Below are positions 1 through 64,000 of a stretch of DNA of 64,000 nt, piece after piece. The DNA comes from Phycisphaera sp. (GTDB lineage: Bacteria > Planctomycetota > Phycisphaerae > Phycisphaerales > UBA1924). Position 1 is the stretch's first letter. Every line of letters starts with the position of its first letter. The translations under genes were made by a program, and so were the position numbers. The notes below the pieces were generated by a model. The model did not search any database. It was not told where the DNA came from and worked only from the letters and a program-made list of their open reading frames with translations. The stretch covers positions 2,413,205 to 2,477,204 of the forward strand of contig CP098402.1 in assembly GCA_025916675.1 (NCBI GenBank). Direction: 5' to 3'.

Positions 1-329
1 TACACGTCGTCCCGCAGATCTTTCAGCGGCACGCCCATGGCCATCGGCAGCGCCATCTCGCGGGCACCCTTGGGCGTGTCCGCGTCGGCCGCACCGTACG
101 TGAACGCGCCCCAGACCTTCTGGCCGGTCGTGCGGTTCTCGAGCCTCGAACCCAGAATGCCCGGGATGACCACCACCGGCGTGCGTGCGTCGCCGATCTG
201 CTGGGCGGGGGTGTTGTAGATGGCGGCGAGGTCGGCCCTTCGCGGGCCGTGGCAGGCGGGGAGTGTCAACGCACAGGCGACAACAGGCCATGCCCAACGT
301 CGAAAAAGCTTCAAACCTGATGTATCCAC
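1..329 (-). CDS. Secreted LCAT-like alpha/beta hydrolase, lipoprotein (5' part only)
   Basis: Only the N-terminal 109 or so codons lie in the window; the gene runs off the left edge. From a GTG at 329 preceded by an AAGGAAGG-type ribosome site, the protein has a short basic start, a hydrophobic stretch and a lipobox-like TLPAC, suggesting a lipoprotein. About 15 residues later comes VVVIPGILGSRLEN, which is typical of lecithin:cholesterol acyltransferase-like and phospholipase alpha/beta hydrolases, where it forms the first strand and oxyanion-hole loop. A TTG at 314 is an alternative start. The catalytic serine region is outside the window, so the exact substrate cannot be given; an envelope lipase or acyltransferase is the likely role. 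Confidence 0.65.
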   Translation of the reverse strand, partial: MDTSGLKLFRRWAWPVVACALTLPACHGPRRADLAAIYNTPAQQIGDARTPVVVIPGILGSRLENRTTGQKVWGAFTYGAADADTPKGAREMALPMAMGVPLKDLRDDV

Positions 330-395
330 GCCCGCACCTTCCTTTATCGTTGGGCCCAAACGAAGTAACGGAAAGCAGCGAATATTCTCGGGCAA

Positions 396-468
396 TGGGC
401 AGACCCGGACTTGAACCGGGGACACCGGCATTTTCAATGCCGTGCTCTACCAACTGAGCTATCTGCCC
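396..468 (-). tRNA. tRNA-Phe (anticodon GAA)
   Basis: Read on the minus strand this folds as a full cloverleaf. The acceptor stem is GGGCAGA paired with TCTGCCC. The D arm is GCTCAGTTGGTAGAGC and the T arm contains GGTTCAAGTCC. The anticodon loop is TTGAAAA, with GAA reading Phe codons. The discriminator base is A at 396. The 3' CCA is not encoded, so it must be added after transcription. Confidence 0.95.
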
Positions 469-470
469 CA

Positions 471-498
471 AGGCCGCCGGAACTGGTCCCGGCGGCCT
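471..498. repeat. 10-bp perfect inverted repeat just 5' of tRNA-Phe
   Basis: Positions 471-480 and 489-498 are perfect inverted copies (AGGCCGCCGG) around an eight-base loop. In the direction of tRNA transcription the hairpin sits two bases before the mature 5' end, so it would form the leader of the primary transcript, perhaps helping RNase P processing. No T-run follows on either strand, so it does not look like a terminator. Confidence 0.7.
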
Positions 499-506
499 CA
501 GGGGCC

Positions 507-512
507 AGTATA
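507..512 (-). promoter_or_regulatory. Candidate -10 box for tRNA-Phe
   Basis: On the minus strand this reads TATACT, five of six matches to the sigma-70 -10 consensus. Transcription would start near 499-500, exactly at the base of the leader hairpin. I see no convincing -35 box at 17-18 bases, so the call rests on the -10 element and its position. Confidence 0.35.
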
Positions 513-652
513 CACCCCGTGGGAGCCGCCGGGAAGCGATCTGCCGGGCGAGATTCGGGGGACGGTGGCACGATCGGTCGTATCCTCATGTCCGGGGCTC
601 AAGGCAGATTGGACAACGGCCGATAGCCGGTCGGGCAGGAGGGCCATGGGCG

Positions 653-1126
653 TTGGCAGATGAGAAAGCATCCAAACAGACCCCGCGTGTTCTGGCGATC
701 GCCTCGGGCGGCGGGCATTGGGTGCAACTCCTGCGACTTCGGCCGGCCTTCGAGGGGGCCAGGGTCACTTACGTGAGCGTTCGCCCGGCCTACGCCAGCG
801 ACGTGCCGGGCGAGCGGTTCATCGCCATCAATGACGCGACGCGGTGGGACAAGGTCGGCCTGCTCAAGATGGCCCTGAGGCTGGTGTTCATCATGCTCCG
901 GGTCCGGCCGAACGTGGTGATCTCGACCGGGGCGGCCCCGGGCTACTTCGCCATCCGGCTGGGCAAGTTGTTGGGTGCCCGAACCATCTGGCTCGACAGC
1001 ATCGCCAACGTCGAGGAAATGTCGATGACCGGGATGCTGGTGAAGGACAAGGCGTCGCTGTGGCTGACCCAGTGGCCGCATCTGGCCGAAGACGACGGTC
1101 CAACCTGCCACGGGAGCGTGCTGTGA
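653..1126 (+). CDS. Alg14/PssD-like glycosyltransferase membrane subunit
   Basis: This 157-residue protein matches the Alg14/PssD/CpsF family, the membrane partner that recruits the catalytic Alg13-like subunit to transfer a sugar onto a lipid-linked acceptor. Visible signs are the glycine-rich N-terminal loop ASGGGHWVQL, the central TGAAPGYFAIRLGKLLGA segment and the terminal W-P region. The TTG start at 653 is chosen because AGGAGG lies ten bases upstream (637-642); an ATG at 646 is in another frame and stops at once. It overlaps the next gene by four bases (GTGA), which fits a heterodimer. In related loci the pair often adds glucuronic acid to an exopolysaccharide repeat; the sugar here is unknown. 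Confidence 0.85.
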   Translation: MADEKASKQTPRVLAIASGGGHWVQLLRLRPAFEGARVTYVSVRPAYASDVPGERFIAINDATRWDKVGLLKMALRLVFIMLRVRPNVVISTGAAPGYFAIRLGKLLGARTIWLDSIANVEEMSMTGMLVKDKASLWLTQWPHLAEDDGPTCHGSVL

Positions 1127-1611
1127 TCTTCGTCACCGTGGGTGCCCAGATGGCCTTCGACCGCCTGGTCCGCGCGGTTGACCAGTGGGCCAAGGACGCC
1201 GGCCGAAGCGACGTATTCGCCCAGATCGGGCCCGCGGAGTACACGCCCGAGCACATCGAGCACGTGGGCTTTTTGGAGCCTCCCGAGTTCACCGAGCGGG
1301 CCCGGGCCGCCAGCGTCATCGTGGCCCACGCGGGCATGGGGTCGATCATCACGGCACTGACGATGGGCAAGCCCATCCTGGTGATGCCGCGGCGGGGCGA
1401 TCTACGGGAGACCCGCAACGATCACCAGATCGCCACCGCCCAGCGGCTGAGCGAACTGGGCAAGGTGGCCGTCGCGATGGACGAAACCGAACTCGTCGAG
1501 CGTTTGGGGCGTCTGGACGACCTTGCGTCAACCGGGACGATCGGGCCCTATGCCCAGGATTCACTCATCGCCGCCGTGCGTGGCGTGGTGTTTCCAAGCC
1601 AGGACCGATAG
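1123..1611 (+). CDS. Alg13/PssE-like glycosyltransferase catalytic subunit
   Basis: The 162-residue protein begins IFVTVGAQ, the usual Alg13/PssE N-terminus, and holds the GT28-type donor-binding segment VAHAGMGSIITAL followed by a loop with GKPILVMPRR and NDHQ. These are the family's nucleotide-sugar contacts. The GTG start overlaps the stop of the Alg14-like gene, so the two subunits are translationally coupled, as for bacterial PssD/PssE. It probably works at the inner face of the cytoplasmic membrane in exopolysaccharide repeat-unit assembly, fed by the sugar dehydrogenase encoded next. Confidence 0.87.
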   Translation: MIFVTVGAQMAFDRLVRAVDQWAKDAGRSDVFAQIGPAEYTPEHIEHVGFLEPPEFTERARAASVIVAHAGMGSIITALTMGKPILVMPRRGDLRETRNDHQIATAQRLSELGKVAVAMDETELVERLGRLDDLASTGTIGPYAQDSLIAAVRGVVFPSQDR

Positions 1612-1682
1612 CCCACTGATACGATCATGCCGGCCCCTGTGATGGCCGATAGCCCGGGGGTACTCCTGGAGTGGACCTTCAA

Positions 1683-3047
1683 ATGAGCGAAGCGACGATG
1701 GCAGCGACAGCGGCGGCTGATCTCAAGACCAAACTGGAGACGAACACCGCTCTGGTGGGCGTCATCGGCCTGGGCTACGTGGGCCTGCCCCTGGCGGCCA
1801 GCCTGCACGAAGGCGGCCTGCCCGTGCTGGGCCTCGACGTGGACTCGTCGAAGATCGAGTCGCTCGGGCGTGGCGAGAACTATCTGAAGCACCTGGGCGA
1901 CGAGATGACCCGGACGCTCTCGGGCAGCGACCGCTTCGAGGCCACCGCCGACTTCGGCCGCCTTGCCGATACCGACGTGATCATCGTGTGCCTGCCCACG
2001 CCGCTGGGCAAGCACCACGAGCCCGACCTGAGCTACGTGGTCGTCGCGGGCGAGCAGATCGGCCGCACGCTGCGGGCCGGGCAGCTCATCGCGCTCGAGT
2101 CGACGACCTACCCCGGGACGACGCGGGGCGAGTTCCTTGAGGCCATCGAGCGCGAGGCGAGCAAGCGGGGCGTGAGCCTCGAGTGCGGCACCGACTATTT
2201 CGTGGCCTACTCACCCGAGCGCGAGGACCCCGGCCGCCAGAGCCACAGCACCAGCACCATCCCCAAGCTGGTGGGCGGGCTCGACGACACCGCGACCGAC
2301 CTGGCAATGCAGATGTACGCCAAGGGCATCGACAACCTGCACCGCGTGGACAGCGCCGAGATCGCCGAGGCGGCCAAGCTGCTGGAGAACATCTTCCGGG
2401 CGGTCAACATCGCGATGGTCAACGAGATGAAGCTCATCCTGACGCGCATGGGCATCGACGTGTGGAAGGTCATCGAGGCGGCCAGCACCAAGCCGTTCGG
2501 GTTCATGCCCTTTTACCCCGGCCCGGGGCTGGGCGGGCACTGCATCCCGATCGACCCCTTCTACCTCACGTGGAAGGCCCGCGAGTTCGGGCACGTCACG
2601 CGGTTCATCGAGCTGGCCGGCGAGATCAACCACGCCATGCCCGCGTACGTGATCGATCGCTTAGCCGCCGCCCTCAACTCGGCCGGCAAGCCAGTGCATG
2701 GGTCGAAGGTGCTTGTGATGGGCCTGGCCTACAAACCCGACGTCGACGACACGCGCGAGAGCCCGTCGTTCGAGGTCATCGAGCTGCTCCGCGAACGCGG
2801 CGCATCGGTCGACTACAGCGACCCGCACGTGGCCAAGACCGTGCCCGTACGCAAGCACGACCTGCAGATGCACTCGGTGGAGCTCACCCCCGAGAACATC
2901 AAGAAGTACGACGCCGTCGTCGTGGTGACCAACCACAAGGCCTTCGACTACGACGCCATCGCGCAGCACGGGTCGCTCGTGGTCGACACGCGTAACGCCA
3001 TGGCCGCCCATGCCGGCAGCATGGGCGACCGGCTCGTGAAGGCCTGA
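1683..3047 (+). CDS. UDP-N-acetylhexosamine (nucleotide sugar) 6-dehydrogenase
   Basis: The 454-residue enzyme would oxidise a UDP-sugar C6 alcohol to the uronic acid with two NAD+. It has the Rossmann loop GVIGLGYVGLPLA near the N-terminus, the middle helix with LLENIFRAVNIAMVNE, and the catalytic cysteine in PGLGGHCIPIDPFYL. That last motif resembles UDP-GlcNAc/UDP-ManNAc dehydrogenases (WbpA/WbpO type) more than UDP-glucose dehydrogenase. A third domain with GLAYKPDVDDTRESP completes the fold. The ATG at 1683 is preferred; an in-frame GTG at 1671 has its GGAG too close. The enzyme likely supplies a uronic acid for the polysaccharide made by this locus. Confidence 0.92.
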   Translation: MSEATMAATAAADLKTKLETNTALVGVIGLGYVGLPLAASLHEGGLPVLGLDVDSSKIESLGRGENYLKHLGDEMTRTLSGSDRFEATADFGRLADTDVIIVCLPTPLGKHHEPDLSYVVVAGEQIGRTLRAGQLIALESTTYPGTTRGEFLEAIEREASKRGVSLECGTDYFVAYSPEREDPGRQSHSTSTIPKLVGGLDDTATDLAMQMYAKGIDNLHRVDSAEIAEAAKLLENIFRAVNIAMVNEMKLILTRMGIDVWKVIEAASTKPFGFMPFYPGPGLGGHCIPIDPFYLTWKAREFGHVTRFIELAGEINHAMPAYVIDRLAAALNSAGKPVHGSKVLVMGLAYKPDVDDTRESPSFEVIELLRERGASVDYSDPHVAKTVPVRKHDLQMHSVELTPENIKKYDAVVVVTNHKAFDYDAIAQHGSLVVDTRNAMAAHAGSMGDRLVKA

Positions 3048-3089
3048 CCCGTGGCGGCCCTGGCCAGCACACGCACGCACGAGGTGAGC

Positions 3090-4271
3090 ATGCAGCCCGA
3101 AGCCATGCGCATCTTCGATGGCGTGATCTGCTTCGGCGGGGTCGATTGGTGGTACCACAACCGCGGGCACTACGACCTGCAGATGATGCGAGAACTCAGC
3201 GCGCACGTGCCCGTGTTGTACATCAACTCCATCGGCATGCGTGTGCCCAGGCCGGGCAAGGGCGGCATGTTCGCCAAGCGCGTGCTCCGCAAGCTCAAGA
3301 GCCTGAAGCACGGCCTCACCCGCGTGCGCGATACGTTCTGGGTGCTCAGCCCGGTGGTCGCGCCGGCGGGCATGGGCTCGGGCGCGAACGAGAAGGCGCT
3401 GGTCTGGCAGGTCCGCCGGGCCGCGCGCAAGGCTGGGATAACGAACCCGCTGGTGTGGGTCGCGTGCCCGCCCGGCCAGCCGGTGGTCGATGCGCTCGAT
3501 CCCGTGGGCGTGGTATACCAGCGCACCGATCGTTTCGAAGAATTCAAGGGCGTCGACCCGCAACGCATCTCGCGGTTTGATCGGCTGCTCAAGGACCGGG
3601 CCGACGTCACGCTCTTCTGCTCGAGTTGGCTGATGGGCCAGGAACGCGAGCAGCCGCGCGAGGCGGCGTTCGTGGATCATGGGGTCGACTACGCGCCCTT
3701 CGAGGCCGCGGGCACGGGCGAGACCGAGCCGCCGGACGATACCTATTGCCTGCAACGCCCGGTCGTGGGTTTCATCGGCGGCATCGACGCGCACACATTC
3801 GACCCTGACCTGTTTCTCGAAGTCGCCAAGGCCGTGCCCGAGGCGACATTCATGCTCGTGGGCGGGTGTAGCCTGCCAGAGGACTGGTGTGAGCTGCCCA
3901 ACGTGCGGCTGCTGGGGCAGCGGCCCTACAACGAAGTCCCCGGTTACATGGCCGCGGCCGACGTGCTGATCATGCCGTGGAACCGCAGCGAGTGGATCCG
4001 TGCGTGCAACCCGGTGAAACTGAAGGAGTATCTTGCGGTGGGGCGGCCAATCGTGAGCACGCCCTTCCCCGAACTGGAACGGTACGACGGGCTGGTGCGT
4101 GTGGGCGAGACGGCCGAACAATTCGCCGGGCATGTGCGTGTGGCACTGGCCGAGAGCTTTGACCCCGCGCCGGGCCGCGATCGCGTGCGCGAGCAGACGT
4201 GGACGGCCAAGGCCGACGCGGTGCTCGGAGCGTTACGCGAGCGTGGCATCTCGCATACGGAATCAGCATGA
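3090..4271 (+). CDS. GT4-family glycosyltransferase
   Basis: About 393 residues with a two-domain GT-B layout. The N-terminal part contains ICFGGVDWWYHNRGHYD; the C-terminal half has VVGFIGGIDAHTFD, VGGCSLPE, the LLGQRPYNEVPGYMAAADVLIMPW donor-site segment and the family glutamate near NPVKLKEYLAVGRPIVST. These are retaining GT4 hallmarks. The ATG at 3090 has GAGG five bases upstream; an in-frame GTG at 3051 is also possible. It ends in a four-base overlap with the exosortase gene. It probably adds one sugar of the exopolysaccharide repeat; donor and acceptor are unknown. Confidence 0.82.
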   Translation: MQPEAMRIFDGVICFGGVDWWYHNRGHYDLQMMRELSAHVPVLYINSIGMRVPRPGKGGMFAKRVLRKLKSLKHGLTRVRDTFWVLSPVVAPAGMGSGANEKALVWQVRRAARKAGITNPLVWVACPPGQPVVDALDPVGVVYQRTDRFEEFKGVDPQRISRFDRLLKDRADVTLFCSSWLMGQEREQPREAAFVDHGVDYAPFEAAGTGETEPPDDTYCLQRPVVGFIGGIDAHTFDPDLFLEVAKAVPEATFMLVGGCSLPEDWCELPNVRLLGQRPYNEVPGYMAAADVLIMPWNRSEWIRACNPVKLKEYLAVGRPIVSTPFPELERYDGLVRVGETAEQFAGHVRVALAESFDPAPGRDRVREQTWTAKADAVLGALRERGISHTESA

Positions 4272-5158
4272 CCTCGGTGGCCGCGACCATCCCAAAGACC
4301 GAGACCGTCAGCGGCTGGACCACCGCCCGCCTGGGGTGGCTCGTGGTGCTCCTCATGCTCGCCGTGCTTGCCGCGTTGCCCTCGTGGCAGAACGTGCTCG
4401 ACCTGGCGCTGCGGAGTTCGGAGTACTCCCACATCCTGCTGGTGCTCCCGGTGGTCGGGTTGTTGCTCTGGCTGCGGCGCGAGTCGCTTTCGGCCGTGGT
4501 TCCCACGTATTCGATGTGGGGCGTGGCAATAGCGGCGCTGGGTGTCGGGATGGACTTCGCCGGATTCGCCACCCAGATTGACGTTCTGAAAGACCTCGGC
4601 ATGGTGGTCCTGCTCATGGCCGCTGTTGTCGCGGTTGCCGGGTGGCGCTGGCCGCTGAAGGCACTGCCCGCGTTCGGCGCTTTGCTGTTCCTGGTTCCCG
4701 TGCCGGGCCGCGTGCGCCAGCAGATCGCGCTGCCCTTGCAAGACGCCTCGGCATCCATCACCGAGTGGTTGATGGACCTGATCGGCCAGCCCGTGATTCG
4801 GATGGGCAACGTCCTGCAGATCAACGGTGTCGACGTGGCGGTGGCCGAGGCGTGCAACGGCATGCGCATGGTCGTGGCGCTCGCGCTGGTGGCCTACGCG
4901 TTCGCGTTCTCGATGCCCCTGCGGCCTTGGGCTCGGATTGCCATCCTGGCGCTGAGCCCTCTCGTGGCCTTGCTCGCCAATGTGCTGCGGCTGGGGCCCA
5001 CGGTGTTGTTCTATGGACACACCGACCGGGAGGTTGCCGACTTCGCCCATGATGTGAGCGGCTGGGCCGTCCTGCTGGTCGCGCTGGGCGTGTTATGGGG
5101 CTCGGTGGCGTTGTGCCGCTGGCTCGAGGTGCCGATCGAACCCAAGCGTCCGGACTGA
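4268..5158 (+). CDS. Exosortase (PEP-CTERM transpeptidase)
   Basis: The 296-residue protein has about eight membrane segments and the full exosortase catalytic set: Cys196 in AEACNGMR, Arg241 in NVLR and His261 in DFAHDVSGW. Exosortases cleave C-terminal PEP-CTERM sorting tails in the inner membrane and hand the protein on to the envelope. They are usually encoded with exopolysaccharide genes, as here. The ATG overlaps the glycosyltransferase stop (ATGA), and the EpsI-like partner follows 20 bases later. A PEP-CTERM substrate gene lies at 12482 in the same locus. Confidence 0.93.
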   Translation: MTSVAATIPKTETVSGWTTARLGWLVVLLMLAVLAALPSWQNVLDLALRSSEYSHILLVLPVVGLLLWLRRESLSAVVPTYSMWGVAIAALGVGMDFAGFATQIDVLKDLGMVVLLMAAVVAVAGWRWPLKALPAFGALLFLVPVPGRVRQQIALPLQDASASITEWLMDLIGQPVIRMGNVLQINGVDVAVAEACNGMRMVVALALVAYAFAFSMPLRPWARIAILALSPLVALLANVLRLGPTVLFYGHTDREVADFAHDVSGWAVLLVALGVLWGSVALCRWLEVPIEPKRPD

Positions 5159-5178
5159 CGATAGTGCTGCGGAGGATA

Positions 5179-5892
5179 ATGGCCCGCGAATCGCGAAAAC
5201 CCGCCCTGGCCATGCTGGCCGCACCGCTTACGGCACTCATCCTTGCCGGGATGTCGGTGTATTCCCTTGTCTCGATTCGGCCTAGCGGCAGCGACGCGTA
5301 TTTCGCGAACGTCCGCACGGCCATCGAAGCCCTACCCGACCAGATCGACAGCTACATCGGCGAGGACAGGCCAGCGCTCGCCGCCGCTGTTGAATTGCTC
5401 CGACCGAATAAGTTGCTCCAGCGCGAGTACAAGGATCCGTTGACAGGATCGCGATTCTCGATCCTCGTCGTCCATTGCGGCGACGTTCGGGATATGATGG
5501 GACATTACCCTCCCGTGTGCTATCCGAGCAACGGCTGGGACGTGGACAGCGTGAACGGCGAGCACATCGACCGTTCCGTGGGCGGTCCGATACCCATCAC
5601 GCGCTACCACGTCAGCCGCGGCGATGGCGAGGCGAGGGTATCTCGCGTGATCGCGAACACGTTCGTGGTCCCGCGAGCCGATGACCCACTGGGGCGCGAT
5701 GATCGCGCCCTGGATCGCGTGACGCGGACACGGTGGAGTTCTGGGCTCGGGGCGGCCCAGGTCCAGATCATCACCAATGCCCAGATGGACCCGGCCACGC
5801 GGGAGCGGATCGAGCGGAGCGTCGCCGACGAGTTAGAGGGGCTCATCGGGGCGATCGCCCGGGGCCGGGAAGGTGAAGGGGAGAGCACGTGA
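5179..5892 (+). CDS. EpsI-like exosortase-associated protein
   Basis: A 237-residue protein with one N-terminal membrane anchor (about residues 13-32) and an extracytoplasmic domain of the EpsI/DUF3485 type, including the characteristic segment VVHCGDVRDMMGHYPPVCYP with two cysteines. Such proteins accompany or are fused to exosortases; their biochemical role is not settled. GGAGG at 5171-5175 lies only three bases before the chosen ATG, so the in-frame GTG at 5164 is an alternative. The gene ends in a GTGA overlap with the Wzc-like gene. Confidence 0.72.
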   Translation: MARESRKPALAMLAAPLTALILAGMSVYSLVSIRPSGSDAYFANVRTAIEALPDQIDSYIGEDRPALAAAVELLRPNKLLQREYKDPLTGSRFSILVVHCGDVRDMMGHYPPVCYPSNGWDVDSVNGEHIDRSVGGPIPITRYHVSRGDGEARVSRVIANTFVVPRADDPLGRDDRALDRVTRTRWSSGLGAAQVQIITNAQMDPATRERIERSVADELEGLIGAIARGREGEGEST

Positions 5893-8027
5893 GCAGCCAT
5901 CAGGACCCGCATCTGGACGCCTGGATGGAGACCGAGGAGCCGCAGGAGCAGGGGCACACCATCAACCCTGTGCTGCTGGTCCACCGCGCGCTGCGCGGGC
6001 GGTATCTCCTGGCGATCGTGATTGGCGTGGTGCTTGCCATCCCCGGGGCGTTGGTCGGGTACAAGCTGATGCCGCCGGTGTATACCAGCATGGGCATCAT
6101 CAACATCGATCCGGCTGGCCGGAGGCTGATCTACACCAACGAATTTACGGAGAAGATCGCTTCGTTCGAGTCATATGTTCGTTCGCAGGCGACCATGGTC
6201 GAGAGCCCCCGTGTTCTCCAGGATGCCGCAACCAAGCTGGCCGAGCAATCGCTGCTGCCTCCCGACCCGGGCAACTGGATACGCCTCCAGCGGGCCACCA
6301 CCGTTTCGGTTCCCAAAGGCGGCCGCGAGATCTACGTCCGCGTCACGATGGCCGACCCCCGGCTTGCCAAGGACGTGGCCCAGACGATCCTCACGTCCTA
6401 CGAGTCGATCGCCACCGATGAAGCGTCCGATTTTTGGGACGACCAGGAATACGCCATCGAACAGATCGCATCCACGACCCGCAGCGATCGAGACTCATAC
6501 CTCAGGTCGGCCCGAGAGTTGGCCGAGGCGCGAGGGCTGGTCGATCTGGAACGGCGCAGGATGTTCGTCCAGAGCCAGGTTGAGACTCTGGAGAAGCAGA
6601 TCCAGGCACTCGAGATCGAGGTGCCAACGTTGCTCCAGGAACGGCCCGAGGACGATGCCGATGTGCCCGTACGCGACCTGACCCCCGAGGACTATGCCCT
6701 TGTCGACTCCCACATGAACGGGCTCGTCGGCCGCCGTCGGTCCATCGAACAGGACATGTCCGCGCTGCTCTCACGCGTGACGGAGATCCACCCGGACTAC
6801 CTCGACTACGAGGCCCAGTTGGCCGCTGTCCAGTTGAGCATCGACGAGCATATGGCTTTCCTCAAGGAATCTGGGCTTGAGATGCCAACCGGCGGCACCG
6901 GCCTGGGCGGGGCCCGCCAGCGTTATGACGCGCTGCGAGCGATCCGAGCTTCTCTGGCCAACGAGGCAAAGGAATTGAGCGAGATCGCCTTGGATATCCA
7001 AGCGTTCGAAGCCGAGGCCCAGGCGGCGCAGGATCGGCTCGATCTGGCCAATAGCCGATTGGAGAGCCTGCGGACCGAACGGCAGAACTCCACCGAAGGC
7101 CGCATCAGCATCGCCCAGCAGGCCGAGGTTCCCTACCAACCGAGCGAGGACCGGCGCAGGCCTTTGGCCGCGATGGGAGCGCTCGGGGGCATGGGCTTCT
7201 CGGTCGCCGCGTTCGCCGTGTATGGCCTGCTGCACCCCCGCTACCGCTACGTTGCCGACCTGGAGGAAGAGGCTGCGGCACCGCCCGTGCTCGGGCTCGT
7301 GCCGCAGGTCGCCGACGGTCGCATCGAAGCCGACGAGGCGGCGCAGGCCGGCGTCCACCAGATTCGCAGCCTGCTTGAGTCGGTGCCGCACGTTGGCAAC
7401 GCACGCGTGATCGTGGTTACCAGCGCCACAGCCGCCGAGGGCAAGAGCACGCTGGCCGCCGCCCTTGCTGCCTCGATGTCACGCGCTGGGCGAAAGACCC
7501 TGCTCATCGACGCCGACCTAATCGGCCGGGGTGTGACCAGCCGCCTCTCGGCTCGCCGACTCTCGGGCCTCTCCGATCGCGTGGCCAGCGCTCATGACAA
7601 CGGGCAGATCCACGAGGTCGAGGGCCGTTCGAATCTCGATCTCATGCCCGCTGGCGTGGCCGAGGGATTCGATGCCGAGCAACTGTCGAGCCAGGCGATG
7701 GAAGAACTTCTGGCATCGCTACGACCACGATACGACGCGATCGTGATCGACACGGGTCCCATCCTGGGCAGCCTCGAAGCCAATGCCGTGGTACCCCACG
7801 CCGATCAAATCGTGCTCGTCGTTTCTCGTGGCCAGAACACGCGTCTGGTCAAGGTCGCCATCGACCGATTGCACCGGTTCCATGCCGGACGCATCGGCAT
7901 GGTGTTCAACCGTGCGGCCCGCGGCGATATTGAACGCAGCACCAGTGCCGCATCCATCAGCGTGCGTTCGCGCGCGGCCTCGAGGCCAGATGCCGAGCAG
8001 GCCAGATCCATGTCGGCCAGCGTATGA
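5889..8027 (+). CDS. Wzc-like polysaccharide co-polymerase with BY-kinase-type ATPase
   Basis: This 712-residue protein has a Wzz domain after TM1 (about 38-60), a long coiled-coil region (about 200-405), TM2 (about 426-447) and a cytoplasmic P-loop domain. The P-loop domain has Walker A TAAEGKST (514-521), the A' motif LLIDAD (538-543) and Walker B AIVIDT (617-622). Such proteins control chain length and export of polysaccharides. The tail after about residue 680 is Ser/Ala/Arg-rich and lacks the usual tyrosine cluster, so autophosphorylation may be lost or placed elsewhere. The GTG start overlaps the preceding stop. Confidence 0.9.
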   Translation: MSSHQDPHLDAWMETEEPQEQGHTINPVLLVHRALRGRYLLAIVIGVVLAIPGALVGYKLMPPVYTSMGIINIDPAGRRLIYTNEFTEKIASFESYVRSQATMVESPRVLQDAATKLAEQSLLPPDPGNWIRLQRATTVSVPKGGREIYVRVTMADPRLAKDVAQTILTSYESIATDEASDFWDDQEYAIEQIASTTRSDRDSYLRSARELAEARGLVDLERRRMFVQSQVETLEKQIQALEIEVPTLLQERPEDDADVPVRDLTPEDYALVDSHMNGLVGRRRSIEQDMSALLSRVTEIHPDYLDYEAQLAAVQLSIDEHMAFLKESGLEMPTGGTGLGGARQRYDALRAIRASLANEAKELSEIALDIQAFEAEAQAAQDRLDLANSRLESLRTERQNSTEGRISIAQQAEVPYQPSEDRRRPLAAMGALGGMGFSVAAFAVYGLLHPRYRYVADLEEEAAAPPVLGLVPQVADGRIEADEAAQAGVHQIRSLLESVPHVGNARVIVVTSATAAEGKSTLAAALAASMSRAGRKTLLIDADLIGRGVTSRLSARRLSGLSDRVASAHDNGQIHEVEGRSNLDLMPAGVAEGFDAEQLSSQAMEELLASLRPRYDAIVIDTGPILGSLEANAVVPHADQIVLVVSRGQNTRLVKVAIDRLHRFHAGRIGMVFNRAARGDIERSTSAASISVRSRAASRPDAEQARSMSASV

Positions 8028-8088
8028 GCCGCGCTGACGCTCGACCGTTGACCCCGGCGCAGGGATTCGCGAAAGGGAGACTCGTGCA

Positions 8089-11000
8089 ATGAACCGGCGA
8101 ACCAAGCGACGCTTGATCGTTCTGGCGGCTGTGGGCGGCGTGATCGTGCTTGCCGGCGTTGGCGGTACCGCGGTCCGCAAGATGCGGCGTGCGCAGATGG
8201 CCGAGACCGCTCGGACCGAAGGCATGGCCGCCTACGAAGCCAAGGACTACGCCACTGCCCGCCGCAGCCTGGGCCTGTACGTGCGATACCACCGCGACGA
8301 GCCCGAGGTCTGGACCGCCCTGGGCGATGCGCAGCGGTACCTCGAAGAACCCAACGCCAAGCACCTGACCAACGCCCGGAATTTCCTGGACCAGGCCGTG
8401 CTGCTCGATCCGCAGAACATCCGAGCCAGGGAGATTCTGCTCGACATCCACGAGATGCTCGGCAACTGGCAGGAGATGGCCGAAGTTGCCAGCGACTTGC
8501 TCGAACTCGATCCAGAAAACGACAAGGCCGCACTCCTTCGTATCCGGGCGAACCTTCGCCGCGGCAACGAGGACGAGGCGATCGCTGCGGCTCGGGAGTT
8601 CGTGGTTTCGCAGGACGGAGCCATCGAGGCCCACCTGGAGATGCTCCGGGTGCTCCAGCAATCCGGTCGCAGCGCGCGCGTGCAGCGTGAGTATCTCGAG
8701 AACGAGGTGGCCCCCAAGCACTCGGGCACGACCTCGATGGCCGTGCTCCGCGCAACCGTCGAATACGACGCGAACCAGCCGCAACGAGCGTCCGAAATCC
8801 TGTTGCAAGCCGGCGAAGCGGGCGCGACCGACGGCCCCGGTGCTCGGATGCTGCTCGATTCGCTCGAGCTGATCGCCGCCAGAACCCGGAACACGGCGCT
8901 ATTCGATCAATCCGAGGTGTGGTTGGTGGAGTGGCTCGAACGAGAAGAACTCGCGCCGCACCTGCTCGAAGTCGCCGCCGGCCGCGCGTGGCGATCGGGC
9001 CAACCCAGCCGCGCCGTCGACATGGCCACGCGCGCCATAGGCCTCGACTCCGTGAACGAATCGGTCTTCGGCTGGGGCCTGCTTGGTGCCATGGAACTCG
9101 GCATGGAAGGCCAGGAGACCGCGAATCGCCTTCGACAGGCGTTCGAGGAACAGGTCGACGAAGAACACGCCAACCGCGCCGATCGCTGGCGGCAGGTCGT
9201 CGATGCGGCGGCACGTGCGGCACGAGGCGAAATCGCTTCGGAGCAACCCCTCGTGCCAGATGGGACGGGCGGGATCAACACGCTCGGCCCCGATGCCGCA
9301 GGCGAGTATTACGACGCGATCGACGATGCGAGCCGGTACAGCACACGCGCAGCGATCGAGCGATTGGCCGGGCTCGGCCAGCAACCAAGCTGGCGGCGGG
9401 CGAGGTTCGCCCTGGCGGGCATCCTGCTCAGCGAGGGACGGGCTGCCGATGCACTCTCGGTGCTCAACAGCGACGAGGGCCTCCGCCTGTCTGCCGGCGG
9501 CACGGAACTCTTTGGCGATGCCCTAGCCAGCATGATCGAGGCCAGTGGCACCCTGAGCGACGAGAACGCAACTACCCTCGACGAGTATCTCGTGGCCAGC
9601 CCTGACAACCCGGTGCTCCTCGCCGCGGTCGGCCGTGGTGCCCTGGTTCGTGGCGAAACCGACCGGGCACGCGAGGTGGCCCAACGGTTGGCGGGCTCGG
9701 AGGCCGCTCAAGCCGCCGTAGCGGCGGTTCGTTTCGCGGGCAGCTTGCAAGCTGTTGATGCCGAGCTCGCCGAGGCCATTATCGATCGTGTCGCGGTGAC
9801 GGCCACGTCGCCGCGTCACATCGCCGCCGCCGCGATCGGCATGGCCGAAATCGGGCAGGTGGATGAGGCCCGGCAGCTGCTCGACCGGAGGGCCGGCAGC
9901 GTCGAGTCGGGCTCCACGCACGAGTGGACCCTTGCCCGGATCAAGCTCGCCAACGCCATCGCCGACGCGCAGAGCCTGGACACCCTCGAACGGATTTCTG
10001 CGAGCAACGCGGGCGATCCGCGTGTCCAGATCGAGATCCTCAGTGCGACGGCCATCTGGGCAGACGCCGATCGCGCGGGCCAGATTATCGCCCGCTTGCG
10101 TGAAGCCCAGGGCGAGGCCGGCCTCGACTGGCGCGTGTTTGAGGCCAGCCGGCTGCTGGAAAATGATGGCTCGATCGAGGCCGCAAACGCTGCTGTCGTC
10201 CTGCTCGAGCCCGTGCTCACCAGCGTTCGCGGCAAGCGGGACACACGCGCCATGCTCATCGCGGCCGATGCCTTCGAGCGCAACGGAACGATCGAGTCGG
10301 AGCTCCAGGCGTTGGCCTCGGCCGCCGATGGCAACGATCCGCTTGCTGCGCTCCCACGCCTGATCGACCGACTCCAGAGCCTCGGTCGGAGCGAGCTAGC
10401 CGCCACACGCTTGCGGCAATTTGTCGAGTGTGGCAACGTTCCCCCAGAGTCTCGTGCGGTGCGGCTGCAATTGCTCCAGCGTCAAGGGATGCACGATCTG
10501 GCGGCACGCGATGTCGAATCTCTCGCAACAGAAGGCTACCCGGAGTACGTCTTGCTCGCCGGGGTCGCGTCGCGCTCGCGCGGATCGAGCCAGCCACTGA
10601 CCGAACTCGAGATCAAGTCGTTGGATGCCGAGCTTGCGCCCCAGGGCGAGATCTACGCGGCGCAATTGCTGGCACGTGTCGGCCGCTTCGATGAGGGCCT
10701 CGCCCGCCTCGAAGCGCTGCCCGCCAGTTCCGAAGCCGGATCGCGCGCCATTATCATTGCGCAGTACCTCAACGGCGAGGGCAAGGTTGAGCGGGCCCTT
10801 GACTATCTCACGAGGCATGCGGAGACCTCCAACAGCCCCGATGCCTGGATGGAAGCCGCGCGCATGCTGGTCGGCCAGATGCGGATTGACGAGGCCGTCG
10901 CGCTGCTCGACCGTGCGGTGGCCGCGCTTCCGGGCAATACCGACATCGCCGCATTCCGGGCCTCTATCGATTCCGATACCGAAGCGACCCCGTTCGATCG

Positions 11001-12297
11001 CATGGCTCGATTCGCAACCTCGGCAGCCGGCCGCGAGGATGCCAACGAGAGTATGAGGGAACTGGGCGCCATTACTCGGCGATACGTCGCCGGTGAGATC
11101 GACACGGCCCGAGCCGCTCAAGCGCTTGATTCGTTAGCCAAGCGCCGCGCCACCTTCTATCCCTTGTGGCCGCTGCTCATCGCCGCGTACCAGCACCTCG
11201 GCCTGCCCGACGAGGCCGCCCGCCGGGCGCGCGACGCGATGGCATCGCTGCCCGGCGACCCGCGCCCAGCCCGTGACGCCACGCAACTCTTGCTCGAACT
11301 CGAACGGTTCGAGGAAGCACTCGGCACGGCGGGCGAATGGCGCTCGCTGGCCGACGACGAAGCGTCTCGGGCCCAAGCCGACATGGCATTGGGTATCGCC
11401 GAGTATCGCCGGGGCAACGTCGACCGCGCGATCGGGCTGCTCGATCCGCAACTCGATCGCATGCTGTCAGACATCGACAATCACGAGCACGCTGCACGCT
11501 CGCTCGCCGAAGCGCTCACCGCCGCCGATCGGATGGACGAGGCAGAGGGCATCCTCCTGCCCCTTGCCCAAGAGAACACCGCCTGGGCCGCGTTCATGGC
11601 ATCAGTGGCTGTCGTGGCACCCGACACACAAGCCAACACCGACCGAGCCTCGAACTGGCTCGTGATGCTGACGCCACTGCTTGCGGGAGACATCGAGGGC
11701 ACCTTCAATCTGGCGTCGTCGTGGATGGTGCTCTATGACCGCACCGAAGACACAAGTGTTGCCGACCGAGTGGTCGCTCTAGCGGAGGACGCCGAACGCT
11801 CCGGGGCCGGCTCGTGGCAACTGGTCGCGATCCTGGCTACCGCGCTCGAGGCCAAAGGAGATTTCTCTCCTGCCGTGGCGGCGTACGAGCGGGCCCTGGC
11901 CCTGTCAGGAGCCAAGGTTCCCGCGTTGCTCAACAACGCGGCGTGGCTGCTTACGTCCGAACTCGGCGAACACGACCGAGCGGTAGCCCTCGCCCGCGAA
12001 GCCGTATCGTTCTCTGATGACCCGAGCTTTCCCCGTTCGGATCGCGCGGTCTTCCACCACACACTCGGGGCGGCATTGCTTGCCTCGGGTGATCCAGCGA
12101 TGGCATTGAGCACCTTTGACGACGGGCTGGCGATCGCCGACACGCCCTCGCTCCGGCTCGGGCGCATCGAGGCCCTATTGGCCGTGAATCGGCGGACCGA
12201 GGCGACCGAGTCGTTCGGGCGGTTGCGGCCGAATGACACATGGACAACGGCCCAACAAACGCGATATGAGACGCTTCGAGAGGCTCTCGGGCCGTGA
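8089..12297 (+). CDS. Giant membrane-anchored TPR protein of the exosortase/EPS locus
   Basis: At 1402 residues this is the longest gene of the locus. An N-terminal anchor (about residues 10-27) is followed almost entirely by TPR-like helical pairs, with canonical examples near the start (EGMAAYEAKDYATARRSLG) and near the end (AVAAYERALALSGAKVPALLNNAAWLL). Many middle repeats are degenerate. TPR proteins of this kind are common in exosortase-linked polysaccharide loci (PrsT-like) and are thought to scaffold the export complex; here that is inference from position. No catalytic motif was seen. The end of the gene is followed by an AT-richer 184-base gap. Confidence 0.8.
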   Translation: MNRRTKRRLIVLAAVGGVIVLAGVGGTAVRKMRRAQMAETARTEGMAAYEAKDYATARRSLGLYVRYHRDEPEVWTALGDAQRYLEEPNAKHLTNARNFLDQAVLLDPQNIRAREILLDIHEMLGNWQEMAEVASDLLELDPENDKAALLRIRANLRRGNEDEAIAAAREFVVSQDGAIEAHLEMLRVLQQSGRSARVQREYLENEVAPKHSGTTSMAVLRATVEYDANQPQRASEILLQAGEAGATDGPGARMLLDSLELIAARTRNTALFDQSEVWLVEWLEREELAPHLLEVAAGRAWRSGQPSRAVDMATRAIGLDSVNESVFGWGLLGAMELGMEGQETANRLRQAFEEQVDEEHANRADRWRQVVDAAARAARGEIASEQPLVPDGTGGINTLGPDAAGEYYDAIDDASRYSTRAAIERLAGLGQQPSWRRARFALAGILLSEGRAADALSVLNSDEGLRLSAGGTELFGDALASMIEASGTLSDENATTLDEYLVASPDNPVLLAAVGRGALVRGETDRAREVAQRLAGSEAAQAAVAAVRFAGSLQAVDAELAEAIIDRVAVTATSPRHIAAAAIGMAEIGQVDEARQLLDRRAGSVESGSTHEWTLARIKLANAIADAQSLDTLERISASNAGDPRVQIEILSATAIWADADRAGQIIARLREAQGEAGLDWRVFEASRLLENDGSIEAANAAVVLLEPVLTSVRGKRDTRAMLIAADAFERNGTIESELQALASAADGNDPLAALPRLIDRLQSLGRSELAATRLRQFVECGNVPPESRAVRLQLLQRQGMHDLAARDVESLATEGYPEYVLLAGVASRSRGSSQPLTELEIKSLDAELAPQGEIYAAQLLARVGRFDEGLARLEALPASSEAGSRAIIIAQYLNGEGKVERALDYLTRHAETSNSPDAWMEAARMLVGQMRIDEAVALLDRAVAALPGNTDIAAFRASIDSDTEATPFDRMARFATSAAGREDANESMRELGAITRRYVAGEIDTARAAQALDSLAKRRATFYPLWPLLIAAYQHLGLPDEAARRARDAMASLPGDPRPARDATQLLLELERFEEALGTAGEWRSLADDEASRAQADMALGIAEYRRGNVDRAIGLLDPQLDRMLSDIDNHEHAARSLAEALTAADRMDEAEGILLPLAQENTAWAAFMASVAVVAPDTQANTDRASNWLVMLTPLLAGDIEGTFNLASSWMVLYDRTEDTSVADRVVALAEDAERSGAGSWQLVAILATALEAKGDFSPAVAAYERALALSGAKVPALLNNAAWLLTSELGEHDRAVALAREAVSFSDDPSFPRSDRAVFHHTLGAALLASGDPAMALSTFDDGLAIADTPSLRLGRIEALLAVNRRTEATESFGRLRPNDTWTTAQQTRYETLREALGP

Positions 12298-12481
12298 TAC
12301 TTTATCAAAAACCGAACATTACATGAATTCTTGTCACGTTTGACGGTAAGCGTGATTAAATACACGCACTTACGCTTGCATTGATACCCAAACCTGTGGT
12401 ATTGTTCGGGTGTTCGGTGGTGTTGACCATCGCGCGAAAGAAAGAGAGATTATCGGATATCCGTCCGGAGGGAGTTCTAAA
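12298..12481 (+). promoter_or_regulatory. AT-richer leader of the PEP-CTERM gene with nested palindromes
   Basis: This 184-base gap is clearly richer in A and T than its surroundings. It holds two overlapping inverted repeats (AAGCGT at 12348-12353 with ACGCTT at 12372-12377; GCGTG at 12350-12354 with CACGC at 12363-12367) and a 10-base palindrome CGGATATCCG at 12454-12463. A weak promoter (TTGCAT at 12376, TATTGT at 12400, 18-base spacer) follows the first pair. A strong GGAGGGAG ribosome site stands seven bases before the ATG. It looks like a regulated, separately transcribed start for the cargo gene. Confidence 0.4.
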
Positions 12482-13168
12482 ATGAAGAAGACGATCTATG
12501 GCGGCCTCTTGGTCGCCCTGGCCACTACGGCGGCCACCGCTAGCACCGTGACCGTGACTTTCGGCGACAGCACCCGGCATGACCCGCTTCCCGGTGCTCC
12601 CGGCACCGTCGAGCGTAATCGCGGCGGCGAGTTCCTCATGACCGGCGATCTCGGCAGCTTCAGCTCGTTCTGCTTGGAGTATGACGAGACCATCGCCGAG
12701 AGCACGTACAACTTCTCGATCGACACCGTCGTGCGGTCGGGTGGTGTTGGCGGCGGGTCGCCCGACCCGCTCAGCGCCGAGACGGCCGAGTTGTACCGCC
12801 AGTTTGTGTCTGGGGCGATCGGGCCGGCCATGGGCCAGTCGAACACCGCGTTTAACAACGCCGTCCAGGACGCGTTCTGGTACCTCGAGGAAGAGCTCGG
12901 CGCCGTCGATTTCACCGCCGCGACCGCTGATGCCTCGAGCGCGAACTTCGCGAACCTGAGTGCGAGCGCCCAGACCCTGGTCGATTCGGTGTGGGGCACG
13001 ACCGCCTCGGTTGGTCGCGTCCGCGCCCTGAACCTCACGAGCATCGTGAGTGGTGCGGATCGCCAGAGCATCCTGTACATGGTGGCTATCCCGCTGCCGA
13101 GTGCTGGCGCTCTGGCACTTGCCGGCTTGTTCGGCGTTGCCGCCGTCCGCCGTCGCCGCGTGCTCTGA
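12482..13168 (+). CDS. PEP-CTERM sorting-domain secreted protein
   Basis: The 228-residue protein has an N-terminal signal peptide (MKKTIYGGLLVALATTAATA) and a C-terminal sorting tail with PLPSAG, an alanine/leucine-rich membrane segment and the basic end RRRR. The core carries FCLEYDE, a pattern seen in other planctomycete PEP-CTERM proteins, and no recognisable enzyme motif. It is the likely substrate of the exosortase at 4268. The PLPSAG form departs from the classical VPEP motif, which may reflect a matching exosortase specificity. A rho-independent terminator follows directly. Confidence 0.85.
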   Translation: MKKTIYGGLLVALATTAATASTVTVTFGDSTRHDPLPGAPGTVERNRGGEFLMTGDLGSFSSFCLEYDETIAESTYNFSIDTVVRSGGVGGGSPDPLSAETAELYRQFVSGAIGPAMGQSNTAFNNAVQDAFWYLEEELGAVDFTAATADASSANFANLSASAQTLVDSVWGTTASVGRVRALNLTSIVSGADRQSILYMVAIPLPSAGALALAGLFGVAAVRRRRVL

Positions 13169-13212
13169 CCCACCCCCTCCCAGGGCGGAGCTTATCCATC
13201 TTGTCTGATATT

Positions 13213-13245
13213 CGCGTGCCAGCTATACGCTGGCGCGCGTTTTTT
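13213..13245 (+). terminator. Rho-independent terminator after the PEP-CTERM gene
   Basis: An 11-bp stem (13213-13223 with 13229-13239, one G-T pair) closes a five-base loop TATAC and is followed by six T residues. It ends the exosortase locus before cinA. Confidence 0.92.
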
Positions 13246-13285
13246 CTGCGCCCATGGTGCCGGATGATCGCTAGGCTCGTTCGCA

Positions 13286-14629
13286 ATGACTGACCCCTCC
13301 GAACGCCCCCTCGCAGCGCTGCTCTCTATCGGTGACGAACTGGTGCTGGGCGAGAAGCTCGACACCAACTCGAAGTGGCTCGCCGATCGGCTTGGTGCCG
13401 CCGGTGTGCTCGTGGCCGAACATCGCACCGTCCCCGACCATCTCGAGACGATCGCCAACGCCATCGTGCATCTGGTCGGCGTGGCTGATGTTGTCATCGT
13501 TGGCGGGGGCCTGGGCCCCACTGCAGATGACCTCACGCGCCAGGCGCTCGGCCGGGCTCTGGAACTGCTTTCAGGCAAACCCCAGCCGCTCGTCGAAGAT
13601 CCGCGGGCCGTCGAAGCGATCCGCGGGCGATTCGAGCGTAGCGGCCGAACGATGCCGGAAGCCAACCTCGTGCAGGCCCTTCGGCCCGCGAGCGCGGAGG
13701 GACTGCCCAACGAGCATGGCACCGCCCCGGGCATGCTGGCTCGGGTACACGTGCTGGGCCGTCCGCGACTCATCGCGTGCCTGCCCGGACCACCGCGCGA
13801 GATGCGGCCCATGTTCGAAAGGGCTCTCGCGCCAGAGTTCCGCCGATTGCCGGGCGTTGCCCACGCCGAGTTGCGTGTCGCACAAGTCTTCGGCCTGGGC
13901 GAGAGCGAACTGGCGACCCGCATCGCGGACCTGATGCACCGCGACAACAACCCCGCCGTCGGCACCACCGCCTCATCGGGCATGGTGACGTGCCGCGTCC
14001 GGGCCGAGCCGTCGCGGCCGGTGCGCGGACCGTATCGGGCAACCGAGCCCCTGCTGGCCGTGGAAGAAGCACTGGCCACCATCGAGCGTTTGGCTGCGGG
14101 ATACGTCGTGAGCCGCGAGAACAGGACGCTCGGCAGCACGCTGCTGGATGAGGCGGCAACCCATGGCATCTCGATTGCGACCGCCGAATCGTGTACCGGC
14201 GGGCTCGTAGGGCAGATCTTGACGGCCGAACCGGGGAGCTCTCGTGCCTATGCCGGGGGCTGGATCACCTACAGCAACGAGATGAAGCTGCGCGAACTTG
14301 GCGTGCCGCAGGCCGATCTCGACACCTGCGGGGCGGTGAGCGCTGAGGTCGCGCGGGCGATGGCCGTTGGGGCCGCGGATCGCGCCGGTGTCGATCTTGC
14401 GCTCTCGATTACCGGCATCGCCGGCCCGGATGGCGGCACGTCCGAGAAGCCCGTTGGCACGGTCTGGGTCGGGTGTGCCCATAGGGGCCAGCCGGCACGC
14501 GCGAAGGGTTTCCGATTTGCCGGCAATCGCGACGCGATCCGGCTCTGGTCGGCCAACACGGCGTTGTTTATCGGGCTGCAGGCCATCCGTGGCCAGACCG
14601 AACACCGACTGCTCTGGGAGGACGCCTGA
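13286..14629 (+). CDS. cinA: CinA-family protein (MoaB-like domain plus NMN amidohydrolase domain)
   Basis: A two-domain, 447-residue protein. The N-terminal MoCF-like domain has LLSIGDELVLGEKLDTNS and VGGGLGPTADDLTRQA. The C-terminal domain (about residues 285-440) is the nicotinamide-nucleotide amidohydrolase (PncC) domain with TAESCTGGLVGQ, YSNEMK, SITGIAGPDGGT and EKPVGTVW. It would recycle NMN to nicotinate mononucleotide. An RBS is not obvious and the ATG lies 40 bases after the terminator T-run, so the leader is short. Confidence 0.92.
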   Translation: MTDPSERPLAALLSIGDELVLGEKLDTNSKWLADRLGAAGVLVAEHRTVPDHLETIANAIVHLVGVADVVIVGGGLGPTADDLTRQALGRALELLSGKPQPLVEDPRAVEAIRGRFERSGRTMPEANLVQALRPASAEGLPNEHGTAPGMLARVHVLGRPRLIACLPGPPREMRPMFERALAPEFRRLPGVAHAELRVAQVFGLGESELATRIADLMHRDNNPAVGTTASSGMVTCRVRAEPSRPVRGPYRATEPLLAVEEALATIERLAAGYVVSRENRTLGSTLLDEAATHGISIATAESCTGGLVGQILTAEPGSSRAYAGGWITYSNEMKLRELGVPQADLDTCGAVSAEVARAMAVGAADRAGVDLALSITGIAGPDGGTSEKPVGTVWVGCAHRGQPARAKGFRFAGNRDAIRLWSANTALFIGLQAIRGQTEHRLLWEDA

Positions 14630-14731
14630 CTCGGCAACAACCAGATTTGTCAGAGCCATGACAGGTTCACTCGATTCGGGTCTGGAATCCGCCGATGACC
14701 TCCGTGCAAGCCAGGCCGAGGAGGCGGAGAG

Positions 14732-15082
14732 ATGGCAGGTCACAATCTTGAGCCCATGCTCAGCGTGTACGAGAACGACCCCGACCTGGGTGAGATCGTC
14801 GCGTTGTTCGTTGCCGAGATGCCCGAGCGGCGAGACGATTTGCACAAGGCCGTCGAAGCCGGCGACCTGAGCAAGGCCATCCGTATCGCCCACCAACTGA
14901 AGGGCGCCGCCGGTGGTTATGGATTCGCAGCGCTCGGGACCGTGGCGGCGACCACGGAACGCGCATTGCTTGACCTTCTCGACGCAAGCAACTCAGAAGT
15001 TGCCGCCATTCGCGCCGCCACCACGCCCTTGCTCGAGGCGTGCGGGCGGATCCGTCTGTCGTCGTCCGAGTCCGCCGCTTGA
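14732..15082 (+). CDS. HPt (histidine phosphotransfer) domain protein
   Basis: A stand-alone 116-residue HPt protein. The phosphorylatable histidine lies in AHQLKGAAGGYGF, the family's H-x-L-K-G-x-(A/S) motif, in the second helix. GGAGGCGGAGAG just upstream supports the ATG. It is followed 31 bases later by a receiver-GGDEF gene, so it probably passes phosphate to that receiver from an unlinked hybrid kinase. Confidence 0.87.
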   Translation: MAGHNLEPMLSVYENDPDLGEIVALFVAEMPERRDDLHKAVEAGDLSKAIRIAHQLKGAAGGYGFAALGTVAATTERALLDLLDASNSEVAAIRAATTPLLEACGRIRLSSSESAA

Positions 15083-15113
15083 TGTTGAATTCCGAAACCG
15101 CCAGGAGCTGCCC

Positions 15114-16073
15114 TTGAGCGAGTCCGCCGACCAACCCGTCACACCAGCCGCACGACCCATCGTGCTCGTGGTGGACGACTCGCCCCTGGTCCACCGGCTG
15201 CTCAAGGCCCGCCTGCGCGACGAGGCGATCGAGCTGCGTCACGCCAACTCGGGCAAAGAAGCGATGGAGCTCATCTGCACCGCCGACGTGGCCACCGTGC
15301 TGCTCGACCTGAGCATGCCCGACATGGATGGCTTCGAGGTGCTCCGCGCTCTGGGCGCGAAGGAAGACGCCACGCACATCCCGGTCATCGTGCTCTCGGG
15401 CCAGCAAGACTCGCAGGACAAGGTGATGGCCTTCGCGCTTGGCGCGATGGACTACATCACCAAGCCGTTCGACCTGGCCGAGCTTCGCGCGCGGATGCGG
15501 TCGTCCCTTCGGATGCACCGGCTGGTGCGCATGCTTAGCGAGCGCGCCCAACTCGATGGGTTGACCGCCCTGTGGAATCGCAGCCACCTGGACGAGCGGC
15601 TGGCCCAGCTGGTGACGACCGCCGAGCGGAGCAACCGCCCCCTCTCGCTGGCACTACTCGACCTGGACCACTTCAAGAGCATCAACGACAACTACGGCCA
15701 CCCGGCCGGCGACGCGGCCCTGCAGGGCGCCGCCGACATCATCGCGCAGAGTGCCCGCGGCTCGGACATCGCGTGCCGGTACGGTGGCGAAGAGTTCGCC
15801 GTCATCATGCCCGAGACCACGCCCGATCAGGCCCAGACGCTGTGCAACCGCATCCGCGAGGCCATCGCCGAGCGGGACTGGCCGGCCCACCCCGATCGCA
15901 AGATCACCGTGTCCATTGGTGTGGCCGGTGCCGAAGGTTCGTGCGGGTTCTCGCCCGATCAGTGGGTCGCCCACGCCGACGCCGCGCTCTACAAGGCCAA
16001 AGAGAGCGGCCGCAACCGCGTGATCGTCTCGCCGCTGACCAAGGGCAAGCCCAAGCTCGCCGCGGCCAGCTAA
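15114..16073 (+). CDS. Response regulator with GGDEF diguanylate cyclase output (PleD-like)
   Basis: The 319-residue protein has an N-terminal receiver domain (VLVVDDSP, the phospho-Asp region LLDLSMPDMDG, and Lys in YITKPFDLAEL) followed by a GGDEF domain. The active loop is YGGEEF and the inhibitory RxxD site, RGSD, lies five residues before it, so the enzyme should make c-di-GMP and be feedback-inhibited. The TTG at 15114 is preferred because CCAGGAG stands six bases upstream. With the HPt protein it forms a small phosphorelay, plausibly controlling attachment or polysaccharide output; that link is inference. Confidence 0.9.
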   Translation: MSESADQPVTPAARPIVLVVDDSPLVHRLLKARLRDEAIELRHANSGKEAMELICTADVATVLLDLSMPDMDGFEVLRALGAKEDATHIPVIVLSGQQDSQDKVMAFALGAMDYITKPFDLAELRARMRSSLRMHRLVRMLSERAQLDGLTALWNRSHLDERLAQLVTTAERSNRPLSLALLDLDHFKSINDNYGHPAGDAALQGAADIIAQSARGSDIACRYGGEEFAVIMPETTPDQAQTLCNRIREAIAERDWPAHPDRKITVSIGVAGAEGSCGFSPDQWVAHADAALYKAKESGRNRVIVSPLTKGKPKLAAAS

Positions 16074-16082
16074 GCCAACACG

Positions 16083-16715
16083 CTAAAACGGGAAGACCAG
16101 GCCGGCGTAGAGCTGCGGCGCGTCGCGTGACGGGTTCCGCGAATCGCCGCGTGTGCGCGCGTTCGAGATGTGGTGCCAGCGCAGCCCGCCGATGAACCGG
16201 ACGTTCTCGGCGATCTCGCGTGTGAAACCGATGCCCGCCCGTGGCATGAAGTTGAACTCCGTTCCCTCGGGCGGAACGGCGTCGGTCGTGCCCAGCACGC
16301 CGATGCCCACGTCGGCGAACATCGTCCACCGCTCGCGCGTGAGGAAGTGCCAGCGGAAGCCGATGCTGGCGCTCAGGCCGTAGGCGGCCTCGCCACCGCG
16401 GTCGTAGAACGACCACAGCCCGCCCTCGACGAACCACTCGATGTCGTCGACGAGGAAGCGGTTGTAGCTGAGTGTGATGCCCTGGTCGAAGCCATCGCCC
16501 TCGTAGGCCCCCGAGTAGGAGACGACCCAGGTCGCGCAGCCCTCGGCGCAATAGCCGGGCGGCGGATCGATCTCCTGGTCGCTCTGCTGGCCCCAGGGCG
16601 TCTGCACGAACCGCAGCCGCTCACCGGGGTCGGGCGTGGCCGTGTCCTGGGCGATCGCGGGTGCCGCCAGCAGGCCCAACATCAGGCAGAAGATATCCGT
16701 CGCGTCCTTGCGCAT
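16083..16715 (-). CDS. PagL-like lipid A 3-O-deacylase (acyloxyacyl hydrolase family)
   Basis: A 210-residue outer-membrane beta-barrel candidate. It has a signal peptide (about residues 1-22, ending AIAQ), alternating aromatic beta strands and a C-terminal Phe (VFPF). The segment RWHHISNA near residue 182 contains the PagL catalytic His-x-Ser-Asn motif (His182, Ser184). PagL removes an acyl chain from lipid A in the outer membrane. The third catalytic residue is not certain; Asp198 or a nearby acidic residue could serve. The gene is convergent with the GGDEF gene and divergent from slyX with 18 bases between start codons. Confidence 0.72.
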   Translation of the reverse strand: MRKDATDIFCLMLGLLAAPAIAQDTATPDPGERLRFVQTPWGQQSDQEIDPPPGYCAEGCATWVVSYSGAYEGDGFDQGITLSYNRFLVDDIEWFVEGGLWSFYDRGGEAAYGLSASIGFRWHFLTRERWTMFADVGIGVLGTTDAVPPEGTEFNFMPRAGIGFTREIAENVRFIGGLRWHHISNARTRGDSRNPSRDAPQLYAGLVFPF

Positions 16716-16733
16716 GGGAGCAAGGATACCACC

Positions 16734-16988
16734 ATGACCGACAAACAGCCCGACCAACAGCCCGGCCCGTCCGATCCGAACACCGACCGCCGCCTGACCG
16801 GCCTCGAAGAGGCCGCCATGTTCCACGAGCAGGCCGCCGGAGATGCCCGCGAGGCCGCCGAGGAGGCCCTTCGCCGCATCCTGGCCCTGGAGCGGCGGAT
16901 CGCGGGCATGGAGGATCGGCTGGGCCACCTGATCCAGGCCGAGCCCGACATGCCGGGCGACGAGAAACCCCCGCACTCGGCCGGCTAA
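16734..16988 (+). CDS. SlyX-like coiled-coil protein
   Basis: An 84-residue acidic protein with one predicted coiled coil (LEEAAMFHEQAAGD through ALERRIAGMEDRL) and a polar C-terminus, matching the size and layout of SlyX. The function of SlyX is unknown. AAGGA seven to eight bases upstream supports the ATG. Its start is 18 bases from that of the divergent PagL-like gene, so both genes share a very short control region. Confidence 0.65.
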   Translation: MTDKQPDQQPGPSDPNTDRRLTGLEEAAMFHEQAAGDAREAAEEALRRILALERRIAGMEDRLGHLIQAEPDMPGDEKPPHSAG

Positions 16989-17053
16989 CAATCTCTACCC
17001 GACACCGCGTCCCGGATACCCGTACCGACTCCGTATATCGAAACGAGCCCGCC

Positions 17054-19969
<2,916 letters not shown>

Positions 19970-19978
19970 AACTCTCCC

Positions 19979-20230
19979 GTGCCCGATCCGAAACGAAGCG
20001 AGAAGAACGAAGCGGCAATGGCCGCCTGGCGCCGGCGCATGGGCGGGTGGTCGGCGGGCATCGACTTCGCCGCCGTCGCGGTCGTGAGCCTGCTCGTCGG
20101 CCTGGGCATCGACTACTTCGCCGGCACCGGGCCGCTGTTCCTGATCATCTTCCTGTGCGTGGGCGTCGTTGGTGGGTTTGTCGCGTTCGTGCGCACGGGC
20201 ATGCGGCTGAATCGGGGGCCAAAGAATTGA
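19979..20230 (+). CDS. AtpZ/AtpI-like membrane protein
   Basis: An 83-residue protein with a polar N-terminus (WRRRMGGWSAGIDF) and two membrane helices, the layout of AtpZ/AtpI, accessory proteins of F-type ATP synthase linked to Mg2+ or rotor-ring assembly. It starts at GTG ten bases after alaS and overlaps the next start by four bases (TTGA). No ATP synthase gene lies in the window, so it is an orphan copy or the distant start of an atp cluster. Confidence 0.65.
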   Translation: MPDPKRSEKNEAAMAAWRRRMGGWSAGIDFAAVAVVSLLVGLGIDYFAGTGPLFLIIFLCVGVVGGFVAFVRTGMRLNRGPKN

Positions 20231-21186
20231 CCGACGGGAGGCAACCCGGAACCGACGAGCCGCTGGTCGCCGCCACGCTCACCGAGCGCCTGACGTGCGC
20301 CGCGTGCGGCTACGACCTGCGCGGGCTGAGCGTGCTCGAACGCTGCCCTGAGTGCGGCATGCGTATCGCCACGAGCATCCTCGCGGTGATCGACCCTCGC
20401 GCGCAAGAGTTCGAACCCATCCGCAAACCAAGGCTGGTCGCGTTCGGCTTGCTCACCTGGTCGATCGGCGGATTGCTGGCCGCTACGTGCGCGTGGACGT
20501 TGCGCGCCGCGGAGCTGCCCGCGCTTGGCAACAACCCGCACCTTATCAGCGAGGGTGGCGCTCGGACACTGGCCATGATCGGCGTGGTCTGCATCGTGAT
20601 TTCGGGCATCGGTGCCGTCGCGCTGGTCAAGCCGGCCAAGCGGATGCCGCCGATCGGATCGCGGCTGGCACTCATCGGTGTGGCGCTGTACGTGCCGCTC
20701 GCCGCGGCGTTCTGGGTCTTGCATGGCCAGCTCGATGCCTCGATGGCAAGCCCCTACTTCGGACGCTTCCCCGATGCCGAGCGTGTCATTATTCGCGCCG
20801 TCGAGCTCTCGTTGATCGCCGCCATCGTGCTGACGTTGCGTACCAATGCCCGCACGCTGGCAGCCCGATCGGCCATCCTGCGCACGGGCCGCGTCGATCG
20901 GCAGACCATGTACGCGGTCGCCGTCACGGCCGGCCTTGGCGTGCTGGGCGATCTAGTACGGCTGGCGGCCGCCAGCACCGATGGCGCCATGGGGCAATTG
21001 CTGAGCATCGGCGGCGTCACGCTGGTGGTCATCGCCTCGGCCTTGCTCACCATGGGCATGGCTGGTGCAACGATCGACTGCGTGCGTATCGCGCGCGCTT
21101 TGCTGCGTTCTGGCCGCCGGATCGCGAGCTTGGTCTCGATGGTTGACGTGGCAAGAGCCGAGAGGCGGGCGGACGCGGCACCGTGA
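20227..21186 (+). CDS. Zinc-ribbon multi-pass membrane protein, unknown function
   Basis: The 319-residue protein starts with a cytoplasmic zinc ribbon (CAACGYDLRGL then CPECG, residues about 21-40) followed by about six membrane segments. The CxxCGY(D/T)L..CPECG pattern is widespread in planctomycete membrane proteins of unknown role; a second example is at 60504. It starts at a TTG overlapping the AtpZ-like stop and ends overlapping the metalloprotease start, so the three genes form one translational unit. Confidence 0.65.
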   Translation: MTDGRQPGTDEPLVAATLTERLTCAACGYDLRGLSVLERCPECGMRIATSILAVIDPRAQEFEPIRKPRLVAFGLLTWSIGGLLAATCAWTLRAAELPALGNNPHLISEGGARTLAMIGVVCIVISGIGAVALVKPAKRMPPIGSRLALIGVALYVPLAAAFWVLHGQLDASMASPYFGRFPDAERVIIRAVELSLIAAIVLTLRTNARTLAARSAILRTGRVDRQTMYAVAVTAGLGVLGDLVRLAAASTDGAMGQLLSIGGVTLVVIASALLTMGMAGATIDCVRIARALLRSGRRIASLVSMVDVARAERRADAAP

Positions 21187-21602
21187 GCGAGGCCGTACCG
21201 ACCGAGTTCCAAGAACGCTTCGATGCGCTGCTCGAACGCTTGCTCGTGGCGTTGCCAGATCGCGTCCGGGCCGTGCTCGACGAGGTGCCCCTGCACGTGA
21301 TGGACGAGCCCGACCGGCTGATCCTGAAGGATCTGGGCGTCGAGCCGGCCGATATGGACGACGCGGTCGAGGAACTCTGCGGCCTGCACACCGGCTTTAT
21401 GCTCACCGAGCGGCCCATCGAGCTCGACGCCGTGTTGCCCGACGAGATCCACCTGTTTAGACGAGGGATCGCCCTCATGGCCGGCGGGTGGAACGCCGAT
21501 GACGAAACGCTGGCCGAGCAGATCCGCATAACACTGTTGCACGAGATCGGCCATCACTTCGGGCTCGAGGAAGAGGACCTGGGCGAGCTGGGTTACGCCT
21601 GA
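21183..21602 (+). CDS. Minimal zincin-type metallopeptidase family protein
   Basis: A 139-residue protein with the zinc-binding HEIGHHFGLEEEDL near the C-terminus (HExxH with a downstream acidic ligand) preceded by TLLHE. This is the small metallopeptidase (zincin_1, PF06262-like) family, often of unknown substrate. The GTG start overlaps the previous stop by four bases. Confidence 0.85.
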   Translation: MSEAVPTEFQERFDALLERLLVALPDRVRAVLDEVPLHVMDEPDRLILKDLGVEPADMDDAVEELCGLHTGFMLTERPIELDAVLPDEIHLFRRGIALMAGGWNADDETLAEQIRITLLHEIGHHFGLEEEDLGELGYA

Positions 21603-21688
21603 CTGGTCCACTTGAAGGCCGAAATGTCCGAGGGGCGGATCTAGCATCCACCAAGAGATTCCACGCGCGACTTACCAAGGAGGCCTCC

Positions 21689-23473
21689 ATGCGCCCGACC
21701 CGCACTCTTTCGTACCTCACCGCCGGGCTCATGGTCCTTTCGGCCGGTGCCACCCACGCCCTGGCCCAGGCCCGCGACCGCATCGGCCTGCTGGAGATCA
21801 CCGGCACACCCACCGACGCGCCCAGCCCGCTGGCCTGGCTGTTCGGCGAGGCCGAGCCCACGCTGAGCGAGTTGGTGGACGCCATCGAGAACGCCCAGGC
21901 CGAGCACAACCTCGACCACCTCGTGCTGCGCCTGAAGGACGCCGCCCTGAGCTGGTCCATCGTCGACGAGTTGGGCCAGGCCATCGAGCACGTGGACATC
22001 CCCGTCACCGTGTACGCCGAGCAGATGGGCCCGACCGACCTGATGCTGGCCAGCTACGCCGACACCTCGATGATCCAGAAGGCCGGCGATGTCTCGCTGC
22101 CCGGCCTGTACATGGAAGAGATGTTCCTGGCCAACACGCTGGATTGGGTGGGTCTCAAGGCCCAGCTCATCCAGGTTGGCGCGTACAAGGGCGCCAACGA
22201 GCAGATGACCCGCGCCGAGCCCAGCGAGGCCTGGAACCAGAATATCAACAGCCTGCTCGACAGCCTGTACGGCCACATGGTCGGCACGCTGGCCGACGGC
22301 CGCGGCACCGACGCCAAGGGCGTCGAGAACGCCATGAAGACGTTGTGGATGGCCAACGCCGAGGACGCGGTTGAAACCGGCATGGTCGATCAGGCCATCG
22401 ACCTGCCCGACCTGGGCGAGGCGCTGGCCGGCGAGGGCGCGAACCCGCGCTGGATCACGCTCAACGCGGGCCACGAGGGAACGGCCCTCGACATGGCCAA
22501 CCCCTTCGCGATGATCCAGATGCTGGCCGAGGAGCCCGACGTCCAGCTCACCGGCCCGACCATCGCCGTGCTGCACCTGAGCGGCACCATCATGACCGGC
22601 GACTCGGGCGAGGCGGGGCTCTTCGGGGGCAGCAAGACCATCGGCAGCCGCAGCGTGCGTAACGAACTCAAGCAGTTGGCCGACAATGACCTCGTGCAGG
22701 CGGTCGTGCTCCGCATCGATTCGCCGGGCGGGTCGGCCACGGCCAGCGAGATCATCTGGCAGGGCGTGCAAGACCTGCGCAAGAGCAAGCCCGTGTGGGT
22801 GAGCATCGGCAACCTGGCCGCCTCGGGGGGGTACTACATCGCCGTTGCGGGCGAGAAGATCTACACTAATCCGTCGAGCATCGTGGGTTCCATCGGCGTC
22901 GTTGGCGGCAAGATCAGCATGACCGAGTTGTACGACACGCTCAAGATCAACGTTGTCGGCCGAGCCCGTGGCCCGCGCGCCGACATGTTCGCCTCGGCTG
23001 AGCCGTGGAACGACCAGCAGGTGAGCATCGTCCGCAACAAGATGGCCGAGACCTATGAGCAGTTCACCGGCCGCGTCACGCAGGGCCGCCCGGGCATCGA
23101 CCTGTCCAAGACCGCCGAGGGCCGGCTGTTCCTGGGCAAGGACGCCGTGGGCCTGAAGATGTCCGACGAGGTCGGCTCGCTCGACGACGCCGTGACGGAT
23201 CTTGCACAGCACGTCGGCCTGACGAACTACGACGTTCGGCACTTCCCCGGCCCCAAGGCGCTCACCGAGATCATCGAGGAGGCCATGGGTGGCTTCATGG
23301 GCGCGAACGCTCCGACCGCGAGCGATGCCTCGAACCTGCCGATTGTGCGGGCCGTGCGCGCCGCGGTTGGCGAGCAGACGTGGACCCAGATCGTCCACTC
23401 GCTCAACTCGTTCAGCCTGCTGCGCGAGGAGCCGGTCGTGCTGACGGCGCCGAGTGTGGTGACGTTCCGCTGA
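21689..23473 (+). CDS. sppA: Signal peptide peptidase SppA (67K type)
   Basis: A 594-residue tandem-domain peptidase that degrades cleaved signal peptides at the outer face of the inner membrane. An N-terminal signal (ending ALAQA, about residue 28) replaces the usual anchor. The Ser-Lys dyad is visible: Lys167 in GAYKGANEQ of the first domain and Ser379 in LAASGGYYIA of the second. AAGGAGG at 21678-21684 sets the start. The frame on the opposite strand is also open over the whole gene but has no homology. Confidence 0.93.
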   Translation: MRPTRTLSYLTAGLMVLSAGATHALAQARDRIGLLEITGTPTDAPSPLAWLFGEAEPTLSELVDAIENAQAEHNLDHLVLRLKDAALSWSIVDELGQAIEHVDIPVTVYAEQMGPTDLMLASYADTSMIQKAGDVSLPGLYMEEMFLANTLDWVGLKAQLIQVGAYKGANEQMTRAEPSEAWNQNINSLLDSLYGHMVGTLADGRGTDAKGVENAMKTLWMANAEDAVETGMVDQAIDLPDLGEALAGEGANPRWITLNAGHEGTALDMANPFAMIQMLAEEPDVQLTGPTIAVLHLSGTIMTGDSGEAGLFGGSKTIGSRSVRNELKQLADNDLVQAVVLRIDSPGGSATASEIIWQGVQDLRKSKPVWVSIGNLAASGGYYIAVAGEKIYTNPSSIVGSIGVVGGKISMTELYDTLKINVVGRARGPRADMFASAEPWNDQQVSIVRNKMAETYEQFTGRVTQGRPGIDLSKTAEGRLFLGKDAVGLKMSDEVGSLDDAVTDLAQHVGLTNYDVRHFPGPKALTEIIEEAMGGFMGANAPTASDASNLPIVRAVRAAVGEQTWTQIVHSLNSFSLLREEPVVLTAPSVVTFR

Positions 23474-23476
23474 GCC

Positions 23477-24001
23477 CTACCGCGGCGGTCCGGCGGGGGT
23501 CGAGGAGTGCCCCCGCACGACCTTCCACTGGCCATCGGCCTGCCGCTCGACCACCATCGTCATCACGCCCGCATACGCGAAGGCCTCCTGGCCTTCCGTG
23601 GTGGCGCGCGTGCTGAATTCGGCGCTCAGGGTTGCCAGACTCTGGGCCAACGGCACGACGCTGACGTTTGTGAGCGCCGTATGCAACTCCATGCCAGACG
23701 CTTCGAGGCCGTCGAGGCTCTTGAGCACGTCTTGTGCTGATGAGTACAGGGCCCGGCCATCGGTGAACCACGTGAAGCGGTCGTCGGCCACGTACAGGCC
23801 GGCGATCGCCTGGTTGTTATCGCTCTCAAGGGTTCGGATGTATCCAGGCAGGAAGCCATCGAGTTCCTCGGTAACTCTTGCGGCATCGAACTCGGGCGTG
23901 GGATCTGTCGCGGCCGAACGGACCCCGTCGGCAACGACGACAAGCGAGGTCATGCCGATGACCAGCGCGCACGATCCGGCAAACTTCTTTCTGCTTCCCA
24001 T
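23477..24001 (-). CDS. Secreted NTF2-like (SnoaL/DUF4440-type) protein
   Basis: A 174-residue protein with a signal peptide or N-terminal anchor (about residues 8-30) and a cone-shaped NTF2-like domain. The pattern is a helix with YIRTLESDNNQAIAGLY, the strand DRFTWFTDGRALYSS, and a last strand GQWKVVRGHSS. Proteins of this fold bind small ligands or act as isomerases; no catalytic residues can be assigned. It lies just downstream of the VOC gene on the same strand (5 bases), with AGGAG eight bases before the ATG. Confidence 0.7.
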   Translation of the reverse strand: MGSRKKFAGSCALVIGMTSLVVVADGVRSAATDPTPEFDAARVTEELDGFLPGYIRTLESDNNQAIAGLYVADDRFTWFTDGRALYSSAQDVLKSLDGLEASGMELHTALTNVSVVPLAQSLATLSAEFSTRATTEGQEAFAYAGVMTMVVERQADGQWKVVRGHSSTPAGPPR

Positions 24002-24006
24002 TGCGA

Positions 24007-24402
24007 TCACTCCTGTGTGGTGTTGACGCTGCTGGCGTACTGCATGACACCCGCGACGTTGCCCTCGGTGTCCTTGAACATGGCGAGCGTGCCCACGGTT
24101 GGGATCTCGAAGGGCGGCGAGGTGATGGTGCCGCCGGCCTCTTCGATGGCCGCGACCGACGCGCGCACGTCGGCCACGGCTATGGTGCATTCGTAGCCGA
24201 TCATGCCCTGGCCGCTCACCGGGGTTCGGCGTTTCTGGAGGGCACCGTGCGGGCCGCCGGCCCGGGTGTGGATGAGGTAGAACTCGGGCGGGCCCCAGGC
24301 CTCGAAGATCCAGCCGAAGACGGCCTCGTAGAAGGTCCTCGCCCGTTCGACGTCGTCGACGTGGATGGCGAAGTGGGCGAGTTGGTTGGGTTCGGCTGGC
24401 AT
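24007..24402 (-). CDS. VOC (glyoxalase/bleomycin-resistance) family protein
   Basis: A 131-residue single VOC unit: AHFAIHVDDVERARTFYEAVFGW begins the first beta-alpha-beta-beta-beta module and DVRASVAAIEEAGG the second. His10 or His13 and a later Glu (FKDTEGNVAG) could bind a metal. The reaction is unknown. It is divergent from the AraC-type regulator and shares a 78-base control region with it, so it may be that regulator's target. Confidence 0.85.
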   Translation of the reverse strand: MPAEPNQLAHFAIHVDDVERARTFYEAVFGWIFEAWGPPEFYLIHTRAGGPHGALQKRRTPVSGQGMIGYECTIAVADVRASVAAIEEAGGTITSPPFEIPTVGTLAMFKDTEGNVAGVMQYASSVNTTQE

Positions 24403-24466
24403 GGGCGGCTCCGGGGTTCTTCCGATGCCAGAAGCGTACCACGAAATCGATATGGCTCAATCACGG

Positions 24467-24484
24467 TATAATGACAATTAATGT
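24467..24484 (+). promoter_or_regulatory. Consensus -10 box giving a leaderless AraC transcript, with a palindrome
   Basis: A perfect TATAAT lies at 24467-24472, only eight bases before the ATG at 24481. Transcription would therefore start at or one or two bases before the start codon, giving a leaderless mRNA; no ribosome site is present. The bases between, TAATGACAATTA (24469-24480), form an imperfect palindrome that could be an operator. Confidence 0.6.
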
Positions 24485-25263
24485 CGCCTATCAGCCACGT
24501 CGTCGACCAGTTTCTTGTCCGATGCCTGGCCCTCAACCTGCCGGCGGGGTTTCGCATCGACGAGCATGCCCACGCATGGCCGCAGCTGGTGTATGCGTCG
24601 TCGGGGGTGCTGACGGTCGGCACCGGCTCGGGGATATGGGTGGTGCCCAGCCGGCGGGCGGTGTGCGTGCCCGCCGGCGTTGAGCATTCGGTGGCATGCT
24701 CGGGAGCGACGGCGGTGCGGACGCTGTACTTCCACCCCGTGATGTGCGGGCACTGGGAAGACCGGCCTCGGGTCGTGGGCGTGTCACCGCTCCTCACCCA
24801 ACTCGTGCTGCATGTGTTGGAACTCGGTGGACTGCGTCGCGACGACGCCCGGCAGCGGCGGCTGGCTTCGGTGGTGCTCGACCAGATCGCGACGACGAGG
24901 GAAGCGCCGTTGCGGTTGCCCATGCCCAGTGACGAACGGGCGATTCGGATTGCCGATAGGATCATGGCGAATCCCGGGGACGCTCGCACGCTCGAAGGAG
25001 TCGCAGAAGGAAGCGGGGCGAGTGCGCGGACGCTGGCACGCCTGTTTGCCGAGCAGACCGGGATGTCTTTCGGGCAATGGCGCACGCAGGCGCGGCTCGC
25101 GCACGCCCTCACGCGGTTGGCCGAGGGCGTGCCGGTGCAGTTGGTCGCCACCGAGGTGGGCTACGAGCAACCCAGCGCGTTCATCGCGATGTTCAAGCGA
25201 GAATTGGGCGAAACGCCCGGGCGGTACTTCGATGACGCGGCCGACGGATCGGCCCGGGCTTAG
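24481..25263 (+). CDS. AraC-family transcriptional regulator
   Basis: A 260-residue regulator with an N-terminal cupin-like sensor (HAHAWPQLVYASSGVLTV and VPAGVEHSV) and a C-terminal double helix-turn-helix. The first HTH is LEGVAEGSGASARTLARLF and the second has VATEVGYEQPSAFIAMFKRELGETPGRYF, the AraC signature. It probably controls the divergent VOC/NTF2-like pair and itself. Its stop overlaps that of the convergent frr gene by three bases. Confidence 0.92.
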   Translation: MSPISHVVDQFLVRCLALNLPAGFRIDEHAHAWPQLVYASSGVLTVGTGSGIWVVPSRRAVCVPAGVEHSVACSGATAVRTLYFHPVMCGHWEDRPRVVGVSPLLTQLVLHVLELGGLRRDDARQRRLASVVLDQIATTREAPLRLPMPSDERAIRIADRIMANPGDARTLEGVAEGSGASARTLARLFAEQTGMSFGQWRTQARLAHALTRLAEGVPVQLVATEVGYEQPSAFIAMFKRELGETPGRYFDDAADGSARA

Positions 25264-25832
25264 ACCTCAAGCACTTCTTTGCTCTTGTCGGCCACGCGGC
25301 GGTCGATCTCGGCCTCGTGCTTCTTGAGCATCTCCTGGATCTGGTCCTTCAGGTCGGCGACCTGGTCCTCGGAGATGTGGGCGCTGGAGTCCTTGGCTAG
25401 TGCGTCGGCGTGCTTGTTGGCGTCGCGGCGGGCGTTCCGCAGGACGACCTTGGTTTCTTCGCCCACCTTCTTGCAACGGGCCACCAGCTGCTGGCGGCGG
25501 TCGGACGTCAGGGCGGGCACGTTGATGCGGATCGACTTGTCCTCGACCACGGGGCTCAGGCCCAGGTTGGCCGCCTCGATGGCCCGGCGGATGTCGCCCA
25601 CGGCACCCTGGTCGAAGGGCTTGATGAGCAACTGCGTGGGCTCGGGCACGCTGATGGCGGCGAGCGCCTTGAGCTCGGTGCTCGCGCCGTAGTAGTCGAC
25701 CTTGAGGAACTCGATGAGCGCGGTGCTGGCGCGGCCGCTGCGCACGCCGCGGAGTTCCTGCTTGAGGTACTCGACGCCCTTTTCCATGGCGTCTTCGGCT
25801 TCGAGAATGATGGTGTCGGGATCGGTTGACAT
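25260..25832 (-). CDS. frr: Ribosome recycling factor
   Basis: The 190-residue protein matches RRF along its length: KGVEYLKQELRGVRSGRAST, VDYYGASTELKALAAI, SVPEPTQLLIKPFD, INVPALTSDRRQQL and the C-terminal helix KDQIQEMLKKHE. With EF-G it splits the post-termination ribosome. It follows pyrH by 47 bases, the common pyrH-frr order. Confidence 0.97.
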   Translation of the reverse strand: MSTDPDTIILEAEDAMEKGVEYLKQELRGVRSGRASTALIEFLKVDYYGASTELKALAAISVPEPTQLLIKPFDQGAVGDIRRAIEAANLGLSPVVEDKSIRINVPALTSDRRQQLVARCKKVGEETKVVLRNARRDANKHADALAKDSSAHISEDQVADLKDQIQEMLKKHEAEIDRRVADKSKEVLEV

Positions 25833-25879
25833 GGGAACGTCCTCACAAGCCGCCGGCGTGCGTTCGCCGGGCTGGGTGC

Positions 25880-26647
25880 TTATCGCACGGATAGTCGAGT
25901 CCCGATCGTTTCGCCGCGGATGACCGCCGCGATGTTGCCGGGCTTCTGGAAATCGAACACGACCACGGGCATGTCCTGCTCCTGGCACATGGCCAGGGCG
26001 GTCATGTCCATCACGCCCAGGCCCTTGTCGATGGCCTGGGCGAAGGTGAGGTGGTCGTACTTGGTTGCGGTGGGGTCGGTCTTGGGGTCGGCGGTGTACA
26101 CGCCGTCGACCTTGGTGGCCTTGAGCAGGCTCTGGCAGCCCAACTCCATGGCCCGGAGCGAGGCGCAGGTGTCGGTCGAGAAATAAGGGTTGCCGGTGCC
26201 GCCGGCCAAGATCACGACGCGGCCCTTCTCGAGGTGGCGGATGGCCCGGCTGCGGATGAACGTCTCCGCGACGGCCCGGATCTCGATGGCGCTCATGACC
26301 CGGCTGTCGATGCCCACCGAGGTCAGGGCCTCGCGGAGGGCCAGGGCGTTGATGACCGTGCCCAGCATGCCCATGTGGTCGGCCGTGGCCCGCTGGATGA
26401 GCCCCGCGGCGGCCAGTTGGGCGCCGCGGATGATGTTGCCGCCGCCCACGACGATGGCGAGTTGGGCCCCCTGGGTGGTCGCCTGGGCGATCTCGTTGGA
26501 GATGTCGGCCAGCAGGGCGGGGTCGACGCCGGCACCCGAGCGGCCGAAGGCCTCGCCGCTGAGCTTCAGGAGCAGTCGGTTGGGCTCCCGGTCGGCGTCG
26601 GGAGCCGTGGGTTTGGGCTTGGCGTTGGGCTCGTCGACGGTGTGCAT
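25880..26647 (-). CDS. pyrH: UMP kinase
   Basis: A 255-residue amino-acid-kinase-fold enzyme that phosphorylates UMP. Visible motifs are LLKLSGEAFG, IVVGGGNIIRG, ADHMGMLGTVINAL, VILAGGTGNPYFSTDT and KATKVDGVYTADP. The ATG at 26647 gives a short variable N-terminus before the first strand; no clear ribosome site precedes it, and the upstream frame stays open without homology. It is transcribed with frr. Confidence 0.96.
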   Translation of the reverse strand: MHTVDEPNAKPKPTAPDADREPNRLLLKLSGEAFGRSGAGVDPALLADISNEIAQATTQGAQLAIVVGGGNIIRGAQLAAAGLIQRATADHMGMLGTVINALALREALTSVGIDSRVMSAIEIRAVAETFIRSRAIRHLEKGRVVILAGGTGNPYFSTDTCASLRAMELGCQSLLKATKVDGVYTADPKTDPTATKYDHLTFAQAIDKGLGVMDMTALAMCQEQDMPVVVFDFQKPGNIAAVIRGETIGTRLSVR

Positions 26648-26914
26648 GTGGCTCGATGGACCCCGCGTGTGTGTGCCTGGGAACATGCCCAGCGGCTGCC
26701 AGGAGATGGGGAAAACCATCGTCTCAACCCATCGGATGCAACCAGAGGCCCTCGCCCCTGGTAGCGGATTCAGGGTAGGCACCCGGGCGGGTTGGGCCAC
26801 GCTGGCGCGATCTCGTGGCCGGGGGCGAGGCAGCCCGGGGTTTCGGGCAATCCCTGTCGCCAAGCCGATGAACGGGCGGCCACCCCCCGCCCCAGCCCGG
26901 TGCAACCATTGACC

Positions 26915-27892
26915 ATGGACCCACGCGAATCCGAGAACCAACCGCAGCCCGGAGACGGCCTCGACACCAACGAGGGCGAGCATGCCGGCGTGCTGGCGTG
27001 GGTCAACCGCCACAAGGTGCCGCTGCTGGCCAGCAGCGCGGCGGTGTCGCTGCTCGTCCACGTGATCGTGCTGGTCATCGCCGCACTCATCCAAATGAAC
27101 CAGCCGGTGGCCCAACTCGGCTCGGCGGCGTCCGAGGTCGACTTCGCGGTCATGACCGATGCGGAGCTGTCCGAAATCGCCGCCGAGGAGTTGGCTCTGG
27201 AGGCACCCGACACCGATTCTTCCAGTTCACCCCTCGAACTGCAAGCCGAGCTCGACCTTGGTGCGCTCGAGGTCGACATGTCGGACCTGGCCGAGTCGAT
27301 GGGCGACGTGACGCTCCAGATCGGCGGCGGGGACCTGGACGGCGCGGGGCTTGGTGTCGGTGACAGCGCGGGCTCGGGGGCGAGCTTCTTCGGGGTCGAG
27401 GCGCGGGGCAACCGGTTCGCGTTCGTGGTCGATACCTCGGGCTCGATGGTCAACGACGGCCGGCTGCAAGCGATGCAGCAGGAGCTCATCCGGTCGGTTA
27501 CCGGGCTCTTCAGCTCGTCGGACTTCTTCATCGTCTTCTTCAACTCCGGCGCGTACGCCCCGGGCGACCGCGGCATCGCGTGGGTCAAGGCGACCGATAG
27601 CGGCAAGAACAAGGCGCGGGGGCACATCCTGGCGACCCGGGCCGAAGGTGCGACGCGGCCGGCGTCCGGCTTCCAGTTGGTTGCCCAGCTCGAGCCGCTG
27701 CCCGATGCGATCTACTTCATGACCGACGGCGAGTTCTCCGACGACGAGGCCGAGCAGATCCTCGGGACCTTCGGCCGGCGCAACATCCCGATCCACTGCA
27801 TCACGTTCCGCAGCCGAGAGGGCGAAGCGGTCATGCGTCGGATCGCCGCCGCCACGCGCGGCACGTACACGCACATCGAGGGCCGGCCTTGA
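26915..27892 (+). CDS. Membrane-anchored von Willebrand factor A domain protein
   Basis: First gene of the eight-gene ExbBD-like operon. The 325-residue protein has a cytoplasmic N-terminus, one membrane helix (about 36-60), an acidic linker rich in Leu/Asp/Glu (80-135) and a vWA domain (about 165-320). The metal-binding MIDAS residues are present: Asp173-x-Ser175-x-Ser177 in VVDTSGSM and Asp271 in MTDGEFSD. The topology places the vWA domain outside the cytoplasm. Such domains bind partners through a metal ion, so it may be the sensing or coupling subunit. A 267-base gap separates it from the divergent pyrH; I see no strong promoter there. Confidence 0.85.
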   Translation: MDPRESENQPQPGDGLDTNEGEHAGVLAWVNRHKVPLLASSAAVSLLVHVIVLVIAALIQMNQPVAQLGSAASEVDFAVMTDAELSEIAAEELALEAPDTDSSSSPLELQAELDLGALEVDMSDLAESMGDVTLQIGGGDLDGAGLGVGDSAGSGASFFGVEARGNRFAFVVDTSGSMVNDGRLQAMQQELIRSVTGLFSSSDFFIVFFNSGAYAPGDRGIAWVKATDSGKNKARGHILATRAEGATRPASGFQLVAQLEPLPDAIYFMTDGEFSDDEAEQILGTFGRRNIPIHCITFRSREGEAVMRRIAAATRGTYTHIEGRP

Positions 27893-29064
27893 GGCCTGCG
27901 CGACGACTTGGTGTTGCCGCGATCATGATGGCGATCGCTTCCCCCGTGCTGGCACAAGGCGAAACGCTCGTGCTGCGTGCCTTCGAGCGCCCCCCCCCGG
28001 GGCAGGCGATGGGCGTGGGCCTCCAGGGCGTCCAGGTGCGCACGGGCCAGGGCGACGTCGTGATCGTCGGGTGGGACCGCGTGCTAAGGCTACCGGCGGC
28101 GTTGGCCGGGGCAGCCGAGCCGTTCGATTGGCTGGCGGTGGATGCCTGGCGTGCCCGGACCCGAATCGAGCGGGGCGATCTGGTGCTTGCCGAACCGTTG
28201 TTGCAGGGCATCATCGAGCGAGCGGATGCCCAAGGCGTGCCATTGCGCGGGCCAACGGGGCTGGTGGTGGCCGAGGGCCTGCTGCGTTGCCGGCTGGCAC
28301 GCGGGGCGAACGCGGCGGCGCTCGAGCCCTGGCTGGCGTGGATCGACGCGTCGATCGTGCGTCAGCCGCGCACGACCTTCGCGCACCGTGATTGGGCGCA
28401 AGAAGCGGGACTCCCGCCGGTGATCGACGGGACCACCGAGCTGTGCCCGCTACTGCCGCCGATGTGGCTAGCCACGCCCTCGCTCCGGCTGGTGATCCAG
28501 CTTCAACCGGCCGAGGGCGAGCGCGACAAGGCCGCGGCGATGCGTGCCTTGTATCAGGCCGCCGCACGGCACGAGCTTGGCGAAACGGTCACCGACCTGC
28601 CGGACGTGCCCCGCGAGGCTGCCAGCGAGTTGGTTCGCGACATCGTGGCGGCGCGCGTGCTTGATGACGCGGAGCGTGCATCGGCCCGGGCGCGTCTCGA
28701 GGCGGCCCTGCCGAGCGCGGCCTCGCCCTGGTTGGCCGCGTGGATCCGCGCCGCCATCGGCCGCTCGCTGGTGCTCGAAGAAGATGAAGAATCCAGGCTG
28801 CGCGGCGTGGCCCAGTTGCTGCGCGTGCACGTACTCCATCGCGACGACTCGCCCGCGCTGGCCGACATCGCGCTGGCCGAAGCCTCCGCCACGCTGGCCG
28901 TTCTCGGCCAGACCGACGCCGCCGGCTTGCTCGCACGCGAGTTGGTACGGCTCGGCCCGCAGTCTCCGGTGCTATCGTGGCCCGGGATCGCGGGTCTGCT
29001 CGACACCGCACCACCATCGACCCCGCCCGCTCCAGAAGAACCCACCGCCGGAGACACTCCATGA
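27889..29064 (+). CDS. Secreted protein of the ExbBD operon, unknown function
   Basis: A 391-residue protein with a signal peptide (IMMAIASPVLAQ, cleavage after about residue 23). The rest is Ala/Leu/Arg-rich and helical, with TPR-like stretches near the C-terminus (ADIALAEASATLAVLGQ) and a Pro-rich end. I recognise no enzyme motif. A TTG start overlaps the vWA stop (TTGA), with GAGGG just upstream, and its own stop overlaps the ExbB start, so it is firmly part of the same translational unit. Confidence 0.7.
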   Translation: MRPARRLGVAAIMMAIASPVLAQGETLVLRAFERPPPGQAMGVGLQGVQVRTGQGDVVIVGWDRVLRLPAALAGAAEPFDWLAVDAWRARTRIERGDLVLAEPLLQGIIERADAQGVPLRGPTGLVVAEGLLRCRLARGANAAALEPWLAWIDASIVRQPRTTFAHRDWAQEAGLPPVIDGTTELCPLLPPMWLATPSLRLVIQLQPAEGERDKAAAMRALYQAAARHELGETVTDLPDVPREAASELVRDIVAARVLDDAERASARARLEAALPSAASPWLAAWIRAAIGRSLVLEEDEESRLRGVAQLLRVHVLHRDDSPALADIALAEASATLAVLGQTDAAGLLARELVRLGPQSPVLSWPGIAGLLDTAPPSTPPAPEEPTAGDTP

Positions 29065-29846
29065 GCTTTGTATCGGGCGCACTCGCCCAGTTTTCCGCGC
29101 CCGCATGGACGCTGCTGGCGCAGACCACCGCGGCAACGCCGCCCAACGAGGGCAAGACGCTGCTGCAACACATCCTCTCGGGTGGGCCGATCGGCATCGT
29201 CATCATCTTGCTGTCGTTCACGGCGGTGCTGATGGCGGTGTGGCTGGTGGCGGAGATCCGCCTGCCCAGGCTCGCGCCGCCGCGCGTGGTCGAGGGGCTC
29301 GACCGGCTGCTGGCGGCCAACGACGTGCGCGGCGCGCTGGCGTTCTGCCAGGCCGAGGAGAACCGGTGCCTGCTTACGGGCATGTTCGCGGCAGCGCTCA
29401 CGCGGTGCCTGCGTTCGCCCTTCGGGTTGCTTGAATTGCGGTCGGCCTTGGAAGAGGCGGGCCAGGAGCGATTCGCGCGATTGCAACGCAAGACCGACCC
29501 GATGGGCCTCATCGCCGCGGTCGCACCGATGCTCGGTCTGCTGGGCACGGTCGTTGGTCTGGTCGGTGCCTTCGAGACGCTCAGCGTGAGCGAGGGCGTG
29601 CGGCCCGAGGCGTTGGCGTCGAGCATCTCGGTGGCGCTCATCACCACGGTGCTGGGTCTGATCGTCGCCATCCCCGCCACGGCGTTGCACAGCTTCTTTC
29701 GCAACCGCGTGGACGCGCTCGCCCAGAACGTGGCCGAGCTGACCGAAGAGTTGGCGGCCCGCATCCAGAGCTCCAAGCCCGCTGGCGGGCAGTCGCCCAC
29801 GCCCGCGGGGCGTGCGCCCGCGCCGACCACGGCCGGCGCGCGCTGA
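29061..29846 (+). CDS. MotA/TolQ/ExbB-family proton channel protein
   Basis: The 261-residue protein has three membrane helices in the ExbB order: one near residues 45-65 (GGPIGIVIILLSFTAVLMAV) and two after the cytoplasmic loop, with the family segment GLIAAVAPMLGLLGTVVGLVGAF and SVALITTVLGLIVAIPATA. ExbB/TolQ pentamers surround an ExbD/TolR dimer and turn the proton motive force into motion. The C-terminus is extended and rich in Pro, Ala and Gly. An ATGA overlap joins it to the previous gene. Confidence 0.92.
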   Translation: MSFVSGALAQFSAPAWTLLAQTTAATPPNEGKTLLQHILSGGPIGIVIILLSFTAVLMAVWLVAEIRLPRLAPPRVVEGLDRLLAANDVRGALAFCQAEENRCLLTGMFAAALTRCLRSPFGLLELRSALEEAGQERFARLQRKTDPMGLIAAVAPMLGLLGTVVGLVGAFETLSVSEGVRPEALASSISVALITTVLGLIVAIPATALHSFFRNRVDALAQNVAELTEELAARIQSSKPAGGQSPTPAGRAPAPTTAGAR

Positions 29847-29858
29847 CGGAAGGAACCG

Positions 29859-30287
29859 ATGCTCTTTGGCGCTAAACCAGCCCGGGTCCGCTTCACGGTG
29901 AACATGACGCCGATGATCGACGTGGTGCTGCTGATCATCATCTTCTTCCTGTACACGGCACGGTTCGCCGAGGTCAGCCGAACGAGCGTGGACCTGCCCG
30001 ACGAGCCCGGCACCGAAGACGCCGCGAGCGATCCCGACGCGTTGCTGATCGACGTGCGTAGCGACGGGGCGTTCCTGGTCAACGGCCGCGATCGCTCGCT
30101 GGAACGCGTGATCGAGATCGTGGAGGAACAGGCCGACCGGGCAGGCGGCCCCGAGAACCTGCGCGTGCTGCTGCGTGCCGATCGTGGCACCGCGGCCGGC
30201 CCGGTGAACGAGCTCGCCCGCCAGTTGACACGCATGGGCGTGCGGCAGTGGAGCCACGCGACCGTCGATCGATCGGGGCGGGGCTAA
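29859..30287 (+). CDS. ExbD/TolR-family protein (first copy)
   Basis: A 142-residue single-pass protein. The N-terminal motif TPMIDVVLLIIIFF holds the conserved membrane Asp that carries protons in ExbD/TolR. The periplasmic domain follows (VDLPDEPGTED, with IDVRSDGAFLVNG). GGAAGG lies just before the ATG. With the second copy three bases downstream it could form an ExbD heterodimer within the ExbB channel. Confidence 0.92.
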   Translation: MLFGAKPARVRFTVNMTPMIDVVLLIIIFFLYTARFAEVSRTSVDLPDEPGTEDAASDPDALLIDVRSDGAFLVNGRDRSLERVIEIVEEQADRAGGPENLRVLLRADRGTAAGPVNELARQLTRMGVRQWSHATVDRSGRG

Positions 30288-30290
30288 CCG

Positions 30291-30701
30291 ATGCGCGTGA
30301 GACCCGCCAGCACTCGCGGTGAGCTGGGCGAGCTGCCGCTGACGCCGATGATCGACGTGGTGTTCTTGCTACTGATCTACTTCATGGTGACGGCGACCAT
30401 CACGCCGCCCGAGAGCCGCGTGGCATCGACGCTGCAAGGCGAACGCGGCTCGGGGCAGGCCCGCGACCTGAAGCCGCAGATCGTGACGATCGACCTGACC
30501 GGGAGCACCGTGACCTATCGCCTGGGTTCGCGGGTGTTCGCCGATCGGGAATCACTGGCCGCCGCGCTCGAACAACTACCCAAGGAGGGCGGTTTGTTCG
30601 TGCGTGTGACCGATCGGGCCCCGTGGTCCGCGGTGGCGGGCGTGATGCAGGACGCGCTGGACGCGGGCTTTGTGAAGAGGACCTATGTACCGGCGGACTA
30701 G
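30291..30701 (+). CDS. ExbD/TolR-family protein (second copy)
   Basis: A 136-residue ExbD with LTPMIDVVFLLLIYFMVTATI, again with the membrane Asp, then a periplasmic domain with IVTIDLTGSTVTYRLG. The sequence differs clearly from the first copy, so the two probably have distinct partners rather than being a recent duplication. The next gene starts 17 bases before its stop. Confidence 0.92.
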   Translation: MRVRPASTRGELGELPLTPMIDVVFLLLIYFMVTATITPPESRVASTLQGERGSGQARDLKPQIVTIDLTGSTVTYRLGSRVFADRESLAAALEQLPKEGGLFVRVTDRAPWSAVAGVMQDALDAGFVKRTYVPAD

Positions 30702-33378
30702 GACCATCCCGGCTCTCGCTCTCGTGCTGACGTGCGTTGCCGGGGCCGCGCACGCGCAGGGCGACGAGGAGCGTTTCGAGGCCTACCTCGATCGGTACGA
30801 GCTGCGCGAGGTCGAGGCGGCCGACTTGCGGTATCGCTTCGAGAACGCGCCCGTCGACGAACGCCAGCCCATCGCAAAACGACTGGCGGCGCTCTATGTC
30901 GAGTTGCTCGGCTTGGCCGCGAACCCGGAAGATCGCCAGCACATCGAGCAACTCGGCCAACGGCTGACTCGGCAGCTTCCCGATGAGGTCGCGGGGGATC
31001 TGCGTCTGGCCCTCGTGCGCGCGCGGTACCAGTGGGCCAAGGAGGTCGCCGAGCGCGCCCGCCTGAACGAGGTGCCTAAGGATGACCTGGACGAGGCCGA
31101 GCGGACGCTGCGAGCGCTGGTACCCGAGCTCTCTTCGATCGCCCAGACGGCCAATGACTCGGCCTACCGACTCGATCGCCGCCGCACCGCAGTCGGCCTG
31201 GATGAGGCCCAACAAGAGGTCTACGAGGTCGCCACGCGCGTGCGCTCGACCGCGCACTACCTCCTCGGATGGACACGCTACTACCTGGCCGTCATGACCG
31301 AAGGAACGCGATACGCGAGCGATGCGCTCAAGGACCTTGGCGTGCTGCTGGGAGCCGACACGAACAAGCCCGCCAGCATCGAGCGGGCCGACGAGCGGCT
31401 GATGCGCTTCGACCATGTCGCGGATGCGGCCATCGCCGCGGCGTTCTGCGAATCCCTGCTTGGCAATGCCGACACGGCCCTTCGGTGGATCGAGAAGGTG
31501 GATTCGGCCGGCACACTCTCGGAGGGCATCCGCGAGCGGCTGTTCGTCTGCCGCCTGCTGGTGCTGGGCGAGGCCGGACGCTGGCGAGACCTGTCGTACC
31601 ACAGCGACATCAAGCGTCGCTCGCGCCGGGCCGATGGTGAGCCCGGGCTCGAACCGCTCGAATCGCAGCTGCTTGCGCACATCTCGTGGGAGGCGTTGTC
31701 GAGCCGGCGGCTGAGCCCACGCGATCGTTCCGTGCTCGAAGAGATCGCCCACGCCGCCATCCAGGACCTCGTTCGCCAGAACCAGGTGACCGTGCTGCGT
31801 TCGCTCGTCGAGCAGTTCGGCACGTCGTCGCTCGAAGGCGAGGGCTTCATATTCGCATTCGTGCGCGGGCAGAACGCCTACGAGCGGGCCACCGAGGCGT
31901 ACGAAGCCGCGGGCTACACCGACGGCCAGATCGCCGATACCGATGCCATCGCGAACCTCTACGCCGCCGCCGTTCGCGCCCTCGACGCGGCGCTCGACGC
32001 CGACGACGCGGCGCGATTCCCCGGCGAGCGTGCGCAGGCCATGCAACTGGCGGCCATGGCCGCGTACATGGGCGGCGCCTTCCTCGACGCGACCGACCGA
32101 TTCGAGCAAGCCCACGAGGCGGCCGATGACACCGAACAGGCCGAACGCGCGCTCTGGCACGCGATCGTCGCGCTCGACGCGGCCATCCGCGAGGGCGCGG
32201 GCGGTATCGAGGCCCGCCGCGATCGGTTGGTGGCCCTCTACCTCCAGAGCTTCCCCGGCACCGAGCGTGCGGCGCGCCTGCTGGTCGCCCAGGCCGGCGC
32301 GGCCTCGGCCGACGATTCCCAGGCCGTCGAGATCCTGCTGAACGTCGAGGCCGATTCGCCCTTGTACGAAGCGGCGCGGCGACGGGCCGAACGCTTGCTC
32401 TACGCGAGGCTTCGCCGGCTGACGGGCGATGCTCGCTCGGCCGCCTCGCTGCGCTACCTCACGGTTGCCGATGAACTGCTCTCGATTGATCGCCGCCGCG
32501 CCGCCACGGGCGACGTCGAGTCGGCCACGCAGGCCGCCAATCGCGCGCTGGCCCTGGCCCGCGCGATGCTCCAGGTCATCCTGGGCTCGCCCGTGCCCGA
32601 CCTCGATCGGGCCGAAGCACTCCTGGACACGGTGCAGGAACTCCGCCTGCGCGTCGGCTCACCCCCCGAGACCATCGAATCCGAGATCGCGTATCGCCGC
32701 CTGCAGGTCGCGCTCGCGCGAGACGAGGTCGAAGAGGCTCGCCGGCTGGCCCGCACGTTCGATGACGCGGACGGCGCGTTCAAGATCCTCTCGCAGCGCG
32801 CGATGTACGCGTGGGCCGCCGAACGATTCCGCGACACGCCATCCGACGTCCGCTACGCCGAGCAGGTGGTGGAATTCGGCCGGCCGGTCATCGCCGAGAT
32901 GGGCAGCGACGACGCCACGCTCGCCACCCCGCAAGCCTTTGGCGTCCACACGACCGTGGCGCGGGCGGCCTGGGTGCTGGCTCGCGGCGAAGGCCTCGAA
33001 CAAGCACAACGCGAGATGCTCGATCTGGTCGTCGCGATCGATGGGCGGCTGGTCGCCGCCGACGTGGCCGATGCGTTCTCGCTCTCGCGGTTCGCCTACG
33101 CCAGCGAGATGGCCGGCCGGCCGGGCGACGCGCTCGACGCCTGGCGGCGCTTGCTGGCGGGGGCGCCCGAAGAGTCGGCGATGGGGTTGCGGGCCCGCTA
33201 CGAGTCGGCGCGATTGCTGGGCAAAGAGGACGCGCCGCGAGCCATCGACGCGCTGCGCCAGCACCTGCTGCTGTACCCGGGCGCACCCGAACCGTGGGCC
33301 ACCCGCCTGGCCGAACTGCTCACGAGCCTCGAACGCGGCCACGACCTGCCGCCACCGGCGTTGGAGGACGCCCCGTGA
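30685..33378 (+). CDS. Large secreted TPR-like helical-repeat protein
   Basis: An 897-residue protein with a signal peptide (LALVLTCVAGAAHAQ, about 24 residues) and a mature part made of degenerate TPR-like helix pairs, such as MQLAAMAAYMGGAFLDATD, AERALWHAIVALDAAIREG and the C-terminal DALDAWRRLLAGAPEESAM. No catalytic motif was found. It sits directly behind the ExbD pair and overlaps it, so it may be the periplasmic scaffold that receives force from ExbD. This is inference from position. Confidence 0.75.
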   Translation: MYRRTRTIPALALVLTCVAGAAHAQGDEERFEAYLDRYELREVEAADLRYRFENAPVDERQPIAKRLAALYVELLGLAANPEDRQHIEQLGQRLTRQLPDEVAGDLRLALVRARYQWAKEVAERARLNEVPKDDLDEAERTLRALVPELSSIAQTANDSAYRLDRRRTAVGLDEAQQEVYEVATRVRSTAHYLLGWTRYYLAVMTEGTRYASDALKDLGVLLGADTNKPASIERADERLMRFDHVADAAIAAAFCESLLGNADTALRWIEKVDSAGTLSEGIRERLFVCRLLVLGEAGRWRDLSYHSDIKRRSRRADGEPGLEPLESQLLAHISWEALSSRRLSPRDRSVLEEIAHAAIQDLVRQNQVTVLRSLVEQFGTSSLEGEGFIFAFVRGQNAYERATEAYEAAGYTDGQIADTDAIANLYAAAVRALDAALDADDAARFPGERAQAMQLAAMAAYMGGAFLDATDRFEQAHEAADDTEQAERALWHAIVALDAAIREGAGGIEARRDRLVALYLQSFPGTERAARLLVAQAGAASADDSQAVEILLNVEADSPLYEAARRRAERLLYARLRRLTGDARSAASLRYLTVADELLSIDRRRAATGDVESATQAANRALALARAMLQVILGSPVPDLDRAEALLDTVQELRLRVGSPPETIESEIAYRRLQVALARDEVEEARRLARTFDDADGAFKILSQRAMYAWAAERFRDTPSDVRYAEQVVEFGRPVIAEMGSDDATLATPQAFGVHTTVARAAWVLARGEGLEQAQREMLDLVVAIDGRLVAADVADAFSLSRFAYASEMAGRPGDALDAWRRLLAGAPEESAMGLRARYESARLLGKEDAPRAIDALRQHLLLYPGAPEPWATRLAELLTSLERGHDLPPPALEDAP

Positions 33379-36176
33379 GCGGAACCCCACCACCACCGCC
33401 CGCAGGGCCGCGGCCCACCCCGCGCGAGGCCGCGATCGCGGGAATCCTGGGCCTTGCGCCCGATGTCGACGCCGCCGGCCTGATCGGCGTCGATCCCGAC
33501 CGGACCGACGACGGCGAAATCGTCGCCGCCCTCAACGAGCGTCTTGCGAAGGTCAACGCCCACCGGTACGGCGGCACGCCCTTGGGCGACGAAGCCCGGC
33601 TCGCGCTGCACGCCGCCGCCGCGCAGCTGCTCGGAAGCCGGCGGCGGTCGACCAGCTTCGGCGTCGAGCCCGACCAGCCAACCGATCTTCCCGCGCGATG
33701 GTCTCGCCCGCATGCATTGCCGCCCGCGCACCTGGCCCTGCAGCAGGACGCCGTGCTCGCGCTCGGCGCGCACGGCGGGTGGAACGCGACGACCATGCGG
33801 CACTTGTCGATGCTGGCCCACGCGCGCGGGCTCACGGGCGACGACCTGGCCGTGGCCCTCACGCGCCTCGCCCGCCAGAGCGGGCCGGCCGTCGCGCCGT
33901 CGGGCAACGGATCGGGTGCGGTGGATGACGGCGTTTCCGATCCCGGCCAGTATTCGCCCGCGGAGCACGCGCTCGTTCACTCGGGCAACAACGACCTCGC
34001 GTTGCTCGGCGCGATGGCGGTGGCCGTCGTGCTCACGCTCGTCGCTGCGGCGGCGGTGCTCATCGCCATCCCGGTGATGCGAAACTCCGGGCAAGCGGCC
34101 CAGCAGGCCGCTGCGGCCGAGCAGCCCGCGCCGATCGCCACCCCCTCCGGCCCGACGCCCGCAGAGCGAGACGCGGCGATCGCCGAAGCCCAGCGACCGG
34201 CCGAACCCCAACGCCAGCAGAGCACGACCCCCGACACAAAGATCGACACCATCGTGACCGACCTCCGCCTGGCCGCCGAACGCCGCAAGAAGGGCAACCC
34301 CTCGGCCCAGGCCGTGTTCGAGCGTGCGGTCAGAACACTCGCCAACAACTGGCCGCGCGTGCGCCCCGACCAGCAACAAGCAGCACTCGGGCAGGTCATC
34401 GATCACTTGTACCTGGTCCGCGAGGATCCCGCGACCACGCAACGGGTTGTTGGATTCCTCGTGGCCCCAATAGCCGAGGGCGACGGCGAGCCCACCCTGG
34501 CCGCTCGCACGTGGCAGGTGGGCGCCATCGTGCGGCTGTCGAAGGAGCAGAACCTGCCGGCACCGGCCGTCGAGGGGCTGCGGAGCTTCATCCTGGCCGA
34601 GGCCCCGCTCGAAGCACGCGCGGTGGGCGACTTTGCTGCGGGCGTGACGGTGGCGCTGCGGGCAGAGCTTGCAACCTTGTCCGAAGCGGGCAGCTTCAAC
34701 GCCGATCCGAAGGCGTGGGAGGCTTGGCTCGCGTGCGTCCAGGGGCTGGCGGCATCCGAGCCGGCGTTGGGCCATCGCCTGTTGCTGGCCGGGCTCGAGG
34801 CCGTGCTGCTAAGCGGGCCCGACCCGACCGACGAGCGTGTGTTCCAGATCGTGCGCCGGCTGGTGGTGTCGCTGCAGTGGCGTCCCCAGGACGAGTCACG
34901 GGGGCGGCTGCTGGCCTGGTTTGACGACCCGGCGATCACCATCGCCGACCTGCACGCCCTGACCAACGTGCTGGCCACCGCCTCGGGCGCTCCGGGTGTC
35001 GACCCAACCATGGTGCTGCCGGTCTTGGCCAGCCCGGCGCAACGCTCGCAAGTGCGGGACCGCTTCGCCGCCGCGTGGAACGTGCAGTCGGCCATGGCAC
35101 ACGGCGAGGTCGCCAACCGCTGGCTGGGCGAGGCCCGGCGCCACCTTGAGGCCCAGCCCGAGAACACCCCAGCGACGCTCGCCGTCGACGCCGCCGTCTC
35201 GGCGCGCCTGAGTGCGGCCGCCACGCTCCTCTGGCAGGGCCAGGCCAACGAGGCCGACACGATCCTGATGAACCTCCGCGATGGGCTCGGCGGCGGCCCC
35301 GCCCAGACGACCGCCGGCACGCGATCGATCTATTTGGCCAGCCACAGCGACCCGAGCCCCTGGGCGCTGCGGTATCTGTCGCAGCGGCGCCCCGAGTTGA
35401 AGGCCGACCTGCTGGACGAACTCGCCAGGCGGGGGCCCACGCACGCGGTCGAGGCCGAACTCATCGCCGAGGCGTTCCTTCGCGGCAAGACCATCGACGT
35501 ACGCGAGCGTGCGGGCAACCTGCTCGGCGGGTACGCGAGCAAGCCGGTGGTCATCGCCGCCGTGCTCGAGACCTTCCCGCTGCCCGGGGCCGACATGCGG
35601 CGCCGCGAGATGGTCGAGATGGTCACCGGCGTGCGCCTCCCGTCGGACGACGCTTGGGAGCTCGTCGCGCGGCGGACGCTCGTCGAACGGCTCTTGCAGC
35701 TCATGGCCTCGGAGGGCGGCCTGGCCCGCATCGACCGCGCCGCCGAGGCCATCGCCCAGGCCTACACCCGGAGCCTGGCAACCGGCTCGGCGGCGCAGAG
35801 CGACAACCCGCCCGAGCTCTCGGCTGAGTTGCTGTGGAACCGTGCCCGCCAGAGGGCCGACCGCCTCGTGCCACCGGCCATCTGGCCTTGGAGCCCCGGC
35901 GAGGTCGACCGCCGCCTGGCCGGCCGCACGAGGCTGGCCCAGGGCCGCGTGCAATGGTTCGCCGCGTACCAGTTCGCGCTCGTCGAGATCACGCTGTACA
36001 ACACCGCAGCCGAGCGCCCGTCGCTGGCGATGCGACTGGCCGACGAGCTCACGAAGATGCAGGATGCCAGGCGTGAGGCGCGCGGCGTGCTCGCGCAGGT
36101 CTCCATCGTCGAGCGCGCCCGGCTTGAGTCCTGGCGGCTCAGATTGTCCGAGGCGGCAACCGGAGGCCCGCAATGA
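33375..36176 (+). CDS. Large bitopic membrane protein of the ExbBD operon, unknown function
   Basis: A 933-residue protein with a Pro-rich cytoplasmic N-terminal region (1-205), one membrane helix (about 208-234, LLGAMAVAVVLTLVAAAAVLI) and a large helical extracytoplasmic region with weak repeat character. The N-terminal domain contains LNERLAKVNAHRYGGTPLGDEARLALHAAAAQLL, which resembles a J-domain-like or small helical bundle seen in planctomycete proteins, but I cannot name it with confidence. A GTGA overlap joins it to the TPR gene. Its single helix could span the same membrane complex as ExbB/ExbD. Confidence 0.68.
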   Translation: MSGTPPPPPAGPRPTPREAAIAGILGLAPDVDAAGLIGVDPDRTDDGEIVAALNERLAKVNAHRYGGTPLGDEARLALHAAAAQLLGSRRRSTSFGVEPDQPTDLPARWSRPHALPPAHLALQQDAVLALGAHGGWNATTMRHLSMLAHARGLTGDDLAVALTRLARQSGPAVAPSGNGSGAVDDGVSDPGQYSPAEHALVHSGNNDLALLGAMAVAVVLTLVAAAAVLIAIPVMRNSGQAAQQAAAAEQPAPIATPSGPTPAERDAAIAEAQRPAEPQRQQSTTPDTKIDTIVTDLRLAAERRKKGNPSAQAVFERAVRTLANNWPRVRPDQQQAALGQVIDHLYLVREDPATTQRVVGFLVAPIAEGDGEPTLAARTWQVGAIVRLSKEQNLPAPAVEGLRSFILAEAPLEARAVGDFAAGVTVALRAELATLSEAGSFNADPKAWEAWLACVQGLAASEPALGHRLLLAGLEAVLLSGPDPTDERVFQIVRRLVVSLQWRPQDESRGRLLAWFDDPAITIADLHALTNVLATASGAPGVDPTMVLPVLASPAQRSQVRDRFAAAWNVQSAMAHGEVANRWLGEARRHLEAQPENTPATLAVDAAVSARLSAAATLLWQGQANEADTILMNLRDGLGGGPAQTTAGTRSIYLASHSDPSPWALRYLSQRRPELKADLLDELARRGPTHAVEAELIAEAFLRGKTIDVRERAGNLLGGYASKPVVIAAVLETFPLPGADMRRREMVEMVTGVRLPSDDAWELVARRTLVERLLQLMASEGGLARIDRAAEAIAQAYTRSLATGSAAQSDNPPELSAELLWNRARQRADRLVPPAIWPWSPGEVDRRLAGRTRLAQGRVQWFAAYQFALVEITLYNTAAERPSLAMRLADELTKMQDARREARGVLAQVSIVERARLESWRLRLSEAATGGPQ

Positions 36177-37231
36177 GACCCACCATGAACCTCGCAAAGA
36201 GGCTTACGCTGTGCGTCCTGATCGCGATCCTGTTACCCGGGGCGGCCCTGGCCCAGGACTTCGCCCCGCCGGTCGAAGACCCGCAAGCCGAAGAGCCGCA
36301 ACCCGAAGAGCCGTCCGAGCAGGCCGAGCCGGAGCCGACCCCGATGCGCACCGCGATGGACCGCATCGCCGACCTGCGCGAGCGGCTCGCCGACCTCGAC
36401 GCGAGCGACGCGATGGCATACATCGAGCTGGGCGAGGAGGTGGCTTCGGAAACCGGCTCGCCCGAAGACCGCGATCTGGCGCGCCACCTGTACGCCGTGG
36501 CCTACGACCTCGAACGCGAGACACGCGCGCGGCCCGAGGTGATCGCGGGCGCGTGCCTCGGCCTGGCCTCGCTCGAGGTCTCGGACGAGGGGTCGGCCTG
36601 GCTCTACGCGGTTGCTGGTCTTGTCGACCCACGCGCCACACGCGGCGAGGGCGCGGGTGTCACGACGCTGGCCATCGCCCCGGACGTTGCCGTGGCCGCC
36701 GCGAACGCGCTGGGCCTGGCTCGCTCGGGCGAGGGACGCCGGGCCGGACGCATCTACGAGGATCCGGCCGTCCACCAGGTATTCGATCGCTACGGCCGGC
36801 TGCTTGGCGGCACTGGCGGGCTGAGCGGGCTGAACCGCTTCGAGCGCGCCCTAAGAGACTGGCCCGACCTGGAATGCGGCGGCTCGCGGGTCATCACGCG
36901 GCGCGGCGAGGATGGCATCGAGACCCACCTGTGCCCGAGCTGCCGGGGCAATCCCGGCCCGCCCATGAGCGAGCAGGAGTTCCTCAACCAGCTGCGCTTC
37001 GAGAGCCGCTTGCTGCGGGGCATCCACCAGAGCTGGGGCGCCCAGATCGCGGCCGATGGCGGTGCGCCGCTGCTCGACCCGGACCCGGATCGCGTGCCCG
37101 AGCTGCTGATCGCCCGCTACGGCACCGATACTGCCAAGCGGCTGTGGCGCGGCGGCGTGTGGTTCGAGCCGCCGGCCTCACCGGCCCCAACCCAAGACCC
37201 GCCGGCAGAAGAGCCAACGCCCGGGCCGTAG
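36173..37231 (+). CDS. Secreted protein with CPSC motif, last gene of the ExbBD operon
   Basis: A 352-residue protein with a signal peptide (VLIAILLPGAALAQ), an acidic Pro/Glu-rich spacer (30-58), a helical middle and a C-terminal part with LCPSCRGNPGPPMSEQEF. The CPSC pair plus Cys in DLECGG could form a disulfide or bind metal. The end is again Pro/Glu-rich. No family is recognised. The ATGA overlap with the preceding gene and the gap before the next gene mark the end of the operon. Confidence 0.68.
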   Translation: MRPTMNLAKRLTLCVLIAILLPGAALAQDFAPPVEDPQAEEPQPEEPSEQAEPEPTPMRTAMDRIADLRERLADLDASDAMAYIELGEEVASETGSPEDRDLARHLYAVAYDLERETRARPEVIAGACLGLASLEVSDEGSAWLYAVAGLVDPRATRGEGAGVTTLAIAPDVAVAAANALGLARSGEGRRAGRIYEDPAVHQVFDRYGRLLGGTGGLSGLNRFERALRDWPDLECGGSRVITRRGEDGIETHLCPSCRGNPGPPMSEQEFLNQLRFESRLLRGIHQSWGAQIAADGGAPLLDPDPDRVPELLIARYGTDTAKRLWRGGVWFEPPASPAPTQDPPAEEPTPGP

Positions 37232-37259
37232 ACTGGCTCCCACCAAGGAGCTAAGACCC

Positions 37260-37655
37260 ATGACCGACGCGCCCGAGACCGCCGCGACCGAGACCGAGTC
37301 GCCCTTCAAGCCCCAGATCGTGTTCGAGGACTTCGCACGCGTCGACCTGCGCGTGGCGAAGATCCTGGAAGCCGGCGACCACCCCAAGGCCGACCGGCTG
37401 CTGATGCTCAAGCTCGACGACGGCAGCGGCACCCCGAGGCAGATCTGCGCGGGCATCAAGGGCCACTACGCGCCCGAAGAACTGGTTGGCAGGAGCATCG
37501 TGATCGTCGCCAACCTCGCACCGAGGCAGTTGCGAGGCGAGGAAAGCCGCGGCATGCTGCTGGCCGGCAGCGATGCGGCCAAGGGCCAGGAAGAGCGCAC
37601 CGTGGTGCTGCTGAGCCCCATGGCCGACCTGCCGCCGGGTTCGATCGTGAGCTAA
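37260..37655 (+). CDS. tRNA-binding domain protein (MetRS beta / CsaA-like)
   Basis: A 131-residue OB-fold protein homologous to the C-terminal EMAP-II-like domain of methionyl-tRNA synthetase: FARVDLRVAKILEAGDHPKADRLL, RQICAGIKGHYAPEELVG, VIVANLAPRQLRGEESRGMLLA and PPGSIVS. Stand-alone versions are annotated as MetRS beta subunit or CsaA-like chaperone. AAGGAGC twelve bases upstream supports the ATG. Whether a separate MetRS lacks this domain cannot be seen here. Confidence 0.88.
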   Translation: MTDAPETAATETESPFKPQIVFEDFARVDLRVAKILEAGDHPKADRLLMLKLDDGSGTPRQICAGIKGHYAPEELVGRSIVIVANLAPRQLRGEESRGMLLAGSDAAKGQEERTVVLLSPMADLPPGSIVS

Positions 37656-37662
37656 GTCTGAT

Positions 37663-38568
37663 TCAGCGCGGCCGGCGACGGGCCGTGTCGTCTTGACGCC
37701 CTTTGGCCGATGGCTGACGCTCGTCCTTGGGCTTCATCGCCCGATCGATCATCGCCTGCACCTGGGCCTCAATGCGTTGCGACCGTTCGGCACGCTCGCG
37801 CTCGAGCTTCTCCTCAGCGCCATCGAGCCGCTGGCCCATGCGGGCGAGCCACTTGGCACGCTGTTCGAGCTGCGTGTCGTACTGCTTGGTCACGATGTCG
37901 GTCAGGTCGCGTCGCAGCGTGCGCAGCAGGTCGGCGGTCAGGGTGCCTCCATGGGCGGCGTCGCGGACTTTGCCCAATACATCGGCGATGCGCATGCCGT
38001 TGCGAAGGCGGTCGAGAGCGGGCCGGAACTCGTCGGAGTCCTTGTCGCGCAGCTCGATCAGCCGGTCGACCTCGCGGTGGAGGCGGAGGACGGCGCGCCT
38101 GGCGTCTTCGGAGTCGCCCTCCTTGCGGAGCCGTTCGGCCATCTCGGGCGCGTGCTCCTCGAAGAATACCACGACCGTGTCGCGCCAACGGGTGAGTTCC
38201 TCGTCGGTGACGTCTTCCAGCCGGCGTTGCTCGCCGCTATCACGTGGACCGCGCTGGCCGTCGCGGTCGCCACCCCTGCCCCACTCTCCGAGCAGGGTCA
38301 GCTCGCCACGCTCACGCATCTCGGCCAGGATGGTCGCGGCGGACTCGCCATCGGCCAGGCGTCGCTTGATCTCTCGCAGCCGGTCCCGCTGGCGTTCGGT
38401 CTGTTCGATCCGGCGATCAACCAGCGCGACCAGCCGGGCCGGGTCGCTCTCCCCGCGTTCTTGCGCGACGGGTCGCTGGGGGCGTTCGCCCTGCGCCATC
38501 GCGAGCGGATGAGCCGCGAAGACGGCAAGGATCGCGGTCGCCAACATCTTGCGGTGTGCCCGTGCCAT
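37663..38568 (-). CDS. Secreted charged helical protein of an ECF sigma operon
   Basis: A 301-residue protein with a signal peptide (ATAILAVFAAHPLAMAQG) and a mature part that is very rich in Arg, Glu and Asp and almost wholly helical, with coiled-coil stretches (VDRRIEQTERQRDRLREIKR; ERERAERSQRIEAQVQAM). The layout recalls Spy/CpxP-type periplasmic sensors that often follow sigma/anti-sigma pairs, but no diagnostic LTxxQ motif is visible. Its ATG shares one base with the anti-sigma stop (TGATG), so it is the third gene of that operon. Confidence 0.68.
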   Translation of the reverse strand: MARAHRKMLATAILAVFAAHPLAMAQGERPQRPVAQERGESDPARLVALVDRRIEQTERQRDRLREIKRRLADGESAATILAEMRERGELTLLGEWGRGGDRDGQRGPRDSGEQRRLEDVTDEELTRWRDTVVVFFEEHAPEMAERLRKEGDSEDARRAVLRLHREVDRLIELRDKDSDEFRPALDRLRNGMRIADVLGKVRDAAHGGTLTADLLRTLRRDLTDIVTKQYDTQLEQRAKWLARMGQRLDGAEEKLERERAERSQRIEAQVQAMIDRAMKPKDERQPSAKGRQDDTARRRPR

Positions 38569-39017
38569 CAGCCGGCCCCCAGTTCGCCGTCGATCGACCA
38601 CGATTCGATCGTGGGCTCCCACGCGTCGTCCAGTTCTTCGACATCCTCGGCGAGCGTCTCGCTCCACGACGAGTCGGTGAACAGGTCGGCGTACTCCAGA
38701 ATGTCGCTCACGTGGTCGTCGAGCGCAACGGTTGAAACGGGGTTGGGATCAACGGAGGTCGTGGTGGGTGGCACCAGCCACGCCGCACCGGCCCAGGCCA
38801 GCAGCCCGACCACCGCGGCGGCGGCGACGGGCGCCATCCAGCGGGCGAAGCCGATGCGACCGACCACACCGCCGCCCTCGGGTTCCTCGCGGAGCGCGGC
38901 AACGGAAGCCTCGAACGTGCGGGCCTCGAGCCCGTCGGCCGCGTCGCTGGGCAGCGCGCGGACCTGGTCGGCCACGTCGTGCAGTTCGCTTGGGATGTCC
39001 TCGTGCCTCGATGCCAT
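38568..39017 (-). CDS. Putative anti-sigma factor, single-pass membrane protein
   Basis: The 149-residue protein has a cytoplasmic N-terminal region (1-57) with alternating helices, one membrane helix (about 60-82, WMAPVAAAAVVGLLAWAGAAWL) and a short acidic outer domain rich in Asp, Glu and Trp. It lies 89 bases behind the ECF sigma gene on the same strand, the standard arrangement for an anti-sigma factor. No zinc-binding HxxxCxxC motif is present, so it would belong to the ZAS-free class. Confidence 0.7.
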   Translation of the reverse strand: MASRHEDIPSELHDVADQVRALPSDAADGLEARTFEASVAALREEPEGGGVVGRIGFARWMAPVAAAAVVGLLAWAGAAWLVPPTTTSVDPNPVSTVALDDHVSDILEYADLFTDSSWSETLAEDVEELDDAWEPTIESWSIDGELGAG

Positions 39018-39106
39018 GAAACCCCTCCGAATCTACCTACCTGTTAAACGCTCGAACCTCGGAAATAATGCACGCTCTGGCGTCCCAAAACCGCTTTGAG
39101 ACAACC

Positions 39107-39703
39107 CTAAGCCGTCGATCCCGTCGTATTGGCCGCCTCCATCACCGTTCGCAGCTTCCGCAGGGCCCGGTGGTGGCGGGCCAGCACGGTGCCCAGGGGC
39201 TGCCCGAGCACCTCGGCGATCTGCTTGAAGCTCATGTCGGCCCGATGCCGCAGCTCGATGACCTCGCGGTCGGCCGGGGCCAGGCCCTCTAGGGCGGCGT
39301 GCAGCTCGCCGGTCTCGGGCGGGGGGCCGGCGGGCTCGCTGGCCTCCAGGCCCGCCGCGGCGTCGCCCAGGGCGTGGGTCGCCCGCCGCTTGCGGGCCCG
39401 GGCGTCGTCACGCAGGCGATTCATCGCTACGCGGAAGAGCCAGGCGTCGAAGCGGCCCTGCTCGGTGTACTGCCCCTTGCCCAGCACCCGGGCCACGGTC
39501 ACGAACACGCTCTGGGTGATCTCCTCGGCCCGGGCCGGGTCGCACGAGCGGCTGCGGAGCAGGCCGTAGACGCGGCGGGCGTAGGCGTTGACCAGTTCCC
39601 GCCAGGCGTCCTCGTCGCCCTCGCCAGCGCGCACGACCAGTTCGCGGACGTGGGTGTCGTCCGGCGATGGATCGGGTTGGCCTTCTCGGTCCTGGCTGGG
39701 CAT
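39107..39703 (-). CDS. ECF RNA polymerase sigma factor
   Basis: A 198-residue sigma factor with region 2 (AWRELVNAYARRVYGLL, EEITQSVFVTVARVL, FDAWLFRVAMNRLRDDAR) and region 4 (LAPADREVIELRHRADMSFKQIAEVLGQPLGTVLARHHRALRKL). The start at 39703 is chosen; an upstream in-frame GTG at 39742 would add 13 residues. It probably directs its own operon with the anti-sigma and secreted genes behind it. Confidence 0.92.
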   Translation of the reverse strand: MPSQDREGQPDPSPDDTHVRELVVRAGEGDEDAWRELVNAYARRVYGLLRSRSCDPARAEEITQSVFVTVARVLGKGQYTEQGRFDAWLFRVAMNRLRDDARARKRRATHALGDAAAGLEASEPAGPPPETGELHAALEGLAPADREVIELRHRADMSFKQIAEVLGQPLGTVLARHHRALRKLRTVMEAANTTGSTA

Positions 39704-39783
39704 TCCCGCTCGATTTCCTGCCCCGGGGAGCAAACGCCACACCCGAGCACCGATTGCATCGGCCGACGGCTAGCCTGAGCACC

Positions 39784-40134
39784 ATGCTCGCCTTCACCGT
39801 GACCGCCACCACCACCGACCCCGCCGAGGCCCAGCGGTTCATCGACTGGCTCTCGCCCGACCCCGCCAAGGGCACGGCCGGCCACGCCGCCGACGTGGTC
39901 AACTCGGGCGGCCTGAGCGCCCAGATTGTACGGATCGACCCCAAGGCCCCCGGCGAGCCCATCGTCGTCGACTGCCGCTACCTGTTCGAGTCGGCCGAGG
40001 CCTTCGCCGCCTACGAGAACGGGCCGGCGGTGCCGCTGCGGGCCGAGGGGCGGGAGTTGTTCCCGGTGGATGGGCCGTTGAGGATGGTGAGGACGGTGGG
40101 TGAGGTGGTGGTGGAGGCGGGCGTGGTCCTATAG
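39784..40134 (+). CDS. DUF4286-like small protein
   Basis: A 116-residue protein resembling the DUF4286 family: an N-terminal strand (AFTVTATT), a helix with FIDWLSPDPAKG, then CRYLFESAEAFAAYENGPAVPLRAEG and the end FPVDGPLRMVRTVGEV. Function unknown; the fold is probably ferredoxin-like. It is divergent from the ECF sigma gene with 80 bases between starts. Confidence 0.62.
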   Translation: MLAFTVTATTTDPAEAQRFIDWLSPDPAKGTAGHAADVVNSGGLSAQIVRIDPKAPGEPIVVDCRYLFESAEAFAAYENGPAVPLRAEGRELFPVDGPLRMVRTVGEVVVEAGVVL

Positions 40135-40165
40135 GCCCGCAAGCGGCACCGCACCTACGCAACTC

Positions 40166-40612
40166 ATGAGCGTATGGACCAACGTTGTGGAAACTCATCG
40201 CAGAATCGGTGGCGACTACCTGATTGTTGAACGAGATGGCTACGTCATCATCCATTACAAATTTTCCACGATCGCAATCTTGGACTATGACTTGTGCCAA
40301 TGGTGGGCAACCGATGGCACGCAGTTCATCATCGCCGAACGGAATCAGATGACGCCCTCGGTCGTCAATTTGCATCGAATCGACACTGCATCTCAGGTGT
40401 ATGCGGAGGACCAGGTTGGGGTTTCTCGGCCGCAAATTGATGCCTACCTCCAGACCCATGTCGCCGGTGCCAGCCCACGATCGATGCCGATCTCCGGCAT
40501 ACCTGCGGCCTACGTCCACCTTGGATTGGGTGCTTGTGTGCTCATTCCGATTGCGGTGGCTGTAGGTACGCTGTTGTTTTGTGGGTGGCGAAAGAGAGCC
40601 TTGGCACGTTGA
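40166..40612 (+). CDS. Hypothetical protein with C-terminal membrane anchor, in an AT-richer patch
   Basis: A 148-residue reading frame whose translation looks protein-like: an N-terminal beta-rich domain (YLIVERDGYVIIHYKFS, LDYDLCQWWATDGTQFII) and a C-terminal helix (about 118-140, LGLGACVLIPIAVAVGTLLF) followed by basic residues. The base composition from about 40140 to 40700 is clearly lower in GC than its neighbours and codon third positions are less biased, suggesting recent acquisition. No ribosome site is obvious at the ATG. No family recognised. Confidence 0.5.
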   Translation: MSVWTNVVETHRRIGGDYLIVERDGYVIIHYKFSTIAILDYDLCQWWATDGTQFIIAERNQMTPSVVNLHRIDTASQVYAEDQVGVSRPQIDAYLQTHVAGASPRSMPISGIPAAYVHLGLGACVLIPIAVAVGTLLFCGWRKRALAR

Positions 40613-40780
40613 GGGACAGGTTTTGGTCGCCAATCCAGACCATCCCTAGCATCGCCAGAACCTGCACCGCATCCCAAACTCGCGGCGAACGGCTGCGTCG
40701 GTCGATGCGTAGGCGTTTACCACCAAGGGCACGATGCCTTTGCACCCACGCCCGAGCCCGCCCCACCGCCGGAGCCCCAC

Positions 40781-41410
40781 TTGCCAGAACCCGACGAGCG
40801 GCTATTCGAGCAGTATCGCGCAGGAGACCTGGAGGCGTTCCGACAATTGGTCGATCGTTATCGGAACGATCTGGTCCGGTTCCTCTACCGCCTCACCGGC
40901 TCGGCACACGCCGCCGAGGACGTTTTTCAGGACACGTTCCTGCAGGTGCATACGTCGGCGGCCAGTTTTGACACTTCTCGGAGGTTCAAGCCGTGGTTAT
41001 TCACGATCGCGGCGAACAAGGGGCGCGACTACCTGCGTAAGAAGGGCAGGCGGCCGGCGAGCGAACTGAACGCGCCGATCGCCAGCGACGGCGAGGGGAC
41101 GACGTTCATCGACCTGCTGACGGTCGAGTTGCCCCCGCCCGAGGCGGGGCTGGAACGCCAGGAACTGGAGGGGCTTGTGCAGGACGCGGTGCAACGGCTC
41201 TCGCCCACGCTACGGGAGATCCTCCTGCTGGCGTACTTCCAGCGGCTGAGCTATGCCCAGATCGCCGACGATCTGGAGATCCCGCTGGGCACCGTCAAGA
41301 GCCGCCTGCACGCCGCCGTGGCATCGTTCGGCAAGCACTGGAAGGCCGTGATGCACGAGCGGAATCTGAGCGAGACGGGGCAGGCCCAGAGCGATCGAGA
41401 GACCGACTGA
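40781..41410 (+). CDS. ECF RNA polymerase sigma factor (paired with a pilin-like anti-sigma)
   Basis: A 209-residue sigma factor: region 2 with FRQLVDRYRNDLVRFLYRLTG, AEDVFQDTFLQVH and FKPWLFTIAANKGRDYLRKK, and region 4 with LSPTLREILLLAYFQRLSYAQIADDLEIPLGTVKSRL. TTG is the start, supported by GGAG six bases upstream. The next gene, 20 bases on, encodes its probable membrane anti-sigma partner. Confidence 0.93.
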   Translation: MPEPDERLFEQYRAGDLEAFRQLVDRYRNDLVRFLYRLTGSAHAAEDVFQDTFLQVHTSAASFDTSRRFKPWLFTIAANKGRDYLRKKGRRPASELNAPIASDGEGTTFIDLLTVELPPPEAGLERQELEGLVQDAVQRLSPTLREILLLAYFQRLSYAQIADDLEIPLGTVKSRLHAAVASFGKHWKAVMHERNLSETGQAQSDRETD

Positions 41411-41430
41411 GATTCGAAGGGGAGCGCATC

Positions 41431-42636
41431 GTGAACCCGAATCAGGACGACACACCAACGAATTGGACCGAGGCCCGGCTGGGCGATGCCGACGCGCAAG
41501 CCGTCGATCGCTGGATGGCCGGCGAAGCGCCCGGCGATGCCCGTGACCAGCGGCTCGCCGAGCTCTTGGGACTGCTGAACGCCGAGAGCGCGATCTCGGC
41601 CGATGCGACGCTGACTGACCTGACGATGCTGCGGATCATGCGGGCGACGGGCTCGCAGGCGATTACTGAGGTTCCCGACGAGACGCCCGAGCTCACACCC
41701 ATGGACGCCGAGGCGCTCGACGCCTGGATGCTGGCCGGCGGCCGCGTCGAGCGCGTGCCGGCAGCCCTGCGCGAGCGGGCTCAGAAGCTGCACGGCCTGG
41801 CCACGCTGGTGAGCCAGGGCCCCGAGCCCGAGGTGTCGGGCGACATGGTCGACCGGCTCATGACCAAGGTGGCCGAGACCCCGACCAAGCGGAGCGAGAC
41901 CGAGCCGCAGCCCGAGATCGCCGGCCGCATCCGCATGGCCGACCTGATGTCGATCGCCGCGGTACTGGTGGTGGGCGTGTCGGTGATCTGGCCCATGCTG
42001 ACCTCGATGCGCGAGGCCCATTACAAGACCATCAGTTCGGCACGCATGGCCGCCGCGGGCAACGGCATGGCGGCGTACGCCTCGAACTACGGCTCGCTGC
42101 CTCAGGCCAGCGCCTCGCTGGCGGGCAACCCATGGTGGGAAGTCGGCGAGAACCCCGAGCACTCGAATTCGGCCAACCTGTTCACGCTGGCCAGCGCCGG
42201 CTTCGTGGAGATCGCCCAGCTCGCCAGCCCGACCAACCCGCAAGCGCCCACGAGCGTGAAGGGCGAGGCGGCCGACGACTGGCGCTCGCTCGACGAGGTG
42301 TCGTACAGCTATCGCAACATGTTCGGCGGGCAGAACCGGGCCTTCGACATCACGCCCACCAGCGCCCTGCTGGCCGATCGCTCGCCGATCGTGCCGCCCT
42401 CTCGCCGGGGCGAGGCGGCCCGGGCCGACGCCAACTCTCGCAACTTCGGCGGCCGGGGCCAGCACGTGCTCTTCGGCGACGGCTCGGTGGCGTGGCTCAA
42501 CAGCCCGATTCTGGATAGTGGCGACAACATCTGGCTGCCCGCCAGCGTCGAACGCGATCTGGAACGCGACGGCCGGGCGACCCTGCGGGGGCGCGAGACG
42601 GCCGATGGGCCGGCAGATGCGTTTTTGGTTCCCTGA
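41431..42636 (+). CDS. Anti-sigma-like protein fused to a pseudopilin-type extracytoplasmic domain
   Basis: A 401-residue, probably three-part protein. The cytoplasmic part contains two related helical units (DAQAVDRWMAGEAPGDARDQ near 21-40 and DAEALDAWMLAGGRVERVP near 92-110), each ending in a Leu-rich helix. One membrane helix follows (171-190). The outer part continues like a type II/IV pseudopilin: ISSARMAAAGNGMAAYASNYGSLP, then NFGGRGQHVLFGDGSVAWL near 338-356, which matches the end of the planctomycete DUF1559/H-X9-DG pilin family. No prepilin peptidase site precedes the helix. Placed behind an ECF sigma gene, it is probably a membrane anti-sigma factor whose sensor is a captured pilin fold. 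Confidence 0.7.
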   Translation: MNPNQDDTPTNWTEARLGDADAQAVDRWMAGEAPGDARDQRLAELLGLLNAESAISADATLTDLTMLRIMRATGSQAITEVPDETPELTPMDAEALDAWMLAGGRVERVPAALRERAQKLHGLATLVSQGPEPEVSGDMVDRLMTKVAETPTKRSETEPQPEIAGRIRMADLMSIAAVLVVGVSVIWPMLTSMREAHYKTISSARMAAAGNGMAAYASNYGSLPQASASLAGNPWWEVGENPEHSNSANLFTLASAGFVEIAQLASPTNPQAPTSVKGEAADDWRSLDEVSYSYRNMFGGQNRAFDITPTSALLADRSPIVPPSRRGEAARADANSRNFGGRGQHVLFGDGSVAWLNSPILDSGDNIWLPASVERDLERDGRATLRGRETADGPADAFLVP

Positions 42637-42701
42637 TCAGAGACCGAACGACTGTATAGATCTCCTTTTCCGTGTGGGTCGTCGCGCCTAGCATCCTCGC
42701 T

Positions 42702-42723
42702 CCCCAGGGCCCACCCCTTGGGG
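42702..42723 (+). promoter_or_regulatory. Hairpin in the rpmI leader
   Basis: CCCCAGGG (42702-42709) pairs with CCTTGGGG (42716-42723), one G-T pair, six-base loop. It ends just before the GGAAAGGG ribosome site of rpmI. Ribosomal protein L20 represses the rpmI-rplT mRNA in other bacteria by binding its leader, so this could be an autoregulatory site; that is inference. A TATAGA at 42655-42660 is a possible -10 box. Confidence 0.4.
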
Positions 42724-42745
42724 GTTCTGGAAAGGGTTGATTGCC

Positions 42746-43030
42746 ATGCCGAAGACCAAGCCCCATAAGGGCACGCTCAAGCGGATCCGGATCTCCAAGT
42801 CGGGCAAGGTGCGCCACCGCTCGGCGAACCACAAGCACTTGAGTTCGCATAAGTCGGGCAAGCGTCTGCGCCACCTGCGCAAGGATCCGATCATGGCCAA
42901 CCCGGACGCCAAGCGTCTGGAGAAGCTGCTGTTCCGTCGCCTGCGCGGTCGCAACCAGCCCAAGAGCACCATCAAGCGCAGCCCGAGCCCCGAGCAGCGT
43001 CGCGCCGAGCGCGAGGCCGCCGAGAGCTGA
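42746..43030 (+). CDS. rpmI: 50S ribosomal protein L35, C-terminally extended
   Basis: The first 64 or so residues match bL35 (MPKTKPHKGTLKRIRISKSG, SGKRLRHLRKD). The protein is 94 residues long, with about 30 extra charged residues (GRNQPKSTIKRSPSPEQRR) not found in typical bL35. It is followed by rplT after 125 bases, the conserved order, but infC does not precede it here. Confidence 0.95.
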   Translation: MPKTKPHKGTLKRIRISKSGKVRHRSANHKHLSSHKSGKRLRHLRKDPIMANPDAKRLEKLLFRRLRGRNQPKSTIKRSPSPEQRRAEREAAES

Positions 43031-43155
43031 ATCCTGACCATCCGGCCCCGGCCGGTTTGATTCGGACTGTTTTGACAACCTTGCATTGGCCGCGTTGCGG
43101 GCCATAAGCCGGCGGGATGACCCCGCCGCCCCGCACCGAGGCAGGAGATTCTGAT

Positions 43156-43548
43156 ATGCCCCGCGTTCGCATTGGCTCCGCTCGTAATCGCTCCCGCAAG
43201 CGCATCCTCCGCGGTGCCCGTGGCTACTACGGGGCCCGCAAGAACCACCGCTACCTGGCCAAGGACGCCATCATCCGCGGCGGCGCGTTCGCCTACGCCC
43301 ACCGCCGCCTGCGTAAGCGCGACATGCGCAAGCTCTGGATCACCCGCATCACCGCGGCCTGCAAGATGCGCGGCACGCGCTACAGCGTGGTCATCAACGG
43401 GCTGAAGCTGTCGGGCATCACGCTGAACCGCAAGATGCTCAGCCAGATCGCCATCGAGGACCCCAAGCTGTTCGACACGCTGGTCGAGACGGCCCTCAAG
43501 AACACGACCGCCGGCAACCCCGGGGAGTTCAAGCCCGCCGCGGCGTGA
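43156..43548 (+). CDS. rplT: 50S ribosomal protein L20
   Basis: The 130-residue protein has typical bL20 features: the basic N-terminal tail (RNRSRKRILRGARGYYGARK), RLRKRDMRKLWITRI, and a C-terminal globular end. It is about 12 residues longer than the E. coli protein at the C-terminus. It binds 23S rRNA early in large-subunit assembly and in other bacteria represses its own operon. A strong AGGAGA ribosome site precedes the ATG; a GGCGGG/CCCGCC hairpin lies at 43111-43127 upstream. Confidence 0.97.
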   Translation: MPRVRIGSARNRSRKRILRGARGYYGARKNHRYLAKDAIIRGGAFAYAHRRLRKRDMRKLWITRITAACKMRGTRYSVVINGLKLSGITLNRKMLSQIAIEDPKLFDTLVETALKNTTAGNPGEFKPAAA

Positions 43549-43571
43549 GCTGGATGTTGAATTTGAACACG

Positions 43572-43600
43572 AGGCCCTGGCACAAGCCCGGGCCTTTTTT
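43572..43600 (+). terminator. Rho-independent terminator of rpmI-rplT
   Basis: AGGCCC (43572-43577) pairs with GGGCCT (43590-43595); after a one-base mismatch, GGC and GCC extend the stem to a four-base loop. Six T residues follow (43595-43600). Confidence 0.88.
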
Positions 43601-43621
43601 GTGCTCGCGTGTGAGCTAGTG

Positions 43622-43651
43622 AAGAAGAGCCCAGGCTTGCGCCAGGGCCTC
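43622..43651 (-). terminator. Terminator hairpin of the receiver-domain gene
   Basis: On the minus strand GCCC-T-GGC pairs with GCC-T-GGGC around a GCAA (GNRA) tetraloop, followed by a T/C-rich run. The hairpin is a near copy, in opposite orientation, of the rplT terminator at 43571-43595 (24 positions, three differences). Confidence 0.65.
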
Positions 43652-43659
43652 GTTTGGGA

Positions 43660-44139
43660 TCAATCTTCTCTCAGGAACTTGCGGAGCTGATTCTGGGCCT
43701 TGTCCAGGTCGCTCTGGAGCTGGCGGACGCGGAGCAGCGAGCGGACGCGGGTGAGCAGCTCGATCTTGTTGACCGGTTTGGTCAGGAAGTCGTCGGCCCC
43801 GCAATCGACCGCCCGCTCGACGTCGCCGACCTCACCCAGGGCGGTGACCATGATGATGGGGATGTCCTTGGTCTTGGGGTCGCCCTTGAGCCGCTCGGTG
43901 GCCTGGTAGCCGCTCATACGGGGCATCATGATGTCCATGAGGATCAGATCGGGCGGGTCGCTGGCCACGGCGTCGAGGGCGGCCTGCCCGTCGTGGGCCA
44001 CGACCACAGAGATGCCCAGGTCGTCGAGGTAGGCCTCGAGCAGTTCGGCGTTCTGGGCGTTATCGTCGACGACCAGCACGGTGCCGGTAAGCTGCGCGGT
44101 GTCGCCCGGCTGGGCTTGGGGATCGGGCGTGGTGGTCAT
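43660..44139 (-). CDS. Single-domain response regulator
   Basis: A 159-residue receiver protein without an output domain. It carries the acidic pair in VLVVDDNAQN, the phospho-acceptor Asp in DLILMDIMMPRMSGY, Thr in IIMVTALGE and Lys in DFLTKPVNKIELL. The C-terminus adds a coiled-coil tail (LLRVRQLQSDLDKAQNQLRKFL) as in the receiver modules of hybrid kinases. It would relay phosphate to or from an unlinked kinase. It converges on rplT with paired terminators between. Confidence 0.92.
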   Translation of the reverse strand: MTTTPDPQAQPGDTAQLTGTVLVVDDNAQNAELLEAYLDDLGISVVVAHDGQAALDAVASDPPDLILMDIMMPRMSGYQATERLKGDPKTKDIPIIMVTALGEVGDVERAVDCGADDFLTKPVNKIELLTRVRSLLRVRQLQSDLDKAQNQLRKFLRED

Positions 44140-44278
44140 GGGAACCTCCGAATGCTGACGATAGCACGGGCTGGGAAGGCAGGGTCTAACCTGACCTGGA
44201 TGCCCACCGCTCACACCGGGCCGGCCGGCAAGCCGATGGTGAGCAGGAACGGTACACCACAGCGGCACGGAGGCGCGG

Positions 44279-45838
44279 ATGGCATTGGCGTTTGGTCGGC
44301 AGGGAATAGCTGGGAATCGGTTCGCGGGCGTGCTGGCAGGGCTGCTGGTGCTGGTGGCGACGCTGCCGGCGTTCGCGGACCTGCAGCGGGGCTTGGAGCG
44401 GGCGATCGCCCAGGCCGGGCTGGACGAGATGGACGTGGGCATCAGCGTGGTGGAGCTGCGCACGGGCCGGCGTGTGGTCGACATCGAGGCCTTCGAGCCG
44501 CTGATCCCTGCCTCGAACATGAAGCTACTGACCAGCGCGTCGGCCCTGCTCGCGCTGGGCGAGGGGTTCATGTTCGACACGCGGTTCATTCTGGACGGTG
44601 AAACGCTGATCGTGGTGGGTTCTGGCGATCCGGGTTTTGGTGACCCGGCGCTTCTGAGTGATCTGGCCGAGCCGATGGACGTGGAAGCGATGCTTGACTA
44701 CATCGCCGACGCGATCGTGAAGGCTGGACCAACGAAAATCCGCGAGGTCGTGATCGACGACCGGGTGTTCGATCGGCACACGGTGCACGATGATTGGCCG
44801 AGCGGCCAGTTGCAGTACTACTACTGCGCCGAGGTGGGCGGGCTGAACTTCCACCTCAACATCGCCAACGTGTTCGCGAGGCCCACGACGCTCAACCAAC
44901 CGGCGCGGATCGTGATCGAGCCGAGGGCCAGCGGTGTGGACATCGAGAACACGACCCGGACGGTTGGCCAGCGGACGGCCGCGGGCCGCCCGCATTCGAG
45001 CAGCATCGCCGTCCATCGCGATCCAGAGGGGAACCAGTGGCGCATCTCGGGCAGCGTGTCTCGCTCGGTGGGCGCACCCACGGCACTGCGAGACACGGCG
45101 ATCATCTTTGGCGAGATACTGGCCGAACGGCTGGAACAACGCGGGGTCGAGATCGGCGAGGCCCACGCACTGCCGGCCCATGCCGTCCGGCGTGTCGACG
45201 AGGACGAGACCTACGAGGGCAACACCATCCTAGTGGTCAAGACGCCGATCGAAGAGGTGCTCCGGCGGTGCAACTCGGACAGCTACAACATGCACGCCGA
45301 AGCGCTCTTCAAGCGGCTCGGGCACTCGTTAACGAGCCAGAGCGGGAGCTGGCCACTGGGCGCGGCGGCGATGCGGTCGGTGCTGATCGACGCGATGGGC
45401 CCGTCGGCGCTCGATGGGCTGCGCGTGTCCGATGGCAGCGGCATGAGCCGGCAGAACAAGGTCACGCCCGCGACGCTCACGGCCCTGCTCTCCCACATGA
45501 ACGCCCTGCGCGACGACGGCGTGCGGGTGATGTTCCAGGACTCGCTCGCGCGCTCGGGCGAGGGCACGCTTCGTCGGAACTTCCTGTCGCCACGCGAGCT
45601 GAAGCACGACGTAGTCGCCAAGACGGGCTACCTCAACCATGTCCGGACTATCTCGGGCTACATCGTGCCCAAGGGTGGCAGCGAGCCGGTGGTGGCGTTC
45701 TCGATCATGATGAACGGGTTCAAGTCGAGCGACAGCTTGCGCAGCCGGGAGTTGCGGAACGAGTTGGTTCGTCTGATCGACGTGGAGTCGGTCAAGATGG
45801 GGTCGGGGGCGATGGTCGTGGAACCTGGGACGCCATAG
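44279..45838 (+). CDS. dacB: D-alanyl-D-alanine carboxypeptidase/endopeptidase (PBP4, S13 family)
   Basis: A 519-residue periplasmic peptidoglycan hydrolase with a signal peptide (LLVLVATLPAFA). The three active-site motifs are visible: Ser79-Asn-Met-Lys82 in PASNMKLLT, SYN in NSDSYNMHAEAL, and KTG in VVAKTGYLNHV. A long insertion between motifs, normal for PBP4, spans about residues 90-300. ACGGAGG five to six bases upstream fixes the ATG. It cuts D-Ala-D-Ala ends and cross-links, showing that this organism keeps peptidoglycan. Confidence 0.94.
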   Translation: MALAFGRQGIAGNRFAGVLAGLLVLVATLPAFADLQRGLERAIAQAGLDEMDVGISVVELRTGRRVVDIEAFEPLIPASNMKLLTSASALLALGEGFMFDTRFILDGETLIVVGSGDPGFGDPALLSDLAEPMDVEAMLDYIADAIVKAGPTKIREVVIDDRVFDRHTVHDDWPSGQLQYYYCAEVGGLNFHLNIANVFARPTTLNQPARIVIEPRASGVDIENTTRTVGQRTAAGRPHSSSIAVHRDPEGNQWRISGSVSRSVGAPTALRDTAIIFGEILAERLEQRGVEIGEAHALPAHAVRRVDEDETYEGNTILVVKTPIEEVLRRCNSDSYNMHAEALFKRLGHSLTSQSGSWPLGAAAMRSVLIDAMGPSALDGLRVSDGSGMSRQNKVTPATLTALLSHMNALRDDGVRVMFQDSLARSGEGTLRRNFLSPRELKHDVVAKTGYLNHVRTISGYIVPKGGSEPVVAFSIMMNGFKSSDSLRSRELRNELVRLIDVESVKMGSGAMVVEPGTP

Positions 45839-45849
45839 TGCAAACTTGA

Positions 45850-45919
45850 CGAGCCCCTCGCGCGAGCGAGGGGAATGGGCGCTCGAACAATCATTCCCCT
45901 CGCTCGCGCGAGGGGCTCG
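45850..45919. terminator. 28-bp perfect inverted repeat with nested hairpins, bidirectional terminator
   Basis: Positions 45850-45877 and 45892-45919 are perfect 28-base inverted copies around a 14-base spacer. Each arm also contains its own hairpin: CCCCTCGC and GCGAGGGG around a GCGA (GNRA) tetraloop. The element fills the gap between the convergent dacB and UbiD-like genes. There is no good T-run, so intrinsic termination would rely on the very stable stems. Confidence 0.8.
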
Positions 45920-45938
45920 TTGTTGTGGGCTCGTGCAA

Positions 45939-47978
45939 TCAGCCCGGGCCGACGACCTCACGCGTGTCCTCGAACTTTGAGGCGATCGATCGGGTCTGCT
46001 CGACCGCGTCGGGATCACTGCGGATCACCGGCGGCCAGGCCCGGACGCCCTGGCCTCGCAGCGTGCCGGTGGTCTTTGGTGTGGCATCCCAGGCTCGAAC
46101 GCGCAGGCCGGCGTCGGTGGATAGAGCGTCGCGGCCCGGATCACTGTTTGCGAGGAAATGGAACATGGCCTCGTCGACGTTGTGGACGTTGACGCCTTGA
46201 CCCAGGAACACCACGAACGGCACGGCGTCGCCCAGCGCTTGCTGCACGCGTTGCCAGATCGATTCCAACTCCTTGCCTCGCGCTTCGGTCGCGATGAACA
46301 GCCAGCCGGGCACGGGCATGGCGGCGCCATCCACGCCCGAGACGATGCGCTGCGGGTCGGGCAATGAGCGAATGGGCGGATCGTCTGTCAGGCGATCGCC
46401 GGGCATCTTGGTGGTGCAGTCGAAGCCGATCTTGGTGCCCGCGCCCAGGTCCGGGGCGGCGTGGTCGAGGATGTCGAGCGGGCCCTGCGTGAGCACGACG
46501 TCGGCGAGCGGATCGCAGCGTTCGGCTGCGAATCGCAAGACCGCTTCGGTGTCGTGGACGTTGACGCCCTGGTCGACGATGAACAGGCACTTGGTCCAGG
46601 CCATCTGCCCCGCGCCCCAGATGCTGGCCATCACACGGCGACCCTGCATGGCGTAGGCCTTGTTGATCTGCACCATCGCGCAGTTGTGGAAAGCGCCAAA
46701 GAGCGGAAGGTCGTAGTCCTCGATGTCGTGGACGATGGTCTTGAGCAGCGGCAGGAACAGCCGCTCGGTGGCCTTGCCCAGGAAGTAGTCCTCTTGCGGA
46801 GGCAGGCCGACGACAGTCGTGGGGTAGATCGCGTTCTCGCGATGCGTAAACGCGGTGACCTTCACGATGGGGTAACGATCGGGCATGGAGTAGAAGCCCG
46901 TGTGGTCGCCGAAGGGGCCCTCAAAGACGGCACCCGGTCCCAGGGGCTCGTCGGTTTCGCGAGGGTCCCAACCGGGCGAGCCGGCCTCGGTGCTAACAAG
47001 CCCCTCGATGCTCATCTCGGCGTCGGCGGGCACCCACAGCGGCACCGTCTTGGCCCGGCACATTCGGATGCCCTTGCCGTTGAGGAACCCGGCCATCAAA
47101 AGCTCACTAATCCCCGGCGGCAGCGGCGCGGTGGCGGCGTAGGGCAGCACGCTCGGGCCACCCAGCGCGATGGCCACGGGCATGGGCTCGCCCAGCCTCT
47201 TCCAGCTCCGCCAGTGGCTCGCGCCGTCGTGGTGCAGGTGCCAGTGCATGGCCACGCGGTCCTTGCCCAGCAGTTGCACGCGGTACATGCCGATGTTGTG
47301 GCTCGCGGGCCGCTTCTCGTTGCGGTCGTCGGCGTGGATGGTGTGGATGCCCGCCAGCGTGATGTAACGGCCGCGGTACCTGGCGTTCCATTCTTCTTCG
47401 GAGATGTCGGGGTGGCCTAATCCCTCGATCCCATCGTTGATGCCCGCCGGGTAGCCCACGGCCTCGAAGTCGCCATCGAGCGGCCAGCAGCGGAGCATGG
47501 GCAGGCGGGTGAGGTCGATTGCTTCGCCCGTGCGCACGACCTGCTGGCACGGGCCGGCGCTCTTGAGGCGTTTGGGGCCGATCTTCAGCAGGGGGGCGAA
47601 TTGCTTGGCCTTCTGGAGAACCTCGCCGAAGGAGCGCGGGGGCTGGGGCTTGGTGAGCTCGGCGATCGTGTTCGCGATCGTTTCCAGCCCCTTGTCGCCG
47701 AGCGCCATCTCCATCCGCCGGTAGCTGCCAAATGCGTTGATGAGGACGGGGAAGTCGCTGCCCTCGGGCTTCCGGAAGAGCAGGGCGGGACCGCCGCGAT
47801 CATGGAATCTCGGGTCATTCTGTTGCGTGGCGGTGGAGCACGGCTTCGGGGCCTTGGTCTTGCTGGCCTGATGGGCGAGTTCGGCGATGTCGTGCACCGG
47901 CGAGACCGGTTCGGTGATCTCGAGGAGTTCTCCGGCTTGACGGAGGGTTTCGACAAAACTGCGCAGGTCGCGGTCCAT
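45939..47978 (-). CDS. UbiD-family prenylated-FMN decarboxylase
   Basis: A 679-residue UbiD-fold protein, longer than the usual 490. Family signs include HNIGMYRVQLLGKDRVAMHWHLHHDGA (with the Arg of the E-R-E triad), PADAEMSIEGLV (the catalytic Glu pair), GPFGDHTGFYS, HRENAIYPTTVVG and DVNVHD-like repeats. It would decarboxylate an aromatic or unsaturated acid using prFMN made by a UbiX enzyme; ubiquinone or menaquinone synthesis or other aromatic metabolism is possible. The C-terminal part after about residue 500 is longer than in E. coli UbiD. Its start lies 12 bases from the divergent methyltransferase. Confidence 0.88.
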   Translation of the reverse strand: MDRDLRSFVETLRQAGELLEITEPVSPVHDIAELAHQASKTKAPKPCSTATQQNDPRFHDRGGPALLFRKPEGSDFPVLINAFGSYRRMEMALGDKGLETIANTIAELTKPQPPRSFGEVLQKAKQFAPLLKIGPKRLKSAGPCQQVVRTGEAIDLTRLPMLRCWPLDGDFEAVGYPAGINDGIEGLGHPDISEEEWNARYRGRYITLAGIHTIHADDRNEKRPASHNIGMYRVQLLGKDRVAMHWHLHHDGASHWRSWKRLGEPMPVAIALGGPSVLPYAATAPLPPGISELLMAGFLNGKGIRMCRAKTVPLWVPADAEMSIEGLVSTEAGSPGWDPRETDEPLGPGAVFEGPFGDHTGFYSMPDRYPIVKVTAFTHRENAIYPTTVVGLPPQEDYFLGKATERLFLPLLKTIVHDIEDYDLPLFGAFHNCAMVQINKAYAMQGRRVMASIWGAGQMAWTKCLFIVDQGVNVHDTEAVLRFAAERCDPLADVVLTQGPLDILDHAAPDLGAGTKIGFDCTTKMPGDRLTDDPPIRSLPDPQRIVSGVDGAAMPVPGWLFIATEARGKELESIWQRVQQALGDAVPFVVFLGQGVNVHNVDEAMFHFLANSDPGRDALSTDAGLRVRAWDATPKTTGTLRGQGVRAWPPVIRSDPDAVEQTRSIASKFEDTREVVGPG

Positions 47979-47990
47979 ACCCTGAACCCT

Positions 47991-48734
47991 ATGGCCGACC
48001 AGCCCCCCACCACCGATGCCAGCGGGGAGCCCCGCGAGGACGACCCGTGGGGCAATCTTGAGCGGGTTGCCCAGCCGCCGTCGGCCTTCGCCTGCGCCAC
48101 GACGCGGGACTGGCCTGGGTATTTCAAGGCCGTGGCGGGCAAGGAGGCCCGCGAGACGCTGGTGAGGGCGCTCGAGATCATCGACGAGCCCGGATTTGCC
48201 ATCGACCTGGGCTGCGGCGAGGGTCGGGACACCGTCGAGCTGCTGGCCCGGGGCTGGCGGGTGCTGGCCATCGACGGGCACGGCATGGCGACCGATCTGA
48301 CGCTGCACCATCCCCGATTGCCCAAGGACGCGACCGATCGGCTGGAGGTGAAGCTGGCGGAGATGGAGGCGGTGGAGCTTCCGCCGTGCGACCTGCTCAA
48401 CGCGAGCTTCAGCCTGCCCTTCTGCCGGCCCGAGAAGTTCGATGAGCTCTGGGATCGCATCCACGCGTCGATCCGCCCCGGGGGGGTGTTCGCGGGCCAG
48501 CTCTTTGGCGACCGGGACACCTGGGCTGCGCTGCCCGATCGCAGCCACCAGACCCGGAAGAAGGTGGGCGAGATGTTCCGCGGCCGGTACCAGCTCGAGC
48601 ACTTCCAGGAAGACGAACGCGATGGCATCGACACGCTGGGCAATGCCAAGCACTGGCACACGTTCCACATCGTTGCTAGGCGTTGCCCGGATGGAGCGCA
48701 AGGCTGTGCCGAGCCGGAGATTCAGCGACGGTAG
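47991..48734 (+). CDS. Class I SAM-dependent methyltransferase
   Basis: A 247-residue methyltransferase. SAM-binding motif I is FAIDLGCGEGRDTVELLA, motif II ends VLAIDGH, and LLNASFSLPFC marks motif IV. The TehB-like layout (LGCGxGRD) fits a small-molecule methylase. Substrate unknown; closeness to the UbiD-like gene, with only 12 bases between divergent starts, may hint at quinone metabolism. Its 3' end overlaps the convergent pseudopilin gene by 13 bases. Confidence 0.85.
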   Translation: MADQPPTTDASGEPREDDPWGNLERVAQPPSAFACATTRDWPGYFKAVAGKEARETLVRALEIIDEPGFAIDLGCGEGRDTVELLARGWRVLAIDGHGMATDLTLHHPRLPKDATDRLEVKLAEMEAVELPPCDLLNASFSLPFCRPEKFDELWDRIHASIRPGGVFAGQLFGDRDTWAALPDRSHQTRKKVGEMFRGRYQLEHFQEDERDGIDTLGNAKHWHTFHIVARRCPDGAQGCAEPEIQRR

Positions 48735-49507
48735 ACATCGGGCACCAGAACCTCCCAATCGGGATGCGCGTGAGGCTTCGTTTCCGCTTGGGTTTGCGGC
48801 ACGAACGGATCGGGCGTCAGATCGGTTCGATTGTGCCAGCGGCAATCGGGGTTGCCGGTATCGAGGAAGGCGATCACCTCGACGTGGCCGTCTTGGAATC
48901 CGTAGACGCCCTTGCCCGCGTGCCAGTAGCTATAGGGGCCGGGGTTGTCGCCAAAGTAGTTGGCGACCAGGGGCGGGCTGACGCGCAGGTGGCAGAAGGC
49001 ACGGTTGGTCTCGGCAACGAGGATGGTGTGACTCGGTCGATCGATCACGGTGTCGATGATGCGAGCCCGGTCGTCGAGTTGCTGGCCCCTCCACAACAAG
49101 TGGCCATTGAGCGAGTAACTCGAGACGGGGTCTCCGACGCAGCGCGAACCACCAGTTATGTACCCGAACTCACTGCGCGGACCGGGTTTTGGGTGAAGCG
49201 GGCAGGTCCAGATTCCCGGATCATCGATGTACCCTTCATCCATCAGCATCTGCCGCCAGGTGATATATTCCGAGGTTGACTCGAGCACGCGGTTCTCGGG
49301 CAGCCGCGAACCGTTCGAAGCCGAGAACGCGCTCATCCCGATGAGGAGCTGACGCACGTTGCTCAAGCAACGCGACTCGCGAGCGGTGTTGCGAGCCTGG
49401 AGGATGATGGGCGCTCCAATCGCAAACAGTACAAGGATGACCGCCAGGGTCACGACCATCTCGGTGATCGTGAAGCCCGCACGCCCATGGGCACCCCGCC
49501 GGGGCAT
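48722..49507 (-). CDS. H-X9-DG pseudopilin (prepilin-type N-terminal cleavage)
   Basis: A 261-residue protein with a prepilin peptidase site Gly11/Phe12 and Glu16 (GFTITEM), then a hydrophobic helix to about residue 36. The outer domain continues ARESRCLSNVRQLLIGMSAFS and ends with WHAGKGVYGFQDGHVEVI, an exact H-X9-DG motif. This is the planctomycete type of type II secretion-like pseudopilin. It has Cys in WTCPLHP and SRCVGD. Its ATG shares a base with the stop of the sigma-factor gene upstream (TGATG), so the two are coupled. Confidence 0.9.
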   Translation of the reverse strand: MPRRGAHGRAGFTITEMVVTLAVILVLFAIGAPIILQARNTARESRCLSNVRQLLIGMSAFSASNGSRLPENRVLESTSEYITWRQMLMDEGYIDDPGIWTCPLHPKPGPRSEFGYITGGSRCVGDPVSSYSLNGHLLWRGQQLDDRARIIDTVIDRPSHTILVAETNRAFCHLRVSPPLVANYFGDNPGPYSYWHAGKGVYGFQDGHVEVIAFLDTGNPDCRWHNRTDLTPDPFVPQTQAETKPHAHPDWEVLVPDVYRR

Positions 49508-51141
49508 CAGCCATCCCTCCCGAGCTTCACGAGACGAACGGGGTTGTCGCGTGTGTGCTCGAAGGAGGACGGCCAGCGATTGCTCCGGCCGGTGGAGGGA
49601 GGAAAGTACGCGATCTCATAGCCGTCGTCTTGCTCTCGAATGAGCAGCTTGAAGCGGGTGCCAATGAGGCGTGGGTCTCGTCCGCCTGCCTGCGCGCTGA
49701 GCACGCGGGAGTAGCCTTCCCGTTGCTCCCACTCGATCACGCGGTATCTCCCCGCGTTCCAGTTCTCGGGTCCGAATCGGATCTCCTCACCACTGATCGT
49801 GACCCCGATGCGCTCAGATTCGGTCCAGGGACCGAGGATGCCCAGCGGCCCCGGGTCTTCTGGGATCTCATCGCGTTGATCCCATCCCGGCGGGGGTCGA
49901 ACACCATACCACGTCGGTTCGTTCTTGCCGATCTGGACCTTTCCGTCCTTCTCCCGGATCACGATGCGATCGAACTGGTCGAAGGCGATCAGCAGCGTGA
50001 GGTTTTCGCCGCGACGGAATCTGGCCCACTCGTCATCCTTGGGTAGCACGCGAGCGGTCAGCACGTCGATCTCGGCCACCTCTCGTAGTTGCTTGGTGCT
50101 CGGGTCGTCATCTTGCGGTCTCGTCTCCACGATGTCCAGTCGGATCCTCCGAGGCGCACCGGATTCGGGCTCGTTGCCCCGACGGATGGCGATGCCATCT
50201 CGCGTCACGAATGTACCGCTGGAATTGAAGTCTTCGTCGTACGCGGAGATGATCTGGAACGGCCCAAGCGACCGGCGGGGGCGTGCCGGGCCAAGTTCGG
50301 TGCTGCGCTTCGAATCCACGGACAAGGAAGTTGCAGTTGACGCTCCGGGCACGACGCCACCCCCGCCCGGGGCGAGTAGCAACAACCCAATAGTGACCGA
50401 GGCGCCAGCCAGCATCGCGGCCGAACTCCAACCGATCACACCGAATGCCTTCGCCGGTCTCGCACCGATGCCGGTCATCGCGATCTTGCCAAGACCGGCG
50501 GGCACCCCAAGAGGTGCCGCTTGGGCGGCGGCATGACCCAGCACAACTCCGAGAGAGCCGGCGCTCGCGATCGCCAAACCCCTGGCGGCAAGCCGGGCAC
50601 GAAGCCTGTCGAGCGCGCGAGAGATGCGCCGCGAGATCGTGCCTTCGCTCACGCCCCATTGGCGGGCCAACTCGAACTGCGGCCGCTGCGCCAGGAATCG
50701 AGCCACGAGCAGTTCACGATCATGCATGTCGAGATCGGCGAGTGCTTCGTCGATGATCGGCTCGATGTCTCGCCAGAACATCGCGGAATCTTCAGCAGTG
50801 TCGACGCGTTCTGGGGTCACCACTCGCGACTCTGCACGAACTCGAGCACCACCCCGCCGGACGAGGTCGACGGATGTCCCCACCGCGCAGGCGTGCAGCC
50901 ACCCGGCCAGGTTGCTGCGAACTCTTGAGGCATCGCGAGCGAGACGCAGGAAGGTCTCCTGGGCCGCATCCTCCGCATCGGCATCGCTGGACAATCGTCG
51001 CCTGCATGTGGCCAGCACCATGGTCCCATATCGATGGATGAGCAACTCAAAGGCCGCCGCATCGCCGCTGCGGGCGTACCGAAGCAGGGCCGAGGCGTCG
51101 TCCAGCGATGTTCCGCCCGTGTTTGCGTCAAATCCGCCCAT
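49507..51141 (-). CDS. ECF sigma factor fused to a membrane helix and an extracytoplasmic domain
   Basis: A 544-residue fusion. Region 2 (about 28-90: FELLIHRYGTMVLATCRRRL, EDAAQETFLRLARD) and region 4 (about 130-185: ALADLDMHDRELLVARFL, ARQWGVSEGTISRRISRAL) form a normal sigma factor. An Ala/Gly-rich stretch leads to one membrane helix (about 236-258). Residues 260-544 form a beta-rich domain without a known family. This architecture puts a sensor on the sigma factor itself and implies release by proteolysis or control at the membrane. The ATG at 51141 has AAAGGGG eight bases upstream; an ATG at 51159 lacks this. The pseudopilin gene is coupled behind it. Confidence 0.82.
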   Translation of the reverse strand: MGGFDANTGGTSLDDASALLRYARSGDAAAFELLIHRYGTMVLATCRRRLSSDADAEDAAQETFLRLARDASRVRSNLAGWLHACAVGTSVDLVRRGGARVRAESRVVTPERVDTAEDSAMFWRDIEPIIDEALADLDMHDRELLVARFLAQRPQFELARQWGVSEGTISRRISRALDRLRARLAARGLAIASAGSLGVVLGHAAAQAAPLGVPAGLGKIAMTGIGARPAKAFGVIGWSSAAMLAGASVTIGLLLLAPGGGGVVPGASTATSLSVDSKRSTELGPARPRRSLGPFQIISAYDEDFNSSGTFVTRDGIAIRRGNEPESGAPRRIRLDIVETRPQDDDPSTKQLREVAEIDVLTARVLPKDDEWARFRRGENLTLLIAFDQFDRIVIREKDGKVQIGKNEPTWYGVRPPPGWDQRDEIPEDPGPLGILGPWTESERIGVTISGEEIRFGPENWNAGRYRVIEWEQREGYSRVLSAQAGGRDPRLIGTRFKLLIREQDDGYEIAYFPPSTGRSNRWPSSFEHTRDNPVRLVKLGRDG

Positions 51142-51283
51142 GGCAAGGCCCCTTTCCATTCATGGTCGTACGCCGGGAGCCCGTCTTGCGCGCGGCCCTA
51201 CCCTCATTCGTCTGGCTTCAGACGCCGGCCAGGCTTGAAAACGGTCGCGGACGTTCCCGAATCAGCCCATCGAGGAGTAGCCA

Positions 51284-52363
51284 ATGACCGATGCGGTCGT
51301 TTCAATACGGGATATCCAAAAAAAGTACGGCGGGTTTGGAAAGAAGGTCCACGCCCTGCGAGGCGTGTCGATGGACGTGCCTCGGGGGTCGATCTTCGGG
51401 CTTCTGGGCCCCAACGGCGCGGGCAAGAGCACGCTGGTGAAGATCCTCATCACCGCCGTCAAGCGAAGCGGCGGCAGCGGCACGCTGCTGGGCCAGCCCA
51501 TCGGCAAGAAGGACGCGCTCGCCAGGGTGGGCTACCTGCCCGAGCACCACAATCTGCCCAAGCACCTGACCGGGCGGCAGGTCATCGAGTTCTTCGGCGC
51601 GATGGGCAAGATGGGCCGGGCCGACCGTAAGAAGCGGGCCGACGAGCTGCTCGACCTCGTCCGCATGCGCGAGTGGCACAACAAGAAGGTGGGCGGGTAC
51701 TCGAAGGGCATGCGCCAGCGCATCGGCATTGCCCAGGCGCTGGTGTCGGACCCCGACCTGGTGATCCTCGACGAGCCGACCGACGGCGTCGACCCGGTGG
51801 GCCGGCGCGACATCCGGTTGGTCCTGCAGCAGATGCGCGACGAGGGCCGGACCGTGTTTATCAACAGCCACCTGCTGGGCGAGCTCGAAATGGTGTGCGA
51901 CACGGTTGGCATCATGCACAAGGGCCAGGTGGTGTCGATGGGCACGATCGAGAGCCTGACCGAGGGCATGCTGCGGTACGAGATCGAAATCGAGGGCGAG
52001 CTCGAAGCCGCCGGCACGATGTTTGGTCGTGCGTTGCCCGAGGCGCTGGGCAAGGGCCAGAGCTCGCTGCCGCCGCCGACCCAGGGCCTCGCACCACCGA
52101 CCGAAACCGGGCTGGCCAAGCGTATCGGCATGGTGGGCGAGCTCTCGACCGGCGAGAGCGTGGAGGTCCACGGCAACCGCCTGTGGATCGGGACCACCGA
52201 CGCGGGCACCATCCAGCCCGTGCTCGACGCCATCCGCGCCAAGGGCGGGGTCATCAAGGAAGTACGCACGCACCGGCCCTCGCTCGAGGACCTGTTCATG
52301 CAGGCCGTGGCCGACGACGACAGCCCGGGCGCGGCTCGCGGCAAGGAAGGGGCCCGGCCATGA
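51284..52363 (+). CDS. ABC transporter ATP-binding protein
   Basis: A 359-residue ATPase: Walker A GPNGAGKST, Q-loop YLPEHHNL, signature YSKGMRQR, Walker B LVILDEPTDGVDP and the H-loop NSHLLGE. The signature departs slightly from LSGGQ, as usual in the ABC-2/NatA type. A C-terminal extension (about 220-359) ends with the family's typical small domain. GAGGAG twelve bases upstream sets the ATG. It is coupled to the permease by ATGA. Confidence 0.94.
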   Translation: MTDAVVSIRDIQKKYGGFGKKVHALRGVSMDVPRGSIFGLLGPNGAGKSTLVKILITAVKRSGGSGTLLGQPIGKKDALARVGYLPEHHNLPKHLTGRQVIEFFGAMGKMGRADRKKRADELLDLVRMREWHNKKVGGYSKGMRQRIGIAQALVSDPDLVILDEPTDGVDPVGRRDIRLVLQQMRDEGRTVFINSHLLGELEMVCDTVGIMHKGQVVSMGTIESLTEGMLRYEIEIEGELEAAGTMFGRALPEALGKGQSSLPPPTQGLAPPTETGLAKRIGMVGELSTGESVEVHGNRLWIGTTDAGTIQPVLDAIRAKGGVIKEVRTHRPSLEDLFMQAVADDDSPGAARGKEGARP

Positions 52364-53526
52364 TAACGCAGACGATGGCGTTGCTGGTCGACGCATACCG
52401 CGAGCTCTGTGCGAAAAAGCTGTTCTGGATCACGATGGTCCTGAGCGTGCTGGTCGTGCTCATCTTTGCGATGGTGGGCATCAACGAGAAAGGGATGAAG
52501 TTCCTCGTCTGGCAGTTGCCCGCCGATTTCGGTGGGGCCACGATCACGAGCGAGACACTCCCGCCGGGGCTGCTCTATCGCACGATGTTCTCCAGCCTGG
52601 CCGTGCCGTTCTGGCTGAGCTGGGTCGCGGTGATCCTGGGGCTGATCTCAACGGCCGGAATGATCCCCGACCTGATCCAGAGCGGCACGATCGAGGCGGT
52701 GCTGAGCCGACCGATCGGCCGGGTACGGCTGCTGCTGACCAAATTCATCGGCGGGCTACTCTTCATGACGCTGCAGGTGGGCGTGTTCAGTGCCTTGGCC
52801 TTCCTGGTTATCGGCGTACGTGGCGGATCGTGGGCCTGGGAGATCTTCCTGGCCGTGCCCATCGTCGTCGCGATGTTCAGCTACCTGTTCGCGATCTGCG
52901 TGCTGCTTGGGTTGGTCACAAGATCGACGATCGCCGCGCTGCTGCTGACCATGCTGATCTGGATGGTCATCTTCATCGTCAACATGGGCGACGGCATTGC
53001 GGTCAGCATCCACGAGAACATCAAGGCCCAGCAACGCGTGCAGGAGGCCCGGATCGAGCGCATGGAACGCAACGCGGGGCAGGTGCTGCTCGACGAGTAC
53101 AACGACGAGCGAGCGGCCGAGGGGCTCGAGCCCGTCGAGGCACTCGACCCGCCACCCACCGACGAAGACCTGGAGAGCCGCGATGTCAGGCTGGCCTCGA
53201 ATAAGGCTGACCTCGCGGAGTTGGAATCGGGCGAGCAACTGGCAAGCCGGTGGCGCGGCGGAATCTACGCCACCAAGACACTGCTTCCTAAGACCCAGGA
53301 GACCATCAACCTGCTCGAACGTTGGACCGTCGACCGTGAAGCGTTGCAGCAACTCGGTGGGCCACCATCAGAAGACGACGACGAGCGTGCCATGGAAGAG
53401 GGGCAGCAAGCCACATCCGATGCCCTGGGAAATCGCCCGTTGTGGTGGATCCTCGGCACCAGCTTCGCCTTCGAGGCATTCGTGCTGGGGCTGGCGATGC
53501 TGATCTTCAAGCGGCGGGATTTTTAA
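52360..53526 (+). CDS. ABC-2-type transporter permease
   Basis: A 388-residue membrane protein with about six helices: one at the N-terminus (LFWITMVLSVLVVLIFAMVG), four in the middle, and a last one (ILGTSFAFEAFVLGLAMLIF). A large charged loop (about 235-360) with coiled-coil character (EARIERMERNAGQVLLDEYN) separates helices 5 and 6 and is unusual for ABC-2 permeases. With the ATPase it forms an exporter of unknown substrate; the loop may bind a partner. Confidence 0.85.
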   Translation: MITQTMALLVDAYRELCAKKLFWITMVLSVLVVLIFAMVGINEKGMKFLVWQLPADFGGATITSETLPPGLLYRTMFSSLAVPFWLSWVAVILGLISTAGMIPDLIQSGTIEAVLSRPIGRVRLLLTKFIGGLLFMTLQVGVFSALAFLVIGVRGGSWAWEIFLAVPIVVAMFSYLFAICVLLGLVTRSTIAALLLTMLIWMVIFIVNMGDGIAVSIHENIKAQQRVQEARIERMERNAGQVLLDEYNDERAAEGLEPVEALDPPPTDEDLESRDVRLASNKADLAELESGEQLASRWRGGIYATKTLLPKTQETINLLERWTVDREALQQLGGPPSEDDDERAMEEGQQATSDALGNRPLWWILGTSFAFEAFVLGLAMLIFKRRDF

Positions 53527-53548
53527 GAGTTCGCGAAGGGCTCGCGGC

Positions 53549-55105
53549 ATGAGTCCAGGCCTGGTACGCTGGGCAATGCTGCGACTCGTCACGCTCTGCG
53601 CCGTTCTTGCCATCTCGCCGGTAGCCAACGCCCAGCTCCGTGTTGGCACCTGGAACATTACCCACTACGACGGCGAGCCCGAACTCGATCAGCTCTTCCG
53701 CACGGTGTTGTTCGATGAGTTCGATGACCGCAGCTTCCGGCCAGACGTGCTGCTGATCCAGGAGATCAACGCCGTTGGTTCGACAGTACACTTTCTGGAC
53801 GTACTCAACAGCGACCCGCGTGGCGGACAAGATTGGGCCCGGGCGCAGTTCTTCGATGGACCATGGCGGACCGATACTGCCGTGTACTATCGGACGAGTA
53901 AAGTGAGCCGCGCGACCGGCGTACTGGTTTCGCCGGGCTCTGGCAGTACTCCGCCCGCACACCCGCGGCACCTGACGCGGTACACGCTTGAGCTTACTGG
54001 CTACCACGTCGCCGCGACGCAGTTGGTCGTGTACAACTCGCACATGCAGGCGGGTAGCACCCCGGCCGACGAGGTGCGGCGGCTCGATGAGGCCGTCGCG
54101 TTCCGGGCTGACGCGCAGACGCTGCCCGAGGGTACGCACTTTCTCATCGGCGGCGACCTGAACGTCAAACGGTCGACCGAGCCGCTGTACATCGAGCTGA
54201 CCGAGGACCGCACGAACAACCACGGCCGAGTGTTCGATCCCATCGCGACACCGGGCGAGTGGGTCAACAACCCAGCGTTTGTGTACGTACACAGCCAGGA
54301 TCCATTCACACAGATGGACGACCGGCTCGACCAGATCCTGGTGTGCGACGACCTGATCAACGGCGCGGGCCTCGACTATCTTGGCGATTGGACGACGCCC
54401 TTCAGCACCACGACCTTCGAGGACCCGAACCACAGCTATCGCAGTTGGGGCAACGATGGCACGAGCTTCAACATGCGACTGCGGCGTCGTGGTAACCGCA
54501 TGGTGGGGGAGGCTATCGCCAATGCGCTCTACGACTCAACCGGCGGCGAGAGCGGGCACATCCCGGTGTTCTGCGACTTCCTGCTGCCGGCGCGGGTCAT
54601 CAGCCAGCCGCGGTTGAACTTCGGGCGGGTGACTGTTGGTGCGGAGATGGAAATTGAGCTGACCGTGTCGAATGCCGGCAACGTCGACCTCTGGCAGCGC
54701 GATGACACGATCGCCGCGCCGCCGGGCGGTATCCAGCTCCTGCGGTACACCTTGGTTGGCGATGGACCGATTGGCGTGCCATCTGGTGAGTACACCGACG
54801 AAGCGGGTGGAGACGGCAACGACCATCTCGTCACGATCGACACGTCAACCGTTGGCCCGTTCGAGGCGACGGTCCGCATCGAGAGCAACGCGCCCGACGA
54901 GCCCGTAAGGGCCGTGCGTGTCATCGGCGAGATCGTCACGTGCCCGGCCGACCTCGACGGCGACGGCGCGCTCACGGTGTTCGATTTCCTGAGCTTCCAG
55001 AATCTGTTCGACGCGGGCGAACTCGCCGCCGATTTCGATGGTAACGGCGAGTTGACCCTGTTCGATTTCCTCGCTTTCCAGAACCTGTTCGACGCGGGCT
55101 GCTGA
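53549..55105 (+). CDS. Secreted endonuclease/exonuclease/phosphatase-fold protein with Ig-like and dockerin domains
   Basis: A 518-residue exported protein. After the signal peptide (VLAISPVANA), an EEP domain spans about 30-350 with the family's active-site pieces: TWNITHY, LLIQEINA (the metal-binding Glu), VYNSHM and GGDLNVK (Asp-x-Asn). A beta-sandwich (about 350-450) follows (LNFGRVTVGAEMEIELTVSN). The C-terminus has two dockerin-type calcium loops (DLDGDGALTVFDFL and DFDGNGELTLFDFL) bounded by CPAD and AGC, a form seen in Phycisphaerae. It is probably a cell-surface nuclease or phosphatase anchored through its dockerin. Confidence 0.85.
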   Translation: MSPGLVRWAMLRLVTLCAVLAISPVANAQLRVGTWNITHYDGEPELDQLFRTVLFDEFDDRSFRPDVLLIQEINAVGSTVHFLDVLNSDPRGGQDWARAQFFDGPWRTDTAVYYRTSKVSRATGVLVSPGSGSTPPAHPRHLTRYTLELTGYHVAATQLVVYNSHMQAGSTPADEVRRLDEAVAFRADAQTLPEGTHFLIGGDLNVKRSTEPLYIELTEDRTNNHGRVFDPIATPGEWVNNPAFVYVHSQDPFTQMDDRLDQILVCDDLINGAGLDYLGDWTTPFSTTTFEDPNHSYRSWGNDGTSFNMRLRRRGNRMVGEAIANALYDSTGGESGHIPVFCDFLLPARVISQPRLNFGRVTVGAEMEIELTVSNAGNVDLWQRDDTIAAPPGGIQLLRYTLVGDGPIGVPSGEYTDEAGGDGNDHLVTIDTSTVGPFEATVRIESNAPDEPVRAVRVIGEIVTCPADLDGDGALTVFDFLSFQNLFDAGELAADFDGNGELTLFDFLAFQNLFDAGC

Positions 55106-56665
55106 TCAGGCCAGCCAGGAATCGTCGAAGGCCATGCCCGGGGCGACGACGGCCGCGTCGCCGCGTTCGAGCATGCCGGCCACGGGATACGCGCAGTAGT
55201 CCAGCGCGAACGCGCCGGCGGGGCGGTGGTTGCCGCTGGTGCCCAGGCCGCCGAAGGGCAGCTTGCTGCTGGCACCGGCCGTGGCGCAGTTGAGGTTCAC
55301 GCAGCCCGCGCGGGCGTCGGCCAGAAAATCGGCGATGGTGTCGTTGTCGTGCGTGAAGATGCTGGCGGCCAGGCCGTAGCGTGTGGCGTTGACCTGCTCG
55401 ATGCCCTCCTCGTACGAACTCACGGTCGTGATGCGGAGCATCGGGCCGAAGACCTCGACATCACAACCGGCGTCGTCGCCGTCGCCGGCCGTGAACTTGT
55501 CGACGCGGATGACCCCCGGGCTGACGTACGAGCCGTCTTCGAGCGAAGCGGGCTTGGTGGCCTGCATCAGGATCTCGCCGCCGTTCTTGGCTGCACGCAC
55601 CTGGAAGTCGAGCACGGCGTCGCGGGCGTTGTCGTCGATGATCGGGCCCATGAACACGGGTGCCTCGCTCCTGGGCGGGCCGATGACCATCGCGCCGGCG
55701 GCCTTGAGGATCGCGGGGATGAGCTTGTCGGCCACCTTCTCGTGCACGATCAACCGCCGGCCGCAGGTGCAGCGCTGGCCCGTGGTGACGAACGCGCCGC
55801 GGGCGATCTCGATCGCGGCCTGCTTCAGGTCGGCGTCGGGCATCACCAGCACGCCGTTGTTGCCGCCCATCTCGAGCGCGACGATGCGGCCCGGGCGGTC
55901 GAGGTTGCTCTCCAGGATCTTCCGACCCACCGGCCACGAGCCGGTGAAGAGGATGCCGTCGACGCCGTCGTGGTTGACGAGCTTCTGGGCGACGTCGGCC
56001 TTGCCCTGCACCAGGTTCACCACGCCCTTGGGCGCGTCGCACTCATCGAGGGCCTGCTGCATGAGCTCGATGATGAGCTGGCCCACGGCCGGCACCTTGT
56101 CGCTGGGCTTGAGCACCACCGTGTTACCCATCAAGAGAGCCGGCACGATGTGGCCGTTGGGCAGGTGCGCGGGGAAGTTGAACGGCCCCACCACCGCCAT
56201 GACGCCGTGGGGGCGGAACCAGCAGCGGCCCTCCTTCTTGCCGCCAAGGTCGAGCGAGAAGCCCGCGACGCGCTGGCGGCCGGCGTGGGCGCCCTGCTCG
56301 AGGGTGATGTCGACCTTGCCCGCGAGCGCCGAGGCCTCGCCCTTGCAGTCCCACATGGCCTTGCCGGTCTCCTGGGCGATGAGGTCGGCGATGTCGCCAG
56401 CCCGCTCCTGCACGAGCGCTTTGTAGCGCAGCAGCACTTCCGCGCGCTTCTCGATGTCCCACCGGCTCCACGTGCGCAGCGCATCGCGTGCGGCGGCAAT
56501 GGCCCGGTCGACGTGCTCGACCGAGGGCGCGCCCGACCACACGACGCGGCCGCGTTGGGCGGGGTCGTGCGAGACGAGTGAATCACCCTCGATGGCGTGG
56601 TACACGCCGCCGATGAGGTCGCTGGGCGGGTTGGATAGGGCTGCGATAGCGGCGGGAGCGGTCAT
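55106..56665 (-). CDS. astD: Succinylglutamate-semialdehyde dehydrogenase
   Basis: A 519-residue aldehyde dehydrogenase. The active-site residues are visible: Asn in GPFNFPAHLPNGH, Glu in VALEMGGNN and Cys in TTGQRCTCGRR; the NAD-binding FTGSWPVGRKI is also present. The GPFNFPAHLPNGHIVPAL segment is characteristic of AstD, which oxidises N-succinylglutamate semialdehyde in the AST arginine pathway. Its neighbours astA and a class III aminotransferase agree. Convergent with the EEP gene: the two stop codons abut in TGATCA. Confidence 0.93.
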   Translation of the reverse strand: MTAPAAIAALSNPPSDLIGGVYHAIEGDSLVSHDPAQRGRVVWSGAPSVEHVDRAIAAARDALRTWSRWDIEKRAEVLLRYKALVQERAGDIADLIAQETGKAMWDCKGEASALAGKVDITLEQGAHAGRQRVAGFSLDLGGKKEGRCWFRPHGVMAVVGPFNFPAHLPNGHIVPALLMGNTVVLKPSDKVPAVGQLIIELMQQALDECDAPKGVVNLVQGKADVAQKLVNHDGVDGILFTGSWPVGRKILESNLDRPGRIVALEMGGNNGVLVMPDADLKQAAIEIARGAFVTTGQRCTCGRRLIVHEKVADKLIPAILKAAGAMVIGPPRSEAPVFMGPIIDDNARDAVLDFQVRAAKNGGEILMQATKPASLEDGSYVSPGVIRVDKFTAGDGDDAGCDVEVFGPMLRITTVSSYEEGIEQVNATRYGLAASIFTHDNDTIADFLADARAGCVNLNCATAGASSKLPFGGLGTSGNHRPAGAFALDYCAYPVAGMLERGDAAVVAPGMAFDDSWLA

Positions 56666-56698
56666 CCGGTCTTCTTCCTCCGTGCGGCCAAGGCCGTC

Positions 56699-57892
56699 CT
56701 ATTTCTTGGTCTTCTTCTTTGTGCCGGTCTTCTTCTTGTGGGTGCTGCGAGTCTTGGGCGCTTGGGCCGGGGCGTCGAGCGTGGGCATGGGGTTGATCAC
56801 CGTGCACGCCACCTCGTCGCCCTCGCCGGCGTGCAGGGCGGCCATGGCGTCCTTGGGCAGGCACAGCGTGTTCCCCTTGCGCACGAAGGGCGATTGCAAC
56901 GCCACGTATTCCCCCTCGTTGTCCAGCGTGCTCACGATCGCCATGCCCTTGCACGCCGAGGCCGGAGCCGCCTTGCCGAGCTTGATCTGCTCGGTCGATC
57001 GCACCAGCGGGATGTCGTCGGTGATTGCCTGCAGGTGCGGCCCGCCGTCGAAGGGATCGATGACGCCCTGGTAGGTGAAGCCCAGCTTCTCGAGCATCTT
57101 GCGGGCGGGCACGGTGTCCTTGCCCACCTGGCCCACGCCCTGCCTCGCCTTGGGCGGCAGCAGGCTCAGGTAGATGTCGTCGCGCGGCAGCAGGCTGAAC
57201 ATGAACTCGCGGCTGTACTGGCAGAAGCGGTCGGCCTCGTCGTAGCTCAGGTTGATGAACCGGCGGCCGAAGGCGTCCCAGAACGTGTTGTCGCCCGCGT
57301 CGCTGATGGGGGCCATCATCTCGGCCAGCACGTGGTCGGCGAAGTTCTGGCGGTACACGCCCATGAAGTGGAACCGCACGAAGCTGAGCAGGCGGCCGAG
57401 CCTGTCCTTGTGCGCGCGGTACGCCGGCTGGAGGATCAGCCCGCCGATCTCGGTCGGGCTGCTCTCGTCCAGGTGCAGCGTGGCGACGGTGTGGGTCATG
57501 CCCATGTGCAGGCTCTCGCTGAAGAACCGCCGCTCGGAGACCTTGAAGCCGACGTTCGGGTTGCCGGGGCCGCCCATGGAACTGACGAGTTGGCTCGAGC
57601 CGAGCAGCGACCCGGTCTCGGAGTCCTCGAGCACGAACACGAACAGCTCGCTCTCGCTGAGGGTCTTCTTCAAGCCCGCCCCGCCCCCACCTGACGAGTT
57701 GTTGTTCCCGCGAGACTTCGGCACGTCCTGCAACGGCTCGCCACGCGCGACGTGCTTGAAGCAGTCGCGGCTGCGGAGGATCTTCTCGACGATGATGTCG
57801 CGATCGGGCGGCAGATTGATGAAGTGGACCATCTTGGCCAGCTTCAGCAAAGTGTCGGCGTCCTCGATTTTGGCGCGGCGGATGGTGTGCAT
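56699..57892 (-). CDS. astA: Arginine N-succinyltransferase
   Basis: A 397-residue AstA homologue, first enzyme of arginine breakdown by the AST pathway (succinyl-CoA plus arginine). Family sequence includes RRAKIEDADTLLKLAK, NVGFKVSERRFFSESLHMGMTHTVATLHL, EIGGLILQPAYRAHK and FTYQGVIDPFDGGPHL. Two oddities stand out: a Gly/Asn/Ser-rich insertion near residues 62-75 (NNNSSGGGGAG) and a Lys-rich tail (HKKKTGTKKKTKK). It is 33 bases from astD and 3 bases from the aminotransferase gene, so all three form one operon. Confidence 0.93.
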   Translation of the reverse strand: MHTIRRAKIEDADTLLKLAKMVHFINLPPDRDIIVEKILRSRDCFKHVARGEPLQDVPKSRGNNNSSGGGGAGLKKTLSESELFVFVLEDSETGSLLGSSQLVSSMGGPGNPNVGFKVSERRFFSESLHMGMTHTVATLHLDESSPTEIGGLILQPAYRAHKDRLGRLLSFVRFHFMGVYRQNFADHVLAEMMAPISDAGDNTFWDAFGRRFINLSYDEADRFCQYSREFMFSLLPRDDIYLSLLPPKARQGVGQVGKDTVPARKMLEKLGFTYQGVIDPFDGGPHLQAITDDIPLVRSTEQIKLGKAAPASACKGMAIVSTLDNEGEYVALQSPFVRKGNTLCLPKDAMAALHAGEGDEVACTVINPMPTLDAPAQAPKTRSTHKKKTGTKKKTKK

Positions 57893-57895
57893 GCG

Positions 57896-59389
57896 TTAGC
57901 CCGCAACTTTCGCCAAGGCCCGCTCTACTACCTCGAACACCCGCGGCCAGTCCTCGAGCTTCATCACGCCCAGCGGCGGCAGCATGCGGACGTGGTAGGG
58001 CCCGTGGCCGCACCAGAAGAGGACGACGCCCTCCTCGAAGCAGGCCTTGCACGCGGCGATGACCTTCTTCTGGTCGCCGCCGAAGGGGGTGAAGCGCATC
58101 ATGCCGCCCTCGCCGCCGACGAGCTCCTTGCAGAAGAGCGCGGGCGGGAACCAACTTGGGTGCTTGGCGATTAGGGCCTCGACCTGCTCGCGGAAGGCGG
58201 CGTGGTGCTTCACGATCAGGCCGTCGTCGCCGTAGTAGGGCGTGCCGCCCCGCCCGGCGTCGAGCATCTCGAGCATCCGCGTGCCCACGGCGAAGTCGGT
58301 CGCGCTGCCGGTGAAGGTGCCGCTGAGCAGGCCCGGCTTGGGCTTGTAGTCCTCGGTCCACAGCGTGGCGCAGGCCTGGGTCATCTTGCCCACGCAGAAC
58401 ACGTCCACGTAGTCCCCAAGGTCGTAGGTCTCGTAGGCGAACATCTGGCGGGTGCGGCCGAAGCTCTGGATCTCGTCGTCCCACACGGCGATGTCGTTGG
58501 CCTTGCACACGTCCATCAGGGCGGTGAAGAACTCCCGCGGGGCGGTGTTGAACCCGCCCTCGCCCTGGACCAGCTCGAAGATGAAGCACGCGTACTGCTT
58601 GGGGTACCGATCGATGAACTGCTGCAAGCGCCACACGCAGTGGTCGATGAAGCGCGTGGTGCCGCCCACCTCCTCGGCCGCCTGCTCGTTCCAGAAGGGC
58701 ATGTAATCGACCTGCGTCGTCAGCGGGATGCCCTGCCGGCCGCCCGCCGAGTCGCCGATCTGGGCCATGGTGACCGTCCGGCCCATGAAGCAGTGCTTGA
58801 ACGCAAGAACCCGGCTCGCCGGAGCGTGCTTCTGGTAGCAGATCTTGAGCGCGCTCTCGTTGGCAACGGCGCCCGACGTCGTGATGAACGCCTCGCTCAG
58901 CCGGCTGTTACGCTTGGCCAGCTCGACGAGCTTGTCGCCGAACTGGTAGGCCTTGGGGTTGGTCATGAGGTTGCCGCTCTTGGCGACGTCCTCGACCGAC
59001 GCCCGGGCCGCGGCCCGGATCAGCTCGGGGTGGCTGTGCCCGAACATGTGGACGCCGATGCCGATGATCATGTCCCACTTCACGCTGCCATCGGCCAGCT
59101 CGACCAGGGCCCCGTTGCCGACGCCGCTGCCGATGTACTTATACAGCAACGGCCGGCCCTTCATGCCCTCGGCCTTCGCGACCAGCTCATCGAAGCTCGC
59201 CGCCGCCCCGTCCCGGGGGGGTCTCACATCGGTGATGGCGGCGCTGTGGGCGGCCACACGCTCCACCAGCGTGTCGATCGCGCCCGCGATCGCCGGATCG
59301 GTCGCCAGCGCGTGGCCGGCGAGGCCCTCGGCCAGGGGGGTCCGGGTCGTCGTGTCGTTGGCGGTCTGCGTCTGGGTCGTGGGGGTCAT
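57896..59389 (-). CDS. Class III PLP aminotransferase, probable succinylornithine transaminase role
   Basis: A 497-residue PLP-dependent aminotransferase. The PLP Lys is in VFCVGKMTQACATLW, the cofactor Asp in IAVWDDEIQSFGRTRQM, and phosphate contacts lie in TTSGAVANESALKI. First gene of the ast operon. AstC converts N-succinylornithine, so that is the expected job; the sequence is also close to lysine 6-aminotransferases and the length is greater than AstC (about 406). Both reactions act on a distal amino group, so the substrate cannot be decided from sequence. Confidence 0.82.
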   Translation of the reverse strand: MTPTTQTQTANDTTTRTPLAEGLAGHALATDPAIAGAIDTLVERVAAHSAAITDVRPPRDGAAASFDELVAKAEGMKGRPLLYKYIGSGVGNGALVELADGSVKWDMIIGIGVHMFGHSHPELIRAAARASVEDVAKSGNLMTNPKAYQFGDKLVELAKRNSRLSEAFITTSGAVANESALKICYQKHAPASRVLAFKHCFMGRTVTMAQIGDSAGGRQGIPLTTQVDYMPFWNEQAAEEVGGTTRFIDHCVWRLQQFIDRYPKQYACFIFELVQGEGGFNTAPREFFTALMDVCKANDIAVWDDEIQSFGRTRQMFAYETYDLGDYVDVFCVGKMTQACATLWTEDYKPKPGLLSGTFTGSATDFAVGTRMLEMLDAGRGGTPYYGDDGLIVKHHAAFREQVEALIAKHPSWFPPALFCKELVGGEGGMMRFTPFGGDQKKVIAACKACFEEGVVLFWCGHGPYHVRMLPPLGVMKLEDWPRVFEVVERALAKVAG

Positions 59390-59461
59390 GTGGTCTCCTG
59401 GAGGGCGGCTGCGCCGCTGCTGACAAGGGTAGGGGCCGGCTCGTATGGGCCACGGTTTCGC

Positions 59462-60184
59462 TCAGGCGGCGTCGGCCTTGGCGTCGGCCTTGGCCGTCTC
59501 GACCCGCTCGCGTTCCTCGCGCAGCACGCCCAGCAGCACGCCAAACCTCGCGGCATCCCCCCGCACCAGATCGACACGCCGGCCCCGCCCCTTGCGGATC
59601 GCCCGCACCTGGTACGCCACCCGGGCCGTCCCGGCCGCGAGCGTGCCGTCGACGATCCGCCTCTGGCCCACCGTCGCCAGGTGCTCGAAGCGGTCGGCCT
59701 CGATCTGCTCTTCCACCGCCCGCCGCACCTCGTAGGCCACGTGCGTGCCGCCGCCGTTGTCGCAGTCCCACTCCAGGGTGATCGACCCGTCCTGGAGCAG
59801 CCCGGGCTTGAACCTCGTGGGCGTGCCCGGCTCGGGGCCGGGCCCGGCCTGCCTGGGCTCGGGCAGCAGGGCGAGCTTGTACACCGCCGACCGCTCTCCC
59901 GGGGTCGGCCGGCTCTGGGCAAAGCCCCTGATCTGCTGGGCCGCCCCCGCGCCCACGCGGCGCAGGCGTGCGGCCGCCAGGCGGTAGGTCTGGCTCGCCG
60001 CCTCGGCCCGGTCGCGGGCCAGCTCGGCCTCGCGGCGGGCGTCGGCCATATCGGCCACCGCCAGGGCCACGGCCAGGGCGGTGGGTTCGGTCAGGCCGAT
60101 GGCGGCGGGGTCCTGGCCCCACGCGTCCACGCGGTTCCTGAAGAAGTCGAGCATCTCGGCCAGCGGCTTGGGGATGATGCGCAT
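59462..60184 (-). CDS. Hypothetical protein with a fibronectin-III-like C-terminal part
   Basis: A 240-residue soluble protein. The N-terminal half is helical and Ala/Arg-rich (ALAVADMADARREAELARDR). The C-terminal half (about 120-215) reads like a fibronectin type III domain: SITLEWDCDN, VAYEVRRAVEEQIEADRFEHLATVG and ARVAYQVRAIRKGRG. AGGAG eight bases before the ATG at 60184 supports that start; the frame stays open upstream for 450 bases but only as low-complexity Pro/Gly/Arg sequence. No function can be assigned. Confidence 0.62.
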   Translation of the reverse strand: MRIIPKPLAEMLDFFRNRVDAWGQDPAAIGLTEPTALAVALAVADMADARREAELARDRAEAASQTYRLAAARLRRVGAGAAQQIRGFAQSRPTPGERSAVYKLALLPEPRQAGPGPEPGTPTRFKPGLLQDGSITLEWDCDNGGGTHVAYEVRRAVEEQIEADRFEHLATVGQRRIVDGTLAAGTARVAYQVRAIRKGRGRRVDLVRGDAARFGVLLGVLREERERVETAKADAKADAA

Positions 60185-60503
60185 CGCTGGATCTCCTGCC
60201 ATCGAGCCCCGCGGGCTGGGCCCAAGAACGCGACCGACGCCGGCCGCCGCTCCCCCAATCGTCACGACCGTGCCCGTCCTTGAGCCCATTCCGCCGGTCC
60301 GCCGCAGATTCCCACGCGTCCGGCCGAGCGAGCCCGGCGGCGAGCCCAGCGGGCCGCGGTTCCCGCCCGTGGGAACCAGAGTCCCGTGCCGGGGGACTGG
60401 CGGCCCGTGACCGAGGACTGGCGGGTCGCGGGGCGGGACGGGCGGCCGGTTGGCGTGGACGGGCACAGACACGGCCGCCCGGTTGGGGCCGGTAGCATGG
60501 GCG
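60185..60503. other. 319-base divergent intergenic region with repeats
   Basis: No convincing gene. It holds a perfect 7-bp inverted repeat (GGTTCCC 60358-60364 with GGGAACC 60371-60377) and about four degenerate 21-base tandem units from 60392 to 60475 built on GGAC(T/G)GGC. Promoters for the two flanking divergent genes should lie here but no clear -35/-10 pair is visible. Confidence 0.6.
60392..60475. repeat. Degenerate 21-base tandem repeat, about four units
   Basis: Units start at 60392, 60413, 60434 and 60455. The first two share GGACTGGCGG exactly (60394-60403 and 60415-60424); the third and fourth carry GGACGGGC. The 21-base period is a multiple of three, so any frame through it yields seven-residue repeats (for example PPVLGHG and PPVPRHG on the minus strand). 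Confidence 0.6.
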
Positions 60504-61298
60504 ATGGCAATGGCCCGGCCCGCCCAAGGCGGCACATCCAGGCTCCCCTGGCGCGTGGCGGCCGCGTGCCTGCTCATCGGGCTGGCGCTGTCGATTGTGA
60601 GCGTGCCGGTGGCGGCGGTGGCGGCCCAACTCGGCAAGGCGTTCGGAAGCCAATCGCAGATGCACCAGCGGTACTACCGGGCGGACGATGGCACCGCATA
60701 CGCAGTCCTGGAGCGGCATTGGTCCAACCAGAACTCCCAGGCATTCCAACCCGTGCTCATGCGGCAGCAGCAGAGCCAGGCCGTCGCCCAGCCGGGGGTG
60801 TACCACCTGCCGGGCGGGGGCCGGATGATAACGAACCCATTGATCAGCTCCTACGACCCACGCCTGCCCGCGCTGCGCCGCACCCCCGCCCCCGGCTTTG
60901 ACATCATCGAGGCCTACTCGGCCGGCTGGCCCATGCACGCCGCCCACTCGCTTGCACACATCGAGGCCCACCCCGGCACCGCCCGCCGCGAGCACGGGCT
61001 GCTCCGCTTCACCGTTCTCGGCAAGGGCTTCGTGCTGCCGGTGCTCCCCATCTGGACCGGCCTGCTGGGCAACACGCTGCTCTTCGGCGGCACGCTGCTG
61101 CTGGCCTGGTGGATCTTCCGCGGCCGCCGCCTGGCCAAACGCCGGGCCCGCGGCGAGTGTTTGGCGTGCGGCTACACGCTCGACGGCGACATGGAGCGAT
61201 GCCCCGAGTGCGGCACGCCAAACGAGCACCGCCTCCAGACCCCGAGCCTCGCCCGCCGCCCCCCTCCACCGCCCCCCGCCTTCATGCCTGGCGGCTAA
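60504..61298 (+). CDS. Zinc-ribbon membrane protein, unknown function
   Basis: A 264-residue protein with an N-terminal helix (about 16-42, VAAACLLIGLALSIVSVPVAAV), an outer domain of about 130 residues rich in Gln and His, a second helix (about 185-210) and a cytoplasmic zinc ribbon CLACGYTLDGDMERCPECG, then a Pro-rich end. The ribbon is like the one in the protein at 20227 but here it is C-terminal. Start either ATG at 60504 or 60510. Function unknown. Confidence 0.65.
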   Translation: MAMARPAQGGTSRLPWRVAAACLLIGLALSIVSVPVAAVAAQLGKAFGSQSQMHQRYYRADDGTAYAVLERHWSNQNSQAFQPVLMRQQQSQAVAQPGVYHLPGGGRMITNPLISSYDPRLPALRRTPAPGFDIIEAYSAGWPMHAAHSLAHIEAHPGTARREHGLLRFTVLGKGFVLPVLPIWTGLLGNTLLFGGTLLLAWWIFRGRRLAKRRARGECLACGYTLDGDMERCPECGTPNEHRLQTPSLARRPPPPPPAFMPGG

Positions 61299-61395
61299 GG
61301 GCCGGCCAACCGCATGGACCTAAGGTGGCCCACGCATGGCGGACACCGGGGGTGGCCGAGATACTCCCGGAGAGAAACGATTCCGCCGATGGCGT

Positions 61396-61429
61396 TTGCC
61401 CGGCCGACAACCGCGGTGTGGCCGGGCAA
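61396..61429. repeat. 10-bp perfect inverted repeat in the 61299-61472 gap
   Basis: TTGCCCGGCC (61396-61405) and GGCCGGGCAA (61420-61429) flank a 14-base loop that itself contains the palindrome CCGCGG. No T-run follows on either strand. It stands 43 bases before the next ATG, so it would be a leader structure or a protein-binding site. Confidence 0.65.
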
Positions 61430-61472
61430 CCGCCCCACCCCGGACCCCGTAGAGCCCACGCGGGAGCCCCCC

Positions 61473-62735
61473 ATGCCCGACCCCCGCACCAACCGCACCC
61501 GCTTCATCCTGTTCGCCGTGATCATCTTGCTGCTGGCCGCCAGCCCCGCGATGGCCAACATGGGCAGCGCGGCGATCTGGGCGGGCATCGGGCATCTGTT
61601 CCTGGGCAACCTCTTCATTGGCCTAGCCGAGGGTGGCATCCTGCGGAAGCTGGGGGCCAATCGGCGGGCGATCGGGCTGGCCATCGCGGCCAACTACATC
61701 TCGGCGACGGCCGGTGCGTTCCTGGCCGGGGCGGCGTTCGGGCTCGCGATGGCCTGGCTGCCGGGCGATTACCTGAGCAAGCTCATCCCCGCCCACTGGC
61801 TGGTGTTCGCCACGTTCACGCTGGTGGGCTTCGCGATCGAGCTCCCAATCCTCTGGCTCGCGTTCGACAAACCCCACAAGCCCAAACGCGTGCTGGCCGC
61901 CGTCGCCCTGGCCAACGCGGTAACGGCGCTGGGATTGATCTGCTGGTACGGCATCGCGAGCGACGTGTCTCTGGCCAGCCGGTTCGATTCGGTGAGGGAG
62001 CCGGCGATGGTCGGCCTGGACCCCGCGCGTGAGGCGAAGACCGACGACGGCCAGGGCGGCGCGTTGCCGTGGGTGTATTACATCGACAGCGATAGCCAGA
62101 CGGTGCGGCGGATTCGCCTCGATGGCAGCGACGATGCACGCGTGACCGAGCTGCCCGAGGCCATCGACCGCGGCTGGCTGCACGGCGGGCTGCGGCATGA
62201 CGGCGGCGTGGATCTGCTGGTGCGGGCACACGAGTTCAAGGAGTTGGGCCACGCCCAGGACTGGTCGCACACGGCCTACCGGGGCGTATACGACAACCAT
62301 CTCATCCTGATCCGTGAGGTGGGCGCGGCGGCCAGCGTGTTCCCAGAGCCCTCGCCCTGGATCATCGCCTCGCTCGATGCATCGACTCCCTCCACCATGC
62401 AGACTCGTGCCGATCCGTTCATGGGCCTGCAACTCGGAAGCGAACCACGGCCCCGCCGCTACGTCCTCTCAACGCCGTTCATGTGGGGTATGGGCACCGT
62501 CTATGCCAGCCGCCTGCCCGGCAGCGTCTTGGTCTTCCAGGTCGGGTCGGACATTGGCGGTCGATCGCACGGCATCTACGTCGTCTCCCTCGACACCATG
62601 CGCATATCGCGGCTCGTCGAGGACGGCAGGGGCCCGTGCGTGGTCTACGACCATCCCCCGCCCGGTTGGGACGCCCAGGTACTGCTCAAGCGATTGACCC
62701 CCACACGCGAACCCACGACCAGCGGGCGGCCCTAA
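61473..62735 (+). CDS. Polytopic membrane protein with large C-terminal soluble domain
   Basis: A 420-residue protein with a hydrophobic signal or first helix (FILFAVIILLLAASPAMA) and about four further helices (to about residue 165), such as GLAIAANYISATAGAFLAGAAFGLAMAWL. A C-terminal domain (about 190-420) contains beta-strand repeats like DSDSQTVRRIRLDGSDDARVTELP and SHGIYVVSLDTMRISRLVEDG, reminiscent of a WD40/TolB-type propeller blade. GGGAG six bases upstream supports the ATG. Function unknown. Confidence 0.66.
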   Translation: MPDPRTNRTRFILFAVIILLLAASPAMANMGSAAIWAGIGHLFLGNLFIGLAEGGILRKLGANRRAIGLAIAANYISATAGAFLAGAAFGLAMAWLPGDYLSKLIPAHWLVFATFTLVGFAIELPILWLAFDKPHKPKRVLAAVALANAVTALGLICWYGIASDVSLASRFDSVREPAMVGLDPAREAKTDDGQGGALPWVYYIDSDSQTVRRIRLDGSDDARVTELPEAIDRGWLHGGLRHDGGVDLLVRAHEFKELGHAQDWSHTAYRGVYDNHLILIREVGAAASVFPEPSPWIIASLDASTPSTMQTRADPFMGLQLGSEPRPRRYVLSTPFMWGMGTVYASRLPGSVLVFQVGSDIGGRSHGIYVVSLDTMRISRLVEDGRGPCVVYDHPPPGWDAQVLLKRLTPTREPTTSGRP

Positions 62736-62738
62736 CCT

Positions 62739-62756
62739 CGTCCTACCCATAGGACG
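62739..62756 (+). promoter_or_regulatory. Hairpin covering the ribosome site of the ZIP gene
   Basis: CGTCCT (62739-62744) pairs perfectly with AGGACG (62751-62756) across a six-base loop. The second arm contains AGGA, the only ribosome-binding sequence in front of the ATG at 62760. Folding would hide it, so translation may respond to metal, temperature or coupling with the upstream gene. Confidence 0.5.
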
Positions 62757-62759
62757 CCC

Positions 62760-63548
62760 ATGGACCAAGACCTCCTCCACCTCCTGCTCATCACCTTCGC
62801 CGCCGCGGTCGTCGCCGACGTCAGCATGGTCTTCGGCGTGGTCCCGTTCTTCTTCATCAAGGACATGTCCGACCGCCTCACCGGCATGTTCTCGGCGGCG
62901 GCCGGGGGCATGATGGCCGCGGCCAGCCTGGTCCAGTTGGTCGGCGAGGGGATGGACCAGGCCCCGGGCTGGCAGGGCTGGGAGGTGGCCGCCGGGCTGG
63001 CGGCGGGGGCGGCGTTCTATTGGATGGCCGTCAAATGGATCAGCGGCAACGGCGACTTCGACATCGCCAAACTCCGCGAGACCGGCGGCACGCGGGCCCT
63101 GCTCATCGTCGCCGCCATGACCATCCACAGCCTGCCCGAGGGCGTCGCCATCGGCGTGGCCTTCGGCGCCGACTTCCGGGCCGATGGGACCCTGCCCACG
63201 CTGGGCGTGAGCATCGCCAGCGCCTTGGCGGTCCACAACATCCCCGAGGCCATCGCCATCACCTTAGCTTTGATGGCCGCGGGCCTGAGCGTGAAGTCAT
63301 GCCTCTTCTGGGCGCTCTTTACGAGCCTCCCCCAGCCGCTGGCCGCCCCCTTCGCCGCGTGGTTCATCTGGATCTTCGAGCCCCTGCTGCCCTTCGGCAT
63401 GGGCCTGGCGGCCGGGGCGATGGTGTTCCTGGTGGTCGACGACCTGATCCCCGAAGCGCTCGAGAAGGCCAGCAGCACGGCGGTGAGCGTCGCGTTCGTG
63501 GGCGGCGTGGTGGCGATGATCGTGCTGGGGCGGTTGGTTGGCTTGTAG
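62760..63548 (+). CDS. ZIP-family divalent metal transporter
   Basis: A 262-residue transporter with eight predicted helices. The metal-site motifs of helices IV and V are present: HSLPEGVAIGVAF and HNIPEAIAITLAL. A further acidic motif in VFLVVDDLIPEAL follows. ZIP proteins move Zn2+, Fe2+ or Mn2+ into the cytoplasm. The variable loop has no His-rich stretch. Confidence 0.93.
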   Translation: MDQDLLHLLLITFAAAVVADVSMVFGVVPFFFIKDMSDRLTGMFSAAAGGMMAAASLVQLVGEGMDQAPGWQGWEVAAGLAAGAAFYWMAVKWISGNGDFDIAKLRETGGTRALLIVAAMTIHSLPEGVAIGVAFGADFRADGTLPTLGVSIASALAVHNIPEAIAITLALMAAGLSVKSCLFWALFTSLPQPLAAPFAAWFIWIFEPLLPFGMGLAAGAMVFLVVDDLIPEALEKASSTAVSVAFVGGVVAMIVLGRLVGL

Positions 63549-63563
63549 GCCATACGCTGCACC

Positions 63564-64000
63564 GTGACGTTCTCCGCCTCCTTCGCCCAACGCTCCACCC
63601 CCGGCATCGCGTCTGCGGTTGCGGTGTTTGAGGTCGTTGGCGATATCGAGTCCGCCAGCAAGGCCATCGGCTTCACCGCCCCAACGACCGGCCGCGCCGC
63701 TCTTCGCACCGTGCCCAACGTCGACACGCTGCTGGCCATCCGCCCCAGCGAGACTGTGCTGCTGCTGACGCCCCACGGCGGTGTGCAGGTGTGCCGGGCG
63801 TTGTCGAAGGCAATGCTCGACGCGGGACTCTCGCGCACCGACGAAGACCCCGCCTGGCCCGAGGCCTCCAGCGACATCGAGGCGCGGATGCTCACGGCGC
63901 TTGCGACCGTGCGCGGCGAGCGGGCCGTCGCCCACCTGCTCGCCCAGCCCGCGCGATGGGCGTCGAAGCTCGACGAAGTCCCCGCCGACGTCGCGCGTGA
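63564..64000 (+). CDS. Protein resembling the MnmE (TrmE) N-terminal domain, cut by the window end
   Basis: Starting at GTG, 145 codons stay open to the right edge. The protein begins with a Ser/Thr-rich stretch and TPGIASAVAVFEVVGD, then LLAIRPSETVLLLTPHGGVQVCRALSKAMLDAG and DIEARMLTALATVRGERAVAHL. The HGG segment followed by an amphipathic helix and a D-x-E-A-R element recalls the folate-binding TrmE N-domain and the start of its helical domain. The match is loose and the GTPase part would lie outside the window. Confidence 0.4.
   Translation, partial: MTFSASFAQRSTPGIASAVAVFEVVGDIESASKAIGFTAPTTGRAALRTVPNVDTLLAIRPSETVLLLTPHGGVQVCRALSKAMLDAGLSRTDEDPAWPEASSDIEARMLTALATVRGERAVAHLLAQPARWASKLDEVPADVAR

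Follow-up and report, generated by a model that had tools for sequence, protein, structure and literature searches.

The eight co-directional open reading frames at positions 26915–37231 on the plus strand of the window (the whole 64,000-nucleotide stretch of Phycisphaera sp. DNA that was analysed) probably specify a single trans-envelope force machine in which, judged from sequence, the membrane-anchored vWA protein would act as transducer. The motor and its vWA hook appear to belong to a family described recently, while the fixed eight-gene set, with its four further envelope proteins, appears to be an unstudied variant; the set was not found in print among open-licence full texts, taken without supplements or figures. 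In the accessible part of the description of that family (Williams-Jones et al., 2025; PMC12204202), SHLS-vWA force transducers of the PVC group are reported beside a TPR gene, a tolQ-like gene and a pair of tolR-like genes.

All eight frames were located from the ORF list and its translations, and Pfam backs the vWA protein, the MotA_ExbB protein and the two ExbD proteins named in an earlier, sequence-only reading. The overlapping junctions claimed there were seen at five of seven places, by 4 or 17 bases (in order −4, −4, +12, +3, −17, −4 and −4 bases). The genes and their features, all on the plus strand, are:

26915..27892, +, gene 1, membrane-anchored vWA protein of 325 aa, proposed force transducer (VWA_3, 31.6 bits)
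27023..27094, +, vWA transmembrane helix, about residues 37–60 by hydropathy, with S45-x3-H49
27134..27169, +, box EVDFAVMTDAEL, residues 74–85, candidate ExbD-binding motor box or D-box from its position after the helix
27419..27871, +, vWA domain with intact MIDAS (Pfam VWA_3 at 169–319)
27889..29064, +, gene 2, predicted periplasmic protein with a small beta part and a TPR-like helical solenoid (TTG start; AlphaFold2 pLDDT 92.7)
29061..29846, +, gene 3, ExbB/TolQ-type proton-channel subunit (MotA_ExbB, 95.3 bits)
29859..30287, +, gene 4, ExbD1, with Asp21 (ExbD, 68.8 bits)
30291..30701, +, gene 5, ExbD2, with Asp22 (ExbD, 54 bits; apart from ExbD1 on the tree)
30685..33378, +, gene 6, predicted secreted alpha-helical repeat (TPR-like) protein of 897 aa (weak ARM/TPR matches)
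33375..36176, +, gene 7, bitopic protein of 933 aa (GTG start; AlphaFold2 pLDDT 84.7)
33414..33662, +, gene 7 N-terminal helical domain ahead of the membrane helix, J-domain-like in layout (AlphaFold2 helices 33–37, 46–62 and 69–94, with H63 between)
33996..34064, +, gene 7 transmembrane helix, residues 208–230 (AlphaFold2 helix)
34227..36158, +, gene 7 predicted periplasmic alpha-solenoid, about residues 285–928 (AlphaFold2; HEAT/armadillo-type chains)
36173..37231, +, gene 8, predicted secreted protein with a CxxC...CxxC-type motif (weak zinc-ribbon matches)

For genes 2, 6 and 8, signal peptides were judged by eye, from a hydrophobic start ending in AQ, rather than by a predictor. In Pfam, genes 2 and 7 gave no match at E ≤ 1, genes 6 and 8 gave sub-threshold matches to ARM_TT21 (E 0.0022) and a zinc ribbon (E 0.69) only, and no known outer-membrane family was matched by any of the eight proteins. 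The description of the partners as belonging to no known family has to be given up for the vWA protein, whose family is described in the accessible part of PMC12204202. In the source genome, which is 99.97% complete, no TonB_C or Plug match was found, and all three OmpA matches lie outside the operon. Plug was matched in 3 of 13 family genomes, and a relative, G414, has a TonB_C match below cut-off.

Conservation was read from 63 loci fetched by their vWA gene and having at least 8.5 kb after it. Genes 2, 6 and 7 are present in every locus (a clean gene-2 profile gave a lowest score of 146 bits) and gene 8 in 62, one of which (L034) carries it as a fusion with gene 7. The order was always identical, in 63 of 63 loci, so the eight-gene grouping lies far beyond chance. 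Moreover, all eight genes were found in six of the eight genomes drawn from family f70, which belongs to another planctomycete class.

The Ser-x3-His pair of the vWA helix is kept throughout an alignment of 83 rows, with Ser in 82, Thr in one and His invariant. This alignment (A6) comprised the window, 65 of 80 loci and 17 further loci; the 80 were kept of 88 vWA relatives found by peptide patterns in genome contigs, and left out of it were two truncated loci (L057 and L080), one set wrongly by the script (L083), 12 that were mostly near-copies, and L197, a 47-bit match. The motif [ST]xxxH occurs in all 78 loci whose N-terminus is complete (76 Ser, two Thr; two of the 80 are truncated), and SxxxH in every one of 18 further vWA matches from the order, class and phylum. 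The loci were found with six peptide patterns, none of which covers the motif. In control hydrophobic segments of gene-like ORFs at the same loci it was seen in 5 of 402, and a stricter choice of segments gave 0 of 24. The remainder of the SHLS motif is mostly not kept (Leu in 13 and the second Ser in 4 of 83 rows; A56 and Q60 in the window copy). The second half of SHLS is called poorly conserved for Ton in the accessible part of PMC12215075, and 'many', not all, vWA transducers are said to carry the motif in that of PMC12204202; for these reasons, Leu and the second Ser were not treated as defining.

In TonB and TolA the corresponding helix motif is Ser-x3-His, with TonB S16 and H20 contacting ExbB S34 and W38, and W38 contacting P190 (PMC12215075, accessible part), and a motor box and D-box follow past the membrane helix (PMC12204202 and PMC12905483, accessible parts). 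By sequence position, a short hydrophobic box in the vWA linker lies where a motor box would be expected and is a candidate for one, and it is variable, also where motor genes are linked (L024, L076 and family f70). The vWA fold is supported by a match of the A6 profile to a PDB vWA chain (E 1e-13) and by VWA_3 over its cut-off, and the MIDAS is intact, as had been claimed: D173, S175, S177, T247 and D271 stand in 83 of 83 rows, the invariance of D271 being partly by choice because one search pattern of the six covers it. Pfam found no TonB_C in the vWA protein, and the NCBIfam TolA model tolA_full matched five of 83 members only (best E 0.019).

Membership of the MotA/ExbB and ExbD families is supported by Pfam scores above cut-off, the channel Thr pair and the ExbD Asp, all of which were found. 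In alignments picked for spread, S52, T163, T196 and P205 of ExbB are present in 33 of 33 rows (A4) and the ExbD Asp in 51 of 51 rows of ExbD1 and ExbD2 together (A5); equating S52 with TolQ S28 relies on an HMMER segment that is not significant (−0.4 bits), and the significant segment holds the Thr and Pro positions. ExbD1 and ExbD2 are parted by a single branch in 98% of 200 bootstrap trees (support 78/93 for that branch); the tree covered 21 of the 60 loci with ExbD, and ExbD2 of L149, L150, L153 and L164 and ExbD1 of L183, L184 and L186 were dropped for failing the motif rule or ORF pick. The equivalent of the ExbB Trp is never Trp in the 33 rows (V in 22, L in 6, T in 2, and F, M and I in one each), and that of E176 is Glu in 3 of 33, so the published TonB–ExbB contact network is not fully kept. 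Because the TonB/TolA-type pair is kept and is followed by a box placed like their ExbD-binding strand, and the ExbD Asp and the ExbB Thr pair are kept too, the vWA protein is most likely the force transducer of this motor. It had been stated that no TonB or TolA is present. Indeed, no TonB_C was found among the proteins, yet the vWA protein itself has the docking pair and an ExbD-binding-like box, which suggests that only the C-terminal domain of TonB/TolA has been replaced. Such an ExbB is not always paired with such a vWA protein, since no match to the vWA profile was seen in 11 of the 18 wider loci taken from around ExbB.

From the gene set, gene order, conserved residues, fusions and cassette behaviour (see below), all observed directly, we infer the steps from docking to cellular role as follows. 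ExbB would form the proton channel and hold ExbD1 and ExbD2 in its pore, probably as a heterodimer. The helix bearing Ser45 and His49 of the vWA protein would dock on ExbB at Ser52 and Pro205, and the box past the membrane would be gripped by the periplasmic parts of ExbD1 and ExbD2. Proton flow would pull or wind the vWA linker, and the vWA domain would use its metal site to bind a ligand, most probably the gene 7 solenoid or the product of gene 2 or gene 6. The co-encoded periplasmic helical proteins may link the vWA domain to the wall or outer membrane, and gene 7 may be an inner-membrane scaffold spanning from cytoplasm to periplasm. Our guess at the cell-level role is that the machine maintains or tethers the envelope. 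Originally an energised envelope machine was proposed, with vWA and TPR proteins together taking the place of TonB-like transmission; the vWA protein can be retained in that role, as replacement for the TonB/TolA output domain, and force transmission by gene 6 is unsupported.

The AlphaFold2 model of gene 2 was aligned by VIA-align to TPR chains (up to Z 13.5, 245 residues, rmsd 7.6), and the gene 7 solenoid to HEAT/armadillo-type chains (best Z 10.6, 116 residues, rmsd 2.8). These matches are to general arrangements and say nothing on function. Neither model had a Foldseek match at E ≤ 0.001. Profile searches of the PDB gave nothing better than E 0.047 for genes 2, 7 and 8, and one engineered TPR protein (E 0.0052) for gene 6. 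The designation of gene 6 as 'TPR' is a weak one: some ARM/TPR matches exist, with ARM_TT21 in 4 of 21 members scanned at E ≤ 0.1, and each TPR model was found in at most two. Gene 2 and gene 6 are fused in two close relatives (L066 and L072). A single-sequence search with gene 7 stayed within the genus (4 of 199), and profiles reached further. In its N-terminal domain the His between the helices is present in 50 of 54 members and complete HPD in one; hhalign against the J-domain gave P 0.009 and a probability of 4.5% (P 0.03–0.43 for six other segments), and no DnaJ appears among the families that Pfam listed at E ≤ 1. For gene 8, the CxxC...CxxC motif is present in 42 of 53 relatives, the window copy retaining C235, C254 and C257, and fusion to gene 7 occurs in L161 as well as L034.

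Periplasmic TPR-like proteins beside a TolQ/TolR-type motor resemble the CpoB arrangement, and among NCBIfam models ExbB matches TolQ best, though far below cut-off (71.8 against 221 bits). A Tol-Pal-like role, in which the outer membrane is constricted or tethered at division by an energised machine, is thus a possible reading, though a rather doubtful one: no TolB or Pal family was found among the eight proteins, and a separate locus in the same genome (L166, TPR-ExbB-ExbD-PD40) has a more Tol-like look.

The AglRQS gliding motor of Myxococcus consists of one TolQ-type and two TolR-type subunits. Here, exactly two ExbD genes were counted in 60 of 60 loci having ExbD. This number is what an AglRQS-like adhesion or surface-motility machine would have, in which the vWA protein would serve not as an internal hook but as part of a track or as an adhesin. 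The accessible part of PMC12204202 suggests a gliding role for vWA transducers and mentions a vWA protein in the Myxococcus gliding system. Such a machine is nevertheless unlikely here, as hydropathy indicates that the vWA protein is anchored in the inner membrane with a short linker, and neither an outer-membrane Pfam family nor an NCBIfam Glt family was found among the eight proteins.

The ExbB-D1-D2 trio behaves as a cassette. It is absent as a unit from 11 of 63 operons, and unlinked motor genes were arranged ExbB-D1-D2 in five of five places fetched. Motor genes lie elsewhere in 5 of 13 cassette-less genomes; in the other eight, drafts of unstated completeness, no ExbB scored above 128.5 bits, and the five linked control genomes of this search are profile members that match by construction. 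The machine, which had been supposed to be self-contained, is thus not so in general. Scattering of the unknown proteins away from ExbB/ExbD, which the sequence-only reading named as evidence that would count against it, gave a mixed picture: operons without linked ExbB/ExbD exist, and a strong gene-8 match was found in 25 genomes of the phylum, of which 15 had its surroundings read and 14 of these have gene 8 inside the operon. In two of the 14 (G279 and G329) no operon-type ExbB occurs anywhere in the genome, and in G371 the gene-8 match is on a 10-kb contig (L159) without a gene-7 match.

Because cassette-less operons retain the vWA gene and genes 2, 6 and 7, these four may act without a linked motor. 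The same retention would suit a motor that works on gene 7 or gene 6, with the vWA protein a regulator or assembly factor beside ExbB by chance. This is improbable, given that the transmembrane His is kept in all 83 rows, cassette-less loci included, and a plain anchor would not need it. Scored by a leave-one-out matrix, the vWA boxes of 52 linked rows had a median of 30.3 (2.0 to 41.8), three with an unlinked motor 19.1 (9.3 to 30.9) and seven without any operon-type motor −2.9 (−8.7 to 9.1); five loci in which a contig ends were counted as unknown, L042 was treated separately because it is ambiguous, L049 and L066 were outside the alignment, and the rows entering the Mann–Whitney p are not independent. 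This is a hint, from two events, that box and motor covary, and only a hint because the no-cassette rows form just two clades on a gene-6 tree (quick method) and linked-motor lineages also score low (f70 −3.3, f81 5.9, others −13.5).

TonB-like nutrient uptake, in which the vWA protein would pull unlinked outer-membrane receptors to import substrates, shares its motor class and docking pair with this operon and is very unlikely, there being no receptor in the operon, an output domain other than TonB_C, and neither a TonB_C nor a Plug match in the source genome; on the last ground it was rejected. Zorya-type defence was likewise rejected, the ZorA match being confined to the channel part of ExbB.

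A bolder version of the transducer model is offered tentatively, as less probable than the model itself: a phylum-old planctomycete machine whose heterodimeric ExbD motor would pull a MIDAS metal-gated hook through a chain of periplasmic solenoids, gene 7 would join a cytoplasmic sensor domain to the periplasm, and the motor would be a plug-in cassette, cassette-less operons having retuned the box to borrow other ExbB/ExbD proteins. Tol and Ton are well-studied proton-driven machines acting across the periplasm. A vWA domain as a third output module has so far been proposed only from sequence and structure prediction, and this operon supplies a conserved planctomycete parts list of helical-repeat and zinc-motif envelope proteins, for which the operons that lost or moved the motor are natural test cases.

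Compared with TonB-ExbB-ExbD, the operon shares the channel subunits, proton-carrying Asp and helix docking pair, has a candidate for the box past the membrane, and differs in its vWA C-terminal domain, two different ExbDs and lack of a receptor gene, with no Plug match in its genome. With TolQ-TolR-TolA it shares the motor class and helical-repeat periplasmic proteins, whereas the TolB, Pal and TolA C-terminal domain of the TolB/Pal/CpoB-equipped system are missing among the eight. With Zorya ZorA/ZorB the likeness is confined to ExbB, which matches ZorA weakly and in the channel part alone (E 0.00045; the other seven proteins had no PADLOC match at E ≤ 0.001). Like AglRQS, it combines one TolQ-type with two TolR-type subunits, and unlike the Myxococcus gliding system it has no Glt family listed by NCBIfam. 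It is closest in form to the SHLS-vWA transducers in the accessible part of PMC12204202, sharing the Ser-x3-His helix, the C-terminal vWA fold and, as neighbours, a TPR gene (weakly labelled here, as gene 6), a TolQ-like gene and two TolR-like genes that differ from each other, with a candidate motor-box-like stretch in the linker. It departs from them in mostly lacking the Leu and last Ser of SHLS and, as far as the accessible part of that description goes, in its gene fusions, its genes 2, 7 and 8, the fixed order of all eight genes and a motor trio that can be detached.

The eight open reading frames that the sequence-only reading described at 26915-37231 (forward strand) of the window are all present as described: in order, a vWA protein, gene 2, ExbB, ExbD1 (D1), ExbD2 (D2), gene 6 (an 897-residue predicted secreted TPR-like protein), gene 7 (a 933-residue bitopic protein) and gene 8. 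The vWA, ExbB and two ExbD assignments are supported by both Pfam and NCBIfam, and genes 2, 6, 7 and 8 gave nothing above cut-off in either database. The junctions, in gene order, measure -4, -4, +12, +3, -17, -4 and -4 bases. This spacing suggests that the eight genes form a single transcript. In 26000-38000 of the window no promoter-like site was detected, and there are three terminator-like sites (3.6 expected). The gene that follows begins 28 bases beyond the end of gene 8.

Relatives were gathered by a vWA-based scan of genome contigs, and the best 80 of 88 were kept. The taxon label is Planctomycetota, Phycisphaerae or a taxon inside them for 76 of the 80 records; the remaining four are L022, L074 and L083, labelled 'bacterium', and L026, labelled Cyanobacteria. 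The gene 6 of L026 (RHKP01000002.1, 'Cyanobacteria bacterium CYA') groups tightly with that of planctomycete L040 in the gene-6 tree, and the record is therefore probably mislabelled or a mixed bin. The 63 loci that extend 8.5 kb or more beyond vWA, in which vWA itself is present by choice, were scored for gene presence with iterated profiles and, for gene 2, a clean profile. Genes 2, 6 and 7 were each found in 63/63 and gene 8 in 62/63, the single exception (L075) being a stretch that stops just past gene 7. The motor cassette ExbB-ExbD1-ExbD2 was found in 52/63, and the gene order is that of the window in all 63 loci. Across all 80, ExbB occurs in 61, vWA adjoins gene 2/6 without ExbB in 13, and six end too early to judge ExbB presence.

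Outside the class of the window, all eight genes occur in order in six of the eight genomes drawn from f70, a family of another planctomycete class, with low gene 7 scores (40-86 bits); in one f70 genome (G371) gene 8 and ExbB lie on separate contigs, and another (G292) gave no match to the gene-8 profile. Among 392 genomes of the phylum this profile matched 32, of which seven, at 18.5-24.4 bits, are probably chance. Surroundings were read for 15 of the 25 stronger matches, and 14 lie inside the operon, the exception being G371. ExbB reached at least 215 bits, a line drawn by eye, in 26/392 genomes. Just over this line, G296 and G057 (loci L186 and L187) carry vWA-ExbB-ExbD-ExbD with a weak gene-6 match and no gene 2, 7 or 8. 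Eighteen stretches were fetched around ExbB, with a vWA match in seven and none in 11. Two of the latter, from order-mates, carry another SxxxH membrane protein directly 3' of ExbB-ExbD-ExbD (L182, 10287-11456; L183, 10170-11330); neither is matched by the vWA profile, and they are perhaps a related transducer class.

As described in parts of two papers (PMC12215075, PMC12905483), the membrane helices of TonB and TolA share Ser-x3-His-x6-Leu-x3-Ser; TonB Ser16 and His20 contact ExbB Ser34 and Trp38, and Trp38 touches Pro190. The helix of the window vWA contains S45-x3-H49. Among the 80 loci, 76 have SxxxH, two TxxxH (L030, L045) and two are cut off (L057, L080); SxxxH also occurs in 18/18 further vWA matches. 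As a control, [ST]xxxH was found in only 5/402 hydrophobic segments from gene-like ORFs of the same loci. In the vWA alignment (83 rows including the window), H49 is the sole invariant helix residue, the MIDAS residues D173, S175, S177, T247 and D271 are invariant, and the rest of the TonB/TolA motif is rare (Leu 13/83, last Ser 4/83). A short box, EVDFAVMTDAEL, lies in the vWA linker at the place of the ExbD/TolR-binding stretch of TonB/TolA. On the motor side, all 33 ExbB rows share the Ser, the Pro and both channel Thr, and none has Trp at the Trp position; the Ser was equated through a stretch of the TolQ alignment that is not significant.

The ExbD Asp is invariant (51/51 rows), and exactly two ExbD occur in 60/60 loci with ExbD. 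In the ExbD tree (71 rows) one branch separates D1 (35) from D2 (34) in 98% of 200 bootstrap trees, with branch support of 78/93, drawn as weak. The two ExbDs of L167, another locus in the genome of the window, fall one on each side of this branch. D1 and D2 can thus be read as an old, kept pair, which would most simply form a D1-D2 heterodimer inside the pore.

The cassette appears to be detachable as a unit, the three motor genes being absent together in 11/11 cassette-less operons among the 63 loci. On the gene-6 tree, absence of a linked cassette needs five changes, at least four forced by well supported branches. Of 13 cassette-less genomes, five have an operon-type ExbB elsewhere (261-276 bits, against 312-337 bits in five linked genomes that are themselves profile members), and ExbB-D1-D2 is complete at 5/5 of these unlinked sites; the other eight have no ExbB above 128.5 bits. 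Cassette-less operons were also found in G305, with an ExbB of 257.7 bits on another contig, and in G279 and G329 (98 and 96% complete), whose best ExbBs (E 5.7e-39 and 3.0e-36) are in the range of generic ExbBs. The docking His is kept throughout, as though another ExbB took over, and the box after the vWA helix differs in the two clades without any cassette of their own; these points are suggestive only.

The gene 2 model (pLDDT 92.7, high confidence) has a small beta part and TPR-like helices, matching TPR chains with Z up to 13.5, although, by the tool's own caution, helical repeats often reach Z near 13. The gene 7 model (pLDDT 84.7, good outside linkers) comprises an N-terminal helical domain, a membrane helix (208-230) and a long predicted solenoid of HEAT/armadillo type; the N-terminal domain has a J-domain layout, with HPD in only 1/54 and a profile-comparison probability of 4.5% (P 0.009, against 0.03-0.43 for six other segments). 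Gene 8 has CxxC...CxxC in 42/53 relatives, and the window copy, like those of its three closest relatives, retains three of the four Cys. In a six-member clade (L032, L033, L058, L062, L069, L071) CRGR...C, with other spacing, replaces it, so that the metal-like site is not kept there; gene 8 of L078 has no such Cys pattern at all. Genes 2 and 6 form one ORF in two close relatives (L066, 10508-14539; L072, 10449-14531), both without the motor trio, and genes 7 and 8 form one ORF in two loci of different families (L034, 16165-19809, 1215 aa; L161, 6080-10426, 1449 aa). These fusions argue for association of the encoded proteins.

The genome of the window (one contig, C1; 99.97% complete) has three further ExbB matches. 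L166 (C1:3414500-3434400) encodes, at 6664-14128 on the reverse strand, a TPR protein (1163-aa frame), ExbB, ExbD and a 982-aa PD40-propeller-repeat frame in a row, and looks more like Tol, with no TolA recognised in the locus. L167 (C1:3104300-3124200) has ExbB, two ExbD and a long FG-GAP-repeat frame at 9786-14592, a second one-plus-two motor with a different neighbour. TonB_C and Plug gave no match in this genome (controls in E. coli, Caulobacter and Bacteroides were positive), and its three OmpA matches all lie outside the operon. Given these other ExbB loci and the TonB_C and Plug results, the operon is one among several proton-driven sets of this cell, rather than a Ton uptake system of the classical kind.

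A search for vWA or von Willebrand in the available text of the 2026 review (PMC12905483) gave no occurrence. In the portions available, Williams-Jones et al. (2025; PMC12204202) describe vWA transducers in phyla including Planctomycetes, with tolQ-like, paired tolR-like and TPR genes as neighbours and AF3 models featuring the docking His, and assign them no function. Set against that account, the core of the operon is of a kind already described from sequence and models, and its eight-gene form is new.
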